From a virus, in the IMG/VR virus record IMGVR_UViG_3300045110_000366, positions 1 through 38,937 of that record: DNA of 38,937 bases, one strand, 5' to 3'. The notes below the pieces were generated by a model, which worked only from the letters and a program-made list of their open reading frames with translations, ran no database searches and was not told where the DNA came from. The first letter of the stretch is position 1, and the number at the start of each line of letters is the position of its first letter. Positions 1 to 38,937 of the stretch are shown piece after piece. The translations under genes and the position numbers were made by a program.

Positions 1-127
1 TAATAGCTGCGGCCCTTGCCGCGGCAGATATCGTTCTCTCGTTTTGCCGGCCTTGGAGCCGCAGCGGCAACGACCGGCTTTGGCTGTTCCTCAGCCGGCG
101 GCGACGCCTGATGGACCCGCATCGCCT
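1..127. repeat. Terminal overlap, left copy (circular closure)
   Basis: The first 127 bases are identical to the last 127 (38811-38937). A gene reads through without interruption when 38810 is joined to 1, which shows that the molecule closes into a circle. The length equals a common maximum k-mer of de Bruijn graph assemblers, so this is most simply an assembly overlap and not a biological terminal repeat. The unique length is 38,810 bp. Confidence 0.95.
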
Positions 128-335
128 GGACCGGCAGTGTGAAGACGGGCTCCGATGAGAACGCCTGATAGCTCTCGGTGATCACACGCACGGGTGTCGG
201 CAGAGGCATGGTGGACGGCTTGGGCGCGACGGCCCTGTCGGTCTTGGCCGGCGCAGGCGTTGGCTTTGGCACGACTGGCGTCGGCGATAGCACCAGGGCC
301 AGCAGCATCAGCATGATCATGATCGCTTGGCGCAC
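1..335 (-). CDS. Small membrane-anchored or secreted protein, N-terminal part (crosses circle junction)
   Basis: Read across the closure (335 down to 1, then 38810 down to 38777) this is a 122-residue protein. It probably starts at the GTG at 333-335, with GAAGG six bases upstream; an in-frame ATG lies 15 bases further in. The N-terminus is a hydrophobic helix (IMIMLMLLALVLS), then a Pro/Ala/Lys-rich stretch, then a compact end with two Cys (NDICRGKGRSYYNNGRSWRC). This suggests an anchored or exported protein with a small disulfide-capable C-terminal module. It sits in the leftward early operon between a 76-residue membrane protein and a 34-residue membrane peptide. Family and function not recognised. 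Confidence 0.75.
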   Translation of the reverse strand, partial: MRQAIMIMLMLLALVLSPTPVVPKPTPAPAKTDRAVAPKPSTMPLPTPVRVITESYQAFSSEPVFTLPVQAMRVHQASPPAEEQPKPVVAAAAPRPAKRENDICRGKGRSY

Positions 336-378
336 GATGAACCTTCGGAGGGCGGCGCCCACGAGTGCTCGTCCACGA

Positions 379-609
379 TCATGTTGCGTACCAATTTTCG
401 ATGGCGATCCAGGCCAGAATGCCGCTCGGTATGCCGAGCATCATGGCGGCTTCGGCACCGACCCAGAACGAATAGACGAAGCAGACGCCGACGATGGTGC
501 CGATCGACACCAAGTCTCGGCGCAGGACCGGCTGCTCGGCCCAATCACTGTACAGATCGAGCATCCGCGTGAGGCGTGCCGGTATGCGGGGCAGCGGGAT
601 GTTCAGCAT
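379..609 (-). CDS. Small membrane protein, 76 aa
   Basis: I take the ATG at 609, which has AAAGGAG nine bases upstream; the frame is open further 5' but without support. The N-terminal 30 residues are amphipathic and charged (MLNIPLPRIPARLTRMLDLY). Two hydrophobic segments follow, at about residues 32-50 and 54-72, so it is probably a two-pass membrane protein. The size and topology would fit a holin, but the lysis genes are at the other end of the genome and this lies in the leftward early operon. A host-interaction or exclusion role is therefore at least as likely. No family recognised. Confidence 0.7.
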   Translation of the reverse strand: MLNIPLPRIPARLTRMLDLYSDWAEQPVLRRDLVSIGTIVGVCFVYSFWVGAEAAMMLGIPSGILAWIAIENWYAT

Positions 610-707
610 ATCGGTTGCTCCTTTGGAGAGGCAAGCGCGTGCGGGCGCGAGGCCATTCGAACCCGCACGCGCCCTCATGCTGACGGAAGGGCAGAGGGAA
701 CGTACCG

Positions 708-1412
708 TCAGGCGTGAGCTTGGTTGCGGCGCCGCCGCTTCATAGCGAGACCCCAGAGGCCGATGCAGCCAGCGACGATTCCGGGGAAGCCGGCACCCGC
801 CACCGGCCCCGGCACTGCCACCAGCGGGCCGACCTCGATCCGGTAGTGCTCGAAATCGGTGATGGAGCCGCCGACGATCCGGATGTCCAGGTCGGTGATG
901 CGCTCGCCGTTGATGGCGGTGAGATCGAATCCCGATTGGGCAGTCGTCGAGAGTTGGAAGTCCGCGAGGGAAAACCCGGGAGTGAGGGGATTGAATTGAA
1001 ACGTCTTGCTGCTGCCGTCCGCTTCCAGGGCCGTCACCGTGATGAACGCGGTGCCGGTCCCCTTCAAGGAGAAGATGTCCCGGGTGGTGGTGACCAGACT
1101 GGTGTTCGTAGGGTCGAACACCCGGATATCGAGTTCGCTGCTGTTGACGATCTTGATGTCGTTGCCGTTGGCTGCCCCGGAGAAGATGCCGGCCAGGATG
1201 CCGCCGTCGAGGTTGAAGGCGGAGCGGTCCAGAAAGCGGACGACCTCGTCATGTTGGCCGCTGAGCCGGCCCAGGACCAAGCCAGTAGTAAGCTGGCTGA
1301 AGATGACGTTGTCGCCGGTGCCCCCTAGCCCGTGGGTATCGAGGATCACGTCGGCCTTGGCGGGCGCCGTCAGGGCGAGTGCAATGGCGGTAGCGAGTAG
1401 GTATCTACGCAT
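708..1412 (-). CDS. Secreted protein with PEP-CTERM-like sorting tail
   Basis: The 234-residue product has a signal peptide (MRRYLLATAIALALTAPAKA, cleavage probably after AKA). A Thr/Ser/Gly/Asp-rich beta-type domain follows. The last 35 residues have the three parts of an exosortase-type sorting signal: a Pro motif (VPGPVAGAGFPG), a hydrophobic helix (IVAGCIGLWGLA) and a basic end (MKRRRRNQAHA). The start has GAGGGG ten bases upstream. In bacteria such tails are processed by exosortase and the protein is moved to the surface or exopolysaccharide. No exosortase is seen here, so the host enzyme would be needed. The same motif ends the protein at 12424-12978; the middle domains are not obviously related. 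The role for the phage is unknown, and a surface cargo protein expressed early or from the prophage is an inference. Confidence 0.8.
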   Translation of the reverse strand: MRRYLLATAIALALTAPAKADVILDTHGLGGTGDNVIFSQLTTGLVLGRLSGQHDEVVRFLDRSAFNLDGGILAGIFSGAANGNDIKIVNSSELDIRVFDPTNTSLVTTTRDIFSLKGTGTAFITVTALEADGSSKTFQFNPLTPGFSLADFQLSTTAQSGFDLTAINGERITDLDIRIVGGSITDFEHYRIEVGPLVAVPGPVAGAGFPGIVAGCIGLWGLAMKRRRRNQAHA

Positions 1413-1427
1413 TGGGATATAACCCCT

Positions 1428-1634
1428 CTAAGGTTTAAGGTTCAGGTTTGTGTCGTTCGTGTTCCGTTGACGGTCATTGACCTCCTTTGCTTTGAGCAGC
1501 GCCTCCTCCTCCCATTCGACGAGTTCCATGATGGCAGCGTGATAGTCGTCCTCGGACATATCGCCGTTGAGCAACAGGCGCTCCAGGTGATCCAGCATCC
1601 GGTCCACGCGCTCATCAATCTCCTGCTCGGTCAT
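1428..1634 (-). CDS. Small acidic helical protein, 68 aa (paralogue of 3378-3569)
   Basis: The ATG at 1634 follows GAGGT with good spacing. The protein is highly charged and helical. Its core RVDRMLDHLERLLL-N-GDMSEDDYHAA closely matches RVDRMINHLDRLLANRDMSEEDYHKA in the gene at 3378-3569, and both continue with EWEEEAL. The two copies flank the recombination genes, so one arose by duplication. The pattern (helix, S-E-x-D-Y, second helix) is like short SHOCT-type helical hairpins that bind protein partners, but I cannot assign a family. It lies in the leftward operon, ten bases from its upstream neighbour. Confidence 0.75.
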   Translation of the reverse strand: MTEQEIDERVDRMLDHLERLLLNGDMSEDDYHAAIMELVEWEEEALLKAKEVNDRQRNTNDTNLNLKP

Positions 1635-1643
1635 CGGTTTACC

Positions 1644-1835
1644 TCAGCCGTCATTGGCTGGTTCGTTCTGTAGATTCGAAATACGGTCAAACTCTTTTGC
1701 AATCTCGTCATCGAGCCGGTCTCCGGAGCACGGCAGGAACGGGAGACGCCCGGCCATGTACTCGCACAACTGGCGACGCGAGATGATGTCGACCTTCACA
1801 CGCAGGTTCTGTAGCCGCCGCCGACCGTCGATCAT
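1644..1835 (-). CDS. Hypothetical protein, 63 aa
   Basis: This short gene starts 12 bases after the stop of the RecT-like gene. GAGG (within the stop region) lies nine bases before the ATG at 1835. The sequence starts MIDGRRRLQNLRVKVDIISR and contains a Cys pair (RRQLCEYMAGRLPFLPC) and an acidic C-terminal helix. The frame is open upstream into the RecT-like gene, but that part is a shadow. Its position directly behind the annealing protein suggests an accessory recombination role, which is inference only. Confidence 0.65.
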   Translation of the reverse strand: MIDGRRRLQNLRVKVDIISRRQLCEYMAGRLPFLPCSGDRLDDEIAKEFDRISNLQNEPANDG

Positions 1836-1846
1836 TTCGGCAGTCC

Positions 1847-2590
1847 TCACGTCATCAGCCCTCGCAATTCGTCGCCCATCGCGTTGAGCCGCTCGCGTTC
1901 CTTGGCATTGCGGCTCTTGTAGAAAGTCTTGAAGGCGGCCTCGCCGCGCATGGCGGCCTCGCGTGCCATTTCCTCCAGCGACATGGCCGCCCCGCCCGCG
2001 TCGGTTTCGGTGTCGGACGGGGCGACCTGTTCCGCCATCGCGTTGTTCGGCGCGGGTGGCGGTACTTCTCCGGTCTCGGGATCGTGCGGCAGCATCGCAT
2101 TCGGCGCCGGCGCCGGCGGGCGGCGATGGGTGATCGGAATATCGGCAACTTCGGTTTCGTCGAGGAAACCCAGCCCGCACAGCGACAGCGTGGCGCGACG
2201 CTTGGCCTTGGTCTCGGCCTTCATCATGGCATTTGCCAACACCTCGCCCTTGAGGTTGGCAATGGCGACCGCGCCCTTGGCGATGTCGGTGCGGCCATCC
2301 CGGTTGCGCACCTTGGCGGTGACAATGAACACGCCGTCGTGCTCGGTCTCGGTCAGCTCGTCGACCGAAACGCCGTGGATGGTCCGCAATTGATCGGTGC
2401 AATTGCGCAGCGCGTACAGCGTCAGTTTGTTGTTCAAGGTGATGTACTCGAATGGTTTGGTGAGTGGGTTAAGGCCGATACTTTCGCAAACAGCACCATA
2501 GTATTTCACCCGCTCGTCGGGCGTGAGCTTGGCGAGATCGCCCTTGACAATGACGCTCTCCATTATGTCGGTCTTGACGGGGATGTTCAT
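1847..2590 (-). CDS. Putative RecT-like single-strand annealing protein
   Basis: The 247-residue protein begins with a helical region (LTPDERVKYYGAVCESIGLN) followed by PLTKPFEYITLNNKLTLYA. A later block reads AMMKAETKAKRRATLSLCGL. That combination is typical of phage recombinases that anneal single strands (RecT/Redbeta-like), where a multi-Lys/Arg helix binds DNA. Residues about 155-205 are a Pro/Ala/Glu-rich linker, and the C-terminus is a charged helix. The start overlaps the end of the exonuclease gene by four bases (ATGA), which matches the usual exonuclease plus annealing-protein pairing. The assignment rests on motif memory and this pairing; an unrelated annealing family (ERF, Sak-type) is possible. 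Confidence 0.65.
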   Translation of the reverse strand: MNIPVKTDIMESVIVKGDLAKLTPDERVKYYGAVCESIGLNPLTKPFEYITLNNKLTLYALRNCTDQLRTIHGVSVDELTETEHDGVFIVTAKVRNRDGRTDIAKGAVAIANLKGEVLANAMMKAETKAKRRATLSLCGLGFLDETEVADIPITHRRPPAPAPNAMLPHDPETGEVPPPAPNNAMAEQVAPSDTETDAGGAAMSLEEMAREAAMRGEAAFKTFYKSRNAKERERLNAMGDELRGLMT

Positions 2591-3378
2591 GTGATTTCCC
2601 TTAGGCTGAGACGCCCGGCTCTATCCCTGGTTATCGCCACGCCGTAGCCGGTGCATTTCTTGGCGTCCGGCGGCACGATGGATTTGAGATACTTCTCGGC
2701 GTCGGCGCATTCGCGCGCGGTGGCCTTGGTCGCCAGCCAGGTAGCCGCGGCATTGGCCCAGAGATTCGAACCAGTCATGTCGTAATATTTCGACACATCG
2801 ACCGGCGCCGGGACGGCGGGCAGCGTCACCGGCGGCGTGCGGCGTTCTACAAACGCCATGAATTGCTGGCTGCGGCTGACCATCTCCCGAATGTATTCAT
2901 CGTCCCTATTGACGAACTCAACGACCGGCTCGCTGGCACCCATGATCACCGACAGCGCGCATTGCTTGGCGCCGGTGCATTCCATTTGCCAACCCATCTG
3001 CGGCCAGTAGCGGTCGATGATGACCTCGAGCGGCTCCCGTCCGCCGACGTGCTTGCCCTCGAACGGACACGCAAGCGCATCGATCCACCCATCCAGCGTG
3101 CAGGCCGCCCAGTCGTAATGGCGGTGAACAACGACCTCGCCGCGCCGAGTGACCGGCGTACGATTCTTGCGCTCAAACCAGTCGATGTTGAGCTGTTCGG
3201 TTGCGACGCCGAGCTGCACTGCCCACACGTCGGACAGGTCTTCCGGCACGAACGCCGGGTCGTCGGTCATCTCGAGATAGAGGTTCATGATCTTGGCGGC
3301 GTCGCCGGTCATCAGGCAGGCAACCCTGCTGGCCGTCAGCTTTCCGCGCCGCGCCGTGATCTGTTCTGGCGACAACAT
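2587..3378 (-). CDS. YqaJ-like PD-(D/E)XK exonuclease (phage recombination)
   Basis: The 263-residue protein has the order of a lambda-exonuclease/YqaJ fold: an N-terminal RxGKLTASRVA helix (residues 11-20), then D96/D100 in CTLDGWID, E107-x-K109 in PFEGKHV, and a Q/W helix at YWPQMGWQME (124-133). The D...ExK set is the metal-binding catalytic core. The expected role is 5'-3' resection of dsDNA ends to give single strands for the annealing protein encoded next. The start overlaps the preceding stop (TAATG). Length is normal for the family. Confidence 0.85.
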   Translation of the reverse strand: MLSPEQITARRGKLTASRVACLMTGDAAKIMNLYLEMTDDPAFVPEDLSDVWAVQLGVATEQLNIDWFERKNRTPVTRRGEVVVHRHYDWAACTLDGWIDALACPFEGKHVGGREPLEVIIDRYWPQMGWQMECTGAKQCALSVIMGASEPVVEFVNRDDEYIREMVSRSQQFMAFVERRTPPVTLPAVPAPVDVSKYYDMTGSNLWANAAATWLATKATARECADAEKYLKSIVPPDAKKCTGYGVAITRDRAGRLSLREIT

Positions 3379-3569
3379 TACTCAGCCTCGCCCCTGGCCC
3401 TCGACAGCGCCTCCTCTTCCCACTCGCACAATTCGCGCAGTGCCTTGTGGTAATCCTCCTCGCTCATGTCGCGGTTTGCCAATAGCCGATCGAGGTGGTT
3501 GATCATTCGGTCAACCCGTTGTTCGATCTCGCGCTCGCTCGTCGGCCAGGCATTGACGGTTATGTCCAT
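3378..3569 (-). CDS. Small acidic helical protein, 63 aa (paralogue of 1428-1634)
   Basis: I choose the ATG at 3569 over the GTG at 3584, because GGAG inside the longer version lies nine bases upstream and serves as its ribosome site. The start overlaps the stop of the winged-helix gene by ten bases. The core RVDRMINHLDRLLANRDMSE matches the gene at 1428-1634, as does the ending EWEEEAL. The stop overlaps the exonuclease start (TAATG), so expression is probably coupled to the recombination module. Function unknown. Confidence 0.75.
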   Translation of the reverse strand: MDITVNAWPTSEREIEQRVDRMINHLDRLLANRDMSEEDYHKALRELCEWEEEALSRARGEAE

Positions 3570-3820
3570 GTCGGCAAGCTCCACAGATAGAAACTGTGAG
3601 GGCTACCGCAGGTACGGCAGGCTGCGCCTCGTATCTCCTTCTCGAGCCGGCCATAGGCTGCGAGCTTCGAGCAGATCGACGTGACGGTGCTCAGTTTGGC
3701 GTCGAGCCGGTCGGCCAGTTGGCGTGACGTGAGCGGGGTGCCGACGCGCGTGAGCTCGTTGACGACGAGCAAGCGCATCGAGAACCCGTCACGATATGGC
3801 TTGGCGGCGGCGGCAGGCAT
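3560..3820 (-). CDS. Winged-helix DNA-binding protein with Cys pair, 86 aa
   Basis: Residues about 15-62 read as a winged helix: MRLLVVNELTRVGTPLTSRQ, then a recognition-helix-like stretch ADRLDAKLSTVTSICSKL and a turn AAYGRLEKE. The end holds CRTCGSPHSFYLW, a Cys pair of zinc-ribbon type with a terminal aromatic strand. GGGAG lies six bases before the ATG. Probably a small regulator or DNA-binding accessory in the leftward operon. The family is not named with certainty. Confidence 0.65.
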   Translation of the reverse strand: MPAAAAKPYRDGFSMRLLVVNELTRVGTPLTSRQLADRLDAKLSTVTSICSKLAAYGRLEKEIRGAACRTCGSPHSFYLWSLPTWT

Positions 3821-3843
3821 CGGCGGCTCCCGGCGCTCTATGG

Positions 3844-4101
3844 TTATGGTGCGTCTGGCGATGGCGCAGCCGCTGGAGCAGTGGTGGGGGCAGGTGCGGA
3901 TGCTTCAGCCGCCACTGCCGCAACTTCCTCGCCAGTTATGATTTCTGTTGCACGCTTGATGCGATCAAAATATTCAGACTCTGCCCTTTTGATTTGAGCA
4001 AGATAGATTTCGCGGGCACGCTCGACAGCATTGAGATGATTAAGTACGTTTACGTTCATACCTTTGACAGCCTTGGAGGCCTTTACGATTGCAGTGCTCA
4101 T
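3844..4101 (-). CDS. Hypothetical helical protein with Ala/Pro tail, 85 aa
   Basis: The start overlaps the stop of the upstream DUF3102-type gene (ATGA), which implies coupling. Residues 1-58 form a predicted amphipathic helix (HLNAVERAREIYLAQIKRAE). The last 25 residues are almost only Ala, Pro, Ser and Thr, a flexible tail. No catalytic motif is seen and the function is unknown. Confidence 0.7.
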   Translation of the reverse strand: MSTAIVKASKAVKGMNVNVLNHLNAVERAREIYLAQIKRAESEYFDRIKRATEIITGEEVAAVAAEASAPAPTTAPAAAPSPDAP

Positions 4102-4667
4102 ACGAATCTCCTGGTTGTTGCGATGTCTTTGAGTTGCTCGCGGACGGTATTCAGACGAGCCATGGCGTCTCTTGAGCCGCCTTGGTCTGGGTGAAGGCGC
4201 GTTGCCAACGCGCGGTAACCCAGGTCGATGAGTTTGAGAGCTAATTCCCGGTGCAGCCTGATCTCGGCATCGCGTGACTGCCGTTCATCGGCCAGCCGGT
4301 TGACGTTGACGTTAGCGGTAAAGTCGCGGATCGAACGAGCACTGCCGGTGCGGCGGGCCGCATCAGACTGACGCTCGCCGAGCGTCTGGTGAATTGTCTC
4401 GTGCACGAGGCCACCACTGCTCACGTGCTCAGCGAGTTTCATGTAGCGGTATGCTGTGTGCTTGCTCAGTTCAAAGTTCTGCGATAACCACTTGGTCCAA
4501 CCGCCGCTACCAGACACCTGCTCGCGGGCTTCCAGCAGCATTTCGCCAGCGCGCCGGTAGTGCTCCAGACCTGCCTGATCGGCAGCGCCCAACTCATTCT
4601 TGATCAACGGGACCAGAACCTTGAGCGGGCGCGATACTTGCGTTTTACGGACGACGGCGACGTTCAT
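4098..4667 (-). CDS. DUF3102-like protein with C-terminal J-domain-like HPD segment
   Basis: First gene of the leftward operon. The ATG at 4667 is preferred (189 residues); the frame also allows a start at 4703, but that lies inside the promoter. Residues about 15-90 match phage DUF3102 proteins: LVPLIKNELGAADQAGLEHY, then GGWTKWLSQNFELSKHTAYRYMKLAEHV, a helix-turn-helix-like stretch. The C-terminus reads YRALATRLHPDQGGSRDAMA, an HPD motif in the correct J-domain context (helix II, HPD loop, helix III), although helix I is poor. DUF3102 proteins are DNA-binding regulators or replication accessories in phages and plasmids. The HPD end suggests recruitment of host DnaK, but that is inference. 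Confidence 0.7.
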   Translation of the reverse strand: MNVAVVRKTQVSRPLKVLVPLIKNELGAADQAGLEHYRRAGEMLLEAREQVSGSGGWTKWLSQNFELSKHTAYRYMKLAEHVSSGGLVHETIHQTLGERQSDAARRTGSARSIRDFTANVNVNRLADERQSRDAEIRLHRELALKLIDLGYRALATRLHPDQGGSRDAMARLNTVREQLKDIATTRRFV

Positions 4668-4699
4668 GGTGGGGGGTGGCTCCCGGTGAATGTGGGAGC

Positions 4700-4729
4700 A
4701 CACTAATTCACAAAATGTGAATCTGTCAA
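4700..4729 (-). promoter_or_regulatory. Leftward early promoter (PL-like)
   Basis: On the minus strand a perfect -35 box TTGACA (4729-4724) is followed after 18 bases by TAGTGT (4705-4700) as -10; a 17-base alternative is TTAGTG. The spacer contains the palindrome at 4707-4721, so bound repressor would block polymerase. It reads into the gene starting at 4667. Confidence 0.6.
4707..4721. promoter_or_regulatory. Operator palindrome OL1 (TTCACAAAATGTGAA)
   Basis: A perfect 5-bp arm TTCAC, five-base spacer, GTGAA. It is one of four sites with the same arms in and around the repressor gene. It lies between the -35 and -10 of the leftward promoter. Confidence 0.75.
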
Positions 4730-4737
4730 CGATCTAT

Positions 4738-4752
4738 TTCACGTCGCGTGAA
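4738..4752. promoter_or_regulatory. Operator palindrome OL2 (TTCACGTCGCGTGAA)
   Basis: Same arms as OL1. Centre-to-centre distance is 31 bp, close to three helical turns, so the two bound dimers could sit on one face and contact each other. It lies upstream of the leftward -35 box and three bases from the repressor stop codon. Confidence 0.75.
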
Positions 4753-4754
4753 TT

Positions 4755-5084
4755 CTATTGCTTGGGCGTTTTCGGCCCTCTCCGGCCACGCGCCCGACTC
4801 AAGTCCACTGGGCCAAGGCGCTCGCGCGCGCGAATTTTTTCAAGCAAATCGCTAGGCAGGCGGCCACGATCGCCGTCGTAAACCCATTCGAACGTAAAGC
4901 CGTACTCGTCCTTGAGCCGATATACTGCGTCGACAGTGATGCGCCGCGTGCCCTCTGGGTTGACGTATTGTGACCATTGATTAGGGCGCAGCCCTGTGTT
5001 TTTGCAGAGTTCTGTGGCCGAGACGTCAAGAGCCTCCCGTGTCAACTCGAGCCGATAGGCAATGTCGCGCTGGCTTCTGGACAT
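4755..5084 (-). CDS. XRE-family repressor (CI-like), 109 aa
   Basis: Residues about 8-75 form a helix-turn-helix of the XRE/HTH_3 type: RLELTREALDVSATELCKNT, GLRPNQWSQYVNPE, RRITVDAVYRLKDEYG, then FTFEWVYDGD and a short basic tail. There is no LexA-type autocleavage domain (no Ala/Cys-Gly site, no Ser-Lys pair). If this is the lysogeny repressor it is not controlled by RecA cleavage, unlike lambda CI. It is transcribed away from the Cro-like gene and lies between the two operator pairs, the usual arrangement of a lysogeny switch. A Cys in the recognition region (ELCKN) is notable. Confidence 0.8.
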   Translation of the reverse strand: MSRSQRDIAYRLELTREALDVSATELCKNTGLRPNQWSQYVNPEGTRRITVDAVYRLKDEYGFTFEWVYDGDRGRLPSDLLEKIRARERLGPVDLSRARGRRGPKTPKQ

Positions 5085-5102
5085 AGCGGGATTGGCAGCC
5101 GG

Positions 5103-5117
5103 TTCACGTCTTGTGAA
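5103..5117. promoter_or_regulatory. Operator palindrome OR1 (TTCACGTCTTGTGAA)
   Basis: Same TTCAC/GTGAA arms as the leftward operators, located 18 bases before the repressor start. Binding here would probably control the repressor gene itself. A half site with the right arm only (CTTGTGAA, 5127-5134) follows. Confidence 0.75.
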
Positions 5118-5137
5118 AATCTCCTTCTTGTGAAATC

Positions 5138-5166
5138 TTGACTACTTCACGTAATGTGAATATCCA
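5138..5166 (+). promoter_or_regulatory. Rightward early promoter (PR-like)
   Basis: TTGACT (5138-5143), a 17-base spacer, then TATCCA (5161-5166). The spacer is almost exactly the operator at 5146-5160. A transcript started about seven bases after the -10 box would begin at or next to the ATG at 5172, giving a leaderless message. Confidence 0.65.
5146..5160. promoter_or_regulatory. Operator palindrome OR3 (TTCACGTAATGTGAA)
   Basis: Perfect arms. It fills the spacer of the rightward promoter in the same way that OL1 fills the spacer of the leftward promoter. Confidence 0.8.
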
Positions 5167-5171
5167 TAAGC

Positions 5172-5396
5172 ATGCTCACCACCGTCGACTCCGTCATTGA
5201 AGCTCTTGGTGGCCCGACCGCGACGGCAACTGTTGTTGGGGTTCGTCCGTCTGCGATCAGTAATTGGAAGACTCGCGGCAGTATCCCGTCCGACAAGTTC
5301 ATGCTTCTGGAGAGAGCCCTTGCCGACCGAGGCAAAGGCAAGCCATCGCCTGATCTCTTTGGATTTGAGACGCCATCCGAAGAGGCCGCATCTTAG
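5172..5396 (+). CDS. Cro-like (YdaS-type) HTH protein, 74 aa
   Basis: Short helix-turn-helix protein, MLTTVDSVIEALGGPTATAT, VVGVRPSAISNWKTRGSIPS, then a helix (DKFMLLERALADRGK). The AISNWKTRGSIP signature is that of YdaS/Cro proteins. It is divergent from the repressor and is the first gene after the rightward promoter, so it should oppose the repressor at the shared operators. No ribosome-binding site is seen; it is probably translated from a leaderless mRNA. Confidence 0.8.
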   Translation: MLTTVDSVIEALGGPTATATVVGVRPSAISNWKTRGSIPSDKFMLLERALADRGKGKPSPDLFGFETPSEEAAS

Positions 5397-5415
5397 CAAC
5401 GGAGTGGAGCTGCTC

Positions 5416-5928
5416 ATGCGCACTACATTCCGCACCGCCGCCGTTTCAGCAAATCAGGGGAGTGGCGAAATGTGCACCGTTCTGGGCACATCGCGGCACC
5501 TGAATTCCACGATAGCCCAATGTTTGCGAGCCATTTTCCCGAGCAAGACGTGGCTGCGATTGATCGAATTGACCGGCCTTTCGGAGCGCACCGCCAAGTA
5601 TCGTATGAGCGGAGAACGTGATTTCAGCGCCAGCGAATTAGCCGCGCTTCTACGCTCCGAGCACGGGCTCGACTTCCTCGCCGCCATCATGGCCGACGCC
5701 AGCCCGCGATGGTGGGTGCAGGTCCAATCCGCATTCAAGCTCGGCGCCATGCGCCGCCACCGGCAGCAACTGCAAGAGGCAATCCATGAAGCCGAGCGGT
5801 TGGGGTACACGCTGGCCCGAGCGGAAACTGCCTTGGGCGTTTGCGATGAGGACTTCCATCGCCCTCAGACTGATGCGCTGGGGGCGATCCGCAGCAATAT
5901 GCATCGCCCCATGGCTCGCAAACGATGA
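5416..5928 (+). CDS. Putative phage regulator with HTH, 170 aa
   Basis: The ATG at 5416 has GGAGC five bases upstream. The frame is open further 5' across the Cro-like gene, but that part is a shadow. Residues about 40-80 (TWLRLIELTGLSERTAKYRM, then FSASELAALLRSEHGLDFLA) read as a helix-turn-helix with a companion helix bundle. Residues about 90-140 form a long charged helix (RRHRQQLQEAIHEAERLGYT). Directly downstream of the Cro-like gene, it could be a CII-like or O-like early regulator. No specific family is claimed. Confidence 0.65.
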   Translation: MRTTFRTAAVSANQGSGEMCTVLGTSRHLNSTIAQCLRAIFPSKTWLRLIELTGLSERTAKYRMSGERDFSASELAALLRSEHGLDFLAAIMADASPRWWVQVQSAFKLGAMRRHRQQLQEAIHEAERLGYTLARAETALGVCDEDFHRPQTDALGAIRSNMHRPMARKR

Positions 5929-5943
5929 TGGGGAGGGGCGGCC

Positions 5944-6567
5944 ATGAATCGCACTCTCGTCAGATACGATGCGATGTGCCGCGCAATTGCCGAAGCGCAC
6001 AAGGTCGACGAGGTCAAAGACATTCGCGACAAAGCCTTGGCGCTTGAAGCCTATGCGCGCCAGGCATTGAACACCGACGCTGAACGCGAAGCCTGTGAAA
6101 TTCGCCTGCGTGCCGAGCGCAAGGCCGGGCAATTGTTGGCAGTGATGCCGAAGCAACAGGGCGCGCGTGGTGTGGGTAAAAAAGTGGCCTCGACAGAGAC
6201 GAGGCCACTCGCGGATCTCGGCATCTCCTACGACCAGTCTTCGCAATGGCAGAAGCTCGGCGCCATGCCGGACGAGGACTTTGAGTTGGCGATCGGAACG
6301 AAAACCTCGAAGCCCTCGACCAACGGCATCTTAAGGGGGGCGGTTCCTCCATCGGAAAGGTTTGTGGTTTCAAAAGATGCGCTTTGGCTCTGGGGCCGGC
6401 TGCGCGATTTCACCACCGAGGAATGGCTCGCCAAGTCACCTGCCGATGTGATGTCGACCATGACTTCCGAAATGAAAGACGACGTTCACAGATTCGCGCC
6501 GCGGTTTGCGGCGTGGCTCAAGCAAATAGGGGCGTTACATGACAAAAGAGGAAAGCCAACTTGCTGA
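5944..6567 (+). CDS. Conserved phage protein, coiled-coil N-terminus, 207 aa
   Basis: Strong GGGAGGGG ribosome site before the ATG. Residues 5-65 (AIAEAHKVDEVKDIRDKALA, then CEIRLRAERKAGQLLAVM) form an extended helix common to many temperate-phage early proteins of unknown function. Then comes LADLGISYDQSSQWQKLGAM, an HTH-like block that may contact DNA. The C-terminal third is helical. The pattern is seen near replication genes in other phages (memory, not searched). Its end overlaps the next gene by 29 bases. Confidence 0.65.
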   Translation: MNRTLVRYDAMCRAIAEAHKVDEVKDIRDKALALEAYARQALNTDAEREACEIRLRAERKAGQLLAVMPKQQGARGVGKKVASTETRPLADLGISYDQSSQWQKLGAMPDEDFELAIGTKTSKPSTNGILRGAVPPSERFVVSKDALWLWGRLRDFTTEEWLAKSPADVMSTMTSEMKDDVHRFAPRFAAWLKQIGALHDKRGKPTC

Positions 6568-6982
6568 GATAGTCGCACGCATTATCGATATCCGACGCGC
6601 GGAGGTTCGCATCAATCCATCGTGGATTGCCACCGAAGCGTTGAAAGAGATTGACCCGGCCAACCGTTCACATCCGTTGGTTCGGACCGGCTGTCATTTA
6701 CAATTGCGCCAGATTGCTCGCGCACAATGTCGCAAGCTATTCGAGGATGATGACGGCGAAGACGATAGCGAGCCCCTTTTCACCGGTTTTAAGCAATTGC
6801 AATGGCGATATCCGGCGGCCCATTCAAAGGGCAAACCCGAGCCGGAATATGTGCTGCTCGACCAACTGAGCCGCGCTGATGTTGAATACAACGCTCGGCG
6901 GCTTCGTCTCGAAGGGCACGCCAAACTCGAACATGCCGACGCGCTCGAAGCGTGGGACCGTGCGCGACGTGGTGCTGCGTAG
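6539..6982 (+). CDS. Hypothetical early protein, 147 aa
   Basis: Overlaps the previous gene's end, starting at ATG 6539. It has an N-terminal helix (MTKEESQLAEIVARIIDIRR), a His/Cys-containing segment (RSHPLVRTGCHLQLRQIARA), an acidic run (FEDDDGEDDSE) and a C-terminal charged helix. No motif is diagnostic. It belongs to the early rightward operon by position and coupling. Confidence 0.65.
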   Translation: MTKEESQLAEIVARIIDIRRAEVRINPSWIATEALKEIDPANRSHPLVRTGCHLQLRQIARAQCRKLFEDDDGEDDSEPLFTGFKQLQWRYPAAHSKGKPEPEYVLLDQLSRADVEYNARRLRLEGHAKLEHADALEAWDRARRGAA

Positions 6983-6991
6983 GGGCGGCCC

Positions 6992-7267
6992 ATGGTGGAT
7001 GTCTGCCAGGCGTGCGGCCAGCCCATCCGCTTCCTGCGCTGCGGCATCCGGCTGCCGGCGCACAAGGCCGCGATCTTCGACCTGATCAAGCGCGCGGGTG
7101 ACCTCGGCATCTCAAGCGAGGAGATCACGCGCGAGCTCTACGGCGACCGCAGGCCGGTGAGCAAGTACACCATCAAGGCGCACGTCTGGCAGATCAACGA
7201 GCTGCTGGCCGACACCAGCTATTGCATCGTGTCCGACCGGCGCAGTTGGTTTCTGCGAAAAGCATGA
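6992..7267 (+). CDS. Small winged-helix protein with Cys motif, 91 aa
   Basis: Starts MVDVCQACGQPIRFLRCG (CxxC plus a third Cys). This is followed by a winged-helix pattern (HKAAIFDLIKRAGDLGISSE, ELYGDRRPVSKYTIKAHVWQ, INELL) ending in strands CIVSDRRSWFL. The segment resembles the C-terminal DNA-binding domain of OmpR-type regulators. Its stop overlaps the methyltransferase start (ATGA), so it could regulate or assist that gene. Confidence 0.65.
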   Translation: MVDVCQACGQPIRFLRCGIRLPAHKAAIFDLIKRAGDLGISSEEITRELYGDRRPVSKYTIKAHVWQINELLADTSYCIVSDRRSWFLRKA

Positions 7268-8361
7268 AAGTAGCTTATTACAATGAGATTGATAGGTATG
7301 CCGCTCAATGGCTCAGAAACCTTATCGATGCCGGACACATCGCACGAGGCGATGTCGACGAGCGATCAATTGTCGATGTTTCCGCCGACGACCTCGCCGG
7401 ATATTCCCAATGCCACTTCTTTGCCGGCATCGGCGGTTGGTCCTACGCATTGCGCCTCGCCGGATGGCCAGACACGCGACCTGCTTGGACCGGCTCCTGC
7501 CCCTGCCAGCCGTTTAGCGCCGCCGGCAAAGGAGGCGGTGGCAAGGACGAGCGGCACCTATGGCCGCATTGGTTCCGTCTCATCCGCGAGCGAAAGCCTG
7601 CAATCGTCTTTGGCGAGAATGTTGCGGCAGCGGTTGGATGGGGTTGGCTCGACGCTGTTCTCGGCGACCTGGAAGCGGAAGGTTACGCCACGGGGTCGGC
7701 CGTACTGGGAGCACACAGCGTCGGCGCGCCGCATATCCGGCAGCGATTGTGGTTCGTGGCCCACCACGACGGTGGCGGACACTTGGCAACCGTCAACGCA
7801 GGAGAGCATCGACCACGAGGTGGAGAAGCACAACCTGCGGGGCGTCTGCCATCTGGCCTCGTGGCCGACGCCGCAACTAGCGGACGGCGAGCGCGGCTCG
7901 CTCACGATGATGCGCCGCGAGACGAACTACACGTTACTGGGCGCGGCAACGCTGGCCTCGTGGCCGACGCCGACGCAGCAGGAAAGCGCCTCGAGCGGGG
8001 CGGCGGGCTACTCGACGGAGAGCGGGCGGCATTCAGGGACGACGCTGACGGACGCGGCGCGGGCGAGTTGGGCGACTCCAGCCCACCGGGACTGGAAGGA
8101 CACGCCGGGGATGGCGACGACCGGCGTCAACCCGGACGGCAGCGAGCGCACGCGGCAGGACCAGTTGCCGCGGCAGACCCACATGGTTTCTGGGACGACC
8201 TCGTCTGGCTCCCCTGCAGCGACGGAAAAGCGCGGCCAACTCAATCCGGCCTTTTCCCTTTGGCTCATGGGGTATCCGGCAGAGTGGGAAAGCTGCGCGC
8301 CGCAGGCAACGCGATCGTCGCGCAGTGCGCGGCCGAGTTCATAAGGGCGTGCATGCCATGA
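7264..8361 (+). CDS. C5 cytosine DNA methyltransferase
   Basis: 365 residues from the ATG at 7264, coupled to the previous gene. Motif I FAGIGG (53-58) binds AdoMet. Motif IV GSCPCQPFSAAG carries the catalytic Cys81, motif VI is ENV (118-120), motif VIII is IRQRLWFVA (158-166), and motif X is RAAGNAIVAQ near the C-terminus. All core motifs are present and in order. The target-recognition region (about 168-320) is low-complexity, with repeated LVADA units, and looks unlike a folded domain. Phage methyltransferases of this kind protect phage DNA from host restriction; no partner endonuclease of the same specificity is obvious, so it is probably an orphan. A second frame is open through almost the whole gene (see 7283-8344). 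Confidence 0.9.
   Translation: MKVAYYNEIDRYAAQWLRNLIDAGHIARGDVDERSIVDVSADDLAGYSQCHFFAGIGGWSYALRLAGWPDTRPAWTGSCPCQPFSAAGKGGGGKDERHLWPHWFRLIRERKPAIVFGENVAAAVGWGWLDAVLGDLEAEGYATGSAVLGAHSVGAPHIRQRLWFVAHHDGGGHLATVNAGEHRPRGGEAQPAGRLPSGLVADAATSGRRARLAHDDAPRDELHVTGRGNAGLVADADAAGKRLERGGGLLDGERAAFRDDADGRGAGELGDSSPPGLEGHAGDGDDRRQPGRQRAHAAGPVAAADPHGFWDDLVWLPCSDGKARPTQSGLFPLAHGVSGRVGKLRAAGNAIVAQCAAEFIRACMP
7283..8344 (+). other. Long alternative open frame inside the methyltransferase gene
   Basis: A 353-codon frame, shifted one base relative to the methyltransferase, stays open across the gene. It reads as an ordered protein: Ser/Pro-rich N-terminus, then GVGSTLFSATWKRKVTPRGR, four W(P/A)T modules (GSWPTTTVADTW, ASWPTPQLADG, ASWPTPTQQES, ASWATPAHRDW) and an end LNPAFSLWLMGYPAEWESC. 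From memory, stand-alone hypothetical proteins with this kind of sequence are deposited from other phages. High-GC coding often leaves such frames open by chance, so translation is unproven. No ribosome site is evident at the first ATG. Confidence 0.3.
7853..7971 (+). repeat. Direct repeat of 20 bp inside the methyltransferase target region
   Basis: CTGGCCTCGTGGCCGACGCC occurs at 7853-7872 and 7952-7971, 99 bp apart (33 codons). It encodes GLVADA in the methyltransferase frame and LASWPTP in the alternative frame. A diverged relative appears at about 8068 (encoding ASWATP). Confidence 0.8.
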
Positions 8362-8792
8362 GCGGACGGCAATTGCATCTGTTCCGTGCGCGCAACCAGC
8401 GCGGTGTTGCAGCGCCACCGCCGCTGGAATTCGCGACGCAGTGCGCGCTCGCTGACACGCTGCGGAAATGGGCGACGCCAAACTGGGTGTGGACGCACAT
8501 ACCACTCGGCGAAAAGCGCGACGATGTTACCGGCGGACGCCTTAAGCGGATGGGCACGCAGGCCGGCTGGCCGGACTTCATCCTCATTCCGCCGGCGGGG
8601 CCGAAATTTTGGCAGCGACCGCATTTCCTCGAGCTCAAGCGCCGCGGCGGAAAACTCACCACGCCGCAAGCCGGCTTCGCGCTGTGGTGCAAGCTCAACA
8701 ACTGCCCGCACGAGGTCTGCGATACCTACGACGCGGCGGTGAAGATCCTGCAGAGATGGGGTGCGCTGATGCACAGGGTGAAGGTGCAATGA
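8358..8792 (+). CDS. VRR-NUC domain nuclease
   Basis: 144 residues from the ATG at 8358, which overlaps the methyltransferase stop (ATGA). It has the PD-(D/E)XK core of VRR-NUC proteins: PPLEFATQCAL with E24, GTQAGWPDFILI with D73, then FLELKRRGGKLTTPQ with E92, K94 and Q104. Such small phage nucleases are thought to cut branched DNA intermediates. It lies between the methyltransferase and the DUF1376 gene, where several phages carry a replication or recombination nuclease. The frame extends upstream without support. Confidence 0.85.
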   Translation: MSGRQLHLFRARNQRGVAAPPPLEFATQCALADTLRKWATPNWVWTHIPLGEKRDDVTGGRLKRMGTQAGWPDFILIPPAGPKFWQRPHFLELKRRGGKLTTPQAGFALWCKLNNCPHEVCDTYDAAVKILQRWGALMHRVKVQ

Positions 8793-8932
8793 CTAGCGCC
8801 ATGAACGCGGCTCAACTGGACCTCGCCTTAGCCTCGATGGAGGCGGTTCAAGGTAGCAATGCTATGCCACCAACGGAGCAATGCTACCGCAATGCTGGTA
8901 GCAATGCGGTAGCAACCCCGAGGCTGCCATGA
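8789..8932 (+). CDS. Small protein carrying the iteron-like repeats, 47 aa
   Basis: Start and stop both overlap neighbours by ATGA (8789 and 8929), which supports translation. The product is MTSAMNAAQLDLALASMEAV followed by a repeat-encoded tail with GSNAM and GSNAVAT, the same words found in the DUF1376 protein. The DNA of the tail is part of the repeat array, so its protein function may be secondary. Confidence 0.5.
   Translation: MTSAMNAAQLDLALASMEAVQGSNAMPPTEQCYRNAGSNAVATPRLP
8852..8918 (+). repeat. Iteron-like repeats, cluster A
   Basis: GGTAGCAATGC occurs at 8852-8862 and 8897-8907, with a shorter GGTAGCAA at 8908-8915. GCAATGCTACC, its near inverse, occurs at 8878-8888. The 30 bases 8889-8918 recur exactly at 9311-9340 in cluster B. 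Confidence 0.8.
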
Positions 8933-9621
8933 GCCTCCCGCGGATGTCCCTCCACATTGGAGATTACAAGAAGGACACCGGGCACCTCCGGGCTGCGGAG
9001 CACGGCGCTTATTTGCTATTGATCATGCACTATTGGGCCACTGGAGGGCTTCCTGATGACGACCGGCAGCTTGCCGTCATCGCCTGCATGAAGAACCGGG
9101 AGTGGAAGCAGTGGAAGCCGGTTCTGCAAGCCTTCTTTCACGACGGCTGGAAGCACAAACGGATAGACGAAGAATTGAGGCTTGCGCAGGAGAAGTACGA
9201 GAGGAGAGCAACAGCGGGTGCGAGCGGAGGCAATGCTACGCAAAACAGGAAGCAAAAAGGTAGCAATGCTGCGCCACCGACGCAGCAATGCGGTAGCAAT
9301 GCGGTAGCAAGCAATGCTGGTAGCAATGCGGTAGCAACCCTAACCCTAACCAATAAAGAAGAAGCTAAAGCTTCTTCTTCGCGCGCGCGCGCGCGAGAAA
9401 GCGGAGGACCTTCGGTTTTGAAGGAAAAAAGCGAAGCTCGGAAGGAAAAACGCGCGCGCGTTCAGGCAGATACGCCGCAATGGGATGCATGGCAGGCGCA
9501 CTTAAAGGCGAGCAAAGGCAAGGGCTCGCCCTGCGATAAGCAATTCGGCTGGTACTTTCCCACTGAATGGCCGCCTGGGTATCAGCCCGCACCGGATGGC
9601 AAATCTCGTGAAACAGACTAG
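8929..9621 (+). CDS. DUF1376 (YdaU-like) replication-associated protein, 230 aa
   Basis: The N-terminal 85 residues match DUF1376: MSLPRMSLHIGDYKKDTGHL, RAAEHGAYLLLIMHYWATGG, LPDDDRQLAVIACM, W..W.PVLQAFF. This winged-helix-like domain is shared with phage and primosomal replication initiators. The middle (about 105-145) is encoded by the repeats (KGSNAAPPTQQCGSNAVASN), then comes a basic Arg/Ala stretch and a C-terminal WDAWQAHLKASKGKGSP motif typical of the family. In many phages a DnaC-type loader follows; here none does. It is probably the initiator that recruits host DnaB, with the repeats as its binding sites (inference). Confidence 0.8.
   Translation: MSLPRMSLHIGDYKKDTGHLRAAEHGAYLLLIMHYWATGGLPDDDRQLAVIACMKNREWKQWKPVLQAFFHDGWKHKRIDEELRLAQEKYERRATAGASGGNATQNRKQKGSNAAPPTQQCGSNAVASNAGSNAVATLTLTNKEEAKASSSRARARESGGPSVLKEKSEARKEKRARVQADTPQWDAWQAHLKASKGKGSPCDKQFGWYFPTEWPPGYQPAPDGKSRETD
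9259..9340 (+). repeat. Iteron-like repeats, cluster B
   Basis: GGTAGCAATGC at 9259-9269, 9292-9302 and 9319-9329, with GGTAGCAA at 9303-9310 and 9330-9337. Units come in pairs 11 bp apart, one helical turn. The array lies inside the DUF1376 gene, where lambda-type phages keep their origin. Confidence 0.8.
9356..9395. repeat. Perfect inverted repeat followed by an alternating CG tract
   Basis: AAGAAGAAGCT (9356-9366) and its complement AGCTTCTTCTT (9369-9379) are separated by two bases. They are followed by 16 bases of alternating C and G (9380-9395). The first can form a hairpin or cruciform and the second is a classic Z-DNA-prone tract. Both are in frame in the DUF1376 gene, just after the iterons. 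Confidence 0.8.
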
Positions 9622-9769
9622 CGCGCACTTGGCGCAAAGCCACAACGCGCGAGGCCGGCCCATAAATTCGGGTCCGGGTGGCCCCATTTAGCCCGGCCCG
9701 ATAGGGGTGCGCTGGAACTTGTCAGGAGTCACGGCGCACCCCGACCACCCGCAGAGGAGCGCGAGGCCA
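9622..9769. other. Non-coding gap with inverted repeat
   Basis: No gene is seen. GGGGTGCGC (9704-9712) is the exact complement of GCGCACCCC (9734-9742), with a 21-base loop; upstream are further GGCC-rich short repeats. No T-run follows, so it is not a standard terminator. It could be a structured RNA, a transcript-stability element or part of the replication region. Confidence 0.5.
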
Positions 9770-9856
9770 ATGACCGAGACCCAGGAGCGCGTGGCCGTCG
9801 TGCTGACCATCGTGGCCGCAGCCGTCATCATCGTCCTGATGCTGGTGATGACATGA
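9770..9856 (+). CDS. Tiny membrane peptide, 28 aa
   Basis: MTETQERVAVV then a continuous hydrophobic helix to the end (LTIVAAAVIIVLMLVMT). GAGGAG and GAGG precede the ATG. The stop overlaps the next start (ATGA), which argues that it is translated. Single-pass membrane peptide of unknown function. Confidence 0.6.
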   Translation: MTETQERVAVVLTIVAAAVIIVLMLVMT

Positions 9857-10095
9857 GCCCCGGTGACATCGTGTTCTGGCGCGACGACCGTTTCGGCAAG
9901 CATCGCTTTTGGGAAATCCAGGGAATCTACCTTGGAGCCGAAGGCCAGGAGTCGATTGTTGAACTCAAGAACCTTCTTGAGAAACCAGGACGGGTGTCCG
10001 GCCACACAACGGCTTTTACGCACACGTTCGTGCCGGCGCCGCTGCTGCGGAATCTGGCGATCTACACCCCGGTCGAGGTTGAAAATGCAAACTAA
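9853..10095 (+). CDS. Hypothetical protein, 80 aa
   Basis: Begins MSPGDIVFWRDDRFGKHRFW, with alternating hydrophobic strands, suggesting a small beta-barrel (SH3/KOW-like). The start overlaps the 28-residue membrane peptide and the end overlaps the next zinc-ribbon gene. Function unknown. Confidence 0.65.
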   Translation: MSPGDIVFWRDDRFGKHRFWEIQGIYLGAEGQESIVELKNLLEKPGRVSGHTTAFTHTFVPAPLLRNLAIYTPVEVENAN

Positions 10096-10261
10096 GCGCG
10101 AGTGGTATGAGCGTCACGACTGCACGCATGCCCATTGCCCGCATGACTGCGAGCACCCGCAGCCGATCCTCGACGGCGCCGAACTGCTGTGCCTGCGCTG
10201 TCTGACCTTCGAGGGCCGGCGCACGCCGATGATCCCGTGCACGTCGGAGACATGCACATGA
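10085..10261 (+). CDS. Cys/His-rich zinc-ribbon-like protein, 58 aa
   Basis: GAGG precedes the ATG at 10085. It contains HDCTHAHCPHDCEHPQP and then LLCLRC and PCTSETC: seven Cys and several His in 58 residues, which indicates zinc binding. Related short proteins occur in other Rhizobiales phages (memory). It overlaps the previous gene by 11 bases and the TSCPD gene by ATGA. Confidence 0.7.
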   Translation: MQTKREWYERHDCTHAHCPHDCEHPQPILDGAELLCLRCLTFEGRRTPMIPCTSETCT

Positions 10262-10563
10262 GCCGCCGGACCCTGCCGCAGCGCCGCGCCGCCGAAACCT
10301 TCGAGCTGCGGCACGGCCAGCAGATCGTGACCGTCACCACCGGCTACTACGCCGACGGCAGCCTCGGTGAGGTGTTCTTGAGCGCGCCCAAGGCTGGCAG
10401 CAGCATGGAGGCGATCGCCCGCGACGCTGCGGTGCTTATCAGCATAGCAGTACAACATCATGTGCCACTCCAGATCATGCAAAATGCAGTTACGCGAGAA
10501 ACAAATGGAGCAGCGTCGAGCGTTATTGGTGCCGTTTTAGATCGACTTGTAGAGAGGGAGTAA
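10258..10563 (+). CDS. TSCPD-domain protein, 101 aa (3' end replaced)
   Basis: Matches TSCPD proteins: FELRHGQQIVTVTTGYYADG, SLGEVFLSAPKAGSSMEAIA, RDAAVLISIAVQHHVPL, then a C-terminal segment TRETNGAASSVIGAVLDRL. The domain is otherwise found at the end of B12-dependent ribonucleotide reductases and as single phage proteins; no reductase partner is seen. From about 10432 the codons become AT-rich (ctt atc agc ata gca gta), unlike the first two thirds. A second, GC-rich version of the same C-terminus lies after the HNH gene (11136-11267). So the 3' end was apparently replaced with the HNH cassette. Confidence 0.8.
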   Translation: MSRRTLPQRRAAETFELRHGQQIVTVTTGYYADGSLGEVFLSAPKAGSSMEAIARDAAVLISIAVQHHVPLQIMQNAVTRETNGAASSVIGAVLDRLVERE

Positions 10564-10568
10564 AGCAG

Positions 10569-11135
10569 ATGGGTCTCTTCCAAAATCTAACTGGTCAGAA
10601 ATTCGCGCGACTGACGGTAATAAGCTTAAACCGGACGACAGGTCGCACCGGACCGTATCCGCGCGGGACGTTTTGGAATTGTCGCTGTGATTGCGGTAAT
10701 CCGAGCGTCGTCTTGGCACCTCATTTAAAAAACGGAAATACAAAATCGTGCGGATGTTTATGTGAAGAGATGCGCCCAATTCTGCGCCGTAAGCATGGGC
10801 AGGCAAACAAGACGGCAGAGTATATCACTTGGCTTAATATGAAGGCTCGATGTCTGAATTCACGGTCTGATAATTTTAAATTCTATGGTGGACGAGGGAT
10901 CAAGGTCTGTCAGCGATGGATTGACAGCTTTGAAACGTTTCTTGCTGACGTTGGCTCACGACCTGGACCTGAGCATTCGCTTGATAGATACCCCGATAAC
11001 AACGGGAGCTATCAACCAGGAAATGTGCGATGGGCAACAAAGAAAGAGCAGAGCGACAATCGCCGCAAACGAACAAACTTTCCAATGCGGGATCACGGCC
11101 GATACATCCGCGCGCCAAATCAGTTCTCGGGGTAA
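10569..11135 (+). CDS. HNH homing-type endonuclease, 188 aa
   Basis: A free-standing HNH/AP2-like endonuclease. It has an N-terminal LTGQKFARLTVIS, a CRCDCGN and CGC zinc element (CRCDCGNPSV...TKSCGCLCEE), the core YITWLNMKARC with FYGGRGIKVCQRW, SLDRYPDNNGSYQPGNVRWA (HNH-type metal site) and a C-terminal NRR helix. Its base composition is clearly more AT-rich than the genome. It starts five bases after the TSCPD stop. A relative sits behind the amidase (35633-36154). Both are probably mobile and selfish. Confidence 0.85.
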   Translation: MGLFQNLTGQKFARLTVISLNRTTGRTGPYPRGTFWNCRCDCGNPSVVLAPHLKNGNTKSCGCLCEEMRPILRRKHGQANKTAEYITWLNMKARCLNSRSDNFKFYGGRGIKVCQRWIDSFETFLADVGSRPGPEHSLDRYPDNNGSYQPGNVRWATKKEQSDNRRKRTNFPMRDHGRYIRAPNQFSG

Positions 11136-11267
11136 CCCTTGCGCCACGCGATCACCCGCGAGGAGGACGGCTCGGCCTCGAGCATCATCGGCGCGGTGAT
11201 CGATCGGCTTCAGGCGTCAACGACGCCGTCTTTGACGGCTGGAGCGGATGTTTCACGTGGAAACTGA
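11136..11267 (+). pseudogene. Displaced 3' end of the TSCPD gene
   Basis: Without its own start, the frame reads PLRHAITREEDGSASSIIGA then VIDRLQASTT and stops at 11265-11267. The live gene ends with PL..NAVTRETNGAASSVIG AVLDRL. The two differ at most codons but agree in protein sequence, and this copy has the genome's usual GC-rich codons. It is the original 3' end, left behind when the HNH cassette brought its own version. Confidence 0.75.
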
Positions 11268-11271
11268 GATG

Positions 11272-11541
11272 CTAGAAGAACTTCAGGCTTGCCAGAATTG
11301 CGACGACGGCGGCTGCCATCAGCCCGCCGCGCACGGTCAGGTCGTATTTGAGCGCAGCAATCTCCTGTCGCACGTCGGATCGCAACGCCGCGATGTCGGA
11401 TTTCGTCGCAACGCCCGATCGCAGCGCATCCTCCATCGCATCGGCGTGCGCACGCGCCTGATCGGCGCCAATGCCGGCGCTGGTGAGCCGGTCGACGTAG
11501 CGCAGCCGGTCGAACAATGGGGGCGAGTCGGCGGTGGTCAT
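11272..11541 (-). CDS. DUF1640-like coiled-coil membrane protein, 89 aa
   Basis: Opposite strand to its neighbours. The sequence LFDRLRYVDRLTSAGIGADQ, ARAHADAMEDALRSGVATKSD, a short coiled coil, then GLMAAAVVAILASLKFF (single membrane helix at the end) is the CCDC90/DUF1640 pattern. The role of bacterial DUF1640 proteins is unknown. A lone reverse gene between the early and late blocks is typical of cargo (moron) genes. Its own promoter is not evident. Confidence 0.7.
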   Translation of the reverse strand: MTTADSPPLFDRLRYVDRLTSAGIGADQARAHADAMEDALRSGVATKSDIAALRSDVRQEIAALKYDLTVRGGLMAAAVVAILASLKFF

Positions 11542-11573
11542 GATCGGTACTGTAGCCCCAACAGCACTGCAGG

Positions 11574-11579
11574 TAAAAT
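11574..11579 (+). promoter_or_regulatory. Possible -10 box before the NusG-like gene
   Basis: TAAAAT 12 bases before the ATG at 11592, in the gap between divergent genes. The -35 position (TGTAGC at 11551) is poor, so activation or extended recognition would be needed. A weak call. Confidence 0.25.
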
Positions 11580-11591
11580 AGGGAATTTACT

Positions 11592-12107
11592 ATGACCTAC
11601 TGGGCCATCGCGCAGGTTCAGCCCCAGCGGCTGGCAATCACCGGAACGCTGCTCGATCGTGCGGGGTACGAAATCTACGCGCCCCGCGTCCGCACCCGTC
11701 GCCAAGCAACCGTGCCTGGCGGTCTCTCCTCGCTGCTGTTCCCAGGCTACCTGTTCGTGCACATCACCGACGGCCGGTTCTATCCGGTGCGCTACACGCC
11801 CGGCGTCGTGCGTCTGTTGATGACCGGCGAATGTCCCGCGCGCATGCCGGACCGCGAGATCGACGGCCTGCGACGGCGCGAGGTCAAAGGTTTCATCTGG
11901 CTGCCGCCGCGGGTTCCTCAGATCGGCGCCAGGATGCGGATCATCAGCGGTCCCTTCGCCGGGCACCTCGCCCTGTTCGAGGGCATGGCCGGCGCCGATC
12001 GACTGCGCGTCCTGTTCGATTTTCTGGGCGGCGTGGTGCGGACCGAGCTCCCCTGGCACGCGGTGGAGCCACAAGATGTTGCAATCAACCGTGGTTTGAG
12101 ATACTAG
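11592..12107 (+). CDS. NusG/RfaH-like transcription elongation factor
   Basis: 171 residues with the NGN domain (YWAIAQVQPQRLAITGTLLD, RAGYEIYAPRVR, SLLFPGYLFVHI, YTPGVVRLL) and a C-terminal KOW domain (PPRVPQIGARMRIISGPFAG, LALFEGM, RLRVLFDFLGG, VRTELPWHAVEP). Such specialised NusG paralogues bind RNA polymerase and suppress termination and pausing in a long operon. It is the first rightward gene before the structured leader and the whole structural operon, which fits antitermination of late transcription. AGGGA lies seven bases before the ATG. Length is normal for the family. Confidence 0.85.
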   Translation: MTYWAIAQVQPQRLAITGTLLDRAGYEIYAPRVRTRRQATVPGGLSSLLFPGYLFVHITDGRFYPVRYTPGVVRLLMTGECPARMPDREIDGLRRREVKGFIWLPPRVPQIGARMRIISGPFAGHLALFEGMAGADRLRVLFDFLGGVVRTELPWHAVEPQDVAINRGLRY

Positions 12108-12423
12108 CGGTTTTCCACCCTGCCACGGCAAGCGATTGAATTTGCAAAGGGAAGCCCCAAAAACCGGGCGACCCCAAGTGCAGAGCATTTTCGCAAGCAC
12201 AACGAAATCGGCGCCGAGAGGCCCGTGGCAGGCTGTTTTCCTCGTCGTCGTCGGGTCGTGCCTGTGCTGCCCTGCAGGCACGGCCCGCCCCCACAAACGG
12301 GCTAGGAACGCCGCTGGTGCGTTTCCGGGGAACCGGGGCGTCCGAGAGCCCACCCGCCCAGCAAAACGCACCACGGGCCCCCTGGCGGGCTGGCATCATC
12401 CATAAACCAGAGGAGCCCCACCT
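12108..12423. other. Structured 316-bp leader between NusG-like gene and late genes
   Basis: No gene is seen. CGTGCCTG (12257-12264) and CAGGCACG (12275-12282) form a hairpin stem with a 10-base loop. TGGTGCGTTT (12315-12324) and AAACGCACCA (12364-12373) form a second, wider stem. CCACGGGCCCC and GGCGGGC stretches follow. There is no clean T-run. A regulatory leader or recruitment site for the NusG-like protein is plausible. The last 16 bases hold AGAGGAG, the ribosome site for the next gene. Confidence 0.5.
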
Positions 12424-12978
12424 ATGAGGACGTGGTTACTTGCATTCGCGATTGTTCTGGCCATGCCGGCGTCGGGCAAAGCTGCCACCATCGCCGACCT
12501 CGGCGACAATCCAACCTCGGCCACTGGCCACTTCAGCAACAATGTCGGAGGAACGACGTTCGCCGATCAGTATACGTTCAACCTGACTGGCGCACCGCAA
12601 TTCATCGCCTTCGCGTCGGCGACAAATGACTTCATCTCGCCAGCCGACTTCATCACCTCGTTCACAGGACAGCTCTTCAACTCCGGCCCCAACAACGTAC
12701 CTGGAGGTGGAGACGACTTTGCCGTCAATCCTGCGGTGCTTGCTGTTGCATGCCCGACGAACCCCCTGGGGTGTCAGGTCTTGGCTGGTACGGCCCTGCT
12801 CGATGCCGGTCATTATTTTCTGAACCTGACTGGTACTGGCGGCGGTACGGCTGGCTATGGCGGTGATCTCACCAGCCGTGCCGTGCCAGGGCCAATCGCT
12901 GGTGCAGGATTCCCTGGGCTGGCGATGGCAATCGCGGGCTTGCTGCTCTGGGGGCGACGCCGTCGTCACCCCACGTGA
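12424..12978 (+). CDS. Secreted protein with PEP-CTERM-like sorting tail (second)
   Basis: 184 residues. Signal peptide MRTWLLAFAIVLAMPASGKA, cleavage probably after GKA. The mature domain is beta-rich with many Asn/Thr/Gly and a Cys pair (ACPTNPLGC). The C-terminus has AVPGPIAGAGFPG, a hydrophobic helix (LAMAIAGLLLWG) and RRRRHPT: the same layout and nearly the same Pro motif as the protein at 708-1412. The central part (SNNVGGTTFADQYTFNLTG and later AGHYFLNLTGTGGG) resembles domains of host PEP-CTERM proteins (memory). It is the first gene after the leader, so it is expressed late or as cargo. No exosortase is encoded. Confidence 0.8.
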   Translation: MRTWLLAFAIVLAMPASGKAATIADLGDNPTSATGHFSNNVGGTTFADQYTFNLTGAPQFIAFASATNDFISPADFITSFTGQLFNSGPNNVPGGGDDFAVNPAVLAVACPTNPLGCQVLAGTALLDAGHYFLNLTGTGGGTAGYGGDLTSRAVPGPIAGAGFPGLAMAIAGLLLWGRRRRHPT

Positions 12979-13030
12979 CGGTGTTGGAGTTCACACCAAT
13001 GTCGCAGACCACGGCAGAAGGAGGCAACCC

Positions 13031-13285
13031 ATGTCTCTAACCGGCCTTCTCCTCGGCATCATCAACATCGCAATCGTAATTGCAATTCTGCTGCTGATTG
13101 GCGCGATCATTCTTTGGTTCTGCGGTTGGATGGGCCTCGCTGTGCCAGCGAATGTGCAGAAGGGCTACATCATCGTGGTCGCGCTGATCGGGCTCTACAT
13201 GCTGGTCAGTCTGCTACTCGGCGTGCCGACGCTTCGGATCATCGGTCACACTGACTTGGCGTTGCGGCTCATCGTCAGTGCGTAA
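13031..13285 (+). CDS. Two-pass membrane protein, 84 aa
   Basis: AAGGAGG lies seven bases before the ATG at 13031; the upstream open frame is unsupported. Two hydrophobic helices (LLGIINIAIVIAILLLIGAI and VVALIGLYMLVSLLL) flank a short polar loop with MGLAVPANVQKG. Holin-like in size and topology but far from the endolysin. The end overlaps the HNH gene by eight bases. Function unknown. Confidence 0.7.
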   Translation: MSLTGLLLGIINIAIVIAILLLIGAIILWFCGWMGLAVPANVQKGYIIVVALIGLYMLVSLLLGVPTLRIIGHTDLALRLIVSA

Positions 13286-13604
13286 GCTGGCTCCGTTCAT
13301 CCGCCACACCGTGGATGCACGTGCCGTCAGGCCACAGGCCCATACAGTCGAGCCGTTCTACCTCACGCAAGAGCATCGGGCATGGCGTGAGGCGGTGATC
13401 CGTAATGCACAACGTCGATGTGAAGCTGTCGACAACGGATGGCGGTGCACCAAGGCCGAGCCGCGGCATCGCATGTTCGCTGACCACGTCGTGGAGATCA
13501 GAGATGGTGGCGCCAAGCTCGACCTTGCCAATGGCATGTGCCTTTGCGGCAGCCACCACACCAGCAAGACCATGCGCGCCCGCGCCGAGCGAATGCGACG
13601 ATGA
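13278..13604 (+). CDS. HNH endonuclease of the packaging module
   Basis: 108 residues from GTG. Core: RRCEAVDNGWRCTKAEPRHR, then FADHVVEIRDGGAKLDLANG, MCLCGSHHTSKT. This is the HNH fold (H in the DHVVEI strand, N in LANG, H in GSHH) with two CxxC-type Cys pairs for zinc. HNH proteins directly before terminase, as in HK97-like phages, stimulate TerL cutting. Unlike the two mobile HNH proteins here, its composition matches the genome. Confidence 0.85.
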   Translation: MRKLAPFIRHTVDARAVRPQAHTVEPFYLTQEHRAWREAVIRNAQRRCEAVDNGWRCTKAEPRHRMFADHVVEIRDGGAKLDLANGMCLCGSHHTSKTMRARAERMRR

Positions 13605-13614
13605 GGGGGGGGGG
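13605..13614 (+). repeat. Run of ten G
   Basis: Directly after the HNH stop codon (13602-13604). It is outside any called gene, so slippage would alter only the spacer to the next gene, although it could be a sequencing-length error. Confidence 0.7.
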
Positions 13615-13692
13615 CTAGGAGAAAAATATTTCCGATGGGGGGTGGGAACCGCTCGGGGCTCATGCGTGGATTTTTTGGACTGTGAGGGGAAA

Positions 13693-13995
13693 ATGAAAGA
13701 AAATTCTCCAAAAAAGAAGCTCGGCCGACCGCCAAAAAAGCAACCTGTCGACGATGGCGCCGTAGTTACCGCGGTTGGCATCATGCCGCTTGATTACATG
13801 CTCGCGGTTATTCGTGACCCAAGTTCTGCGCAGTGCCGACGTGATCGGATGGCGATTGCGGCGGCGCCGTACTGTCATCCGCGGGTGGCGGACGCCGTCA
13901 AAGGCAAGAAGGATGCGCAGGCTGAGGCCGTGGTTACGGCGGGTGCCGGCACGGAGTGGGCCGATGATCTCAAGTTTGAAAACCGGGCCAACTGA
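13693..13995 (+). CDS. terS: Terminase small subunit-like protein
   Basis: 100 residues from the ATG at 13693, which has GAGGGG upstream. The open frame extends 5', but that part overlaps the HNH gene and is a shadow. N-terminus MKENSPKKKLGRPPKKQPVD is basic. The central block reads MPLDYMLAVIRDPSSAQCRR, then DRMAIAAAPYCHPRVADAVK, the typical TerS helix-turn-helix-like core in this phage group. It would recognise phage DNA for packaging. It stands between the HNH gene and TerL as expected. Confidence 0.8.
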   Translation: MKENSPKKKLGRPPKKQPVDDGAVVTAVGIMPLDYMLAVIRDPSSAQCRRDRMAIAAAPYCHPRVADAVKGKKDAQAEAVVTAGAGTEWADDLKFENRAN

Positions 13996-14001
13996 TCGTC
14001 C

Positions 14002-15681
14002 ATGCTGACGCGGTCGTGGGACACGGCGGTTCCCGATTGGGAAACCAGAATCCTGGAGGGACGTTCGCTGGTGCCTAACCTGCCGTTGTTCAAGGCCGAG
14101 GCGGCCAAGGCGCTGAGGTGTTTCAAGCGACTGCGATTGCCGGACGTGATTGGGACACCGACGCTGGGCGATGTGTGTGGCGAGTGGTTTCTGCCGATCG
14201 TCGAGGCGTTGTTTGGATCATATGACCGGAATACCAACACGCGGCACGTCTCGGAATGTTTTTTGCTCATTCCCAAAGGCAACAGCAAGAGCACGAACGG
14301 CGGTGCGGTGATGGTTACCGCACTGATAGTTAACCGGCGTCCCGAGGCCGAGTTCATGTTCATCGCACCGACGATGGAGATCGCGGCGATTGCCTACAAG
14401 CAGGCAAAGGGGATGATTAAGCTCGACAGCGAGCTCTCCAAGATTTTTCAGGTGCAGGACCACATTCGCAAGATCACGCACCGTGAGTCGGGAGCGACCT
14501 TGCAGATCAAGGCGGCAGACGCAGAGACAATCACGGGCTCGAAATGCACGGGCACGATGATCGACGAGACCCACATTTTTGCTAAAAAGTCGAATGCGGC
14601 CGACATCTTCATCGAGCTCCGCGGCGCGTTGACCAAGCGCTCGGACGGATTTTTATTTCAAACCACCACGCAATCGAAGACGTCGCCGAGCGGTGTGTTT
14701 GCATCCGAGTTGGCGATGGCTCGAGCTGTGCGCGACGGTCGAGCGCAAATGCCGTTGCTGCCGGTTTTGTATGAGTTGCCGGATCGGCTCGCGCGAGACA
14801 ACGGCTGGAAGAACCGCAAGTATTGGCCGTTGGTCAACCCAAATCTCGGGCGCTCGACCAACGAGGATTTTTTGGCGCGCGAGGTGATACGGGCCGAGGC
14901 GGACGGGCCAGGGGCGGTTGCGTTGATTGCCTCGCAGCATTTCAATGTTCAGATCGGCATGTCGCTGCGCGCGGACGGATGGACTGGTGCGGCATTCTGG
15001 GCCGATGCGGAAGACGAAACGATCACGATCGAGTCTATGCTGGAGCGGTGCGAGGTGATCGTGGCCTGCGCCGATGGCGGCGGCCTCGACGACCTGTTCG
15101 GCTTCGGCCTGATCGGCCGTGACAGTACGACCAAGGACTGGCTGACCTGGTCGCATGCGTGGTGCCATCGCGGCGTGCTCGAGCGCAGGAAGAGCATCGC
15201 CTCGCGTCTGCAGGATTTTGCCAAGGCGGGAGAGCTGACCATCGTCGATGACAAGCTCGACGACATTGTCGAGATGGTCGCTATCATCAATCGGGTCAAC
15301 GAGGCGGGCTTGCTGGCCTGCGTCGCGCTCGATCCCGAGGGGCCGTACGGCGAGTTAGTCGATGCGCTGGCCGAGATCGGCGTCACCGAGAAGGACGAGC
15401 AGGTCGTCGGCGTGTCACAGGGGTACAAGTTGATGAACGCGATCAAGAGCAGCGAGCGCAAGCTCGCCAACGGCACGCTCTGGCACGCGAAGTCGGCGCT
15501 GATGAACTGGTGCGTCGGCAACGTGCGGATCGAGCCGACCGCGACCGCGATCCGCGCCACCAAGCAGAATGCCGGCGACGCCAAGATCGACCCGTGGGCC
15601 GCGTTGATGGACGGGGTCACGGTCATGATGCGCGATCCAAAAGCGGCGTGGCGGGTCGATATCGAAGCTCTCATTGCCTGA
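14002..15681 (+). CDS. terL: Terminase large subunit (HK97 type)
   Basis: 559 residues. ATPase: Walker A-like PKGNSKST (residues 91-98) and Walker B GTMIDETHIF (184-193, catalytic E189). The coupling region follows at FQTTTQSKTSPSG. The RNase H-like nuclease domain has VACADGGGLDD (acidic residues around 358-364) and a late DPWAALMDGV. It packages DNA into the prohead and cuts the concatemer. The start has no clear ribosome site (six bases after TerS stop); ATG 14002 is chosen because the N-terminus aligns with family length. The nearby minus-strand open frame is a shadow. Confidence 0.95.
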   Translation: MLTRSWDTAVPDWETRILEGRSLVPNLPLFKAEAAKALRCFKRLRLPDVIGTPTLGDVCGEWFLPIVEALFGSYDRNTNTRHVSECFLLIPKGNSKSTNGGAVMVTALIVNRRPEAEFMFIAPTMEIAAIAYKQAKGMIKLDSELSKIFQVQDHIRKITHRESGATLQIKAADAETITGSKCTGTMIDETHIFAKKSNAADIFIELRGALTKRSDGFLFQTTTQSKTSPSGVFASELAMARAVRDGRAQMPLLPVLYELPDRLARDNGWKNRKYWPLVNPNLGRSTNEDFLAREVIRAEADGPGAVALIASQHFNVQIGMSLRADGWTGAAFWADAEDETITIESMLERCEVIVACADGGGLDDLFGFGLIGRDSTTKDWLTWSHAWCHRGVLERRKSIASRLQDFAKAGELTIVDDKLDDIVEMVAIINRVNEAGLLACVALDPEGPYGELVDALAEIGVTEKDEQVVGVSQGYKLMNAIKSSERKLANGTLWHAKSALMNWCVGNVRIEPTATAIRATKQNAGDAKIDPWAALMDGVTVMMRDPKAAWRVDIEALIA

Positions 15682-15698
15682 ATGAGGACTGACCCAAC

Positions 15699-16037
15699 AT
15701 GACCGTTTCCACCATTATTGCGACGATCGCAGCCCGCGGCACGATCACTCCTGCCATCGCCATTGCCGGGCCGATCATCGGGATCATCATGCCGCCCGCA
15801 TGGACGGCGGCGGTGGTCACCATGCAAGGTTCGTCGGACGGTATAAATTTCTACGATGTGTACGATGGCGTGACGGCGAAAGAGTTCGCCTTCAATCTCA
15901 AGCCAAACTCGATGGCGCCTATTACCTCGAATCGCATGTGCTGCTTCACATCGATCAAGCTGCGCTCGGGCACCAGCGCGCTGCCGGTGATGCAGAATCT
16001 GGCTTGCCAATTCGGCGTCATCGTCCAAGGCCCGTGA
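15699..16037 (+). CDS. Beta-sandwich structural protein (tandem copy 1)
   Basis: 112 residues, MTVSTIIATIAARGTITPAI then IAGPIIGIIMPPAWTAAVVT, MQGSSDGINFYDVYDG and SIKLRSGTSALPVMQ. This repeating pattern of hydrophobic strands is the small beta-sandwich found near head genes in many phages (memory). It matches the next gene at several points (MPxxWT, DG.NFxD.FD, KxRSGT). Probably a head decoration or head-fibre-type virion protein. Cys-Cys at SNRMCCFT is unusual. Confidence 0.65.
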   Translation: MTVSTIIATIAARGTITPAIAIAGPIIGIIMPPAWTAAVVTMQGSSDGINFYDVYDGVTAKEFAFNLKPNSMAPITSNRMCCFTSIKLRSGTSALPVMQNLACQFGVIVQGP

Positions 16038-16056
16038 TCCCAGAGGAGAACATCTC

Positions 16057-16401
16057 ATGACTTTGAGCGTCATCAACGGCCCGGTCATCGGGGCCGGCGA
16101 ATCGCTGTCGGATGCGGTCGATTGTTCGGGCGGCGATGCTGTTCGCATCACCATGCCGGCGCAATGGACGGGTGCCAACCTGACGTTTGCGATCTCGACC
16201 GATGGCAACGGCTTCAACGATCTGTTCGACCTCGCAGGCAAGGAGATCACGATGGTGGTGCGTCCCGGCGCCGCCGTGCGGATTGGAGAAGAGTGGGCGT
16301 CGTTCTGGAATTTCATCAAGTTCCGCTCTGGCACCCGCGACCATCCTATCGTGCAATCGGAGCAGCGCGAGTTCGCGGTTACGCTGAAGGCAGCCGTTTA
16401 G
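16057..16401 (+). CDS. Beta-sandwich structural protein (tandem copy 2)
   Basis: 114 residues; MTLSVINGPVIGAGESLSDA, then RITMPAQWTGANLTFAISTD, GNGFNDLFDLAG and FIKFRSGTRDHPIVQSE. Homologous in pattern to the gene before it, with only about a third of positions kept, so the duplication is old. Same expected role on the capsid surface. Confidence 0.65.
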   Translation: MTLSVINGPVIGAGESLSDAVDCSGGDAVRITMPAQWTGANLTFAISTDGNGFNDLFDLAGKEITMVVRPGAAVRIGEEWASFWNFIKFRSGTRDHPIVQSEQREFAVTLKAAV

Positions 16402-16423
16402 AACCGATCGGAGGAGGCCTGCC

Positions 16424-18568
16424 ATGCATGTCATGGGTAAGCGCCAGCGTCAGGGGGATCTCTATCCCTCGCTTGACGAATCCTATCTCGACTTCATGAG
16501 CCGCTGCGGCAGCGAGATCGGCGACCAGGACGTTTGCCAACTGATCTGGGACGACGCCTGGGACAAGGATTCCTATGGCGGCGCGCACCAGGCATCAGCC
16601 AAGGACGTCGTCTATAAAACCCACGCCGCCAAGGTCAACGGCCAGGAGTTTGTGCTCTCGGACGAAACGCCCGACCGCATGGACGACGTGATCATGGCGG
16701 ACGCCTGGGACTTGGCGTCGTTCCAGAAAAACCCGATCGCGTTGTTCAACCACAACAGCAATGCGCCGATCGGCAAGTGGTCGAACGTCCGCGTCGTGGA
16801 CAAGCAGTTGCGCGGCCACCTCGAGCTCGCGCCGGCCGGCACCAGCGATCGCATCGATGAGATCCGCAAGCTGATCGACGCCGGCATCCTGCGCGCCGTC
16901 AGCGTCGGCTTCCGCCCGAAGGAATCCAAGCCGCGGCCGGAATCCGATTACGGCATGTTCTTTACGAGGGCCGAATTGGTGGAGACCAGCCTAGTCTCTG
17001 TGCCAGCAAACCCGAATGCGCTGGCGATCGCCAAGTCGCTCAAGATTTCGCCCGTGACCATCGATCTCGTTTTCGCCGGGAAAGGCAAAGAACGCGGGAT
17101 CAGGCGGCGCGGGTTCACCGGCGGGCAAGCCGACACGTCATCGCGAATAATTGGAAAGGGCGCGACCATGTCGCTCGCTCAAAAGATCAAAGAGAGGGAA
17201 GCCTCTATCCTCGACAAGACCGGCAAGCTCGATGCGTTGCACGACGCCGTCGGCGACGGCGATTATCCGAACGAGTTGCTCGAGACAGTGAAAAAGGCAA
17301 ACGCCGAGATCGCGCACGACCGGGAAATCCTGGCGACGCTGCGCGACAGCGAGCGCAATCTCGCCGTGAACAGTGACGACGGCGGCCGATTGCCTGCGGT
17401 GATCAAACAAGGCAACGGCAGCTATAGCGCACCGCAACTGCAACGGCCGTTCGGCGTCGAACGCAAAAAGCTCGATCCGATCGATCTGCTTTGCCGCTCG
17501 GCCGCATTGCGCCTGCTGGCACATCACGAGCACAAGTCGCCGATGGAGGTCACGCGCGCCCTCTATGGCAACGACGAGCCGCTCGCGGCGGTGGTCGATT
17601 GGCAGACCAGGGCGGCCTCGGCCGCGGCCATGACCACGGTCACCGGATGGGCGAAGGAGTTGGCGCAACAGGTCGTCACCGACTTCATGCAAATCCTGAT
17701 GCCGGCCTCGATATTCGGGCCGCTGTCGAACATGGGCGTGGCGCTGGGGTTTGGCCGCAACGCCAAAATAATCGTCCCGACACGGTCACGGACGCCAACC
17801 ATCGCCGGGTCGTTCGTCGGGGAAGGGTTGCCGATTCCCGTTCGCCAGGGTGCGTTTACATCGCTCTCGCTGACGCCAATGAAAATGGCGGTCATCACCA
17901 CCTGGACGCGCGAGCTCGACGAGCATTCGGTCCCGGCGATCGAGGGGCTGTTGCGCGATGCCATCGTCTACGACACCGCGGTTGCGACTGACGCCGTTCT
18001 GCTCGACGCCAATGCGGCGACGACGATCCGGCCCGCCGGCATCCTCAACGGCGTGTCCGGCCTGACCCCGACCGCCGGCGGCGGCTTTGCCGCGCTCACT
18101 GGCGACATCAAGCAATTGTCGGGGGCTCTGCTCACCGGCACGCTCGGCAACGTGCGCAAGCCGGTCTGGCTGATGAACCCGCAACAGGTCAACAGCGCGG
18201 GCTTTGCCATCGCCACCGGTGCCGGCGTGTTCCCATTCCGCGACGAGATCGGCCAGGGCCGACTCGGCGGCTGGCCGATCATCCAATCCGGCACGGTGCC
18301 GGCGGGCACGGTCATCGTCATCGACGCCGCAGACTTCGTCAGCGTGACGGGAGATGGGCCGCGGTTTGAGATCTCGGATCAGGCCACGTTGCATATGGAA
18401 GACACGACGCCCACCGACATTTCCACGACGGGCACGCCAGCGGTGGTCGCCTTCCCGGTCAAGAGCATGTTCCAGACCGACATGCTGGCCTTGCGGCTGA
18501 TCATGCCGATGACCTGGGCGATCCGCCGCACCGGAACCGTTGCGTGGGTGGCGGGCGTTACGTGGTGA
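16424..18568 (+). CDS. Prohead protease fused to HK97-type major capsid protein
   Basis: 714 residues with two parts. Residues 60-205 are the S78 prohead protease: IALFNHNSNAPIGKW with His110, LRAVSVGFRP with Ser160, RAELVETSLVSVPANP with Glu184/187. After a linker (230-248) comes a coiled-coil delta-like region (MSLAQKIKEREASILDKTGK, from 249). The HK97 capsid fold follows from about 340 (ALYGNDEPLAAVVDWQTRAA, IVPTRSRTPTIAGSFVGEGL, LDEHSVPAIEGLLRD). ATG 17168 has GGAAAGG upstream, so a capsid-only product from an internal start is possible. The protease would cleave the delta part during maturation. Other HK97-like phages encode the two as separate genes, though fusions are known. Confidence 0.9.
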   Translation: MHVMGKRQRQGDLYPSLDESYLDFMSRCGSEIGDQDVCQLIWDDAWDKDSYGGAHQASAKDVVYKTHAAKVNGQEFVLSDETPDRMDDVIMADAWDLASFQKNPIALFNHNSNAPIGKWSNVRVVDKQLRGHLELAPAGTSDRIDEIRKLIDAGILRAVSVGFRPKESKPRPESDYGMFFTRAELVETSLVSVPANPNALAIAKSLKISPVTIDLVFAGKGKERGIRRRGFTGGQADTSSRIIGKGATMSLAQKIKEREASILDKTGKLDALHDAVGDGDYPNELLETVKKANAEIAHDREILATLRDSERNLAVNSDDGGRLPAVIKQGNGSYSAPQLQRPFGVERKKLDPIDLLCRSAALRLLAHHEHKSPMEVTRALYGNDEPLAAVVDWQTRAASAAAMTTVTGWAKELAQQVVTDFMQILMPASIFGPLSNMGVALGFGRNAKIIVPTRSRTPTIAGSFVGEGLPIPVRQGAFTSLSLTPMKMAVITTWTRELDEHSVPAIEGLLRDAIVYDTAVATDAVLLDANAATTIRPAGILNGVSGLTPTAGGGFAALTGDIKQLSGALLTGTLGNVRKPVWLMNPQQVNSAGFAIATGAGVFPFRDEIGQGRLGGWPIIQSGTVPAGTVIVIDAADFVSVTGDGPRFEISDQATLHMEDTTPTDISTTGTPAVVAFPVKSMFQTDMLALRLIMPMTWAIRRTGTVAWVAGVTW

Positions 18569-18590
18569 TCTGCAACAGAAGGAGGCAATG

Positions 18591-18764
18591 ATGGCTAAGC
18601 AATATCAAGGCAAGCCCGTTCGCAATTCGCGCCCTGCGCGTGAAGGCGACGATGGTTTTGTCAAGGACACCGGCCAGGTCGTTGTCACGCTCGAGGACGG
18701 TACCGAGAAGACCGTCAAGGGCAGTGAGGTGACGGACAAGCCAACAGAGGGAGGTCAAAAATGA
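18591..18764 (+). CDS. Small hypothetical protein, 57 aa
   Basis: AAGGAGG lies five bases before the ATG at 18591 (the ATG at 18588 is too close). The content is Lys/Asp/Thr-rich with beta character (GQVVVTLEDGTEKTVKGSEV). Located between capsid and portal; it could be a decoration or assembly factor. Its stop overlaps the next start (ATGA). Confidence 0.65.
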   Translation: MAKQYQGKPVRNSRPAREGDDGFVKDTGQVVVTLEDGTEKTVKGSEVTDKPTEGGQK

Positions 18765-19051
18765 CCGACAACGAACAGACGACAGCCGCGAAAAAGCGGC
18801 TCGCCGACGAGCGCGCGGCCCGCGACAAGGCCAACGAGGCACAAGCCAAAACGGCTTCGGGAATCAAGCCGACGCCGACGCAGGAAGAGAACGACCTCGC
18901 CGCCTTGGGCGTCCATCTCCTGGAACACGAGCCCGACGGCAGCGCGGACCCGAATGAGCCGCAGACCAAGCAGGCCGAGGAAACCAAGCAGGCCGAGGCC
19001 AAGCGCGAACGCGGCAGCTACCAGACGCGGAACACGACGCCAGCAACATGA
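18761..19051 (+). CDS. Charged, disordered-looking protein, 96 aa
   Basis: Rich in Lys, Glu, Ala and Gln, with a Lys/Arg-rich N-terminal helix (AAKKRLADERAARDKANEAQ) and a repetitive KQAEETKQAEAKRERG stretch. Overlaps both neighbours by ATGA. Possibly a scaffold-like or assembly accessory protein. No family is named. Confidence 0.65.
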   Translation: MTDNEQTTAAKKRLADERAARDKANEAQAKTASGIKPTPTQEENDLAALGVHLLEHEPDGSADPNEPQTKQAEETKQAEAKRERGSYQTRNTTPAT

Positions 19052-20472
19052 CCGTCCGCGGGTTTCTGGCTCGCGTCGCGGGCCAGCTCATCGGCAAGGG
19101 TGAGGGCCAGTACCGGCCAGGCCCGTATTATTTGCCGGTCACCGGCGGGTGGTTGCCAGCCGGCGTCGCCGACAACTGGTGGCAGCAGGGCTATACTCCG
19201 GCCAGCCTCGGCACTCAGTCGGCCATGGTTGAGGCTTGTGTCTCGGCCTATGCGCAGACCGTCGCCATGTGTCCCGGCGACCATTGGCGGCTCAACGACA
19301 AAGGCGGGCGCGAGCGTGTCAAGACCTCGTCGCTCTCGCGTCTGCTGCGTCATCCCAATGACTACCAGTCGATCTCAGACTTTTTGCTGAACGCGACGCG
19401 GTCGCTCTACCTTGAAGGCAACGCCTACGCGCTCGGGCTGCGCAATTCGCGGTTCGAGATCGACGAGCTGCATCTGATGGACCCGCTGCAGTCACATCCG
19501 CGGCTCGCCGCCACCGGCGAAATTTTTTACCAGTTGCACGGCAACCAGGTGATCGAGAAACGGCTCGGCGCCGAGCCCTTGATCGTGCCGCAGCGCGACG
19601 TCCTGCACATCCGGCTGCATACGGTGCGGCATCGCTGGCCGGTGCCGCTGATCGGCGAGAGCCCGATCGTCGCGGCCTACAGCGACATCGGCGTCAGCAA
19701 CGCAATCGCGCAACAGCAAATGGGGTACTACCTCAATGAGGCGCGGCCATCGGCGGTACTCTCGACCGACCTGAAGCTCAATCGGGAAGAGGCCCAGGAG
19801 GCGCGAGAGCGCTGGAACGATCAAAGCAAGGGCTTGCACCAGGGCGGTACGCCGATCCTCACCGCCGGGTTGAAAGTCCAGCCCTGGGCACAGGGCGGCC
19901 GGGATGCCGCCACCGCCGAGATGAAGAAACTGTCGAACGAGCATATTGCGCTGGCGTTTCGCATCCCGCTGCAGATCCTCGGTATCGGCGGCACCCCATA
20001 CAGCTCGACCGAATTGCTGATGCAGAGCTGGGTCGCAAGCGGACTGGGTTTTGCGCTCAATCACATCGAAGAATCGTTCGGTCTGCTGTTCGACCTCAAA
20101 GGCCAGCCCGACGAGTATGTGGAATTCGACACCGCCGCGCTGCTGCGATCGGCGATGAAGGACCGCATCGAGAGCCTGGCGCGCGGCGTGCAAGGCGGCA
20201 TCTTCGCCCCGAACGAAGCGCGCGCGCTTGAAGGCTACGAGGCAGTTTCGTTCGGCGACGAGCCTCGCGTCCAGCAACAGGTCGTCCCCTTGAGTCAGAT
20301 CGGGAAGACTCCTGCACCGGCGGCGCCACCACCGCCTCTCGCGGCGGCGCCGTCGCCCACGCCGGGCGATCAGAAGCAGCCGCCGCAAAAGGGCAATCGC
20401 GATGACAACATTGCACGAGAGGTCCGAGCCCTTCTTGCCAGTGCCGACCGACGCCGCCGACTGTCTGCTTGA
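19048..20472 (+). CDS. Portal protein (HK97 family)
   Basis: 474 residues with the family blocks: [84 protein letters not shown], and [18 protein letters not shown]. The C-terminal 60 residues are Pro/Ala-rich. The portal ring is the packaging and ejection channel. Its end overlaps the collagen-like gene by 71 bases. Confidence 0.9.
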
Positions 20473-21304
20473 GGCTTGGCGCGAAGCGCTCGGCGAGGTG
20501 CTCGACACCGAGCGCCGGCAATGGCAGCGCGAGCGCGCCCTGATCGAGGCGCAGGCGCAGGCGTCGATCGCCGAGCTGCGTGCCGGTGTTGCCGAGCTCC
20601 GCGGCGAGGTTGCGCGCATGGTCGCCGACAGGCTGTCGGCGGTGCGTGACGGCGATCCCGGTGCCCCTGGCGACCAAGGTCCTCCCGGTACAGCAGGGGC
20701 GCCGGGTCCGCCCGGTGAATGCGGTGCCACGGGCCCACAGGGGCCCGCCGGTGCGCCCGGCGAGCCGGGGCTGCCTGGACCCAAAGGCGAGCCTGGAACG
20801 CTCCCAGCGGCGCGGGAATGGGCGCCGGACGCCGTCCATTACGCGGGCGTTGTGGTGACCCATGGCGGCGGCACCTACCAGGCCAGCCGTGATACCGGGC
20901 AGGCGCCGGGCCATGCCGATTGGGTTTGCCTGGCGACCCCTGGCCGCGATGCAGTGTTGCCGACGGTGCGCGGCACCTGGAGTGAAGCCGAGACCTATGC
21001 GGCACTCGACATCGTCGCGTTCGGCGGCTCGAGTTTCATCGCGCGGCGCGTGGCGCCTGGCCCTTGCCCAGGCGAGGGCTGGCAGTTGATCGCGTCCGCC
21101 GGCCGGCAGGGCACTAAGGGACCGCCGGGCGATCGCGGCGAACCGGGCGCGCGCGGCCTGCCGGGGGCTTCTGCGCCAACGATCATCGGCTGGACGATCG
21201 ATCGCAAAGCGTATGCCGCGATCCCGATCCTGTCCGACAAGAGCGAAGCGCCGCCGCTCGAGCTGCGCAGCCTGTTCGAGCAGTTCCAGGACGAGGCGCG
21301 CTGA
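20402..21304 (+). CDS. Collagen-like (Gly-X-Y) virion protein
   Basis: 300 residues. Residues 1-80 are a coiled-coil trimerisation-type region ([20 protein letters not shown], then [20 protein letters not shown]). Sixteen G-X-Y triplets follow ([16 protein letters not shown] and on), then a globular domain with a carbohydrate-binding-like [20 protein letters not shown] plus GHADWVCL. A second G-X-Y block of eight triplets comes next, and a C-terminal domain. This suits a trimeric head or connector fibre. It starts inside the portal gene in another frame, a long overlap that ties its expression to the portal. Confidence 0.85.
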
Positions 21305-21963
21305 TGAAGCTACCGCATTTCTCCGTCGTGACTCCCGCGACCGATCTCACGCTGTTGACGCCGGAGGAATTGCGCGTCGCCGCCGGCCTCGACCGCGCCG
21401 ACGCCAGCCAGGACGAGACGCTGGCGGAATACGAGGCGGAAGTCGCCGCCGAGATTGCTTCGGACTGCGCGATCGCGAGTGACGGCGTCAACCCGCCGAC
21501 GCTCCGGTCGGAAGAGGTCGCCGATGTGTTTCGTCTCGGGTGTCCGCTCGTGGCGCTCTACCTGTCGCGCCGCCATGTATCGGAGATCGCCTCGATCGTC
21601 GAGAACGGCATCGCCTTGGACAAGCCGGATTGGCGGCTGGTCGCGGAGACGGGAAAGCTCGTGCGCCTGATCAACGATGCCGATGCCTGCTGGTCGGCGG
21701 CCAAGGTCGAGGTTGCCTACACCGCCGGTTTCGACATTGTGCCCAATGACCTGAAGTCCGAAGCGAAGTCGCGCATCAGGATCAAGGTCTCGGAGAATGC
21801 GCGCGATCCGCTGGCGCGGAGAATTCGCACCGATATCCCGGACGTGGAGGCCCGCGAGATCGACTATCAGGTCGGCGGGCTGTCGCGATTGATGGCCGAA
21901 GGCTTGGCGCCCGAGAGCGAGCGGCGGCTGCGGCGGTTCATGACACAGAGCATGGTTGGCTGA
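21304..21963 (+). CDS. Head-tail connector protein (HK97 gp6-like)
   Basis: 219 residues; LTLLTPEELRVAAGLD..DA, then a helical ring-forming part with EVADVFRLGCPLVALYLSRR and YTAGFDIVPNDLKSEAKSRI, typical of connector adaptors. Position after the portal agrees. It starts one base into the previous stop (TGATG). Confidence 0.8.
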   Translation: MKLPHFSVVTPATDLTLLTPEELRVAAGLDRADASQDETLAEYEAEVAAEIASDCAIASDGVNPPTLRSEEVADVFRLGCPLVALYLSRRHVSEIASIVENGIALDKPDWRLVAETGKLVRLINDADACWSAAKVEVAYTAGFDIVPNDLKSEAKSRIRIKVSENARDPLARRIRTDIPDVEAREIDYQVGGLSRLMAEGLAPESERRLRRFMTQSMVG

Positions 21964-21965
21964 CG

Positions 21966-22238
21966 ATGGCAAAGCAGCGTCTCGGGCGTCCCCCCAAGAA
22001 GGCGCTGAAGGGGGAGATAACGCAGATCGGGGTGCGCGTGACCGGCAAGACCAAGGCGCGGCTACTCAAGGCGATGAACGAGAGCGGCCGTACGATTTCT
22101 CGCGAGGTTGAGCATCTGATCGAGAAGGCATTCATTTACGACGACTTCGTTGCTGCGCAAAGCGTCGCCGCACAAAACGGGACGCTTGCGAGACTGGATC
22201 GCAACCTCGCGGAGCTGGAGTTCTTATGGGCGAGCTGA
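21966..22238 (+). CDS. Ribbon-helix-helix DNA-binding protein, 90 aa
   Basis: LGRPPKKALKGEITQIGVRV is a basic N-terminus and beta strand. TGKTKARLLKAMNESGRTIS and REVEHLIEKAF form the two helices of an Arc/CopG-type RHH protein. A C-terminal helix follows. Such a regulator inside the head-tail block is unexpected. Its end overlaps the next gene by 13 bases, so it is cotranscribed late. Confidence 0.75.
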   Translation: MAKQRLGRPPKKALKGEITQIGVRVTGKTKARLLKAMNESGRTISREVEHLIEKAFIYDDFVAAQSVAAQNGTLARLDRNLAELEFLWAS

Positions 22239-22585
22239 CGGCAGCGCAAGCCACCGCCGACTGGGAAGCCGCGCTCGACCGGGTCGGCGAGACGGTCGAG
22301 ATCGGGCGCCAGACCGGGACCGATCCGAACAACGTCTTGCGGGTGCAATGCCGCGCCCGCGTGAAAGGCAACCGGCCGCAGATACTGGCGGGCGACGTCC
22401 AGCAAGGCGAGGTTCTTGTCCTCGCGTTCTATCCCGACATCGTCGCCAACGGGTTCCCGGTGCCGGTGCGCGCCAGCGACCACGTCGTCATCCGCGGGAA
22501 GCGGCAAAAGATCAATTCGATCGACAACAATACCGGCCGCATCGGCACGACCCAGATTTTCGTCAAGATCGGAGCGATGGGTTGA
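22226..22585 (+). CDS. Head-closure / head-tail joining protein
   Basis: 119 residues of beta-barrel type (DWEAALDRVGETVEIGRQTG, GDVQQGEVLVLAFYPDIVAN, PVPVRASDHVVIRGKRQKIN, TTQIFVKIG). Gene order (connector, closure, terminator) agrees with HK97 gp7 and lambda FII equivalents. Specific family by position and fold pattern. Confidence 0.7.
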   Translation: MGELTAAQATADWEAALDRVGETVEIGRQTGTDPNNVLRVQCRARVKGNRPQILAGDVQQGEVLVLAFYPDIVANGFPVPVRASDHVVIRGKRQKINSIDNNTGRIGTTQIFVKIGAMG

Positions 22586-23046
22586 CCACCGTCACTCAGG
22601 CGCGCCAGGCGCTGCGCACGCGGCTCGAAAGCGGCAGCATCGTCGACGCGGCCAGCAACCCGGTTCCGCTGCGCTGGCAGTTCGAGCGCGAGACCGGTCT
22701 GCCCGACGAGCCGTCGGCGTTCGTCTATACCGAGTTCCTGGTCGAAAGCGCCGAGTTCATGGAGCACGGGCGCGGGCGCGGGTACAACCGCTTTCGCAAC
22801 TTCGCGCGCGCCGTCTCTTGGGTCTTCGTCCCGCAGGACACCGGCCTGACCGAGGCCGAGCTGATCGGCAACCAGATCGCTGACCTGCTGCGCAGCTACA
22901 AGGACACGGCCATTACCTGCGAGCAGGCCGAAGTCTTCCCTGGCGGCGATGGCGCCAGCCTGGTGCCGCCCGGCCTGTCGTCCGAGGTCGGCAACTACGC
23001 GTGGGCTACCTGCGAAACCCAATTGTTTTTCGACCTGATCGGCTGA
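22582..23046 (+). CDS. Tail terminator protein (DUF4128-like)
   Basis: Starts with TTG at 22582, which overlaps the previous stop and has GGAG seven bases upstream. The product begins TTVTQARQALRTRLESGSIV. The upstream in-frame ATGs lie inside other genes. 154 residues with QFERETGLPDEPSAFVYTEF, RVSW-type strand (NFARAVSWVFVP), a central helix (AELIGNQIADLLRSYKDTAI) and a final PPGLSSEVGNYAWATCETQL. Tail terminators form the ring that ends the tail tube; position directly before the tube gene supports this. Confidence 0.75.
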   Translation: MTTVTQARQALRTRLESGSIVDAASNPVPLRWQFERETGLPDEPSAFVYTEFLVESAEFMEHGRGRGYNRFRNFARAVSWVFVPQDTGLTEAELIGNQIADLLRSYKDTAITCEQAEVFPGGDGASLVPPGLSSEVGNYAWATCETQLFFDLIG

Positions 23047-23066
23047 ACCCTCGAGGAGATAAACCC

Positions 23067-24326
23067 ATGCCCGTCGTCGCCGAAACCAAAGCCGAACGGC
23101 TTTCCTACAAGCTCTATGCCGACCCGCTCATTCAGTCGCAGACCGTGCCGGACCCGCTGACCGATCCGGGCACCAGTGCGGGGCAGGTCTTGCGCTACCT
23201 CTCGCATGACCTGCAATTGACCAAGGATCAGTACCGGCCGACCGAGATGCGGCAGGACCGGCAGCGGCCGATGGGTAGCGACGGCTCGCGCACGATCGCC
23301 GGCACGATCAAGGGTTATCTCAGCGCCGGGACGCAGCAGGACTTGTTCGCCGCCATCATGCGCAACACCTGGACCGACGCCGCCACCGCCAGCAATGCTG
23401 AGCTGACCTCGGTCGCGTTCTCGAAATCGGCCAAGACGATTACCTTCGGCGGCGGCGACCCGGTTGCGGAAGGGCTCGGAGCCGGGCAGACGATCCACGT
23501 TACCGGCATCACCGGCCTCAATCTCAATCAGCGATTCTCGATCGTCGGCTTCGGCGGGACCGGCAATCGCACCGTGAACGTGTTCCCGGCGCCGGCCGAG
23601 GACCTCGCCGCGGCGACGACGTTTGGTGTCAGCACGGTCGGCAAGACGATCGTCAACCCGAATGCGACGCTCGACTTCGTCAATTACAAGATTGCGATCG
23701 AAATCTACAATCCGGAAACGGACCTGGCGCGGCTCTACACCGAATGCCGCGTCGGCAGCATGGATCTCGACATTCCGGTAAATGACAACCCGAAGCTGGA
23801 CTTCGGCGTCATGGGCCGCGGCCGGCATCTCTACAAGACGACCGCGGCGCCGTTCTTCACCGCGCCGGCCGACGAGACCTCATCCGACATCCCGACCGCC
23901 ATGGATGGGCTGCTGATCTTCAACGGCGCACCGTTCGGCGTCGCCACCAGCGTCAAGATCTCGGTCAAGCTGAACCCGCAGCCGGCCAAGGTCATCAACC
24001 CGCAAGGCCTGGTCGCGGCGATCTTCCTCGACGATTTCGTCTGTGACGGCACGTTCGCCGCCTATGTCGACGACTCGCTGCTGTTTGATCTGCATGCCGA
24101 CAACACCGAGTTTGGGCTGTTGATCTACATGCCGGCGCAGCCGAGCCAGGTGGCGACGCCGGCGAATACATTCTACCTGCCGCGCATCCGTATCCTCACC
24201 TTGCAGGAGCAGGACAGCGCCGGCGGCAAGATGGTCAACTGCACATTCGAGGCGGCGCGCTATTTCGGCACGGCGGCCGGCGTGCCGTCGACGACCCTGC
24301 AGATCAGCGACACCAACGCGGTTTAG
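23067..24326 (+). CDS. Major tail tube protein
   Basis: 419 residues from the ATG at 23067 with GAGGAG upstream. N-terminus PVVAETKAERLSYKLYADPL, then TIAGTIKGYLSAGTQQDLFA, GLGAGQTIHVTGITGLNLNQ (an inserted Ig-like or beta-sandwich segment), and tube repeats STVGKTIVNPNATLDFVNYK, FGVMGRGRHLYKTT, AAIFLDDFVCDG. The layout is that of the phage tail-tube family and the position, before the chaperones and tape measure, agrees. Length is larger than lambda gpV because of the extra domain. Confidence 0.85.
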   Translation: MPVVAETKAERLSYKLYADPLIQSQTVPDPLTDPGTSAGQVLRYLSHDLQLTKDQYRPTEMRQDRQRPMGSDGSRTIAGTIKGYLSAGTQQDLFAAIMRNTWTDAATASNAELTSVAFSKSAKTITFGGGDPVAEGLGAGQTIHVTGITGLNLNQRFSIVGFGGTGNRTVNVFPAPAEDLAAATTFGVSTVGKTIVNPNATLDFVNYKIAIEIYNPETDLARLYTECRVGSMDLDIPVNDNPKLDFGVMGRGRHLYKTTAAPFFTAPADETSSDIPTAMDGLLIFNGAPFGVATSVKISVKLNPQPAKVINPQGLVAAIFLDDFVCDGTFAAYVDDSLLFDLHADNTEFGLLIYMPAQPSQVATPANTFYLPRIRILTLQEQDSAGGKMVNCTFEAARYFGTAAGVPSTTLQISDTNAV

Positions 24327-24339
24327 GAGTTGCAAAAAA

Positions 24340-24816
24340 ATGCCTTCAAAATTTGCCGCGCTGGCGGCTGACGTTACGGCGCCTTATCGCGTCGAGTTGC
24401 GCGATCCCCGAACCGACCTGGTGCTGCGCAATGGCGACGGCAGTGTCGCCTATATCGACGTGCTCTCGACCGATTGCGAACGCGCGCGCGAATTCGAGAA
24501 GGGCAAGCGCAAGGATTTGCGACAGAAGATCATGCGATCGAGAACCGGGGCCATCGATGCCTCCGATCAGATCGAGGACAATATCGCGCTGCTCGCGCTG
24601 CTGACGGTCGGCTGGCATCTGGTTGATCTGCGCGGCGAGGTCATCGATCTTCCATGCACGCCGGAAAATGCCGCCGAGCTCTACAGCGAGCCGGGGCTGG
24701 CATACGTTTTCAACGCGGTCTGGTTTGCGGCTAACAGTGTCGCAAATTTTTTGCCGGCCGGGTCGCCGACCTCGTCCGTTACGGGGAATGGGCGTTTGCA
24801 AACCAGCGCCGACTGA
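24340..24816 (+). CDS. Tail assembly chaperone (gpG-like)
   Basis: 158 residues. N-terminal beta part (PYRVELRDPRTDLVLRNGDG), basic helix (CEREFEKGKRKDLRQ-type) and a C-terminal helical end (LAYVFNAVWFAANSVANFLP). It lies between tube and tape measure. It carries the slippery site at 24744-24750, from which a longer frameshift product arises (see next entry). Chaperones of this type coat the tape measure during tail assembly. Confidence 0.8.
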   Translation: MPSKFAALAADVTAPYRVELRDPRTDLVLRNGDGSVAYIDVLSTDCERAREFEKGKRKDLRQKIMRSRTGAIDASDQIEDNIALLALLTVGWHLVDLRGEVIDLPCTPENAAELYSEPGLAYVFNAVWFAANSVANFLPAGSPTSSVTGNGRLQTSAD

Positions 24817-25184
24817 ACGACGGCGGCAGCGAGGGCGAGCACCTCGGCGCCGCCGCCGCGACGCTGCGCAAGATCGGCCGCGGCGACAAGGCCAGGGCGA
24901 TCAACGAGGATGGGGCGCCGCCGTTCCCGTTCGAGCTCGAATACCTCTGGTCGACATTCCACGACGTCTCCATGGGCCTCGCCGTGTCTGGCATGGCGGT
25001 GCCGACCATCACCTGGGAAACCCTACAGGCCTACGAGCAGCTCAACGGCCCGCTTGAGCCATGGGAGCGGCGAGCACTGATGCGGCTGTCGAGCGCGCGC
25101 GCATACGTTCTCTCGATCCGGCCGGAACCACCAAAGGACACGCAGCCACATGGGCGTAAGCTTTCGCGCCGATCCAATCGATAG
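24340..25184 (+). CDS. Tail assembly chaperone frameshift product (gpGT-like)
   Basis: A -1 slip at AAATTTT joins residues 1-137 of the chaperone to a 144-residue extension in the overlapping frame. The extension begins FAGRVADLVRYGEWAFANQR and continues as a coherent protein (LSTFHD, ETLQAYEQLNGPLEPWERRA, MRLSSARAYVLSIRPEPP) to a stop at 25182-25184. The total is 281 residues. The extension frame has no usable start of its own and is closed upstream at 24732, so frameshifting is the simplest way to make it. The same arrangement is used by lambda G/GT. Confidence 0.8.
24744..24750 (+). promoter_or_regulatory. -1 ribosomal frameshift slippery site A AAT TTT
   Basis: Perfect X-XXY-YYZ heptamer in the chaperone reading frame (codons AAT TTT). 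The -1 frame downstream is open for 144 codons. GC-rich DNA with few A/T runs makes this heptamer conspicuous. Confidence 0.8.
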
Positions 25185-25806
25185 GATGACCAAGACGCTG
25201 CTCGCCGGACTGGACGAGCAGCGCAAGGCCATGGCCGCGCAGTTTGCGCGCGAGGAGATTGCCAGGGCCGAGGCGGTCAACAAGACGGTAACCGGCGGCG
25301 ACGTCAAATACACCGTCTCAGTCGACGGCCGCGTCGGCGCGTCGCTCGAGAGCGTCAATACCAACGGCGGCTCGATCATCGTGGAATTCAATCTCGGCAC
25401 CGACGTCCTGCGCTGGATTGCGGACAAGCTCAAGCAGCGGTCGCCGTCGCGGAGCGGGCGCTATATCGGCGCGCAGATCATGCTCGCGGATGGGCGCGAG
25501 ACCTCGCCCTACGGGCGAGTGCCGCCGGCCGAGGCCTACATGTTCGTCGACACGGCGCCCTATGCGCCCAAGATCGAAGCCGGCAAGACCAAGTCGGGAC
25601 GCAGCTTTACAATCTCGGCATCGAATGCGCGCGTGTACGATCGCACCGCCAAGGAGGCGCGCAGCCTGTTCAAGGACATTGCGGATATCCAATACGGCTT
25701 CACGTCGCTGGCGCAGGCCTACACGTTCCAGACCCACGGCCGGCGCAGGCGCATTGGCAACAAGCAGCGCACCGCAGGGATCATCGTCAAGATGAAGGGC
25801 CTCTAA
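25150..25806 (+). CDS. Minor tail protein (HK97 gp10-like), 218 aa
   Basis: Overlaps the chaperone extension by 35 bases. Contains GSIIVEFNLGTDVLRWIADK, LKQRSPSRSGRYIGAQIMLA, TSPYGRVPPAEAYMFVDTA, and a basic end. Pattern (Ser/Arg-rich 'RSGR' followed by a strand) and position between chaperones and tape measure agree with phage tail proteins of the gp10 type, which act at the head-proximal end. Assignment is moderate. Confidence 0.6.
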   Translation: MGVSFRADPIDRMTKTLLAGLDEQRKAMAAQFAREEIARAEAVNKTVTGGDVKYTVSVDGRVGASLESVNTNGGSIIVEFNLGTDVLRWIADKLKQRSPSRSGRYIGAQIMLADGRETSPYGRVPPAEAYMFVDTAPYAPKIEAGKTKSGRSFTISASNARVYDRTAKEARSLFKDIADIQYGFTSLAQAYTFQTHGRRRRIGNKQRTAGIIVKMKGL

Positions 25807-25810
25807 GATC

Positions 25811-28765
25811 ATGGCGACGACGCAAGAGGCGATCGCGCGGCTGCGCATGATCTTTGAGACGCAAGGCGCTGATGCGGCCGTTGCCGAGATGAAGAAGCTC
25901 GAGACGGCCGAGACCAGCCTGGGGACGAGCTCGCTCAACCTCGACCGCGCCTTCACCGGGCTGGAACGCCGTTATAGCGAAACCGCGCGCGCCAGCGCCG
26001 AATACGAACGGGCGATGCGGACGCTCAACGCCGCGGTCGCGCAGAATCCGGCGCTGGCCGAGCGGGCGGCAGCCGTGCAGCAAACAGTCGCCGCACGCTA
26101 TCAGGCGACCATGCAGGCAGCACGCCAGGCGGGACAGGCGCAGACGGCGTATGGGCAGGTCAGTCAGGCGCTCGAGGCGCAGGCGCAAGGCTTGGCTGCT
26201 TCAACGGGTCTAGTGGGTTCGACGCTTGCGACGCTCGGTAGAGCTGGAACAGTCGCTGCTGTAGGCCTTGGTGCCCTTTATCTCGGCTATCAGAAACTCG
26301 ACGAGGGCGTCACCAAGACCGCGCAATATGCGCGCGACATATCCCATTTCGCGGAGGCGACAGGATTGACGACGTCGCAAGTTCAAGGACTCAACAAAGA
26401 GGCAACCCGGTTCGGCATTTCGACCGAAGAACTGCATGCCGGCCTTCAGCGGTTCACCGCCGGCTTTGAGGAAGTGCGCAGTGGTGGCGGCGCCATGCTC
26501 GACATAATCACCAAGATCGACCCTGCACTCGCCCGACAGGCGGTGGCGGCCGGCAGCGAGACAGAAGCATTGGCCATCGTCGGCGAAGCTCTGCGCCGCG
26601 CGACCAACGAATTCGACCGGGCTCGGCTGGCGCGCGCCGCGTTTGGCCGCGGCGGCTCCGATATTGCGCTGATGGTGAAGGATCTCGACATGGGCGCGGT
26701 AACGGATCGCTATAAGGACCGGGGCCTCTCACAAGCGGTCATTGAGGATCTGAAGAAACTGGAGTCGGAAATCGAGGCGCGCAGCGCCGGTATTTCAAAT
26801 AAAATCTATGGAGCCTTCGGAGTGCCATGGCTTACGGCTAAAAATGATGTCTTGGCTTATCTCGAGGCGGTGCTGAAAATCGGATCGGCATCGGACGCGG
26901 CCAAATCAAAGAGCGGCGGCGCGCTCATGGGCGACACGATTATGGCGTTGCGCGGTGTATCGCCATTGCTTGCATCTATGACCGAGATCGCTCTCGCCAT
27001 TGCCGGCGGTATGACTAAGGTTGACGAGGAAACGAAGAAGGCCGTGACCGATCAGGAACGGCTAGCCGATGCATTCAAGAAAACGGAGGCCACGACCCGG
27101 CAAAGTGCCGCCCCGAGCGCGCAGGGGCAAGTGCAATTTGAGAAGGCGCAAGTCGCGCCCGGCACCTATGACAGGCAGCTAGAGGCCATCAACAGCATCA
27201 AAGCCGCATATCCTGGCCTGGTGGCGCAGGACGCGATCCGCATGTCGCAGCTCGATGACCAGCTTAAAATTGCGCAGGCCATGCCGGGCGCCATGCGGAT
27301 GCAGGCCGAGGAGCAAGCGCGCATCAATCAGCTTCTGCTCGAGGGCAAGGATCTGGAGCTGGCGACGGCGATCGCCGGCAAGGAGCGCGCCGTCGCGCAG
27401 GCACAGATCAACAGCGCGGCCAATCAGACGCTCGCGGGGCTGAAGGATCAGTACGCTGTCGCCAGTGCGGTAACAGGCATCCAGAAAATCGAAGCGCAAG
27501 CGGAGGCGACATATCTTCAACTTAAACGGCAAGGCGTTTCGGAGGCAAAGGCGTCGGCAATTGCCGAACAGCAGCGCGCCAATGCGATCGCACAGGTCAA
27601 TGCAGGCGCGCAAATGCAATTGCTCAATCTGCAAAATCAACATGGCGTCGCAGCGGCGGTGACCGGCGAGGAGAAAATCCGCGCGCAAGAGATCGCGACA
27701 ATCAACTCGCTCCTGATGCAAGGCGTCAGCCTGGAGAACGCAACTGCCGTTGCCGCGCAAGAGCGGGCGAATGCGGAAGCGCAGGTCAATGCGCAAATCC
27801 AGCAGCAGGTCTATAAATTGAATGAAGCGACGCAAGTAATCCGGGCACAGATGAAGGACGGGCTGTCGAGCATTATCGGCATCAACGAAATCAACGTCCG
27901 CGTCCAGCAGGCTTTCAACGACGCTCTTCGCCAGGGGGCCAGTTATGCGGATGCTCTGGCCCTCAAAACGGCGACGCTGAATAATCTCCTGGCGCAGCGG
28001 GATATGCAAAGAATGCAGGCGCAAATACAGCAGCAGAAGCAGGCCGAGCAGGAGCAGACGCAGTTGGACGCGCAGGCTGCGCAGGCACTAAAGGCAGAAT
28101 CCATCCGCATGTCTGGGTTAGAGGCAGAGCTCCAGGCGCTCCATGAGGCCGCCAAAGCAGGATCGGCGCTTGCGCAGGCTTTTTTGTCCCAGGCGACAAC
28201 CGTGTCGGCGCTGGTGCGGAACAGGGACTTGCCCCAGATCGTGGCAATGGCTCAACAAGAGGCATCGCTTGTACCGCCGCGGCAGCAGGCCGAGCAGCAG
28301 CTTCTCTCATTGCAGAACCAATATCGCCTCGGCGCCGCCGCCACACCGCAGGAGAAGGCGCAAATCCAGGCGCAGATCACCTATGAGGATCTGATCAAAC
28401 AAGGCGTGCAATCCGATCTGGCGCATAAGGTCGCCAATCAGGAATTGGCGAATGCGATGCAGGATCTGGCGAAGTCGGTTGACGCCAACACCACTGCGCT
28501 GCAAGACCAGCTCGACCCGATCTATACCGAAGGCAGGGCGGCACTGCGGATCGGCTATTACGGTGAGGGTTCGGGCGGCACCATGCGCACCGTTACCGGG
28601 ACCGGGTACGCCAACGCGCCGGCCAACGAGAATGCACAAGCTGCCAACGGTAATCTGATCGTCATCAACAACAATTTCCCGGCCGGTGCAGTCATGGGTG
28701 ACCGGCGCACGCAATCCCAGGCAGCGAATGCCTATGGGCGCGCGATCGCAGCAACCGGCAAATAA
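25811..28765 (+). CDS. Tail tape measure protein
   Basis: 984 residues. N-terminal coiled coil (MATTQEAIARLRMIFETQGA), a hydrophobic membrane-crossing segment (LGRAGTVAAVGLGALYLGYQ, residues about 137-160), a globular block (ISHFAEATGLTTSQVQGLNK, LHAGLQRFTAGFEEV), then a long helical part made of repeats of about 62 residues and Gln/Ala-rich linkers. The C-terminal end (TGTGYANAPANENAQAANGN, LIVINNNFPAGAVMG) is beta-type. It sets tail length and probably enters the cell during ejection. Repeats suggest that length was changed by tandem duplication. Confidence 0.95.
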   Translation: MATTQEAIARLRMIFETQGADAAVAEMKKLETAETSLGTSSLNLDRAFTGLERRYSETARASAEYERAMRTLNAAVAQNPALAERAAAVQQTVAARYQATMQAARQAGQAQTAYGQVSQALEAQAQGLAASTGLVGSTLATLGRAGTVAAVGLGALYLGYQKLDEGVTKTAQYARDISHFAEATGLTTSQVQGLNKEATRFGISTEELHAGLQRFTAGFEEVRSGGGAMLDIITKIDPALARQAVAAGSETEALAIVGEALRRATNEFDRARLARAAFGRGGSDIALMVKDLDMGAVTDRYKDRGLSQAVIEDLKKLESEIEARSAGISNKIYGAFGVPWLTAKNDVLAYLEAVLKIGSASDAAKSKSGGALMGDTIMALRGVSPLLASMTEIALAIAGGMTKVDEETKKAVTDQERLADAFKKTEATTRQSAAPSAQGQVQFEKAQVAPGTYDRQLEAINSIKAAYPGLVAQDAIRMSQLDDQLKIAQAMPGAMRMQAEEQARINQLLLEGKDLELATAIAGKERAVAQAQINSAANQTLAGLKDQYAVASAVTGIQKIEAQAEATYLQLKRQGVSEAKASAIAEQQRANAIAQVNAGAQMQLLNLQNQHGVAAAVTGEEKIRAQEIATINSLLMQGVSLENATAVAAQERANAEAQVNAQIQQQVYKLNEATQVIRAQMKDGLSSIIGINEINVRVQQAFNDALRQGASYADALALKTATLNNLLAQRDMQRMQAQIQQQKQAEQEQTQLDAQAAQALKAESIRMSGLEAELQALHEAAKAGSALAQAFLSQATTVSALVRNRDLPQIVAMAQQEASLVPPRQQAEQQLLSLQNQYRLGAAATPQEKAQIQAQITYEDLIKQGVQSDLAHKVANQELANAMQDLAKSVDANTTALQDQLDPIYTEGRAALRIGYYGEGSGGTMRTVTGTGYANAPANENAQAANGNLIVINNNFPAGAVMGDRRTQSQAANAYGRAIAATGK

Positions 28766-28771
28766 AGAAAA

Positions 28772-29413
28772 ATGGCTGCCGAGAATGTTATCCTTGACCA
28801 GACGGGATGCCTGAAGTCGCTGGTGCGCCGGTTGACCGACGACGCGATCATCCAAACCGGCGATACTTTGCTGGAACGCAGGATCAAGCGCGCGCCGCTC
28901 GCGCGGCGGGTCTGGTCGGCAAGCTGGGTTACCGAGCAGGTTCCATTCGTCGAACTGCTGTTTGAGATTTTCGGTACGCATACGAGCTTCTTGCTGCGGC
29001 CCAATCGTGCCGATGACTACACCGAGACGGACCAGCCGTTGCGCAATACCGTCACCGGCGCGCCGATCGGTGATGGTGCCACAGTGACGTTCCAGCTTGA
29101 GATTACCCGGTCTCTCGGCAGCAAGACTGCCTCCAAGAAGGTCATGCATCCGCGGTCGCCGATGCTCGAGCTGCGGCTCAATACGACGCCGAAGGTCGAG
29201 GGTGTGGATTATACGGTCGATTACGGGACCGGGATTGTCACCTTTGCCAGCGCCCCGAGCGCATCGGAGGTCCCGAATGCTGATTTTTTATATGATACGC
29301 CGGTGCGGTGGCTGTCCGATCACGTCGAGACGAATATTACACAGGCGTTTTCGGAGTTTGAAGTCCAGCAGGAAATCAACAGGGCCGACCTGATCGAGGT
29401 TTTCGACGAATGA
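28772..29413 (+). CDS. DUF2460 distal tail protein (GTA gp12-like)
   Basis: 213 residues; RRIKRAPLARRVWSASWVTE, VELLFEIFGTHTSFLLRPNR, then TPKVEGVDYTVDYGTGIVTF and AFSEFEVQQEINRADLIEVF. This matches the DUF2460/TIGR02217 family of tail-end proteins shared by phages and the alphaproteobacterial gene transfer agent. It caps the tail tube and carries the hub. The end overlaps the next gene by ATGA. Confidence 0.85.
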   Translation: MAAENVILDQTGCLKSLVRRLTDDAIIQTGDTLLERRIKRAPLARRVWSASWVTEQVPFVELLFEIFGTHTSFLLRPNRADDYTETDQPLRNTVTGAPIGDGATVTFQLEITRSLGSKTASKKVMHPRSPMLELRLNTTPKVEGVDYTVDYGTGIVTFASAPSASEVPNADFLYDTPVRWLSDHVETNITQAFSEFEVQQEINRADLIEVFDE

Positions 29414-30447
29414 GGACGCTTGCGCTCGATCCGGCCACGGCGACCATTGCGCGGTTGATCACGATCACACGCCGCGACGACACGGTTATCCGTTTGACGA
29501 CCTGGCCGAGTGCCATTCATATCGGGAGCGAGACCTGGTTGCCGGCGCCTGGACTCAAGACGTTCGACATCGGCGAGCGCAGCAACGGCGAGCCGGCGTC
29601 GACGCAGCTTCAACTCTCCGCCGGCAGCGACGGCGTCGTTACCGAGGTCGACGTCGAGAACGAATCCTATATTGGTGCCGACGTCGAGATTTTCCTGACC
29701 GATGCGGATAGTCCGACCGCGAAGGATTTTGAATTTTTCGGCCGCATCGGCTCGTGGTCGTTCCCGGCGCATGATGTCGTTACGTTCAAGCTCAGCAATC
29801 CGTTTGCTTTCCCGCGCCACAATCTCGTCCCGACCTTTTCCGTCATGTGCCGGTTCGCACTCGGCGACCAGTTCTGTGGTGTGCCGATCATGCGCCCGCA
29901 GGTCGAGCGCAGCACCGCCTATGCACTCGGGACCAGCGTGCGCCATCTGACCGGCGCCGCGCCGGCGGGATATGGCAATGTCTATTTCGAGACGACGACC
30001 GCGGGGACAACGGCCTCATCGGCGCCGAGCTACAACTATTCGGTGGGTGCGACGACGACGGACGGCACCGCCGTTTTCACCGCGCGCAATGCCTATGAGC
30101 GGGCCTGTACGATCGCCGCCGTGCCCGACCCGCACAACATGACACTGACTGCTTCTCCCGACCCGCGCGCGGTCGACGATTGGTATGCGCCGGGAAAGAT
30201 TCAATTCGCCAGCGGCGTTCTCAAGGGGCGCACCTACAAGATCGGCGGCTGGCGGGCGAGCGATCGGCAATTGAGGACGTACTTGCCAGCCGGCAATTCC
30301 GTGCAGCCGGGCGACACCGCGCTGATCTGGAAAGACTGCAACAAGACGATCGCGCAGTGCGAGGCACCATTCGATAACGTGCGCCGCTTCGGCGGCTTCC
30401 CCTACTACGAGGGCGCCAAAGCCGTCGCGCTGGAGCAGAACGAATGA
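29410..30447 (+). CDS. DUF2163 tail hub protein with Fe-S-type cysteines (gpL/GTA gp13-like)
   Basis: 345 residues. DUF2163 layout: LITITRRDDTVIRLTTWPSA, FGRIGSWSFPAHDVVTFKLS, RTYKIGGWRASDRQLRTYLP. Four cysteines are placed C147-x8-C156 (CRFALGDQFC) and C310-x6-C317 (CNKTIAQC). The same spacings hold in lambda gpL, which binds a [4Fe-4S] cluster (established). A Thr/Gly-rich insertion (about 185-230) sits between the two pairs. It forms part of the baseplate hub. Confidence 0.85.
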   Translation: MRTLALDPATATIARLITITRRDDTVIRLTTWPSAIHIGSETWLPAPGLKTFDIGERSNGEPASTQLQLSAGSDGVVTEVDVENESYIGADVEIFLTDADSPTAKDFEFFGRIGSWSFPAHDVVTFKLSNPFAFPRHNLVPTFSVMCRFALGDQFCGVPIMRPQVERSTAYALGTSVRHLTGAAPAGYGNVYFETTTAGTTASSAPSYNYSVGATTTDGTAVFTARNAYERACTIAAVPDPHNMTLTASPDPRAVDDWYAPGKIQFASGVLKGRTYKIGGWRASDRQLRTYLPAGNSVQPGDTALIWKDCNKTIAQCEAPFDNVRRFGGFPYYEGAKAVALEQNE

Positions 30448-31742
30448 CGGGGTACATGTTGGCGCCGCGGTTGATGGGGCGGATATGGTCAGAGGAACCT
30501 GCGCCGTTTTATCCGGCGCCAATTGCAACGCCGCCGCCGCAGGTTGCGGCAACGGTGGCACCAATTCCGCCGACGGTGGCGCCGCTCGATCCGCAACAGC
30601 TCGCCGCGGCACTTTACGACAAGGCCATACCGATCGGATTTTCGACACGGTCGCAATGGGGCGGGCGCATCATCGAGGGGCCGGTCTTTCAGACCATCGG
30701 CGGCGAGCGGGTCGTCAGCTTCATTGCCGGTTACTACATCCCGATTAATTTCGGGGATTCGACCAGAACGATAAGCGGGCTCTATTTCCGCGGACAGCTT
30801 GCGTGGACGCTCAGCGACGGCGCGCTCATGAGCGACCTGAATGTCGGCGTGGCCACAGTGGGCGGCGCGCAAACGGTGCGCTTTGCGACCGGGACGCTGG
30901 CGCAGACGCCCGATGCCTGGAGCGTCGCGCGCTATGGCGCGCAGGCGGTCGCCTATGTCCCGTTGGTCACTGCCACGTTTGAGAACATTCGCCTCGCGCA
31001 ATTCGGCAATGCCGTCCCATTCACCAGCGTCATGGTCGACGATACGGCATACGGCACGCCGGGCGATTTCGTCGCCTGGGCCGATGCGATCGAGGCGCTG
31101 GCGCGTTACGAAGGGCGCGGACCCGACGAATTCGAGACGGTCGACGTTACCGGCGGCCTGAGCGCGCTGATCCTCGGCAGCAATATTACATTCATTGATT
31201 TTCTTTCCGTCATGCGCAAGCATAAGCCGCAGTGGAATGTGCGGACAGCGAACAAGCTTTATCTGGTGGAGAAGGGGTTTTCGCTTGATCTGACGCTTGA
31301 CCTGGCAAAACTGGTCGGCCACGGCGCGCAGCCGATCACCGTGCATACTTCGGACGCTTTCGACAAGCCGCGCGAGAAAATCTGCCACTACCTCGATGTT
31401 GCCCGCGATTACGAGCCTAGCAATGTACGCGTCGCCGAAGACATCGATCCGGTCATCACGACCGACTCATTCGACACCGACAACTACGACATTCCGGTCG
31501 CGTCGACAGCCGACCTCGTCATGAACGAGACCTCGTTCGCCTATTACACCGGGGAAGTCGCACGCCAGCAATCGGAGTTTTCCGGCATGGCCTATTATCT
31601 CGGCCTGGAGCCGGGCGACTGCTATAAGTGGACCACGGCCGGCGGTCGCACGCTCTACCATCGCGTCAACGAGATCGTGCGGCGCGCCGATTTCACCGTC
31701 GACGCCAAGGGTGAAGCGTTCCTGAATTGCGTGCCAAGATGA
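30444..31742 (+). CDS. Baseplate/tip protein (central tail), 432 aa
   Basis: Begins with a Pro-rich stretch (PAPIATPPPQVAATVAPIPP), then beta domains (STRSQWGGRIIEGPVFQTIG, LYFRGQLAWTLSDGALMSDL, TIHVHTSDAFDKP-type) and a final EVARQQSEFSGMAYYLGLEP. It takes the place of the tail-tip attachment protein after the hub, and is much shorter than lambda gpJ. It overlaps the hub gene by four bases. Family by position, moderate. Confidence 0.65.
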   Translation: MTGYMLAPRLMGRIWSEEPAPFYPAPIATPPPQVAATVAPIPPTVAPLDPQQLAAALYDKAIPIGFSTRSQWGGRIIEGPVFQTIGGERVVSFIAGYYIPINFGDSTRTISGLYFRGQLAWTLSDGALMSDLNVGVATVGGAQTVRFATGTLAQTPDAWSVARYGAQAVAYVPLVTATFENIRLAQFGNAVPFTSVMVDDTAYGTPGDFVAWADAIEALARYEGRGPDEFETVDVTGGLSALILGSNITFIDFLSVMRKHKPQWNVRTANKLYLVEKGFSLDLTLDLAKLVGHGAQPITVHTSDAFDKPREKICHYLDVARDYEPSNVRVAEDIDPVITTDSFDTDNYDIPVASTADLVMNETSFAYYTGEVARQQSEFSGMAYYLGLEPGDCYKWTTAGGRTLYHRVNEIVRRADFTVDAKGEAFLNCVPR

Positions 31743-33199
31743 AATGGCGGCGGCTGGGAAGGACAACGGGGCCGGACAATGAAGCGCCACCTGTGGGCCC
31801 GATCGTTCTGGACTTGAACGGCACGCCGATCCCGCATGCATATCAACAATACACCACAAGCTTTGTCGCAACCTCGGCAGCTTCGTTTATCAGTTTTGCC
31901 TTTCGTGAAGACCCGGCCTTTTTGGGCCTTGACGATGTTTCTGTAACGACCGGCGGAGGCCCCAACCTCATTGTCAATGGAGGCTTTGAGTCAGGTATCC
32001 TCGGTGAACCCGCTCCGATCGGCTGGACTTATCTCAACGAGTTTGAGGCCACATTTTTTGGCGTAGTTGCCGACACTTCAGCACTGGGGTTTGACCCACA
32101 CAGCGGATCTTATTTTTACTATGATGGTGCAGTTCAGGCGTATGATGTCATCACGCAACTTATATCCACGAGTACCGGTCTTACTTATACCATAAGCTTT
32201 TGGCTGCGCGACAATAGTGATTTAACCACGTTTCAGCGTCTGAGCGACAACGGAGAACCTGGCGCCGATGGGAATGCGGTCAACTTCATCGTCTATGCCG
32301 GCGACAGCCAGCCTACGTGGGGCTCGCTAGATTCCTGCATCGGGTCCATCTTCGAGCCGGGCAATCCCGGCAACGCGACCGACACAGGCGCGATTACGAC
32401 GCCGCGCTTTCCGAGATCGGTTGCGATTGTCGAGGCTGCTGCTGCTGTGGATTCGCTGGATGGCCATATACCTGCCGTCATCAACATATCGATGCTGGAG
32501 GCGACGAGCGCCGCGGCCACCGTCAATGCCGGGTTTGCTTATGCGGTCGCCGTTGGTGCTGAGACGGCTGCCGCCAGTTCCACGCAAGACGCCACGGTGG
32601 TCAGCGGCGCAGTGCCGGTGACGTGGAACAGCTCGGATAAATCAGCCAACATCTTATTGAGCGGCGGCAATTTAACGGTTGCCTGTTCCACCAACACGGA
32701 TAATGCAGTTCGCGGCACGCGAGCGGGGGCCACCGGAAAACTTTATTTCGAGGCGTCGTACAATACGACATTGACGGGGGCCGACACCGCCGTTGGCATT
32801 GCAACCGCGGCGGCGGTGCTGACTTCCGTGGGGAGCAGCGCCAGCAATGCGGCCCTCGCATATTTCGATGCCGGCGGGGCCATCTGGTACAACGGATCGA
32901 GCGCGGGCAAATCGCTGGGTGGGACGCAGACGGGCGGGGATGTCGTTTGCGTTGCCGTTGACATGACAAACAAGAAGATATGGTTCCGGCGCAATGCCGG
33001 GCTCTGGAATAATACGGCGGGGAACGACCCAGCCACGAACACCGGCGGCATCAGTATTTCGTCTTTGTTTACCGCCAATGCCGCGTATCCGATCGCAACC
33101 GTGAATTCCTCGACTCCTCTTGTTGCGACCAACTTCGGCGCTTCGAGTTTTGCCCAGGCAATTCCAAGCGGGTTTCTGTCCTGGAATGCGGGTACGTGA
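31739..33199 (+). CDS. Tail fibre / receptor-binding protein with CBM-like and SPRY-like domains
   Basis: 486 residues from the ATG at 31739, which overlaps the previous stop. N-terminal 60 residues are virion-attachment-like. Residues about 75-190 (GGPNLIVNGGFESGILGEPA, HSGSYFYYDGAVQAY, STGLTYTISFWLRDN) form a carbohydrate-binding-module-like beta sandwich also seen in secreted host proteins. Residues about 300-486 (KSANILLSGGNLTVACSTNT, TGKLYFEASYN, NKKIWFRRNAGLWN) match a SPRY/concanavalin-like fold. It probably binds the host surface and decides host range. AT content is slightly higher in the middle part than in neighbours. Confidence 0.75.
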   Translation: MKWRRLGRTTGPDNEAPPVGPIVLDLNGTPIPHAYQQYTTSFVATSAASFISFAFREDPAFLGLDDVSVTTGGGPNLIVNGGFESGILGEPAPIGWTYLNEFEATFFGVVADTSALGFDPHSGSYFYYDGAVQAYDVITQLISTSTGLTYTISFWLRDNSDLTTFQRLSDNGEPGADGNAVNFIVYAGDSQPTWGSLDSCIGSIFEPGNPGNATDTGAITTPRFPRSVAIVEAAAAVDSLDGHIPAVINISMLEATSAAATVNAGFAYAVAVGAETAAASSTQDATVVSGAVPVTWNSSDKSANILLSGGNLTVACSTNTDNAVRGTRAGATGKLYFEASYNTTLTGADTAVGIATAAAVLTSVGSSASNAALAYFDAGGAIWYNGSSAGKSLGGTQTGGDVVCVAVDMTNKKIWFRRNAGLWNNTAGNDPATNTGGISISSLFTANAAYPIATVNSSTPLVATNFGASSFAQAIPSGFLSWNAGT

Positions 33200-33256
33200 C
33201 CCGCCAGGCGGCGCGACATCGACCAGGCCCAACCCGACATTCCAAGGGAGAACCCC

Positions 33257-33841
33257 ATGACTGAGGAACGCGCGCAGGCGCGCGAATGCAATGACGCTTC
33301 CGTCGTCCGCGGTGGCGGCCTTGGCGAACGGGCCCAGGCGCACGGTCGCTACGAGCTGGAATGCATCGGCGCGGATGGCAAGCTCAAGTGGCGCGAGGTG
33401 ATCGATAACGTGGTCTGCACGGTCGGCAAGAACCTGGCGCTCGACACGTTCCTTGCTGGCTCGGCCTACACCGTAGTCGGGCCGTTCATGGGTTTGATCT
33501 CGTCGACGTCGTACACGGCAGTTGCGGCCGGCGACACCATGGCGTCCCATTCGGGCTGGCTCGAGGCCGGCGGCACCAACGCTCCGACCTATACCGGCAA
33601 CCGCAAGACCGCGGTGTGGTCCGCGGCCTCGGCGGGGTCGAAGGCATTGAGCGCGGCGCTGGGCTTCTCCATCACCGGGACCGGAACCGTTAAGGGCGCG
33701 TTCCTCTGCTACGGCACCGGCGCGGTCGCCACCAAGGACGACACCGGCGGCGTGCTGTGGTCGGCCGGCACGTTCTCGGGCGGTGACAAGTCGGTGGTGA
33801 ATGGGGACACAATCAATTGTAGCTACAGCTCGTCGTTATGA
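33257..33841 (+). CDS. Tail-associated structural protein, 194 aa
   Basis: Beta-type with Gly/Ser/Thr; RYELECIGADGKLKWREVID, NLALDTFLAGSAYTVVGPFM, then GTGAVATKDDTGGVLWSAGT and GDTINCSYSSSL. The ending (FSGGDKSVVNGDTI) is typical of proteins that follow the tail fibre in siphoviruses. It could be a fibre chaperone or tip adaptor. Function is inferred from position. Confidence 0.6.
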   Translation: MTEERAQARECNDASVVRGGGLGERAQAHGRYELECIGADGKLKWREVIDNVVCTVGKNLALDTFLAGSAYTVVGPFMGLISSTSYTAVAAGDTMASHSGWLEAGGTNAPTYTGNRKTAVWSAASAGSKALSAALGFSITGTGTVKGAFLCYGTGAVATKDDTGGVLWSAGTFSGGDKSVVNGDTINCSYSSSL

Positions 33842-33852
33842 GGGCGCCGGTG

Positions 33853-34170
33853 TCAACCTCTCATAATTTCAATCGCATCACCCGCTTGTCGGCATAAGTA
33901 GAGAGATGAGAAGCGCCGACCATATATCTCAGCCTCGACTGTAACAGTGTAAAAATTGAGGTCGGACAGACTGTAGACCTGCCGATGCATGGGCCTGGAA
34001 AGCTCGACAGAGTGCTTATAGGTTACAGTCATATTGGTAACCTTTGTCCCATTTGGGATCAGGCTTTGCACCTTTGACATGCATGCTCCTTGAACATGCT
34101 CTGGCGGATCAACGGCCCAAGCCGGGGTTGCCGCCAGCAGGGCCGTGGTTATGAGCAACGTCATCCTCAT
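33853..34170 (-). CDS. Periplasmic protein with signal peptide, 105 aa (cargo gene)
   Basis: Signal peptide MRMTLLITTALLAATPAWA with an AxA site. The mature part is about 86 residues, beta-rich, with two Cys (GACMSKV and LYLCRQ) that could pair. Opposite strand to the tail and lysis genes, with AAGGA upstream. Codons are more AT-rich than those of the neighbours. The layout is typical of a prophage-expressed cargo gene, for example superinfection exclusion or host fitness; that is inference. No family recognised. Confidence 0.75.
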   Translation of the reverse strand: MRMTLLITTALLAATPAWAVDPPEHVQGACMSKVQSLIPNGTKVTNMTVTYKHSVELSRPMHRQVYSLSDLNFYTVTVEAEIYGRRFSSLYLCRQAGDAIEIMRG

Positions 34171-34284
34171 TCTATGAATTCCTTCTCATTGTGGGCAATG
34201 GCATAAAGCACGGGTACCGCCGGGGGCAGTTGTCCGATCGTGCCAAAGGTTTGACTTTGGGGGCCAAGTTGGCGCTGCCCGGCT

Positions 34285-34300
34285 CCCCTCAGGCGAGGGG
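34285..34300. terminator. Hairpin CCCCTC-AGGC-GAGGGG at the end of the reverse gene pair
   Basis: Perfect six-bp stem with a four-base loop, covering the stop codon of the 34289-34459 gene. No T-run follows, so it is a weak terminator or stability element. Confidence 0.35.
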
Positions 34301-34459
34301 AGGGAGCTGCTCGGCGATCTTGCTGATCTGGCGGATCACTGCGGCCCGCTGCTTGGCATTGAGGTCGTTGAAATGAACGGTCGAGCGGATCATCGCGTAT
34401 TCGATGGCGAGGTCGATCAGGTCTCGGTGGCTGCAGGTGTTGGCGAAGGTCTTGGTCAT
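34289..34459 (-). CDS. Small hypothetical protein, 56 aa (cargo gene)
   Basis: MTKTFANTCSHRDLIDLAIE then YAMIRSTVHFNDLNAKQRAA and VIRQISKIAEQLPPLA: amphipathic helices, no membrane segment. AGGA precedes the ATG and it has its own promoter (34488-34515). Transcribed with the periplasmic gene at 33853. Function unknown. Confidence 0.65.
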   Translation of the reverse strand: MTKTFANTCSHRDLIDLAIEYAMIRSTVHFNDLNAKQRAAVIRQISKIAEQLPPLA

Positions 34460-34487
34460 TTCTGTCTTCCTCTGTTCTGATGAAAGT

Positions 34488-34515
34488 AAAATATAGTATT
34501 TACCTCAGTAGTCAA
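34488..34515 (-). promoter_or_regulatory. Promoter for the reverse gene pair
   Basis: TTGACT (34515-34510), 16-base spacer, TATTTT (34493-34488) on the minus strand, in an AT-rich gap (34460-34570) that contrasts with the genome. It carries no early operator, so expression in the prophage is possible. Confidence 0.5.
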
Positions 34516-34570
34516 TTGTAGTCATAGTATTCGTGTGAGTTATTTCTTGGACTAAGTACGGAACAGAGCA

Positions 34571-34675
34571 ATGACCTATCGCCGACCGATCGATCGTTTG
34601 CTGGTGGCGCAGATCGTTTCCGCCAGCACGCTTCCGATCCTGGTCGTGCTACTGCTTCTGATGTTCATGCGCTGA
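34571..34675 (+). CDS. Tiny membrane peptide before the endolysin, 34 aa
   Basis: MTYRRPIDRLLVAQ then SASTLPILVVLLLLMFMR: a basic N-terminus and one membrane helix. Eleven bases upstream of the amidase start. The position suggests a pinholin or holin role, but it is not proven. Ribosome site is weak. Confidence 0.55.
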   Translation: MTYRRPIDRLLVAQIVSASTLPILVVLLLLMFMR

Positions 34676-34685
34676 GAGGTAAAAA

Positions 34686-35636
34686 ATGCGCGTCGTCATA
34701 TCGTCCGGTCACGGTCTCTACGTTCGCGGCGCCTGCGGCATCCTTGACGAGGTCGACGAGGCGCGCAGGGTCGTCAACCGCGTCGCAGAGGAGCTGCAAA
34801 GCCGGGGCGCCGAAGTGATGGTGTTCCACGACAATAGCAGCCGCAGCCAGAACGAGAACCTCAACGCGATCGTGAACTTCCACAACGCACAGGAACGCGA
34901 CCTCGACGTCTCGGTCCACTTCAATGCCTATGAGCAGGTAGAGAAGCCGATGGGCACCGAGGTGCTCTACGTGACGCAACACGCGCTCGCCGAGGAGGTG
35001 TCGGCCGCCATTGCGTCCTGCGGCTTCATCAATCGCGGCGCCAAACGGCGCGACGATCTGTTCTTTCTGAACAACACCGAGAAGCCGGCGATCCTGTTGG
35101 AAATTTGCTTCGTCGACAGCGAGGCCGATGCCAAGGTCTATGAGGCCAAGGTCTATGACATCTGCAGGGCCATTGCTGACGAGCTCGGCGGGGAGCCGCT
35201 GGATGGCATCGCCGAGGCGCCGGCGCCGTTGTTCAAGGCCAACGGCAAGTGCTCGAGCTTCGGCGGGCCCGACGATACCGGCGTCTCGCCGAGCGAAGGG
35301 CTGGCATTCATCTCCGAGGTCGAGCAGGCGCCGCATTTATTTTTGCCGTATCAGCCACCGGGCACGACCGGCCTGGCGCGGCGGCTCAATCCGCACATCC
35401 ACTACGTTGCCTGCCGGTGGGACTACAACGTGACGCCAAAGGCCATGATGCGCGAGGAGATCGCGCTGGTGCGGGCAGTGCGTACCGGCATTGCTCTGCA
35501 AGCTTTTCCGAGTGATTGGGGACCCCATGTCGATACTGGACGGGTCGCTGATTTAAGTCCTGGTCTAATGCTTGACCTTGGCATCAAAACTGACGATGAA
35601 GTTGAAATTGTCTTTCCGCATGAGGATAAGCCGTGA
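34686..35636 (+). CDS. Endolysin: N-acetylmuramoyl-L-alanine amidase with extra C-terminal domain
   Basis: 316 residues. Residues 1-170 are Amidase_3: SSGHGLYV with His9, Glu25, SVHFNAY with His78, ILLEICFVDS with Glu139. The Zn site and catalytic Glu are complete. Residues 190-316 (KANGKCSSFGGPDDTGVSPS, EGLAFISEVEQAPHLF, WDYNVTPKAMMREEI) resemble a double-psi barrel type domain often joined to such enzymes. GAGAGG precedes the ATG. From about 35490 the codons turn AT-rich, as in the HNH gene right behind it, so the 3' end may have been replaced with that cassette. Confidence 0.85.
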   Translation: MRVVISSGHGLYVRGACGILDEVDEARRVVNRVAEELQSRGAEVMVFHDNSSRSQNENLNAIVNFHNAQERDLDVSVHFNAYEQVEKPMGTEVLYVTQHALAEEVSAAIASCGFINRGAKRRDDLFFLNNTEKPAILLEICFVDSEADAKVYEAKVYDICRAIADELGGEPLDGIAEAPAPLFKANGKCSSFGGPDDTGVSPSEGLAFISEVEQAPHLFLPYQPPGTTGLARRLNPHIHYVACRWDYNVTPKAMMREEIALVRAVRTGIALQAFPSDWGPHVDTGRVADLSPGLMLDLGIKTDDEVEIVFPHEDKP

Positions 35637-36154
35637 AAACCAATTACAATTTCGTTGATGTCAAAGGTCAGAGATTTGGTCTCTTACTCGCCATCGAGTG
35701 GGTCGGAATTAGTGGCGATGGAAGAACGACGTGGCGTTGCCTCTGCGATTGCGGCAACGAGTGCATCGCGGTTGGCAGAAAACTTCGAACAGGAAGAACA
35801 AAATCGTGTGGCTGCCTTCGCCACATGGCGATGTTGGCAGGCGTTGGCAGCAACACGCGTATCTATTCAATCTGGAAGGGCATGCGCGGTAGATGCTGCA
35901 ATCCGCAGGATAAAGATTTCAAATACTATGGCGCGCGCGGAATCAAGCTTTGTAAGCAGTGGCAACAAGTAGAACAATTTCGGGATTGGGCGCTAGCGCA
36001 CGGATACGCAGCTAACCTTACGATTGATCGTATCGACAATGATGGTGATTATGCACCGGAAAATTGTGAGTGGGTTACATCTAGCGAGAATACAAGAAGG
36101 CGACATCAACGTTCCCGTGGAGGGCAAGAAGCATCGGGCGTGACCGACCAATGA
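35633..36154 (+). CDS. HNH homing-type endonuclease behind the amidase, 173 aa
   Basis: Begins with GTG overlapping the amidase stop (GTGA). Same family as 10569-11135: KGQRFGLLLAIEWVGIS, CLCDCGNECIAVGRKLRTGR then KSCGCLRHM, IYSIWKGMRGRCCNPQ, YYGARGIKLCKQWQQ, LTIDRIDNDGDYAPENCEWV. Composition is AT-rich. A GC-rich stretch (about 36108-36150) that could be the displaced amidase end precedes the next gene. Probably mobile. Confidence 0.8.
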   Translation: MKTNYNFVDVKGQRFGLLLAIEWVGISGDGRTTWRCLCDCGNECIAVGRKLRTGRTKSCGCLRHMAMLAGVGSNTRIYSIWKGMRGRCCNPQDKDFKYYGARGIKLCKQWQQVEQFRDWALAHGYAANLTIDRIDNDGDYAPENCEWVTSSENTRRRHQRSRGGQEASGVTDQ

Positions 36155-36426
36155 TGACGTCCGTCAGGTCTTGGTTCTCGGAGAATCAGACGCTCGTTTA
36201 TTTTCTGGTGGCGCAGGCCATCGCGATCGGCGCCGCCGTGATCAGCATCGTGGCTTATTCGGTACGGCTCGAGACGCGGGTCAATACGCTGGAGGTGCGC
36301 GGCTCGCCGCACCTGGGTGTGATCGAAAACAGATTGACGGTTCTCGAATCGCAGACAAAAACCAACAAAGACAGCATCGACCGGATCGTGGACGTCATGA
36401 CCAAGCGGCTGAATATCAATCCTTGA
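36151..36426 (+). CDS. Membrane-anchored coiled-coil protein (spanin- or holin-like), 91 aa
   Basis: MMTSVRSWFSENQTLVYFLV then a membrane helix (AIAIGAAVISIVAYSV) and a coiled coil (LETRVNTLEVRGSPHLGVIE, RLTVLESQTKTNKDSIDRIV). Single-pass with a long charged helix behind it, as in inner-membrane spanins or DUF-type lysis accessory proteins. The position after the endolysin agrees. GC-rich codons return here. Confidence 0.7.
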   Translation: MMTSVRSWFSENQTLVYFLVAQAIAIGAAVISIVAYSVRLETRVNTLEVRGSPHLGVIENRLTVLESQTKTNKDSIDRIVDVMTKRLNINP

Positions 36427-36442
36427 TTCCACGTCCTCGAAA

Positions 36443-36603
36443 GTTTGACACTTGCCCTCAACCCCATTGATATTTGATCGCGCCCTGGACAGGTTTGACA
36501 GCGTTTTCTTTCGTAATATCAAAACCATAGCAGTCCCGTCGCTCCCGCCATGCAGGTTGTTTTCATTACGTTTTTTGGCAGGTTTGACACCTAGGTTTGA
36601 CAC
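36443..36603. repeat. attP arm repeats (GTTTGACA x4)
   Basis: Copies at 36443-36451 (GTTTGACAC), 36491-36500 (AGGTTTGACA), 36580-36590 and 36593-36603 (both AGGTTTGACAC, 13 bp apart). Two lie on each side of the core at 36532-36550, which is the arrangement of integrase arm-type sites. Confidence 0.7.
36532..36550 (+). other. attP core: 3' end of a tRNA gene
   Basis: AGTCCCGTCGCTCCCGCCA reads as the last bases of a tRNA: T-arm 3' strand, a seven-base acceptor strand CGCTCCC, discriminator G, and CCA. No full tRNA is present here, so this is the identity segment that rebuilds the host tRNA after integration. The target tRNA should start with a 5' acceptor strand of about GGGAGCG. Confidence 0.65.
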
Positions 36604-36627
36604 TTAGGGGTCAGTTTTGTTCTCGGT

Positions 36628-37659
36628 TTAGCTGAACCGCGCGAGTGTTTTTGCCATGCCCTCGTCGGCCATCCTGGCCCGGTTTGCCGCTCGCACGTAG
36701 GTGCGGATCTCGCGCATGTCCTGGTGGCCGCTGACCGAGGCGATGAAGTCCTCCGAGCAGCCCGCCTGCGCCATCCGGCGCAGCATGGCCTTGCGCAGCC
36801 CGTGGGCGCGGCAACCGTCCGGTAGCCCGGCATCCCGGCAGCGATCGCGCCACCAGTTGCCGAACCCGGCGGCGGTGAAGGGGGCACCGGCGCCGGTGAC
36901 GATGAAGGTTCGGATGCCCAATGTCGGCGTCGCCTCGATGACTTCGGCGAGCTGCGGCGCGATCGGGATGTCCATCGGCACCCGGCCCTTGGATTGCACG
37001 TAGACCAGTCGGCCGGTTCTGGTGTTGGCGGGGCCAAGGTGGATGACGTCCTCGCGGCGCACCGCGGTGTAGAGCAAGAGCGCGAGCGCGAGCCGCGGCT
37101 TGGAGCCGACCGGCCAGTGCGACTCGAAGAGCTCGAGCTCCTCCTCGGACCAGGAATGGTGACCCTCGACCTTCCCGCGTTTGACGTTTGCGATACCCGT
37201 CACCGGGTTGTCGGGACGCCAGCCGCGATCCTTCGCGAAGTCGAACAGCAGGCGCAGGTTGCGCTTGAGGTTGCGCTGGGCGCCGGGCAGGCCGGCCTTG
37301 CCGTCGAGAATGATGCGGACGTGCTGTTGCTGGAGCAACCGAACCGGTTTGCTGCCATGCTGCTGGCAGAACCGGCGCAGGATGTTGCGGTCGTTCGCCT
37401 GCGTGACCGGGCGGTTTTTCAGGAATTGATCCGAGCGCATGTAATCCGAGACCAGCGCATCGATGCTGCCGGCTAGCACCCGCAGCGGGGCAGGGGGCTC
37501 GGCGCTCGCGAGCGCCAACTGGTACGCGGCCATAAAGGCTTCGGAGCCGGGCCGATCCGGCAACGCCACGCGGGCGCAGCCCTTGCGGCGGAAGTAGAAC
37601 CGCAGGGTGCCGTGGCGGTCACGGAATCTTTGAACGAACCGCAATTCGATCTTGGCCAT
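36628..37659 (-). CDS. int: Tyrosine recombinase integrase
   Basis: 343 residues. N-terminal arm-binding domain (about 1-55), core-binding domain (60-160, IDALVSDYMRSDQFLKNRPV), and catalytic domain with Arg201 (YTAVRREDVI), Lys224 (VQSKGR), His286 and Arg289 (AHGLRKA), His312 (VSGHQDM) and Tyr321 (IRTYVRA). All catalytic residues are present. It catalyses integration at the tRNA site and, with other factors, excision. It is the last gene of the leftward operon, next to attP. Confidence 0.95.
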   Translation of the reverse strand: MAKIELRFVQRFRDRHGTLRFYFRRKGCARVALPDRPGSEAFMAAYQLALASAEPPAPLRVLAGSIDALVSDYMRSDQFLKNRPVTQANDRNILRRFCQQHGSKPVRLLQQQHVRIILDGKAGLPGAQRNLKRNLRLLFDFAKDRGWRPDNPVTGIANVKRGKVEGHHSWSEEELELFESHWPVGSKPRLALALLLYTAVRREDVIHLGPANTRTGRLVYVQSKGRVPMDIPIAPQLAEVIEATPTLGIRTFIVTGAGAPFTAAGFGNWWRDRCRDAGLPDGCRAHGLRKAMLRRMAQAGCSEDFIASVSGHQDMREIRTYVRAANRARMADEGMAKTLARFS

Positions 37660-37846
37660 GCTTCAGTTCATCCCACGGGTTGTCGCCGTCCGCGCTGACA
37701 GGCGCGTCGAGCGTTGAAACCACGATCTCGCCGTCCGGCCGGATCACCACTTGCACCGCAACCTTGGCCTTGCCCGCCGCCTTGAAAATGCGGGCTATAT
37801 CAGCCTCACGGAACCTGGCGGCAGCACGCGACATTTTTTTACTCAA
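37619..37846 (-). CDS. Small protein overlapping integrase start, 75 aa
   Basis: Overlaps the integrase start by 41 bases. Sequence MSKKMSRAAARFREADIARI then FKAAGKAKVAVQVVIRPDGE and IVVSTLDAPV: helix then beta strands. Similar short proteins precede integrase in other Rhizobiales prophages (memory). It may be an integration or excision accessory, but lacks a clear HTH. Confidence 0.65.
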   Translation of the reverse strand: MSKKMSRAAARFREADIARIFKAAGKAKVAVQVVIRPDGEIVVSTLDAPVSADGDNPWDELKHGQDRIAVRSKIP

Positions 37847-38066
37847 CCTTGCGCCTTACTCGACTTCGCCGGGACTGGGAACCCCGGCCGGGGTGCGCCG
37901 GCTTTGCATGCCGGCGCTGCTCACCATCGTGCCGCTCCACCAAATCCATTGCCGCGATAAGGGCCGCTCGGATGGCGTTCCTAGCCATGCCTTGATAGGC
38001 GCATCCCATCCATACCCGGTCCCAGGCGGCACAGGCTGCATCGATTTGCGCTTCAGTAAAAGCCAT
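37839..38066 (-). CDS. Hypothetical protein, 75 aa
   Basis: The ATG at 38066 has GGAG eight bases upstream; the longer frame is unsupported. MAFTEAQIDAACAAWDRVWM, then GMARNAIRAALIAAMDLVER, then a basic tail rich in Arg. It overlaps the next gene by eight bases. Helical, function unknown. Confidence 0.6.
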   Translation of the reverse strand: MAFTEAQIDAACAAWDRVWMGCAYQGMARNAIRAALIAAMDLVERHDGEQRRHAKPAHPGRGSQSRRSRVRRKVE

Positions 38067-38071
38067 CCTCG

Positions 38072-38269
38072 TCACTCCCGCCCATTGGGCGCGTTGCGTA
38101 TGAACCTTGGCGGCTTTGCCCCGCGCATGTGGCCGTCCACTATCCAACGATCGCAGGCAGCCTGTCTCAGAGCAAGGCGCCACGGTTGCCGGCCGGCGCC
38201 GCGTTTCTTGGTCCGCGCCATGTAGAGCGCGCGGAACCAACATCGCCAGCCATGAAAGTATCGCCGCAT
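38072..38269 (-). CDS. Basic hypothetical protein, 65 aa
   Basis: GGGAGG lies eight bases before the ATG at 38269, and the start is four bases from the stop of the upstream gene, so coupling is likely. The product is Arg-, Trp- and Lys-rich (FHGWRCWFRALYMARTKKRG). A start at 38221 is an alternative. Function unknown. Confidence 0.5.
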   Translation of the reverse strand: MRRYFHGWRCWFRALYMARTKKRGAGRQPWRLALRQAACDRWIVDGHMRGAKPPRFIRNAPNGRE

Positions 38270-38273
38270 TATT

Positions 38274-38546
38274 TCAGCCTCCCCTCGGTTTCGGCGAATA
38301 GGCCCCGCGCTCCAATTTCCGCATGCTCCTGACCGCCTCCATCAATGTCCGTCCGCATTCTTCCGGTGAGGCTCTGCTCCGGGCGAGCACGATTGCGAGC
38401 GTCGTCATTAAGGTCGCCACAGTACAGCAGTCCGCTTCGCGCTGACTTAGGTCCGCCATCCTGTAGCGGTCCACCGAGTCGTCAAACCACTGCGTGATCC
38501 GTTCTTGGGACCAGCGGCCTATGTCATTTACAATCTGGTTACTCAT
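38274..38546 (-). CDS. Hypothetical protein, 90 aa
   Basis: MSNQIVNDIGRWSQERITQW then FDDSVDRYRMADLSQREADC and a helix (TVATLMTTLAIVLARSRASP). Mostly helical with a short hydrophobic stretch. No ribosome site before the ATG at 38546 is visible. Function unknown. Confidence 0.6.
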   Translation of the reverse strand: MSNQIVNDIGRWSQERITQWFDDSVDRYRMADLSQREADCCTVATLMTTLAIVLARSRASPEECGRTLMEAVRSMRKLERGAYSPKPRGG

Positions 38547-38572
38547 CGGGGATCAGGCGGTCGTGGCGCATC

Positions 38573-38644
38573 TCATGGGGTCTTTAGCTGCACACTCAAG
38601 ACTTGCCCTGTGCGCACCAGAACGGTCAGGCATTCGTCCACCAT
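38573..38644 (-). CDS. Possible micro-gene, 23 aa
   Basis: MVDECLTVLVRTGQVLSVQL then KTP. It fills most of the gap between two clear genes and has coding-like codons, but no ribosome site. Low confidence. Confidence 0.3.
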   Translation of the reverse strand: MVDECLTVLVRTGQVLSVQLKTP

Positions 38645-38659
38645 CTGCCTGGACGTCTT

Positions 38660-38764
38660 TCAGTAAGAAATCAGCACCAGCAGCACCGCGAGCGTTGACA
38701 TCGCCACGACGGCGGCGACGGTCAGGCTCATGATCTGGGTGGCAGACAGATCGTAGATGTTCAT
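38660..38764 (-). CDS. Tiny membrane peptide, 34 aa
   Basis: MNIYDLSATQIMSLTVAAVV then AMSTLAVLLVLISY: one or two hydrophobic segments. GGAGG lies six bases before the ATG, and the start follows the stop of the junction gene by 12 bases. Well supported as a gene, function unknown. Confidence 0.7.
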   Translation of the reverse strand: MNIYDLSATQIMSLTVAAVVAMSTLAVLLVLISY

Positions 38765-38776
38765 TGGCGGCCTCCG

Positions 38777-38810
38777 TCACCGATTGCAGCGCCACGAGCG
38801 GCCGTTGTTG
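38777..38810 (-). CDS. C-terminal part of the junction-crossing protein
   Basis: Continuation of the gene that starts at 335. It adds NNGRSWRCNR and the stop TGA (38779-38777). Bases 38811-38937 repeat the left end and also contain part of this gene. Confidence 0.75.
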
Positions 38811-38937
38811 TAATAGCTGCGGCCCTTGCCGCGGCAGATATCGTTCTCTCGTTTTGCCGGCCTTGGAGCCGCAGCGGCAACGACCGGCTTTGGCTGTTCC
38901 TCAGCCGGCGGCGACGCCTGATGGACCCGCATCGCCT
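38811..38937. repeat. Terminal overlap, right copy
   Basis: Exact copy of bases 1-127; see that entry. Confidence 0.95.

Follow-up and report, generated by a model that had tools for sequence, protein, structure and literature searches.

The proteins encoded at the locus

The window analysed here is the whole virus record IMGVR_UViG_3300045110_000366, a linear sequence of 38,937 nucleotides (38.9 kb) carrying genes for a terminase large subunit (terL), a fused protease/capsid protein, a portal, a tape measure, an endolysin, an integrase and RecE. To judge from this gene content, the element is a temperate siphophage. Two of its genes, located far from each other and on opposite strands, encode the proteins designated here P0001 and P0002 (Table 1). 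The first lies at the left end of the window, beyond the recombination genes, and the second between the terminase genes and the gene of a NusG-like protein (Pfam NusG, E = 4.9e-11; phrog_6386, transcription antiterminator), which is perhaps a late-gene antiterminator. Promoters and terminators predicted around the P0001 gene score no better than those of shuffled sequences. The opposite arms of the window also each carry an HNH endonuclease gene (10569-11135 and 35633-36154), both matching phrog_374. A small protein beginning with MRARAGSNGLAPARA is encoded after the P0001 gene in the window (379-678, minus strand) and in two related loci (L032 and L043), and the copies of the window and of L043 include a hydrophobic segment.

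Table 1. Features of the window that bear on P0001 and P0002
Feature	Position	Strand	Basis or remark
P0001, 234 aa: signal peptide, beta-sandwich domain, VPGPVAGAGFPG tail	708..1412	-	
Putative P0001 sorting tail, VPGPVAGAGFPGIVAGCIGLWGLAMKRRRRNQAHA	711..815	-	
P0001 signal peptide, about residues 1-20/21, ending ...PAKA	1350..1412	-	sequence and model
RecE-like exonuclease	2587..3378	-	leftward gene cluster, upstream of P0001
NusG-like antiterminator	11592..12107	+	just before the P0002 and terminase genes; context for P0002 expression
P0002, 184 aa: signal peptide, PPC-like beta domain, VPGPIAGAGFPG tail	12424..12978	+	
P0002 signal peptide, about residues 1-20	12424..12483	+	sequence
Putative P0002 sorting tail, VPGPIAGAGFPGLAMAIAGLLLWGRRRRHPT	12883..12975	+	
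Terminase large subunit	14002..15681	+	phage context
Integrase	36628..37659	-	points to a temperate life style

Both proteins start with a typical signal peptide (MRRYLLATAIALALTAPAKA/D in P0001, MRTWLLAFAIVLAMPASGKA/A in P0002) and end with the same succession of motif, hydrophobic helix and basic cluster, i.e. VPGPVAGAGFPG, a hydrophobic segment and KRRRRN in P0001, and VPGPIAGAGFPG, a hydrophobic segment and RRRR in P0002. The original prediction had described two secreted proteins of this kind, sharing a VPGP[VI]AGAGFPG motif followed by a helix and an arginine cluster and differing in their middle domains. Both open reading frames were found as described, their middle domains do differ, and a degenerate DNA pattern encoding VPGPxxGAGxPG has exactly two matches in the window, one in each of these genes, against a mean of 0.00 in 100 shuffles.

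The architecture of the P0001 family, modelled with AlphaFold from 54 relatives (mean pLDDT 88), consists of a signal helix, an all-beta domain with a pLDDT above 90 over most of its length, a loose linker and a C-terminal helix (residues 209-232). P0001 matches no entry of Pfam, NCBIfam or PHROGs, a Pfam lipoprotein-site match (E = 1.9) being dismissed as noise, and a search of PDB sequences yielded no relative. In fold comparison, CBM29 and others match the model at a Z of about 7.6 (rmsd 3.6 over 120 residues, where the best background Z is 7-8); the body may weakly resemble carbohydrate-binding modules, at a level not above background. For P0002, which matches no Pfam family, the highest-ranked structures are collagenase PPC or collagen-binding domains (Z 9.7 with an rmsd of 2.4 over 96 residues, for a model with a pLDDT of 68).

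Distribution and constraint of the two families and of the VPGP tail

At least 98 relatives of P0001 were confirmed in viral contigs, and 80 of them were retained. No relative of P0001 or of P0002 was detected among 50,697 named phages, and the consensus tail did not match any of them either, a result to be read knowing that such short queries may be masked. No P0001 relative occurs in another 189 genomes of the class, and a pattern-based scan of bacterial genomes yielded a single P0001-like fragment of 32 residues, which is not a gene, on a Rhizobium MAG contig. The family is thus found in viral contigs and is almost absent from genomes. The fragment itself (L083:1256-1348) is a remnant of the P0001 N-terminus located near a 947-aa open reading frame.

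The neighbourhoods of the P0001-type genes are varied. Among 55 loci, with gene names assigned by eye, a helicase gene is found upstream in 15 and an amidase gene downstream in 10, and no other conserved neighbour was detected. Their location outside the structural operon and the variety of their surroundings fit accessory genes. An adjacent membrane gene was considered as a dedicated partner and then dropped, as a downstream open reading frame with a hydrophobic segment is present in only 11 of 52 loci, some of these being further tail proteins.

Relatives of P0002 are fewer, and nine were aligned. Each of the nine is similar over its whole length to the FxDxF PEP-CTERM family NF038126 of bacteria (best E = 6.7e-12). 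P0002 itself scores 37 bits, below the curated cut-off of 50 bits, and is therefore considered a relative and not a member; at the sequence level, it is a divergent relative of this family, from which it also differs by bearing a VPGP tail instead of a PEP one. In five other phages (L015, L059, L070, L071 and L076), a P0002-type gene directly follows a P0001-type gene. The original prediction would have been undermined if no related phage carried such a tail; the same pair, with adjacent genes, is found in these five, and more than 100 related phage sequences carry secreted proteins with such tails.

The scan of viral contigs with the tail pattern retrieved at least 118 stretches. In the loci that were fetched, all 183 in-frame VPGP motifs are located within 60 aa of a C-terminus, and the matches listed comprise at least 155 distinct tail proteins distributed over at least 19 body families; a simple hydropathy rule assigns a signal peptide to 146 of these 155. 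L202, a phage contig on which terminase- and portal-like genes are found, encodes proteins of two further body families (positions 3011-3688 and 8245-9045), whose VPGP tails are of the GLILASGGLLAWWRRRQKIG type and resemble those carried by contigs of a metagenome-assembled genome (MAG), G920.

The P0001 and P0002 genes are under purifying selection, with an overall dN/dS of about 0.12-0.32, every pair combining a high silent divergence with a low replacement divergence. When the window is compared with L014, the dN of the tail is 0.013 at a dS of 0.61, whereas that of the body reaches 0.32, which indicates that the tail has long been held constant and is not a recent copy. The reverse holds for other pairs, the window and L003 among them, whose tails are less conserved than their bodies, a pattern to be expected if hydrophobicity is the main requirement on the helix.

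Could these genes be captured bacterial PEP-CTERM genes devoid of any phage function, or the contigs be host DNA? The resemblance of the P0002 family to a bacterial family and the presence on MAG contigs of HAF-type bodies with a VPGP tail would agree with this explanation, which nevertheless appears very improbable given the full phage gene set of the window, the near-absence of the P0001 family from genomes and the low overall dN/dS.

Exchange of tails and their agreement within phages

Curated sorting models do not include the VPGP tail: none of them matches it, and the NCBIfam PEP-CTERM models do not match the P0001 of the window. They do match some of its relatives. Three tail types occur on the body of this family, VPGPxxGAGxPG in most members, PEPxxWA-CTERM (NF035944, E = 2.6e-9) and VPLPA-CTERM (TIGR03370, E = 5.4e-5). 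The Pfam PEP-CTERM model matches 10 of 54 members (best E = 5.4e-8), and 10-11 relatives match some curated model of this kind. The PEP-CTERM models, against which the original prediction had proposed to search both C-termini, thus match relatives of P0001, while P0001 itself gives no match and P0002 only the NF038126 one below its cut-off.

On a tree of 64 P0001-family bodies, the tail type changes nine times, and at least five of these changes are forced by well-supported branches. Hybrid tails such as VPGPVAGVPEPATWAMLL (L039 and L033) keep VPGPVAG before VPEPATWAMLL, and a second body family also includes both VPGP and VPLPA members (L202 and L074). The exchange with PEPxxWA-CTERM and VPLPA-CTERM, two recognised signals, speaks for a modular sorting function of the tail.

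Furthermore, the tails agree within phages. Eleven phages retrieved by means of the P0001 family, and not of the VPGP pattern, carry at least two tail proteins; in 10 of them all tails are of a single type, versus 5.4 after shuffling (p = 0.0008, a value to be taken as a guide given the small sample and the possible kinship of some phages). In L074, for example, two unrelated bodies bear nearly identical VPLPA tails. The exception is G978 (L266-L270), an 80.6 kb contig whose two P0001-family genes differ in tail type (VPGP in one, PEPxxWA in the other) and lie on opposite strands at a distance of about 10 kb; it possibly corresponds to two neighbouring prophages or to a phage with a broad host range. 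Taken together, these data suggest that phages fit the tail type to the sorting machinery of their host.

A simpler explanation would be that the tail is a mere C-terminal membrane anchor, which would keep the unprocessed domains in the periplasm, tethered to the inner membrane, where they could act, for example, in superinfection exclusion at DNA entry. Indeed, a signal peptide, a helix and an arginine cluster suffice for such a topology. A plain anchor does not, however, need a conserved VPGPxxGAGxPG motif, nor the near-total amino acid constraint seen between the window and L014, nor switches among recognised sorting classes that agree inside each phage, and we consider this explanation improbable.

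The putative host enzyme and the proposed sorting route

From what is established about these signals, PEPxxWA and VPLPA tails imply an exosortase in the host. None of the 49 viral records examined carries an exosortase gene, so that a host has to supply the enzyme. Exosortases (PF09721) were detected in 23 of 190 sampled Alphaproteobacteria. Proteins with VPGP tails, for which the original prediction had proposed a search of candidate hosts, were not found there: the pattern is absent from these 190 genomes of the class and from 249 genomes of the order, a search covering several families as well was mostly negative, and no sorting tail was confirmed among 398 genomes of the phylum, where the pattern matched twice and the match that was checked is out of frame. 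VPGP-type tails may occur in Bradyrhizobium.

The only real VPGP tails found in cellular genomes are carried by two MAGs, G920 (four tails) and G934 (one tail). The latter is borne by a HAF-repeat-like protein whose homologue in Eleftheria terrae is annotated as PEP-CTERM, VPGP thus standing again in place of PEP. Neither MAG, each consisting of hundreds of contigs and perhaps mixed, gave a match to PF09721, and five of six close relatives gave none either. For this reason, an exosortase acting on the VPGP variant is something that we infer. An exosortase-like gene is present in L311 (G892:C651), which belongs to a genome related to G920; it comes after an open frame of 826 residues that has a PEP-type tail at its own end.

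The missing PF09721 matches in the two MAGs, and the fact that the VPGP tail fits no curated model, would also agree with a signal for an enzyme other than an exosortase, such as an undescribed intramembrane protease, the phages with PEPxxWA or VPLPA tails using exosortases. Such enzymes have precedents in rhombosortase, for GlyGly-CTERM (PMC3237569), and myxosortase, for MYXO-CTERM (PMC11980579). Orthologous bodies nevertheless exchange VPGP for known exosortase tails, which is easiest with one enzyme class, and both MAGs are fragmented and possibly mixed. A distinct enzyme therefore seems unlikely, while deserving more credit than a plain anchor.

The reading that we favour, with a probability of roughly two in three, is that P0001 and P0002 are accessory phage proteins delivered through an exosortase-type route of the host, with tails matched to that host. 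It builds on the phage-borne family, its architecture, the exchangeability of its tails, their agreement within phages and the selection acting on the genes, as computed above. In keeping with what has been proposed for PEP-CTERM proteins (PMC1569441), they would be exported by Sec and retained by their tails, a host enzyme would cleave them at the motif, and the cleaved proteins would then be released to the surface or the matrix. The phage would provide only the substrates, and the host the enzyme; a same body domain would bear a VPGP, PEPxxWA or VPLPA tail depending on the phage, each matched to its host. The broader proposal of the original prediction, that the phage uses the export and sorting route of its host, appears well supported by the sequences at the level of a C-terminal sorting route, given the tails of the family, the recurrence of the pair in relatives and the exchange of tails; the exosortase part, for VPGP, stays conditional.

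The closest known system is the PEP-CTERM/exosortase system (EpsH, TIGR02602/PF09721) of Gram-negative bacteria (Haft 2006, PMC1569441). Both share a signal peptide, a proline-rich motif, a hydrophobic helix and a basic cluster, as well as diverse bodies mostly without any Pfam match, and several P0001 relatives score in the models of this system. Unlike in this system, the substrates are carried by phages devoid of their own enzyme, and the commonest motif, VPGPxxGAGxPG, belongs to no model. The PEPxxWA-CTERM and VPLPA-CTERM signals are found on P0001 orthologues in other phages, whereas the proteins of the window carry VPGP instead.

In line with the original prediction, which knew of no phage using this route, searches of the open literature on phages with PEP-CTERM, exosortase or VPLPA-CTERM, judged mostly by titles and abstracts, yielded no account of phage-borne substrates. 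The nearest parallel is SasX of Staphylococcus, a prophage-encoded LPXTG surface protein displayed on the lysogen through the C-terminal sorting route of the host. It differs in that it relies on a Gram-positive sortase, whereas the phages considered here carry Gram-negative exosortase-type tails on many body families.

The observation is more general than could be seen in the original prediction. Tentatively, temperate soil phages, probably of Alphaproteobacteria, may share a large set of surface proteins restricted to phages, with tails exchanged to fit the host enzyme, VPGPxxGAGxPG being a sorting class with an undescribed enzyme. P0001 may weakly resemble carbohydrate-binding modules and P0002 PPC domains; the most likely role, itself rather uncertain, would be that of surface-displayed binding domains altering the surface or the exopolysaccharide of the lysogen, for example by masking phage receptors. 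If the proposed route holds true, phages would alter the surface of Gram-negative soil bacteria at a large scale through the sorting machinery of these bacteria. The tail type would then be a host marker, the tail of a phage protein predicting the sorting enzyme and hence the clade that it infects, and one body carrying three different tails would offer a ready natural experiment on exosortase recognition.

Follow-up and report, generated by a model that had tools for sequence, protein, structure and literature searches.

Two overlapping reading frames of a phage C5 DNA methyltransferase (MTase) gene, the MTase frame itself (frame A) and the +1 frame (frame B), have both been kept open among relatives. 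Selection bears on frame A in the catalytic region, and in the target-recognition (TRD) region it bears on frame B. We consider it likely that the locus encodes an overprinted C5 MTase of two polypeptides, in which frame A provides catalysis and frame B target choice as well as motif IX. Frame B is most likely the TRD/motif IX partner of the MTase that it overlaps, and thereby probably provides the portion of the enzyme that chooses the target. The features of the locus are listed in Table 1.

Table 1. Features of the overlapping frames A and B. Positions refer to the window, i.e. the whole stretch of 38,937 bases that was analysed.
Feature	Position	Strand	Basis
Frame A: C5 MTase large subunit (alpha-like), 365 aa	7264..8361	+	PF00145, phrog_363, AF2 model
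Frame B: overprinted +1 ORF, proposed beta-like subunit	7283..8344	+	open in relatives, TRD selection, phrog_1008
Candidate start ATG of frame B	7376..7378	+	frame B ATG in 69% of 199 related loci at this position
Motif I FFAGIGG, frame A residue 52, after motif II/III-like segment	7417..7437	+	sequence, alignment
Motif IV PCQPFS with catalytic Cys, frame A	7501..7518	+	invariant alignment columns
Frame B residues 101-150, confident helix and beta hairpin	7583..7732	+	AF2, pLDDT 71-89 by blocks
Motif VIII APHIRQR, frame A	7726..7746	+	sequence
Frame B W(P/A)T(P/T) modules 1-4, starts 7757, 7862, 7961, 8069	7757..8182	+	sequence, module clusters
Frame A residues 172-303, low-complexity, pLDDT <50, without folded TRD	7777..8172	+	AF2 model
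Motif-IX-like GQLNPAFSLWLMGYPAEW, frame B	8234..8287	+	motif IX matrix, sequence
Motif X KLRAAGNAIVAQCAAEFI, frame A, directly after frame B motif IX	8290..8343	+	motif matrix, model

The window is a virus record with phage head, portal, terminase, and tail genes. Frame A starts with the ATG at 7264 and ends with TGA (8359-8361), a TTG at 7222 being a longer alternative start, and the gene has a GC content of 65%. Frame B has no stop between 7274 and 8341 and is terminated by TAA (8342-8344); the second frame of 353 codons within the MTase gene that an earlier note had reported is obtained when counting from the ATG at 7283. The repeated W(P/A)TP modules described in that note are present as four W(P/A)T(P/T) copies at frame B residues 159, 194, 227, and 263, and LNPAFSLWLMGYPAEWESC, given there as the end of the frame, is located near the C-terminus with 15 further residues to the stop. 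In the TRD region, two LVADA repeats of frame A coincide exactly with two WPTP modules of frame B at the DNA level. A promoter scan from 6900 to 8500 gave nothing above chance, and a Pfam scan of the two ORFs on each side of the MTase gene detected no restriction enzyme. The next gene (8358-8792) begins with an ATG at 8358 overlapping the frame A stop as ATGA, and its product is VRR_NUC-like at a sub-threshold score (17.3 bits vs. 23.8).

In the window gene alone, the openness of frame B is only moderately surprising: When frame A was synonymously recoded using the codon usage of 13 window ORFs, frame B was open in 0.8% of 20,000 draws, and in 0 of 10,000 when the synonymous codons of frame A itself were permuted. 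A tblastn search with frame B yielded 194 phage records, and most of the 60 matches listed have an MTase annotated there. From IMG/VR, 80 loci were found via frame B and another 80 via frame A; in nearly all of them, frames A and B are both open over their full length and the third frame is broken. Across 168 IMG/VR and named phage loci, frame B was open over a median of 91% of frame A compared with 45.5% in own-codon shuffles, which are conservative because the codon choice of frame A already reflects frame B. At the level of single loci, at least one of 300 shuffles was as open as observed in 105 of these 168, and more than 15 shuffles were in 21.

Stops in frame B were then counted by segment in 120 loci with both motif patterns, taken from 150 unique length-filtered frame A genes (167 with duplicates), and compared with synonymous shuffles. 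In the first 20 codons of frame A (171 observed, 161.9 expected), in codons 20-40 (67 vs. 75.9), and in the last 12 codons (109 vs. 106.1) the counts were close to expectation, while 4 stops against 122.7 were found from codon 40 to motif VIII, none against 146.0 in the TRD region, and 21 against 59.4 in the C region. The third frame had about the expected number of stops in the core segments, with lower counts in codons 0-20 (82/124.1) and higher counts in the C region (197/121.1). When bacterial genomes were scanned with frame A alone (64 of 80 loci usable), the TRD region contained 0 B stops with 65.6 expected and the segment from codon 40 to motif VIII 3 with 72.2 expected, and both ends were at expectation. 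As controls, 284 further long ORFs of these loci had 3343 stops in the +1 frame compared with 3465.0 expected, and only one of them was open over 85%. The segment counts and controls together indicate that frame B is a coding unit which starts about 20-40 codons into frame A and ends near its end. Stops of the +1 frame in close relatives, which had been named beforehand as evidence against overprinting, are thus almost lacking in the core of the overlap, in favor of overprinting.

Since position 3 of a frame A codon is position 2 in frame B, and position 1 in frame A is position 3 in frame B, substitution rates distinguish between the frames. For 60 disjoint pairs, the rates at frame A positions 1, 2, and 3 were 0.105, 0.069, and 0.212 in the catalytic region, with position 3 above position 1 in 58 pairs and below it in none. 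In the TRD region, the rates in 60 disjoint pairs were 0.244, 0.154, and 0.142, with position 1 above position 3 in 49 pairs and below it in 9. The catalytic region therefore evolves as frame A codons and the TRD region as frame B codons. Two further sets of pairs showed the same for the TRD region (position 1 above position 3 in 39/39 and 42/42 pairs) and for the catalytic region (position 3 above position 1 in 38/39 and 39/42 pairs). The codon-level check of synonymous variation proposed in the earlier note was thereby carried out, and in the TRD region the third position of the MTase codons turned out to be the slowest-changing one, not the fastest. Its suggestion that the low-complexity LVADA stretch of the MTase target region reflects constraint from the other frame also holds, as substitutions in this region follow frame B. 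In the catalytic region, changes synonymous in frame A created 2 stops in frame B with 30.3 expected, and with stops excluded such changes were still more conservative in frame B by +0.19 BLOSUM (95% interval 0.13-0.25; n = 1043, 67 pairs). Due to this avoidance of stops and of non-conservative exchanges, the N-terminal half of frame B can be regarded as constrained too, though frame A dominates there. The long same-strand overlap is a clear natural case of dual coding, with selection measurable in both frames and a dominant frame that switches sharply at the border between catalytic and TRD region.

A start of frame B at 7283 is doubtful. The ATG at 7376 appears at the position conserved in relatives, and 7352 may also be used. 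At the main B start, the overlapping frame A codons of relatives read NAT-G in 134 cases and NAC-G in 14, compared with 316 NAT-G and 738 NAC-G in the remainder of these genes (p 4e-47). A Shine-Dalgarno-like 4-mer precedes 85 of these 134 B-start ATGs. In the window, no clear Shine-Dalgarno or ribosome site was found ahead of 7376, 7352, or 7283.

The frame A protein has the properties of a catalytic chain. It matches PF00145 (2e-18; 67.4 bits vs. a cut-off of 22; residues 90-183 of the longer frame A call) and, over its length, phrog_363 of PHROGs ('DNA methyltransferase'; 1e-83). The catalytic PCQ of C5 MTases is present as PCQPFS (7501-7518), and we take FFAGIGG, PCQPFS, and APHIRQR to be motifs I, IV, and VIII. 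In the AF2 model, pLDDT exceeds 90 over most of residues 1-168 and the motif X helix is also confident; comparison of the model with M.HhaI gave a Z score of 15.9 with 188 residues aligned and a match reaching motif X. FFAGIGG follows YNE.D and VDERSI segments (window 7264-7518), and this order together with an HhaI alignment starting at residue 34 suggests that motif I is shifted behind motifs II/III relative to HhaI. Normal C5 MTases require a TRD and motif IX. Frame A is not a complete single chain with both of these between motifs VIII and X, and a motif IX matrix built from 8 ordinary MTases scored 3.0 on frame A, i.e. at the level of shuffled sequences (3.1). For motif X, the best matrix window was at GNA(I/V) in 35 of 56 frame A proteins, and motif X is absent from frame B.

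Frame B has no match in Pfam and NCBIfam and none with Padloc, its profile has no match among PDB sequences, and the B proteins of 71 relatives gave a single weak Pfam match (E 0.035). In PHROGs it matches phrog_1008 ('DNA methyltransferase'; 5e-27). Its AF2 model has a mean pLDDT of 58 and a pTM of 0.28 and is confident only in the helix-hairpin of residues 101-150 and in short helices close to the C-terminus. A fold search with this model (VIA) gave no TRD-fold match, the best Z of 3.0 being to unrelated proteins; C5 MTase small domains were absent from the VIA list, which does not exclude them. The spacing of GQLNPAFSLWLMGYPAEW equals the motif IX spacing L-x-P-5x-LMG of ordinary MTases (e.g. 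L266). With the motif IX matrix, 34 of 61 B proteins had their best window on the LNP..LMG motif, and the median score was 7.0 compared with 2.8 in shuffles; the window's own B scored 8.6 and thereby under the 99th percentile of shuffles (12.1), above which 7 of the 61 were found. The signal for a putative motif IX in frame B is hence weak per sequence but consistent in its place. With the B motif IX ending at 8287 and the A motif X beginning at 8290, the motifs retain their ordinary order but are divided between two frames. From 210 loci, 464 B modules were obtained and grouped into 239 clusters, the common ones occurring in several slots. As only 4 of 155 near-identical module pairs were in loci with divergent N regions, 3 of them involving a truncated contig, the data show modules at different slot positions but not recent transfer at the nucleotide level.

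A second family with the same arrangement was found by searching phrog_27243 in 398 Pseudomonadota genomes, of which 15 had a match. This gave a divergent MTase whose motifs stand in canonical order (L316), unlike those of frame A in the window, and whose +1 protein begins with MTWLY. Using 80 close relatives, 78 of 83 loci entered the analysis and provided 39 pairs. In the TRD region, rates at frame A positions 1, 2, and 3 were 0.181, 0.039, and 0.042, with position 1 above position 3 in 39/39 pairs. Amino acid identity in this region was 0.935 for B and 0.798 for A, and the reverse applied to the catalytic region (0.852 for B, 0.938 for A). There were 0 B stops in every segment, but since only 6.1 were expected in the TRD region, more weight lies on the substitution pattern here. 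In this family, the sequence ATGCATG occurs at 62 of 62 unique starts found, its second ATG, 4 nt past the frame A ATG, being the start of frame B. In most examples printed (L334-L413, L316, L318, L331), the double start is located close behind a TGA.

Low-GC sets were built starting from Bacteroides and Paenibacillus phages; of 125 loci, 106 could be used (79 and 83 loci for counting once duplicates and loci with missing motifs were removed). From motif IV to VIII, 0 B stops were found with 148.8 expected (79 loci), and from motif VIII to X 26 with 168.6 expected (83 loci). These low-GC sets are the source of the 42/42 pairs with position 1 above position 3 in the TRD region. Both frames are open in the Salmonella phage epsilon15, the Escherichia phages ev129, Delraymugoa (42% GC), K1G, and N15, Vibrio phage Vaitephage (47% GC), Lacticaseibacillus phage R9.1 (45% GC), Synechococcus phage Yong-M2-251, Paenibacillus phage Shelly (44% GC), Mycobacterium phage Bubbles123, and Bacteroides phage BS-TP4 (43% GC). 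The GC content of the overlap ranges from 38% to about 70%, a virus locus at 38% (L528) also having both frames, and the arrangement is not confined to high-GC DNA.

A motif filter flagged 19 loci as having no frame A, and 8 of these were inspected. Five (L426, L452, L481, L528, L541) have a frame A with a variant motif, and in L477 no long overlapping pair was seen in the stretch inspected. In L511 (1311-2078) and L530 (1209-2243), indels appear to have joined the catalytic part of A in one frame with B modules and motif IX; these may be decayed genes, or natural fusions that lack motif X. In L022, L026, L011-L013, and L016, frame A exceeds 500 codons and extends far beyond the end of B, which suggests a C-terminal fusion. 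A stand-alone or in-frame fused B was discarded as a candidate, since every intact case inspected was overprinted; a fused family of actinobacterial MTases with in-frame PTP repeats was not confirmed among these loci.

A two-chain enzyme is the simplest explanation, because frame A is without TRD and motif IX and the other frame has both constraint and motif IX. Frame A would provide the catalytic large domain with motifs I-VIII and X and a disordered linker in place of the TRD. Frame B, with a start of its own some 30-40 codons into A, would provide a partner consisting of the N-terminal helix-hairpin, the W(P/A)TP array, taken as the target-recognition part, and motif IX. Once made, B would bind A to form one enzyme in which B sets the target specificity, and a swap of modules would change the methylated site. 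It is unlikely, in our view, that B is a real overprinted protein of unrelated function (e.g. anti-defence) located over the MTase linker by chance. B has indeed no Pfam, NCBIfam, PDB, or confident fold match, and its position and motif IX are its sole links to the MTase; however, A is without a folded TRD exactly where B bears constraint, motif IX is missing in A according to the matrix and present in B just ahead of the A motif X, and the pairing recurs across divergent MTase families, with no intact B apart from an MTase in the loci inspected.

The collinear order of motif VIII (A), modules and motif IX (B), and motif X (A), with only the step from 8287 to 8290 between the latter two, would also fit programmed frameshifting, by which the catalytic part of A, the TRD and motif IX of B, and motif X of A are joined in one chain. 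This would require two frameshifts, and frame B is open and its changes are conservative far upstream of motif VIII; moreover, ATG starts are selected at the B border, as with the invariant ATGCATG of the second family, so that we regard frameshifting as very improbable. The earlier note had left the choice between true overprinting and a database artefact. An open +1 frame as by-product of GC-rich codon usage, with similar database proteins as annotation artefacts, could appeal to the 65% GC of the gene and the 0.8% of draws with open B under window codon usage, but the stop depletion has sharp borders, is absent in the 284 control ORFs, and persists at 38-50% GC, and substitutions follow frame B. 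Codon shuffles, control genes, low-GC relatives, and substitution patterns thus rule out the high-GC artefact, to which we assign a practically negligible probability, while stop depletion and the TRD substitution pattern support overprinting.

Beyond the single locus, we give slightly better than even credence to the joint reading that there is a large class of dual-coded phage C5 MTases in which B is a WPTP specificity array with modules in varying order, target specificity can shift when modules are exchanged, A need only remain open there as a linker, and a TRD placed in the large chain is misplaced. Within this reading, and held with the same slight preference, the hosts would comprise at least Pseudomonadota, Bacillota, Actinomycetota, Bacteroidota, and Cyanobacteria.

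The closest known system is M.EcoHK31I, a two-polypeptide C5 MTase with the site YGGCCR. Its smaller gene was reportedly placed by Lee et al. in 1995 within the larger one, in another frame; frame B is nested here in the same way. As described in PMC3404938, M.EcoHK31I and M.AquI are known exceptions to the single-chain C5 MTases. The larger polypeptide of M.EcoHK31I carries motifs I-VIII and X and the smaller one motif IX, and by this description the division resembles that of frames A and B (PMC3404938). The predicted TRD of M.EcoHK31I is in its larger subunit according to the same account, whereas here selection puts the TRD in B (PMC3404938). Further differences are that M.EcoHK31I is part of a restriction-modification pair, whereas no restriction enzyme was found here in two genes on each side, and that B, with 353 aa or somewhat fewer, differs from the small chain of M.EcoHK31I by its length and its variable module array. 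M.AquI is likewise described as a C5 MTase distributed over two chains, the second of which contributes motif IX and sequence of the distal target region (PMC3404938). Its motif X is given as part of the small subunit, whereas here motif X is in A and not in B (PMC3404938), and here the genes overlap almost completely. Compared with M.EcoHK31I, the principle appears to be the same; what seems new is the wider spread, the modular B, and the evidence on the location of the TRD.

Frames A and B match phrog_363 and phrog_1008, respectively, and PHROGs does not state that both are two frames of one gene. The nested ORF has already been annotated as 'g55 internal gene' in Paenibacillus phage Shelly and as 'Mte8-like protein' in E. 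coli phage K1G, and double DNA methyltransferase calls in Xanthomonas phages PhiXhv-18/28 correspond to the same nested ORF; these records give a label alone, without function or evidence. The deposited record of Pseudomonas phage Riah (1467-2372) has no forward-strand gene annotation at the MTase/B locus. Another gene located out-of-frame inside a phage methylase is the HNH endonuclease of the ShiLan domain (PMC11855218); as described there, it is an inserted homing endonuclease, whereas the second frame here overlaps the enzyme core and carries parts of the enzyme. No paper describing the overprinted phage MTase family was found in the open-licence literature, most subscription journals being outside this scope.

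If B sets the specificity, many phage cytosine MTases annotated as complete would represent half an enzyme, and a recoded frame A cloned alone would yield a dead or non-specific protein. The locus also allows a direct test of whether exchange of modules in one frame, tolerated by the other, can be a way for specificity to evolve.

Follow-up and report, generated by a model that had tools for sequence, protein, structure and literature searches.

The window, a stretch of 38,937 nucleotides corresponding to positions 1 to 38,937 of the IMG/VR virus record IMGVR_UViG_3300045110_000366, carries a TSCPD-like gene, an HNH endonuclease gene and a second, start-less TSCPD end in direct succession. The features of the locus are as follows:

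10258..10563, plus strand: hybrid TSCPD-like gene, intact, 101 aa (open reading frame list; Pfam TSCPD, 1.9e-4)
10258..10436, plus strand: native GC-rich 5′ part of the TSCPD gene, corresponding to the left homology arm (identity to the relatives L002, L003 and L004)
10437..10563, plus strand: AT-rich, recoded end of the TSCPD gene, closed by a stop codon of its own (divergence from empty alleles)
10569..11135, plus strand: HNH endonuclease gene, 188 aa (phrog_374, 8.8e-54)
11137..11210, plus strand: old TSCPD tail, start-less remnant LRHAITREEDGSASSIIGAVIDRL (24 of 24 aa as in L002, 90% nt)
11137..13920, plus strand: right homology arm, collinear with the HNH-less relative L002 (84.6% identity)

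In the open reading frame list, five bases separate the TSCPD stop codon from the HNH start, and the old TSCPD end starts one base past the HNH stop codon. The frame behind the HNH gene reads TREEDGSASSIIGAVIDRL and contains neither ATG nor GTG; a TTG is available at 11139. The TSCPD assignment is based on a weak Pfam match (residues 18–73) of 22.1 bits against a curated cut-off of 22.8. The HNH protein is assigned to the HNH endonucleases of phrog_374, carries the HNH domain of this phage homing-type family, and is composed of a zinc-ribbon-like CxCxCG...CGC part and an HNH part. Its relatives are up to about 50% identical, and searches with it gave no match in Pfam or among solved structures. 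A sequence search of the window region against phage DNA gave no match either. Just 3′ of the element lies a NusG-like gene (window 11592–12107; PF02357, 4.9e-11), which is conserved in L002, and a second, unrelated short HNH gene with a weak PF01844 match (0.0031) is found upstream of long open reading frames at window 13278–13604.

Base composition changes abruptly within the TSCPD gene. The GC content is 71% (GC3 93%) over 10258–10434, drops at about 10436, and is 47% (GC3 36%) in the new tail and 49.5% in the HNH gene, while the old tail is again GC-rich (68%; GC3 92%). The new tail and the HNH gene share a common base composition unlike the 61.5% GC of the window. The preliminary description of this DNA had noted a TSCPD gene turning AT-rich at its end, an HNH gene after five bases and a start-less old end, and both the reading frames and the GC values bear this out.

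Alleles cognate to that of the window but lacking the HNH gene exist in three relatives, L002, L003 and L004, each of which has a single TSCPD gene and no HNH gene of the window's family nearby. On the left side, the window is 91.8% identical to L003 over 9666–10436, the left arm reaching about 9666 against this relative, and 93.6% identical to L002 over 10263–10433; in a fixed register, 26 of 26 bases before the left break are identical in L004. The match to the empty alleles breaks at 10433–10436 and picks up again at 11137–11140, and to the right of the insert collinearity with L002 extends over 11140–13920 (2.8 kb) at 84.6%. Between the breakpoints, 38 bp of the empty allele are missing. 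Since the right side resumes at CCTTGCGCC in the fixed register, the insert ends with TAAC, that is, the HNH stop codon plus one base. Indeed, the alignment proposed in the preliminary description turned out as expected there: the HNH-less relatives align with the 5′ part and with the 3′ remnant of the gene, and not with the AT-rich tail.

The new and old tails are two versions of the same gene end, 62.5% identical over 24 aa (tblastx E 1e-8 to 1e-7). While the old tail is identical to L002 in 24 of 24 aa and 90% of nucleotides, the nucleotide identity of the new tail to L002 is about 59%, and it varies between 40 and 70% per 20 bp against the empty alleles. Only 4 of 36 codons of the new tail are unchanged relative to L002 and yet 67% of the residues are kept, which indicates a homologous gene end long diverged in DNA. 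Against L002 and L003, pS is 0.96–0.98 and pN 0.22–0.27 (pN/pS about 0.2), so the new tail is saturated at synonymous sites, and all residues invariant among nine TSCPD tails are kept in it. The protein encoded by the new tail has thus been under purifying selection. The suggestion that the replaced 3′ end keeps the protein intact therefore stands, given an intact reading frame and the conserved residues. The carrier allele is changed at the presumed target and its flank is co-converted, the tail being recoded with a pS of about 0.96. Searches with the whole protein and with the nine-tail alignment, in viral contigs and bacterial genomes, found no donor of the AT-rich tail. This tail is absent from all other TSCPD relatives collected, and among them there is no HNH-less relative with the AT-rich end, which the preliminary description had named as evidence against homing.

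We consider it likely that a free-standing HNH homing cassette, associated with neither intron nor intein, was inserted into the last third of the TSCPD gene. The mobile unit would consist of the recoded tail with its stop codon followed by the HNH gene, with the HNH stop codon as its right edge. The HNH protein of a carrier phage would cut the TSCPD tail of a co-infecting phage without the cassette. The break would then be repaired from the carrier, left homology being provided by the 5′ part of the gene and right homology by the old tail together with the DNA that follows it. Comparison with the empty alleles shows that the cassette replaces 38 bp of native sequence; the recoded tail restores the C-terminus of the protein, and the native tail persists behind the HNH gene as a remnant. 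The sequence change in the recoded tail would also remove the DNA target, and the carrier would probably become immune in this way. That cleavage by the HNH protein drives the process is suggested mainly by the wider survey described below. The old end probably serves as homology, as part of the right arm, in the next transfer; its earlier designation as a pseudogene is incomplete with regard to this possible role. Homing genes without introns or inteins must spare their target gene, and a carried recoded end would solve both problems, preserving the protein while protecting the site from further cutting. In the present phage, such an end can be set against matched empty alleles.

Furthermore, the arrangement recurs at other HNH genes. 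Relatives of the HNH gene, representing one HNH family, were gathered from viral contigs, and their flanks were scanned for whether the DNA before and after the HNH gene encodes two versions of one peptide. With wide flanks and E<=1e-4, 9 of the 165 HNH places gave matches, as did 9 of 350 control places picked at random, those in the controls being mostly far apart or crossing stop codons. A strict filter (300-bp flanks, no internal stops, E<=1e-5), with similarly sized other genes of these loci as controls, left 8 positives among 166 HNH genes versus none among 465 controls (Fisher p 2e-5, an indicative value because the filter was fixed after the first, looser scan). Chance is excluded, because empty relatives exist and none of the 465 control genes has flanking repeats at E<=1e-5. 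The positive loci, including weaker or separately found ones, are as follows:

Window: TSCPD tail, strict scan
L091: SMC/RecN-like ATPase tail, strict scan
L104: HerA-like ATPase head, strict scan
L108: head of an unknown gene, strict scan
L111: tail of an unknown gene, strict scan
L146: DNA-ligase-like tail, strict scan
L196: DUF7484 tail, strict scan
L210: NinB tail, strict scan
L067: match over 12 residues (E 5e-4), the old end directly adjoining the HNH stop, weaker or separately found
L110: HNH frame continuing into the old tail, weaker or separately found
L226, the cultured Xanthomonas phage LucasX: macro-domain gene head, weaker or separately found

With the last three added, 11 different host genes are affected. 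The old fragment lies 13 nt or less from the HNH stop in 8 of the 11 cases, and new and old copies share 46–71% DNA identity. The host genes of L104 and L108 lie on the opposite strand, and here it is the gene start that has been replaced; the relatives found for L104 are all distant and did not yield a clean empty allele. The new fragments of L091 and L146 are not compositionally foreign, so that foreign composition is no general mark of these elements. LucasX is the only positive among 25 HNH loci of cultured phages: in L226:2322–3714 (MW825358.1, about 95789–97181), the old macro-domain head is stranded before the HNH gene, and the intact macro-domain gene with a recoded head begins at the HNH stop. 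The full HNH reading frame of this phage (255 aa) opens with an ATG 216 bp upstream of the annotated start of the HNH gene, LUCX_96. At L110:1388–1813, the HNH frame continues without a shift into the host gene's old tail and encodes a fusion protein. A terminator-like hairpin, AAGTAGGTC TTCG GACCTACTT followed by a T run, is located between the recoded tail and the HNH gene at L196:2908–2945, and is identical in L196, L234 and L236. Two other loci were dropped: L123, which had seemed positive, contains two HNH genes in tandem, and L081 has only a 27-bp DNA repeat.

The end-replacing layout is found around about one in twenty of the related HNH genes sampled, and thus looks like a general route into genes without breaking them. 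The pattern recurs in host genes unrelated to one another, affects heads as well as tails, and is also seen in a cultured phage. A nuclease gene bracketed by two versions of one gene end is a simple signature, from which one can predict which gene a homing nuclease targets and approximately where it cuts, and which makes homing directly testable.

L234, L235 and L236 were considered as candidate empty alleles for L196 and were rejected, the cassette being present in all three: each has a DUF7484 gene, an HNH gene and an old tail (L234:2733–3876, L235:2733–3876 and L236:2733–3876). L234 and L235 are identical through the region, and L236 is a near-identical phage (1584/1600 in the upstream flank, 809/810 in the downstream flank). 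The tail codings are exchanged between them: L234 and L235 have coding A upstream and B downstream, and L236 has B upstream and A downstream. The upstream tail of L234 matches the downstream tail of L236 at 50 of 51 nt and the other cross pair agrees at 48 of 51, versus 42/51 and 40/51 when tails at the same position are compared between L234 and L236. In these two, the HNH proteins diverge over their first ~155 residues (79–83% nt), whereas the DNA for residues 156–320 is 99.8% identical. To judge from these alignments, two cassettes with opposite target preference may have met at one site and later been homogenised by recombination; or excision and re-integration via the repeated tails could have produced the swap. 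Tentatively, one may imagine a general phage class of end-replacing HNH cassettes with reciprocal versions for each site, one cutting A and carrying B and its partner the reverse, so that gene ends would toggle between near-synonymous codings in an arms race. Such toggling predicts the pattern of L234 and L235 versus L236, with swapped codings, different N-terminal halves and near-identical C-terminal halves of the HNH protein.

Tail duplication is also found without an HNH gene. In L006:2527–3733, from another relative, a complete TSCPD gene is followed by a radical-SAM gene and then by a second TSCPD tail. An assembly artefact is unlikely, because the junction between the radical-SAM gene and the tail is repeated in a second contig (L264:2–790). 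The right junction of L006 is about 7 bp from that of the window, which suggests that this spot of the TSCPD gene has been hit repeatedly. The two tails of L006 share 83% DNA identity (55/66) and are not recoded, resembling ordinary alleles of these phages; compared with the 46–71% of the HNH cases, this value indicates that L006 may differ in origin. It could have arisen by mosaic gene gain, or when other DNA was used to repair a break at this site. In any case, tail duplication alone is no proof of homing. The preliminary description had listed two TSCPD tails without an HNH gene among the findings that would speak against it, and L006 is literally such a case; the homing interpretation is therefore partly supported, its history being borne out by the empty alleles.

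L006 also speaks for ordinary mosaicism. A distant AT-rich phage may already have had the HNH gene beside its TSCPD gene; a homologous crossover within TSCPD to the left of the HNH gene, combined with an illegitimate join to its right, would then yield the locus with the HNH protein uninvolved. Radical-SAM genes are common in phages (79 loci), a comparable duplication surrounds one of them in L006, and the DNA downstream of TSCPD varies among relatives. We regard this explanation as rather unlikely, since it does not account for the enrichment of the arrangement at HNH genes over other genes of the same contigs (8/166 versus 0/465), for the old end adjoining the HNH stop codon in most cases, or for the fact that unrelated host genes are affected at either end. 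A tandem duplication of the TSCPD tail, whose copies diverged and were later separated by an incoming HNH gene, would explain the direct orientation of the two tails and is nevertheless highly improbable: identity to L002 is 90–94% for the 5′ part and the old tail but about 59% for the new tail, which is also compositionally foreign, and such uneven divergence disfavors an internal duplicate. The same course of events would, moreover, have to be assumed for many other HNH genes.

HNH genes of this kind are often located in introns, and the remnant, which follows the HNH gene in the same orientation, might be taken as a second exon of a gene split by a group I intron or as the C-terminal host part of an intein-containing gene. 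However, no Rfam match at gathering scores, and hence no group I core structure, was found in the window or in 11 other loci, the only hit in the element being a chance snoRNA match (E 0.095). Joining 10436 to 11137 loses 38 nt and shifts the frame relative to the empty allele, so there is no uninterrupted exon sequence. For an intein, a continuous frame through the insert to the C-terminal host part would be expected, but the host frame is closed by a stop at 10563, ahead of the HNH gene, which begins at 10569. Group I intron and intein were accordingly rejected, and we give them hardly any credence. The free-standing homing cassette remains the preferred reading.

Intron-less homing by free-standing endonucleases is known from T4-like phages (reviewed in PMC2988022); their genes lie beside the presumed target and are transferred with flanking sequence into nuclease-less relatives, like the window element. 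Term searches in this review gave no mention of nuclease genes flanked by duplicated, recoded gene ends, nor did those in a phage nuclease-boundary paper and a recent lactococcal HNH survey. The nearest phage case is the ShiLan element, an HNH insertion in mycobacteriophage DNA methylases (Arsenault et al., 2025; PMC11855218). As in the window, the insertion involves neither intron nor intein, and both inserts end with TAAC. The first 11 residues of the ShiLan insert resemble the 11 after the insertion site (65.7–67.8% nt), a repeat not interpreted in the text consulted as a recoded gene end. In ShiLan, the host frame is open through the whole insert with the HNH gene out of frame inside; in the window, unlike ShiLan, it does not run through the insert, and the recoded piece reaches the gene's own stop, so that a complete host protein is encoded next to a separate HNH gene. 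The open-access literature searched holds no phage description beyond this partly similar element, and earlier reports may exist.

The closest parallel is found in fungal mitochondria, where mobile endonuclease ORFs (mORFs) with carboxy-terminal replacement have been described in Glomus atp6, atp9, cox2, and nad3 (Beaudet et al., 2013; PMC3630166), as well as in Allomyces macrogynus atp6 (cited in PMC3630166). In these genes, like in the window, an endonuclease ORF lies near the 3′ end of the gene, a foreign C-terminus is fused in frame, and the native C-terminus is found downstream and is nearer to relatives than the inserted one (PMC3630166). The window has both the in-frame inserted C-terminus and the native one downstream of the endonuclease ORF, with nucleotide identities to L002 of 90% for the old tail and 59% for the new one. 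The fungal mORFs encode LAGLIDADG or GIY-YIG endonucleases and are mitochondrial, while the window and the survey concern HNH endonucleases of bacteriophages, in which gene heads are replaced as well as tails, unlike in the fungal mORFs. The window element works like a fungal mORF without being a member of that group, and phage elements are in this way linked with the fungal mitochondrial ones.
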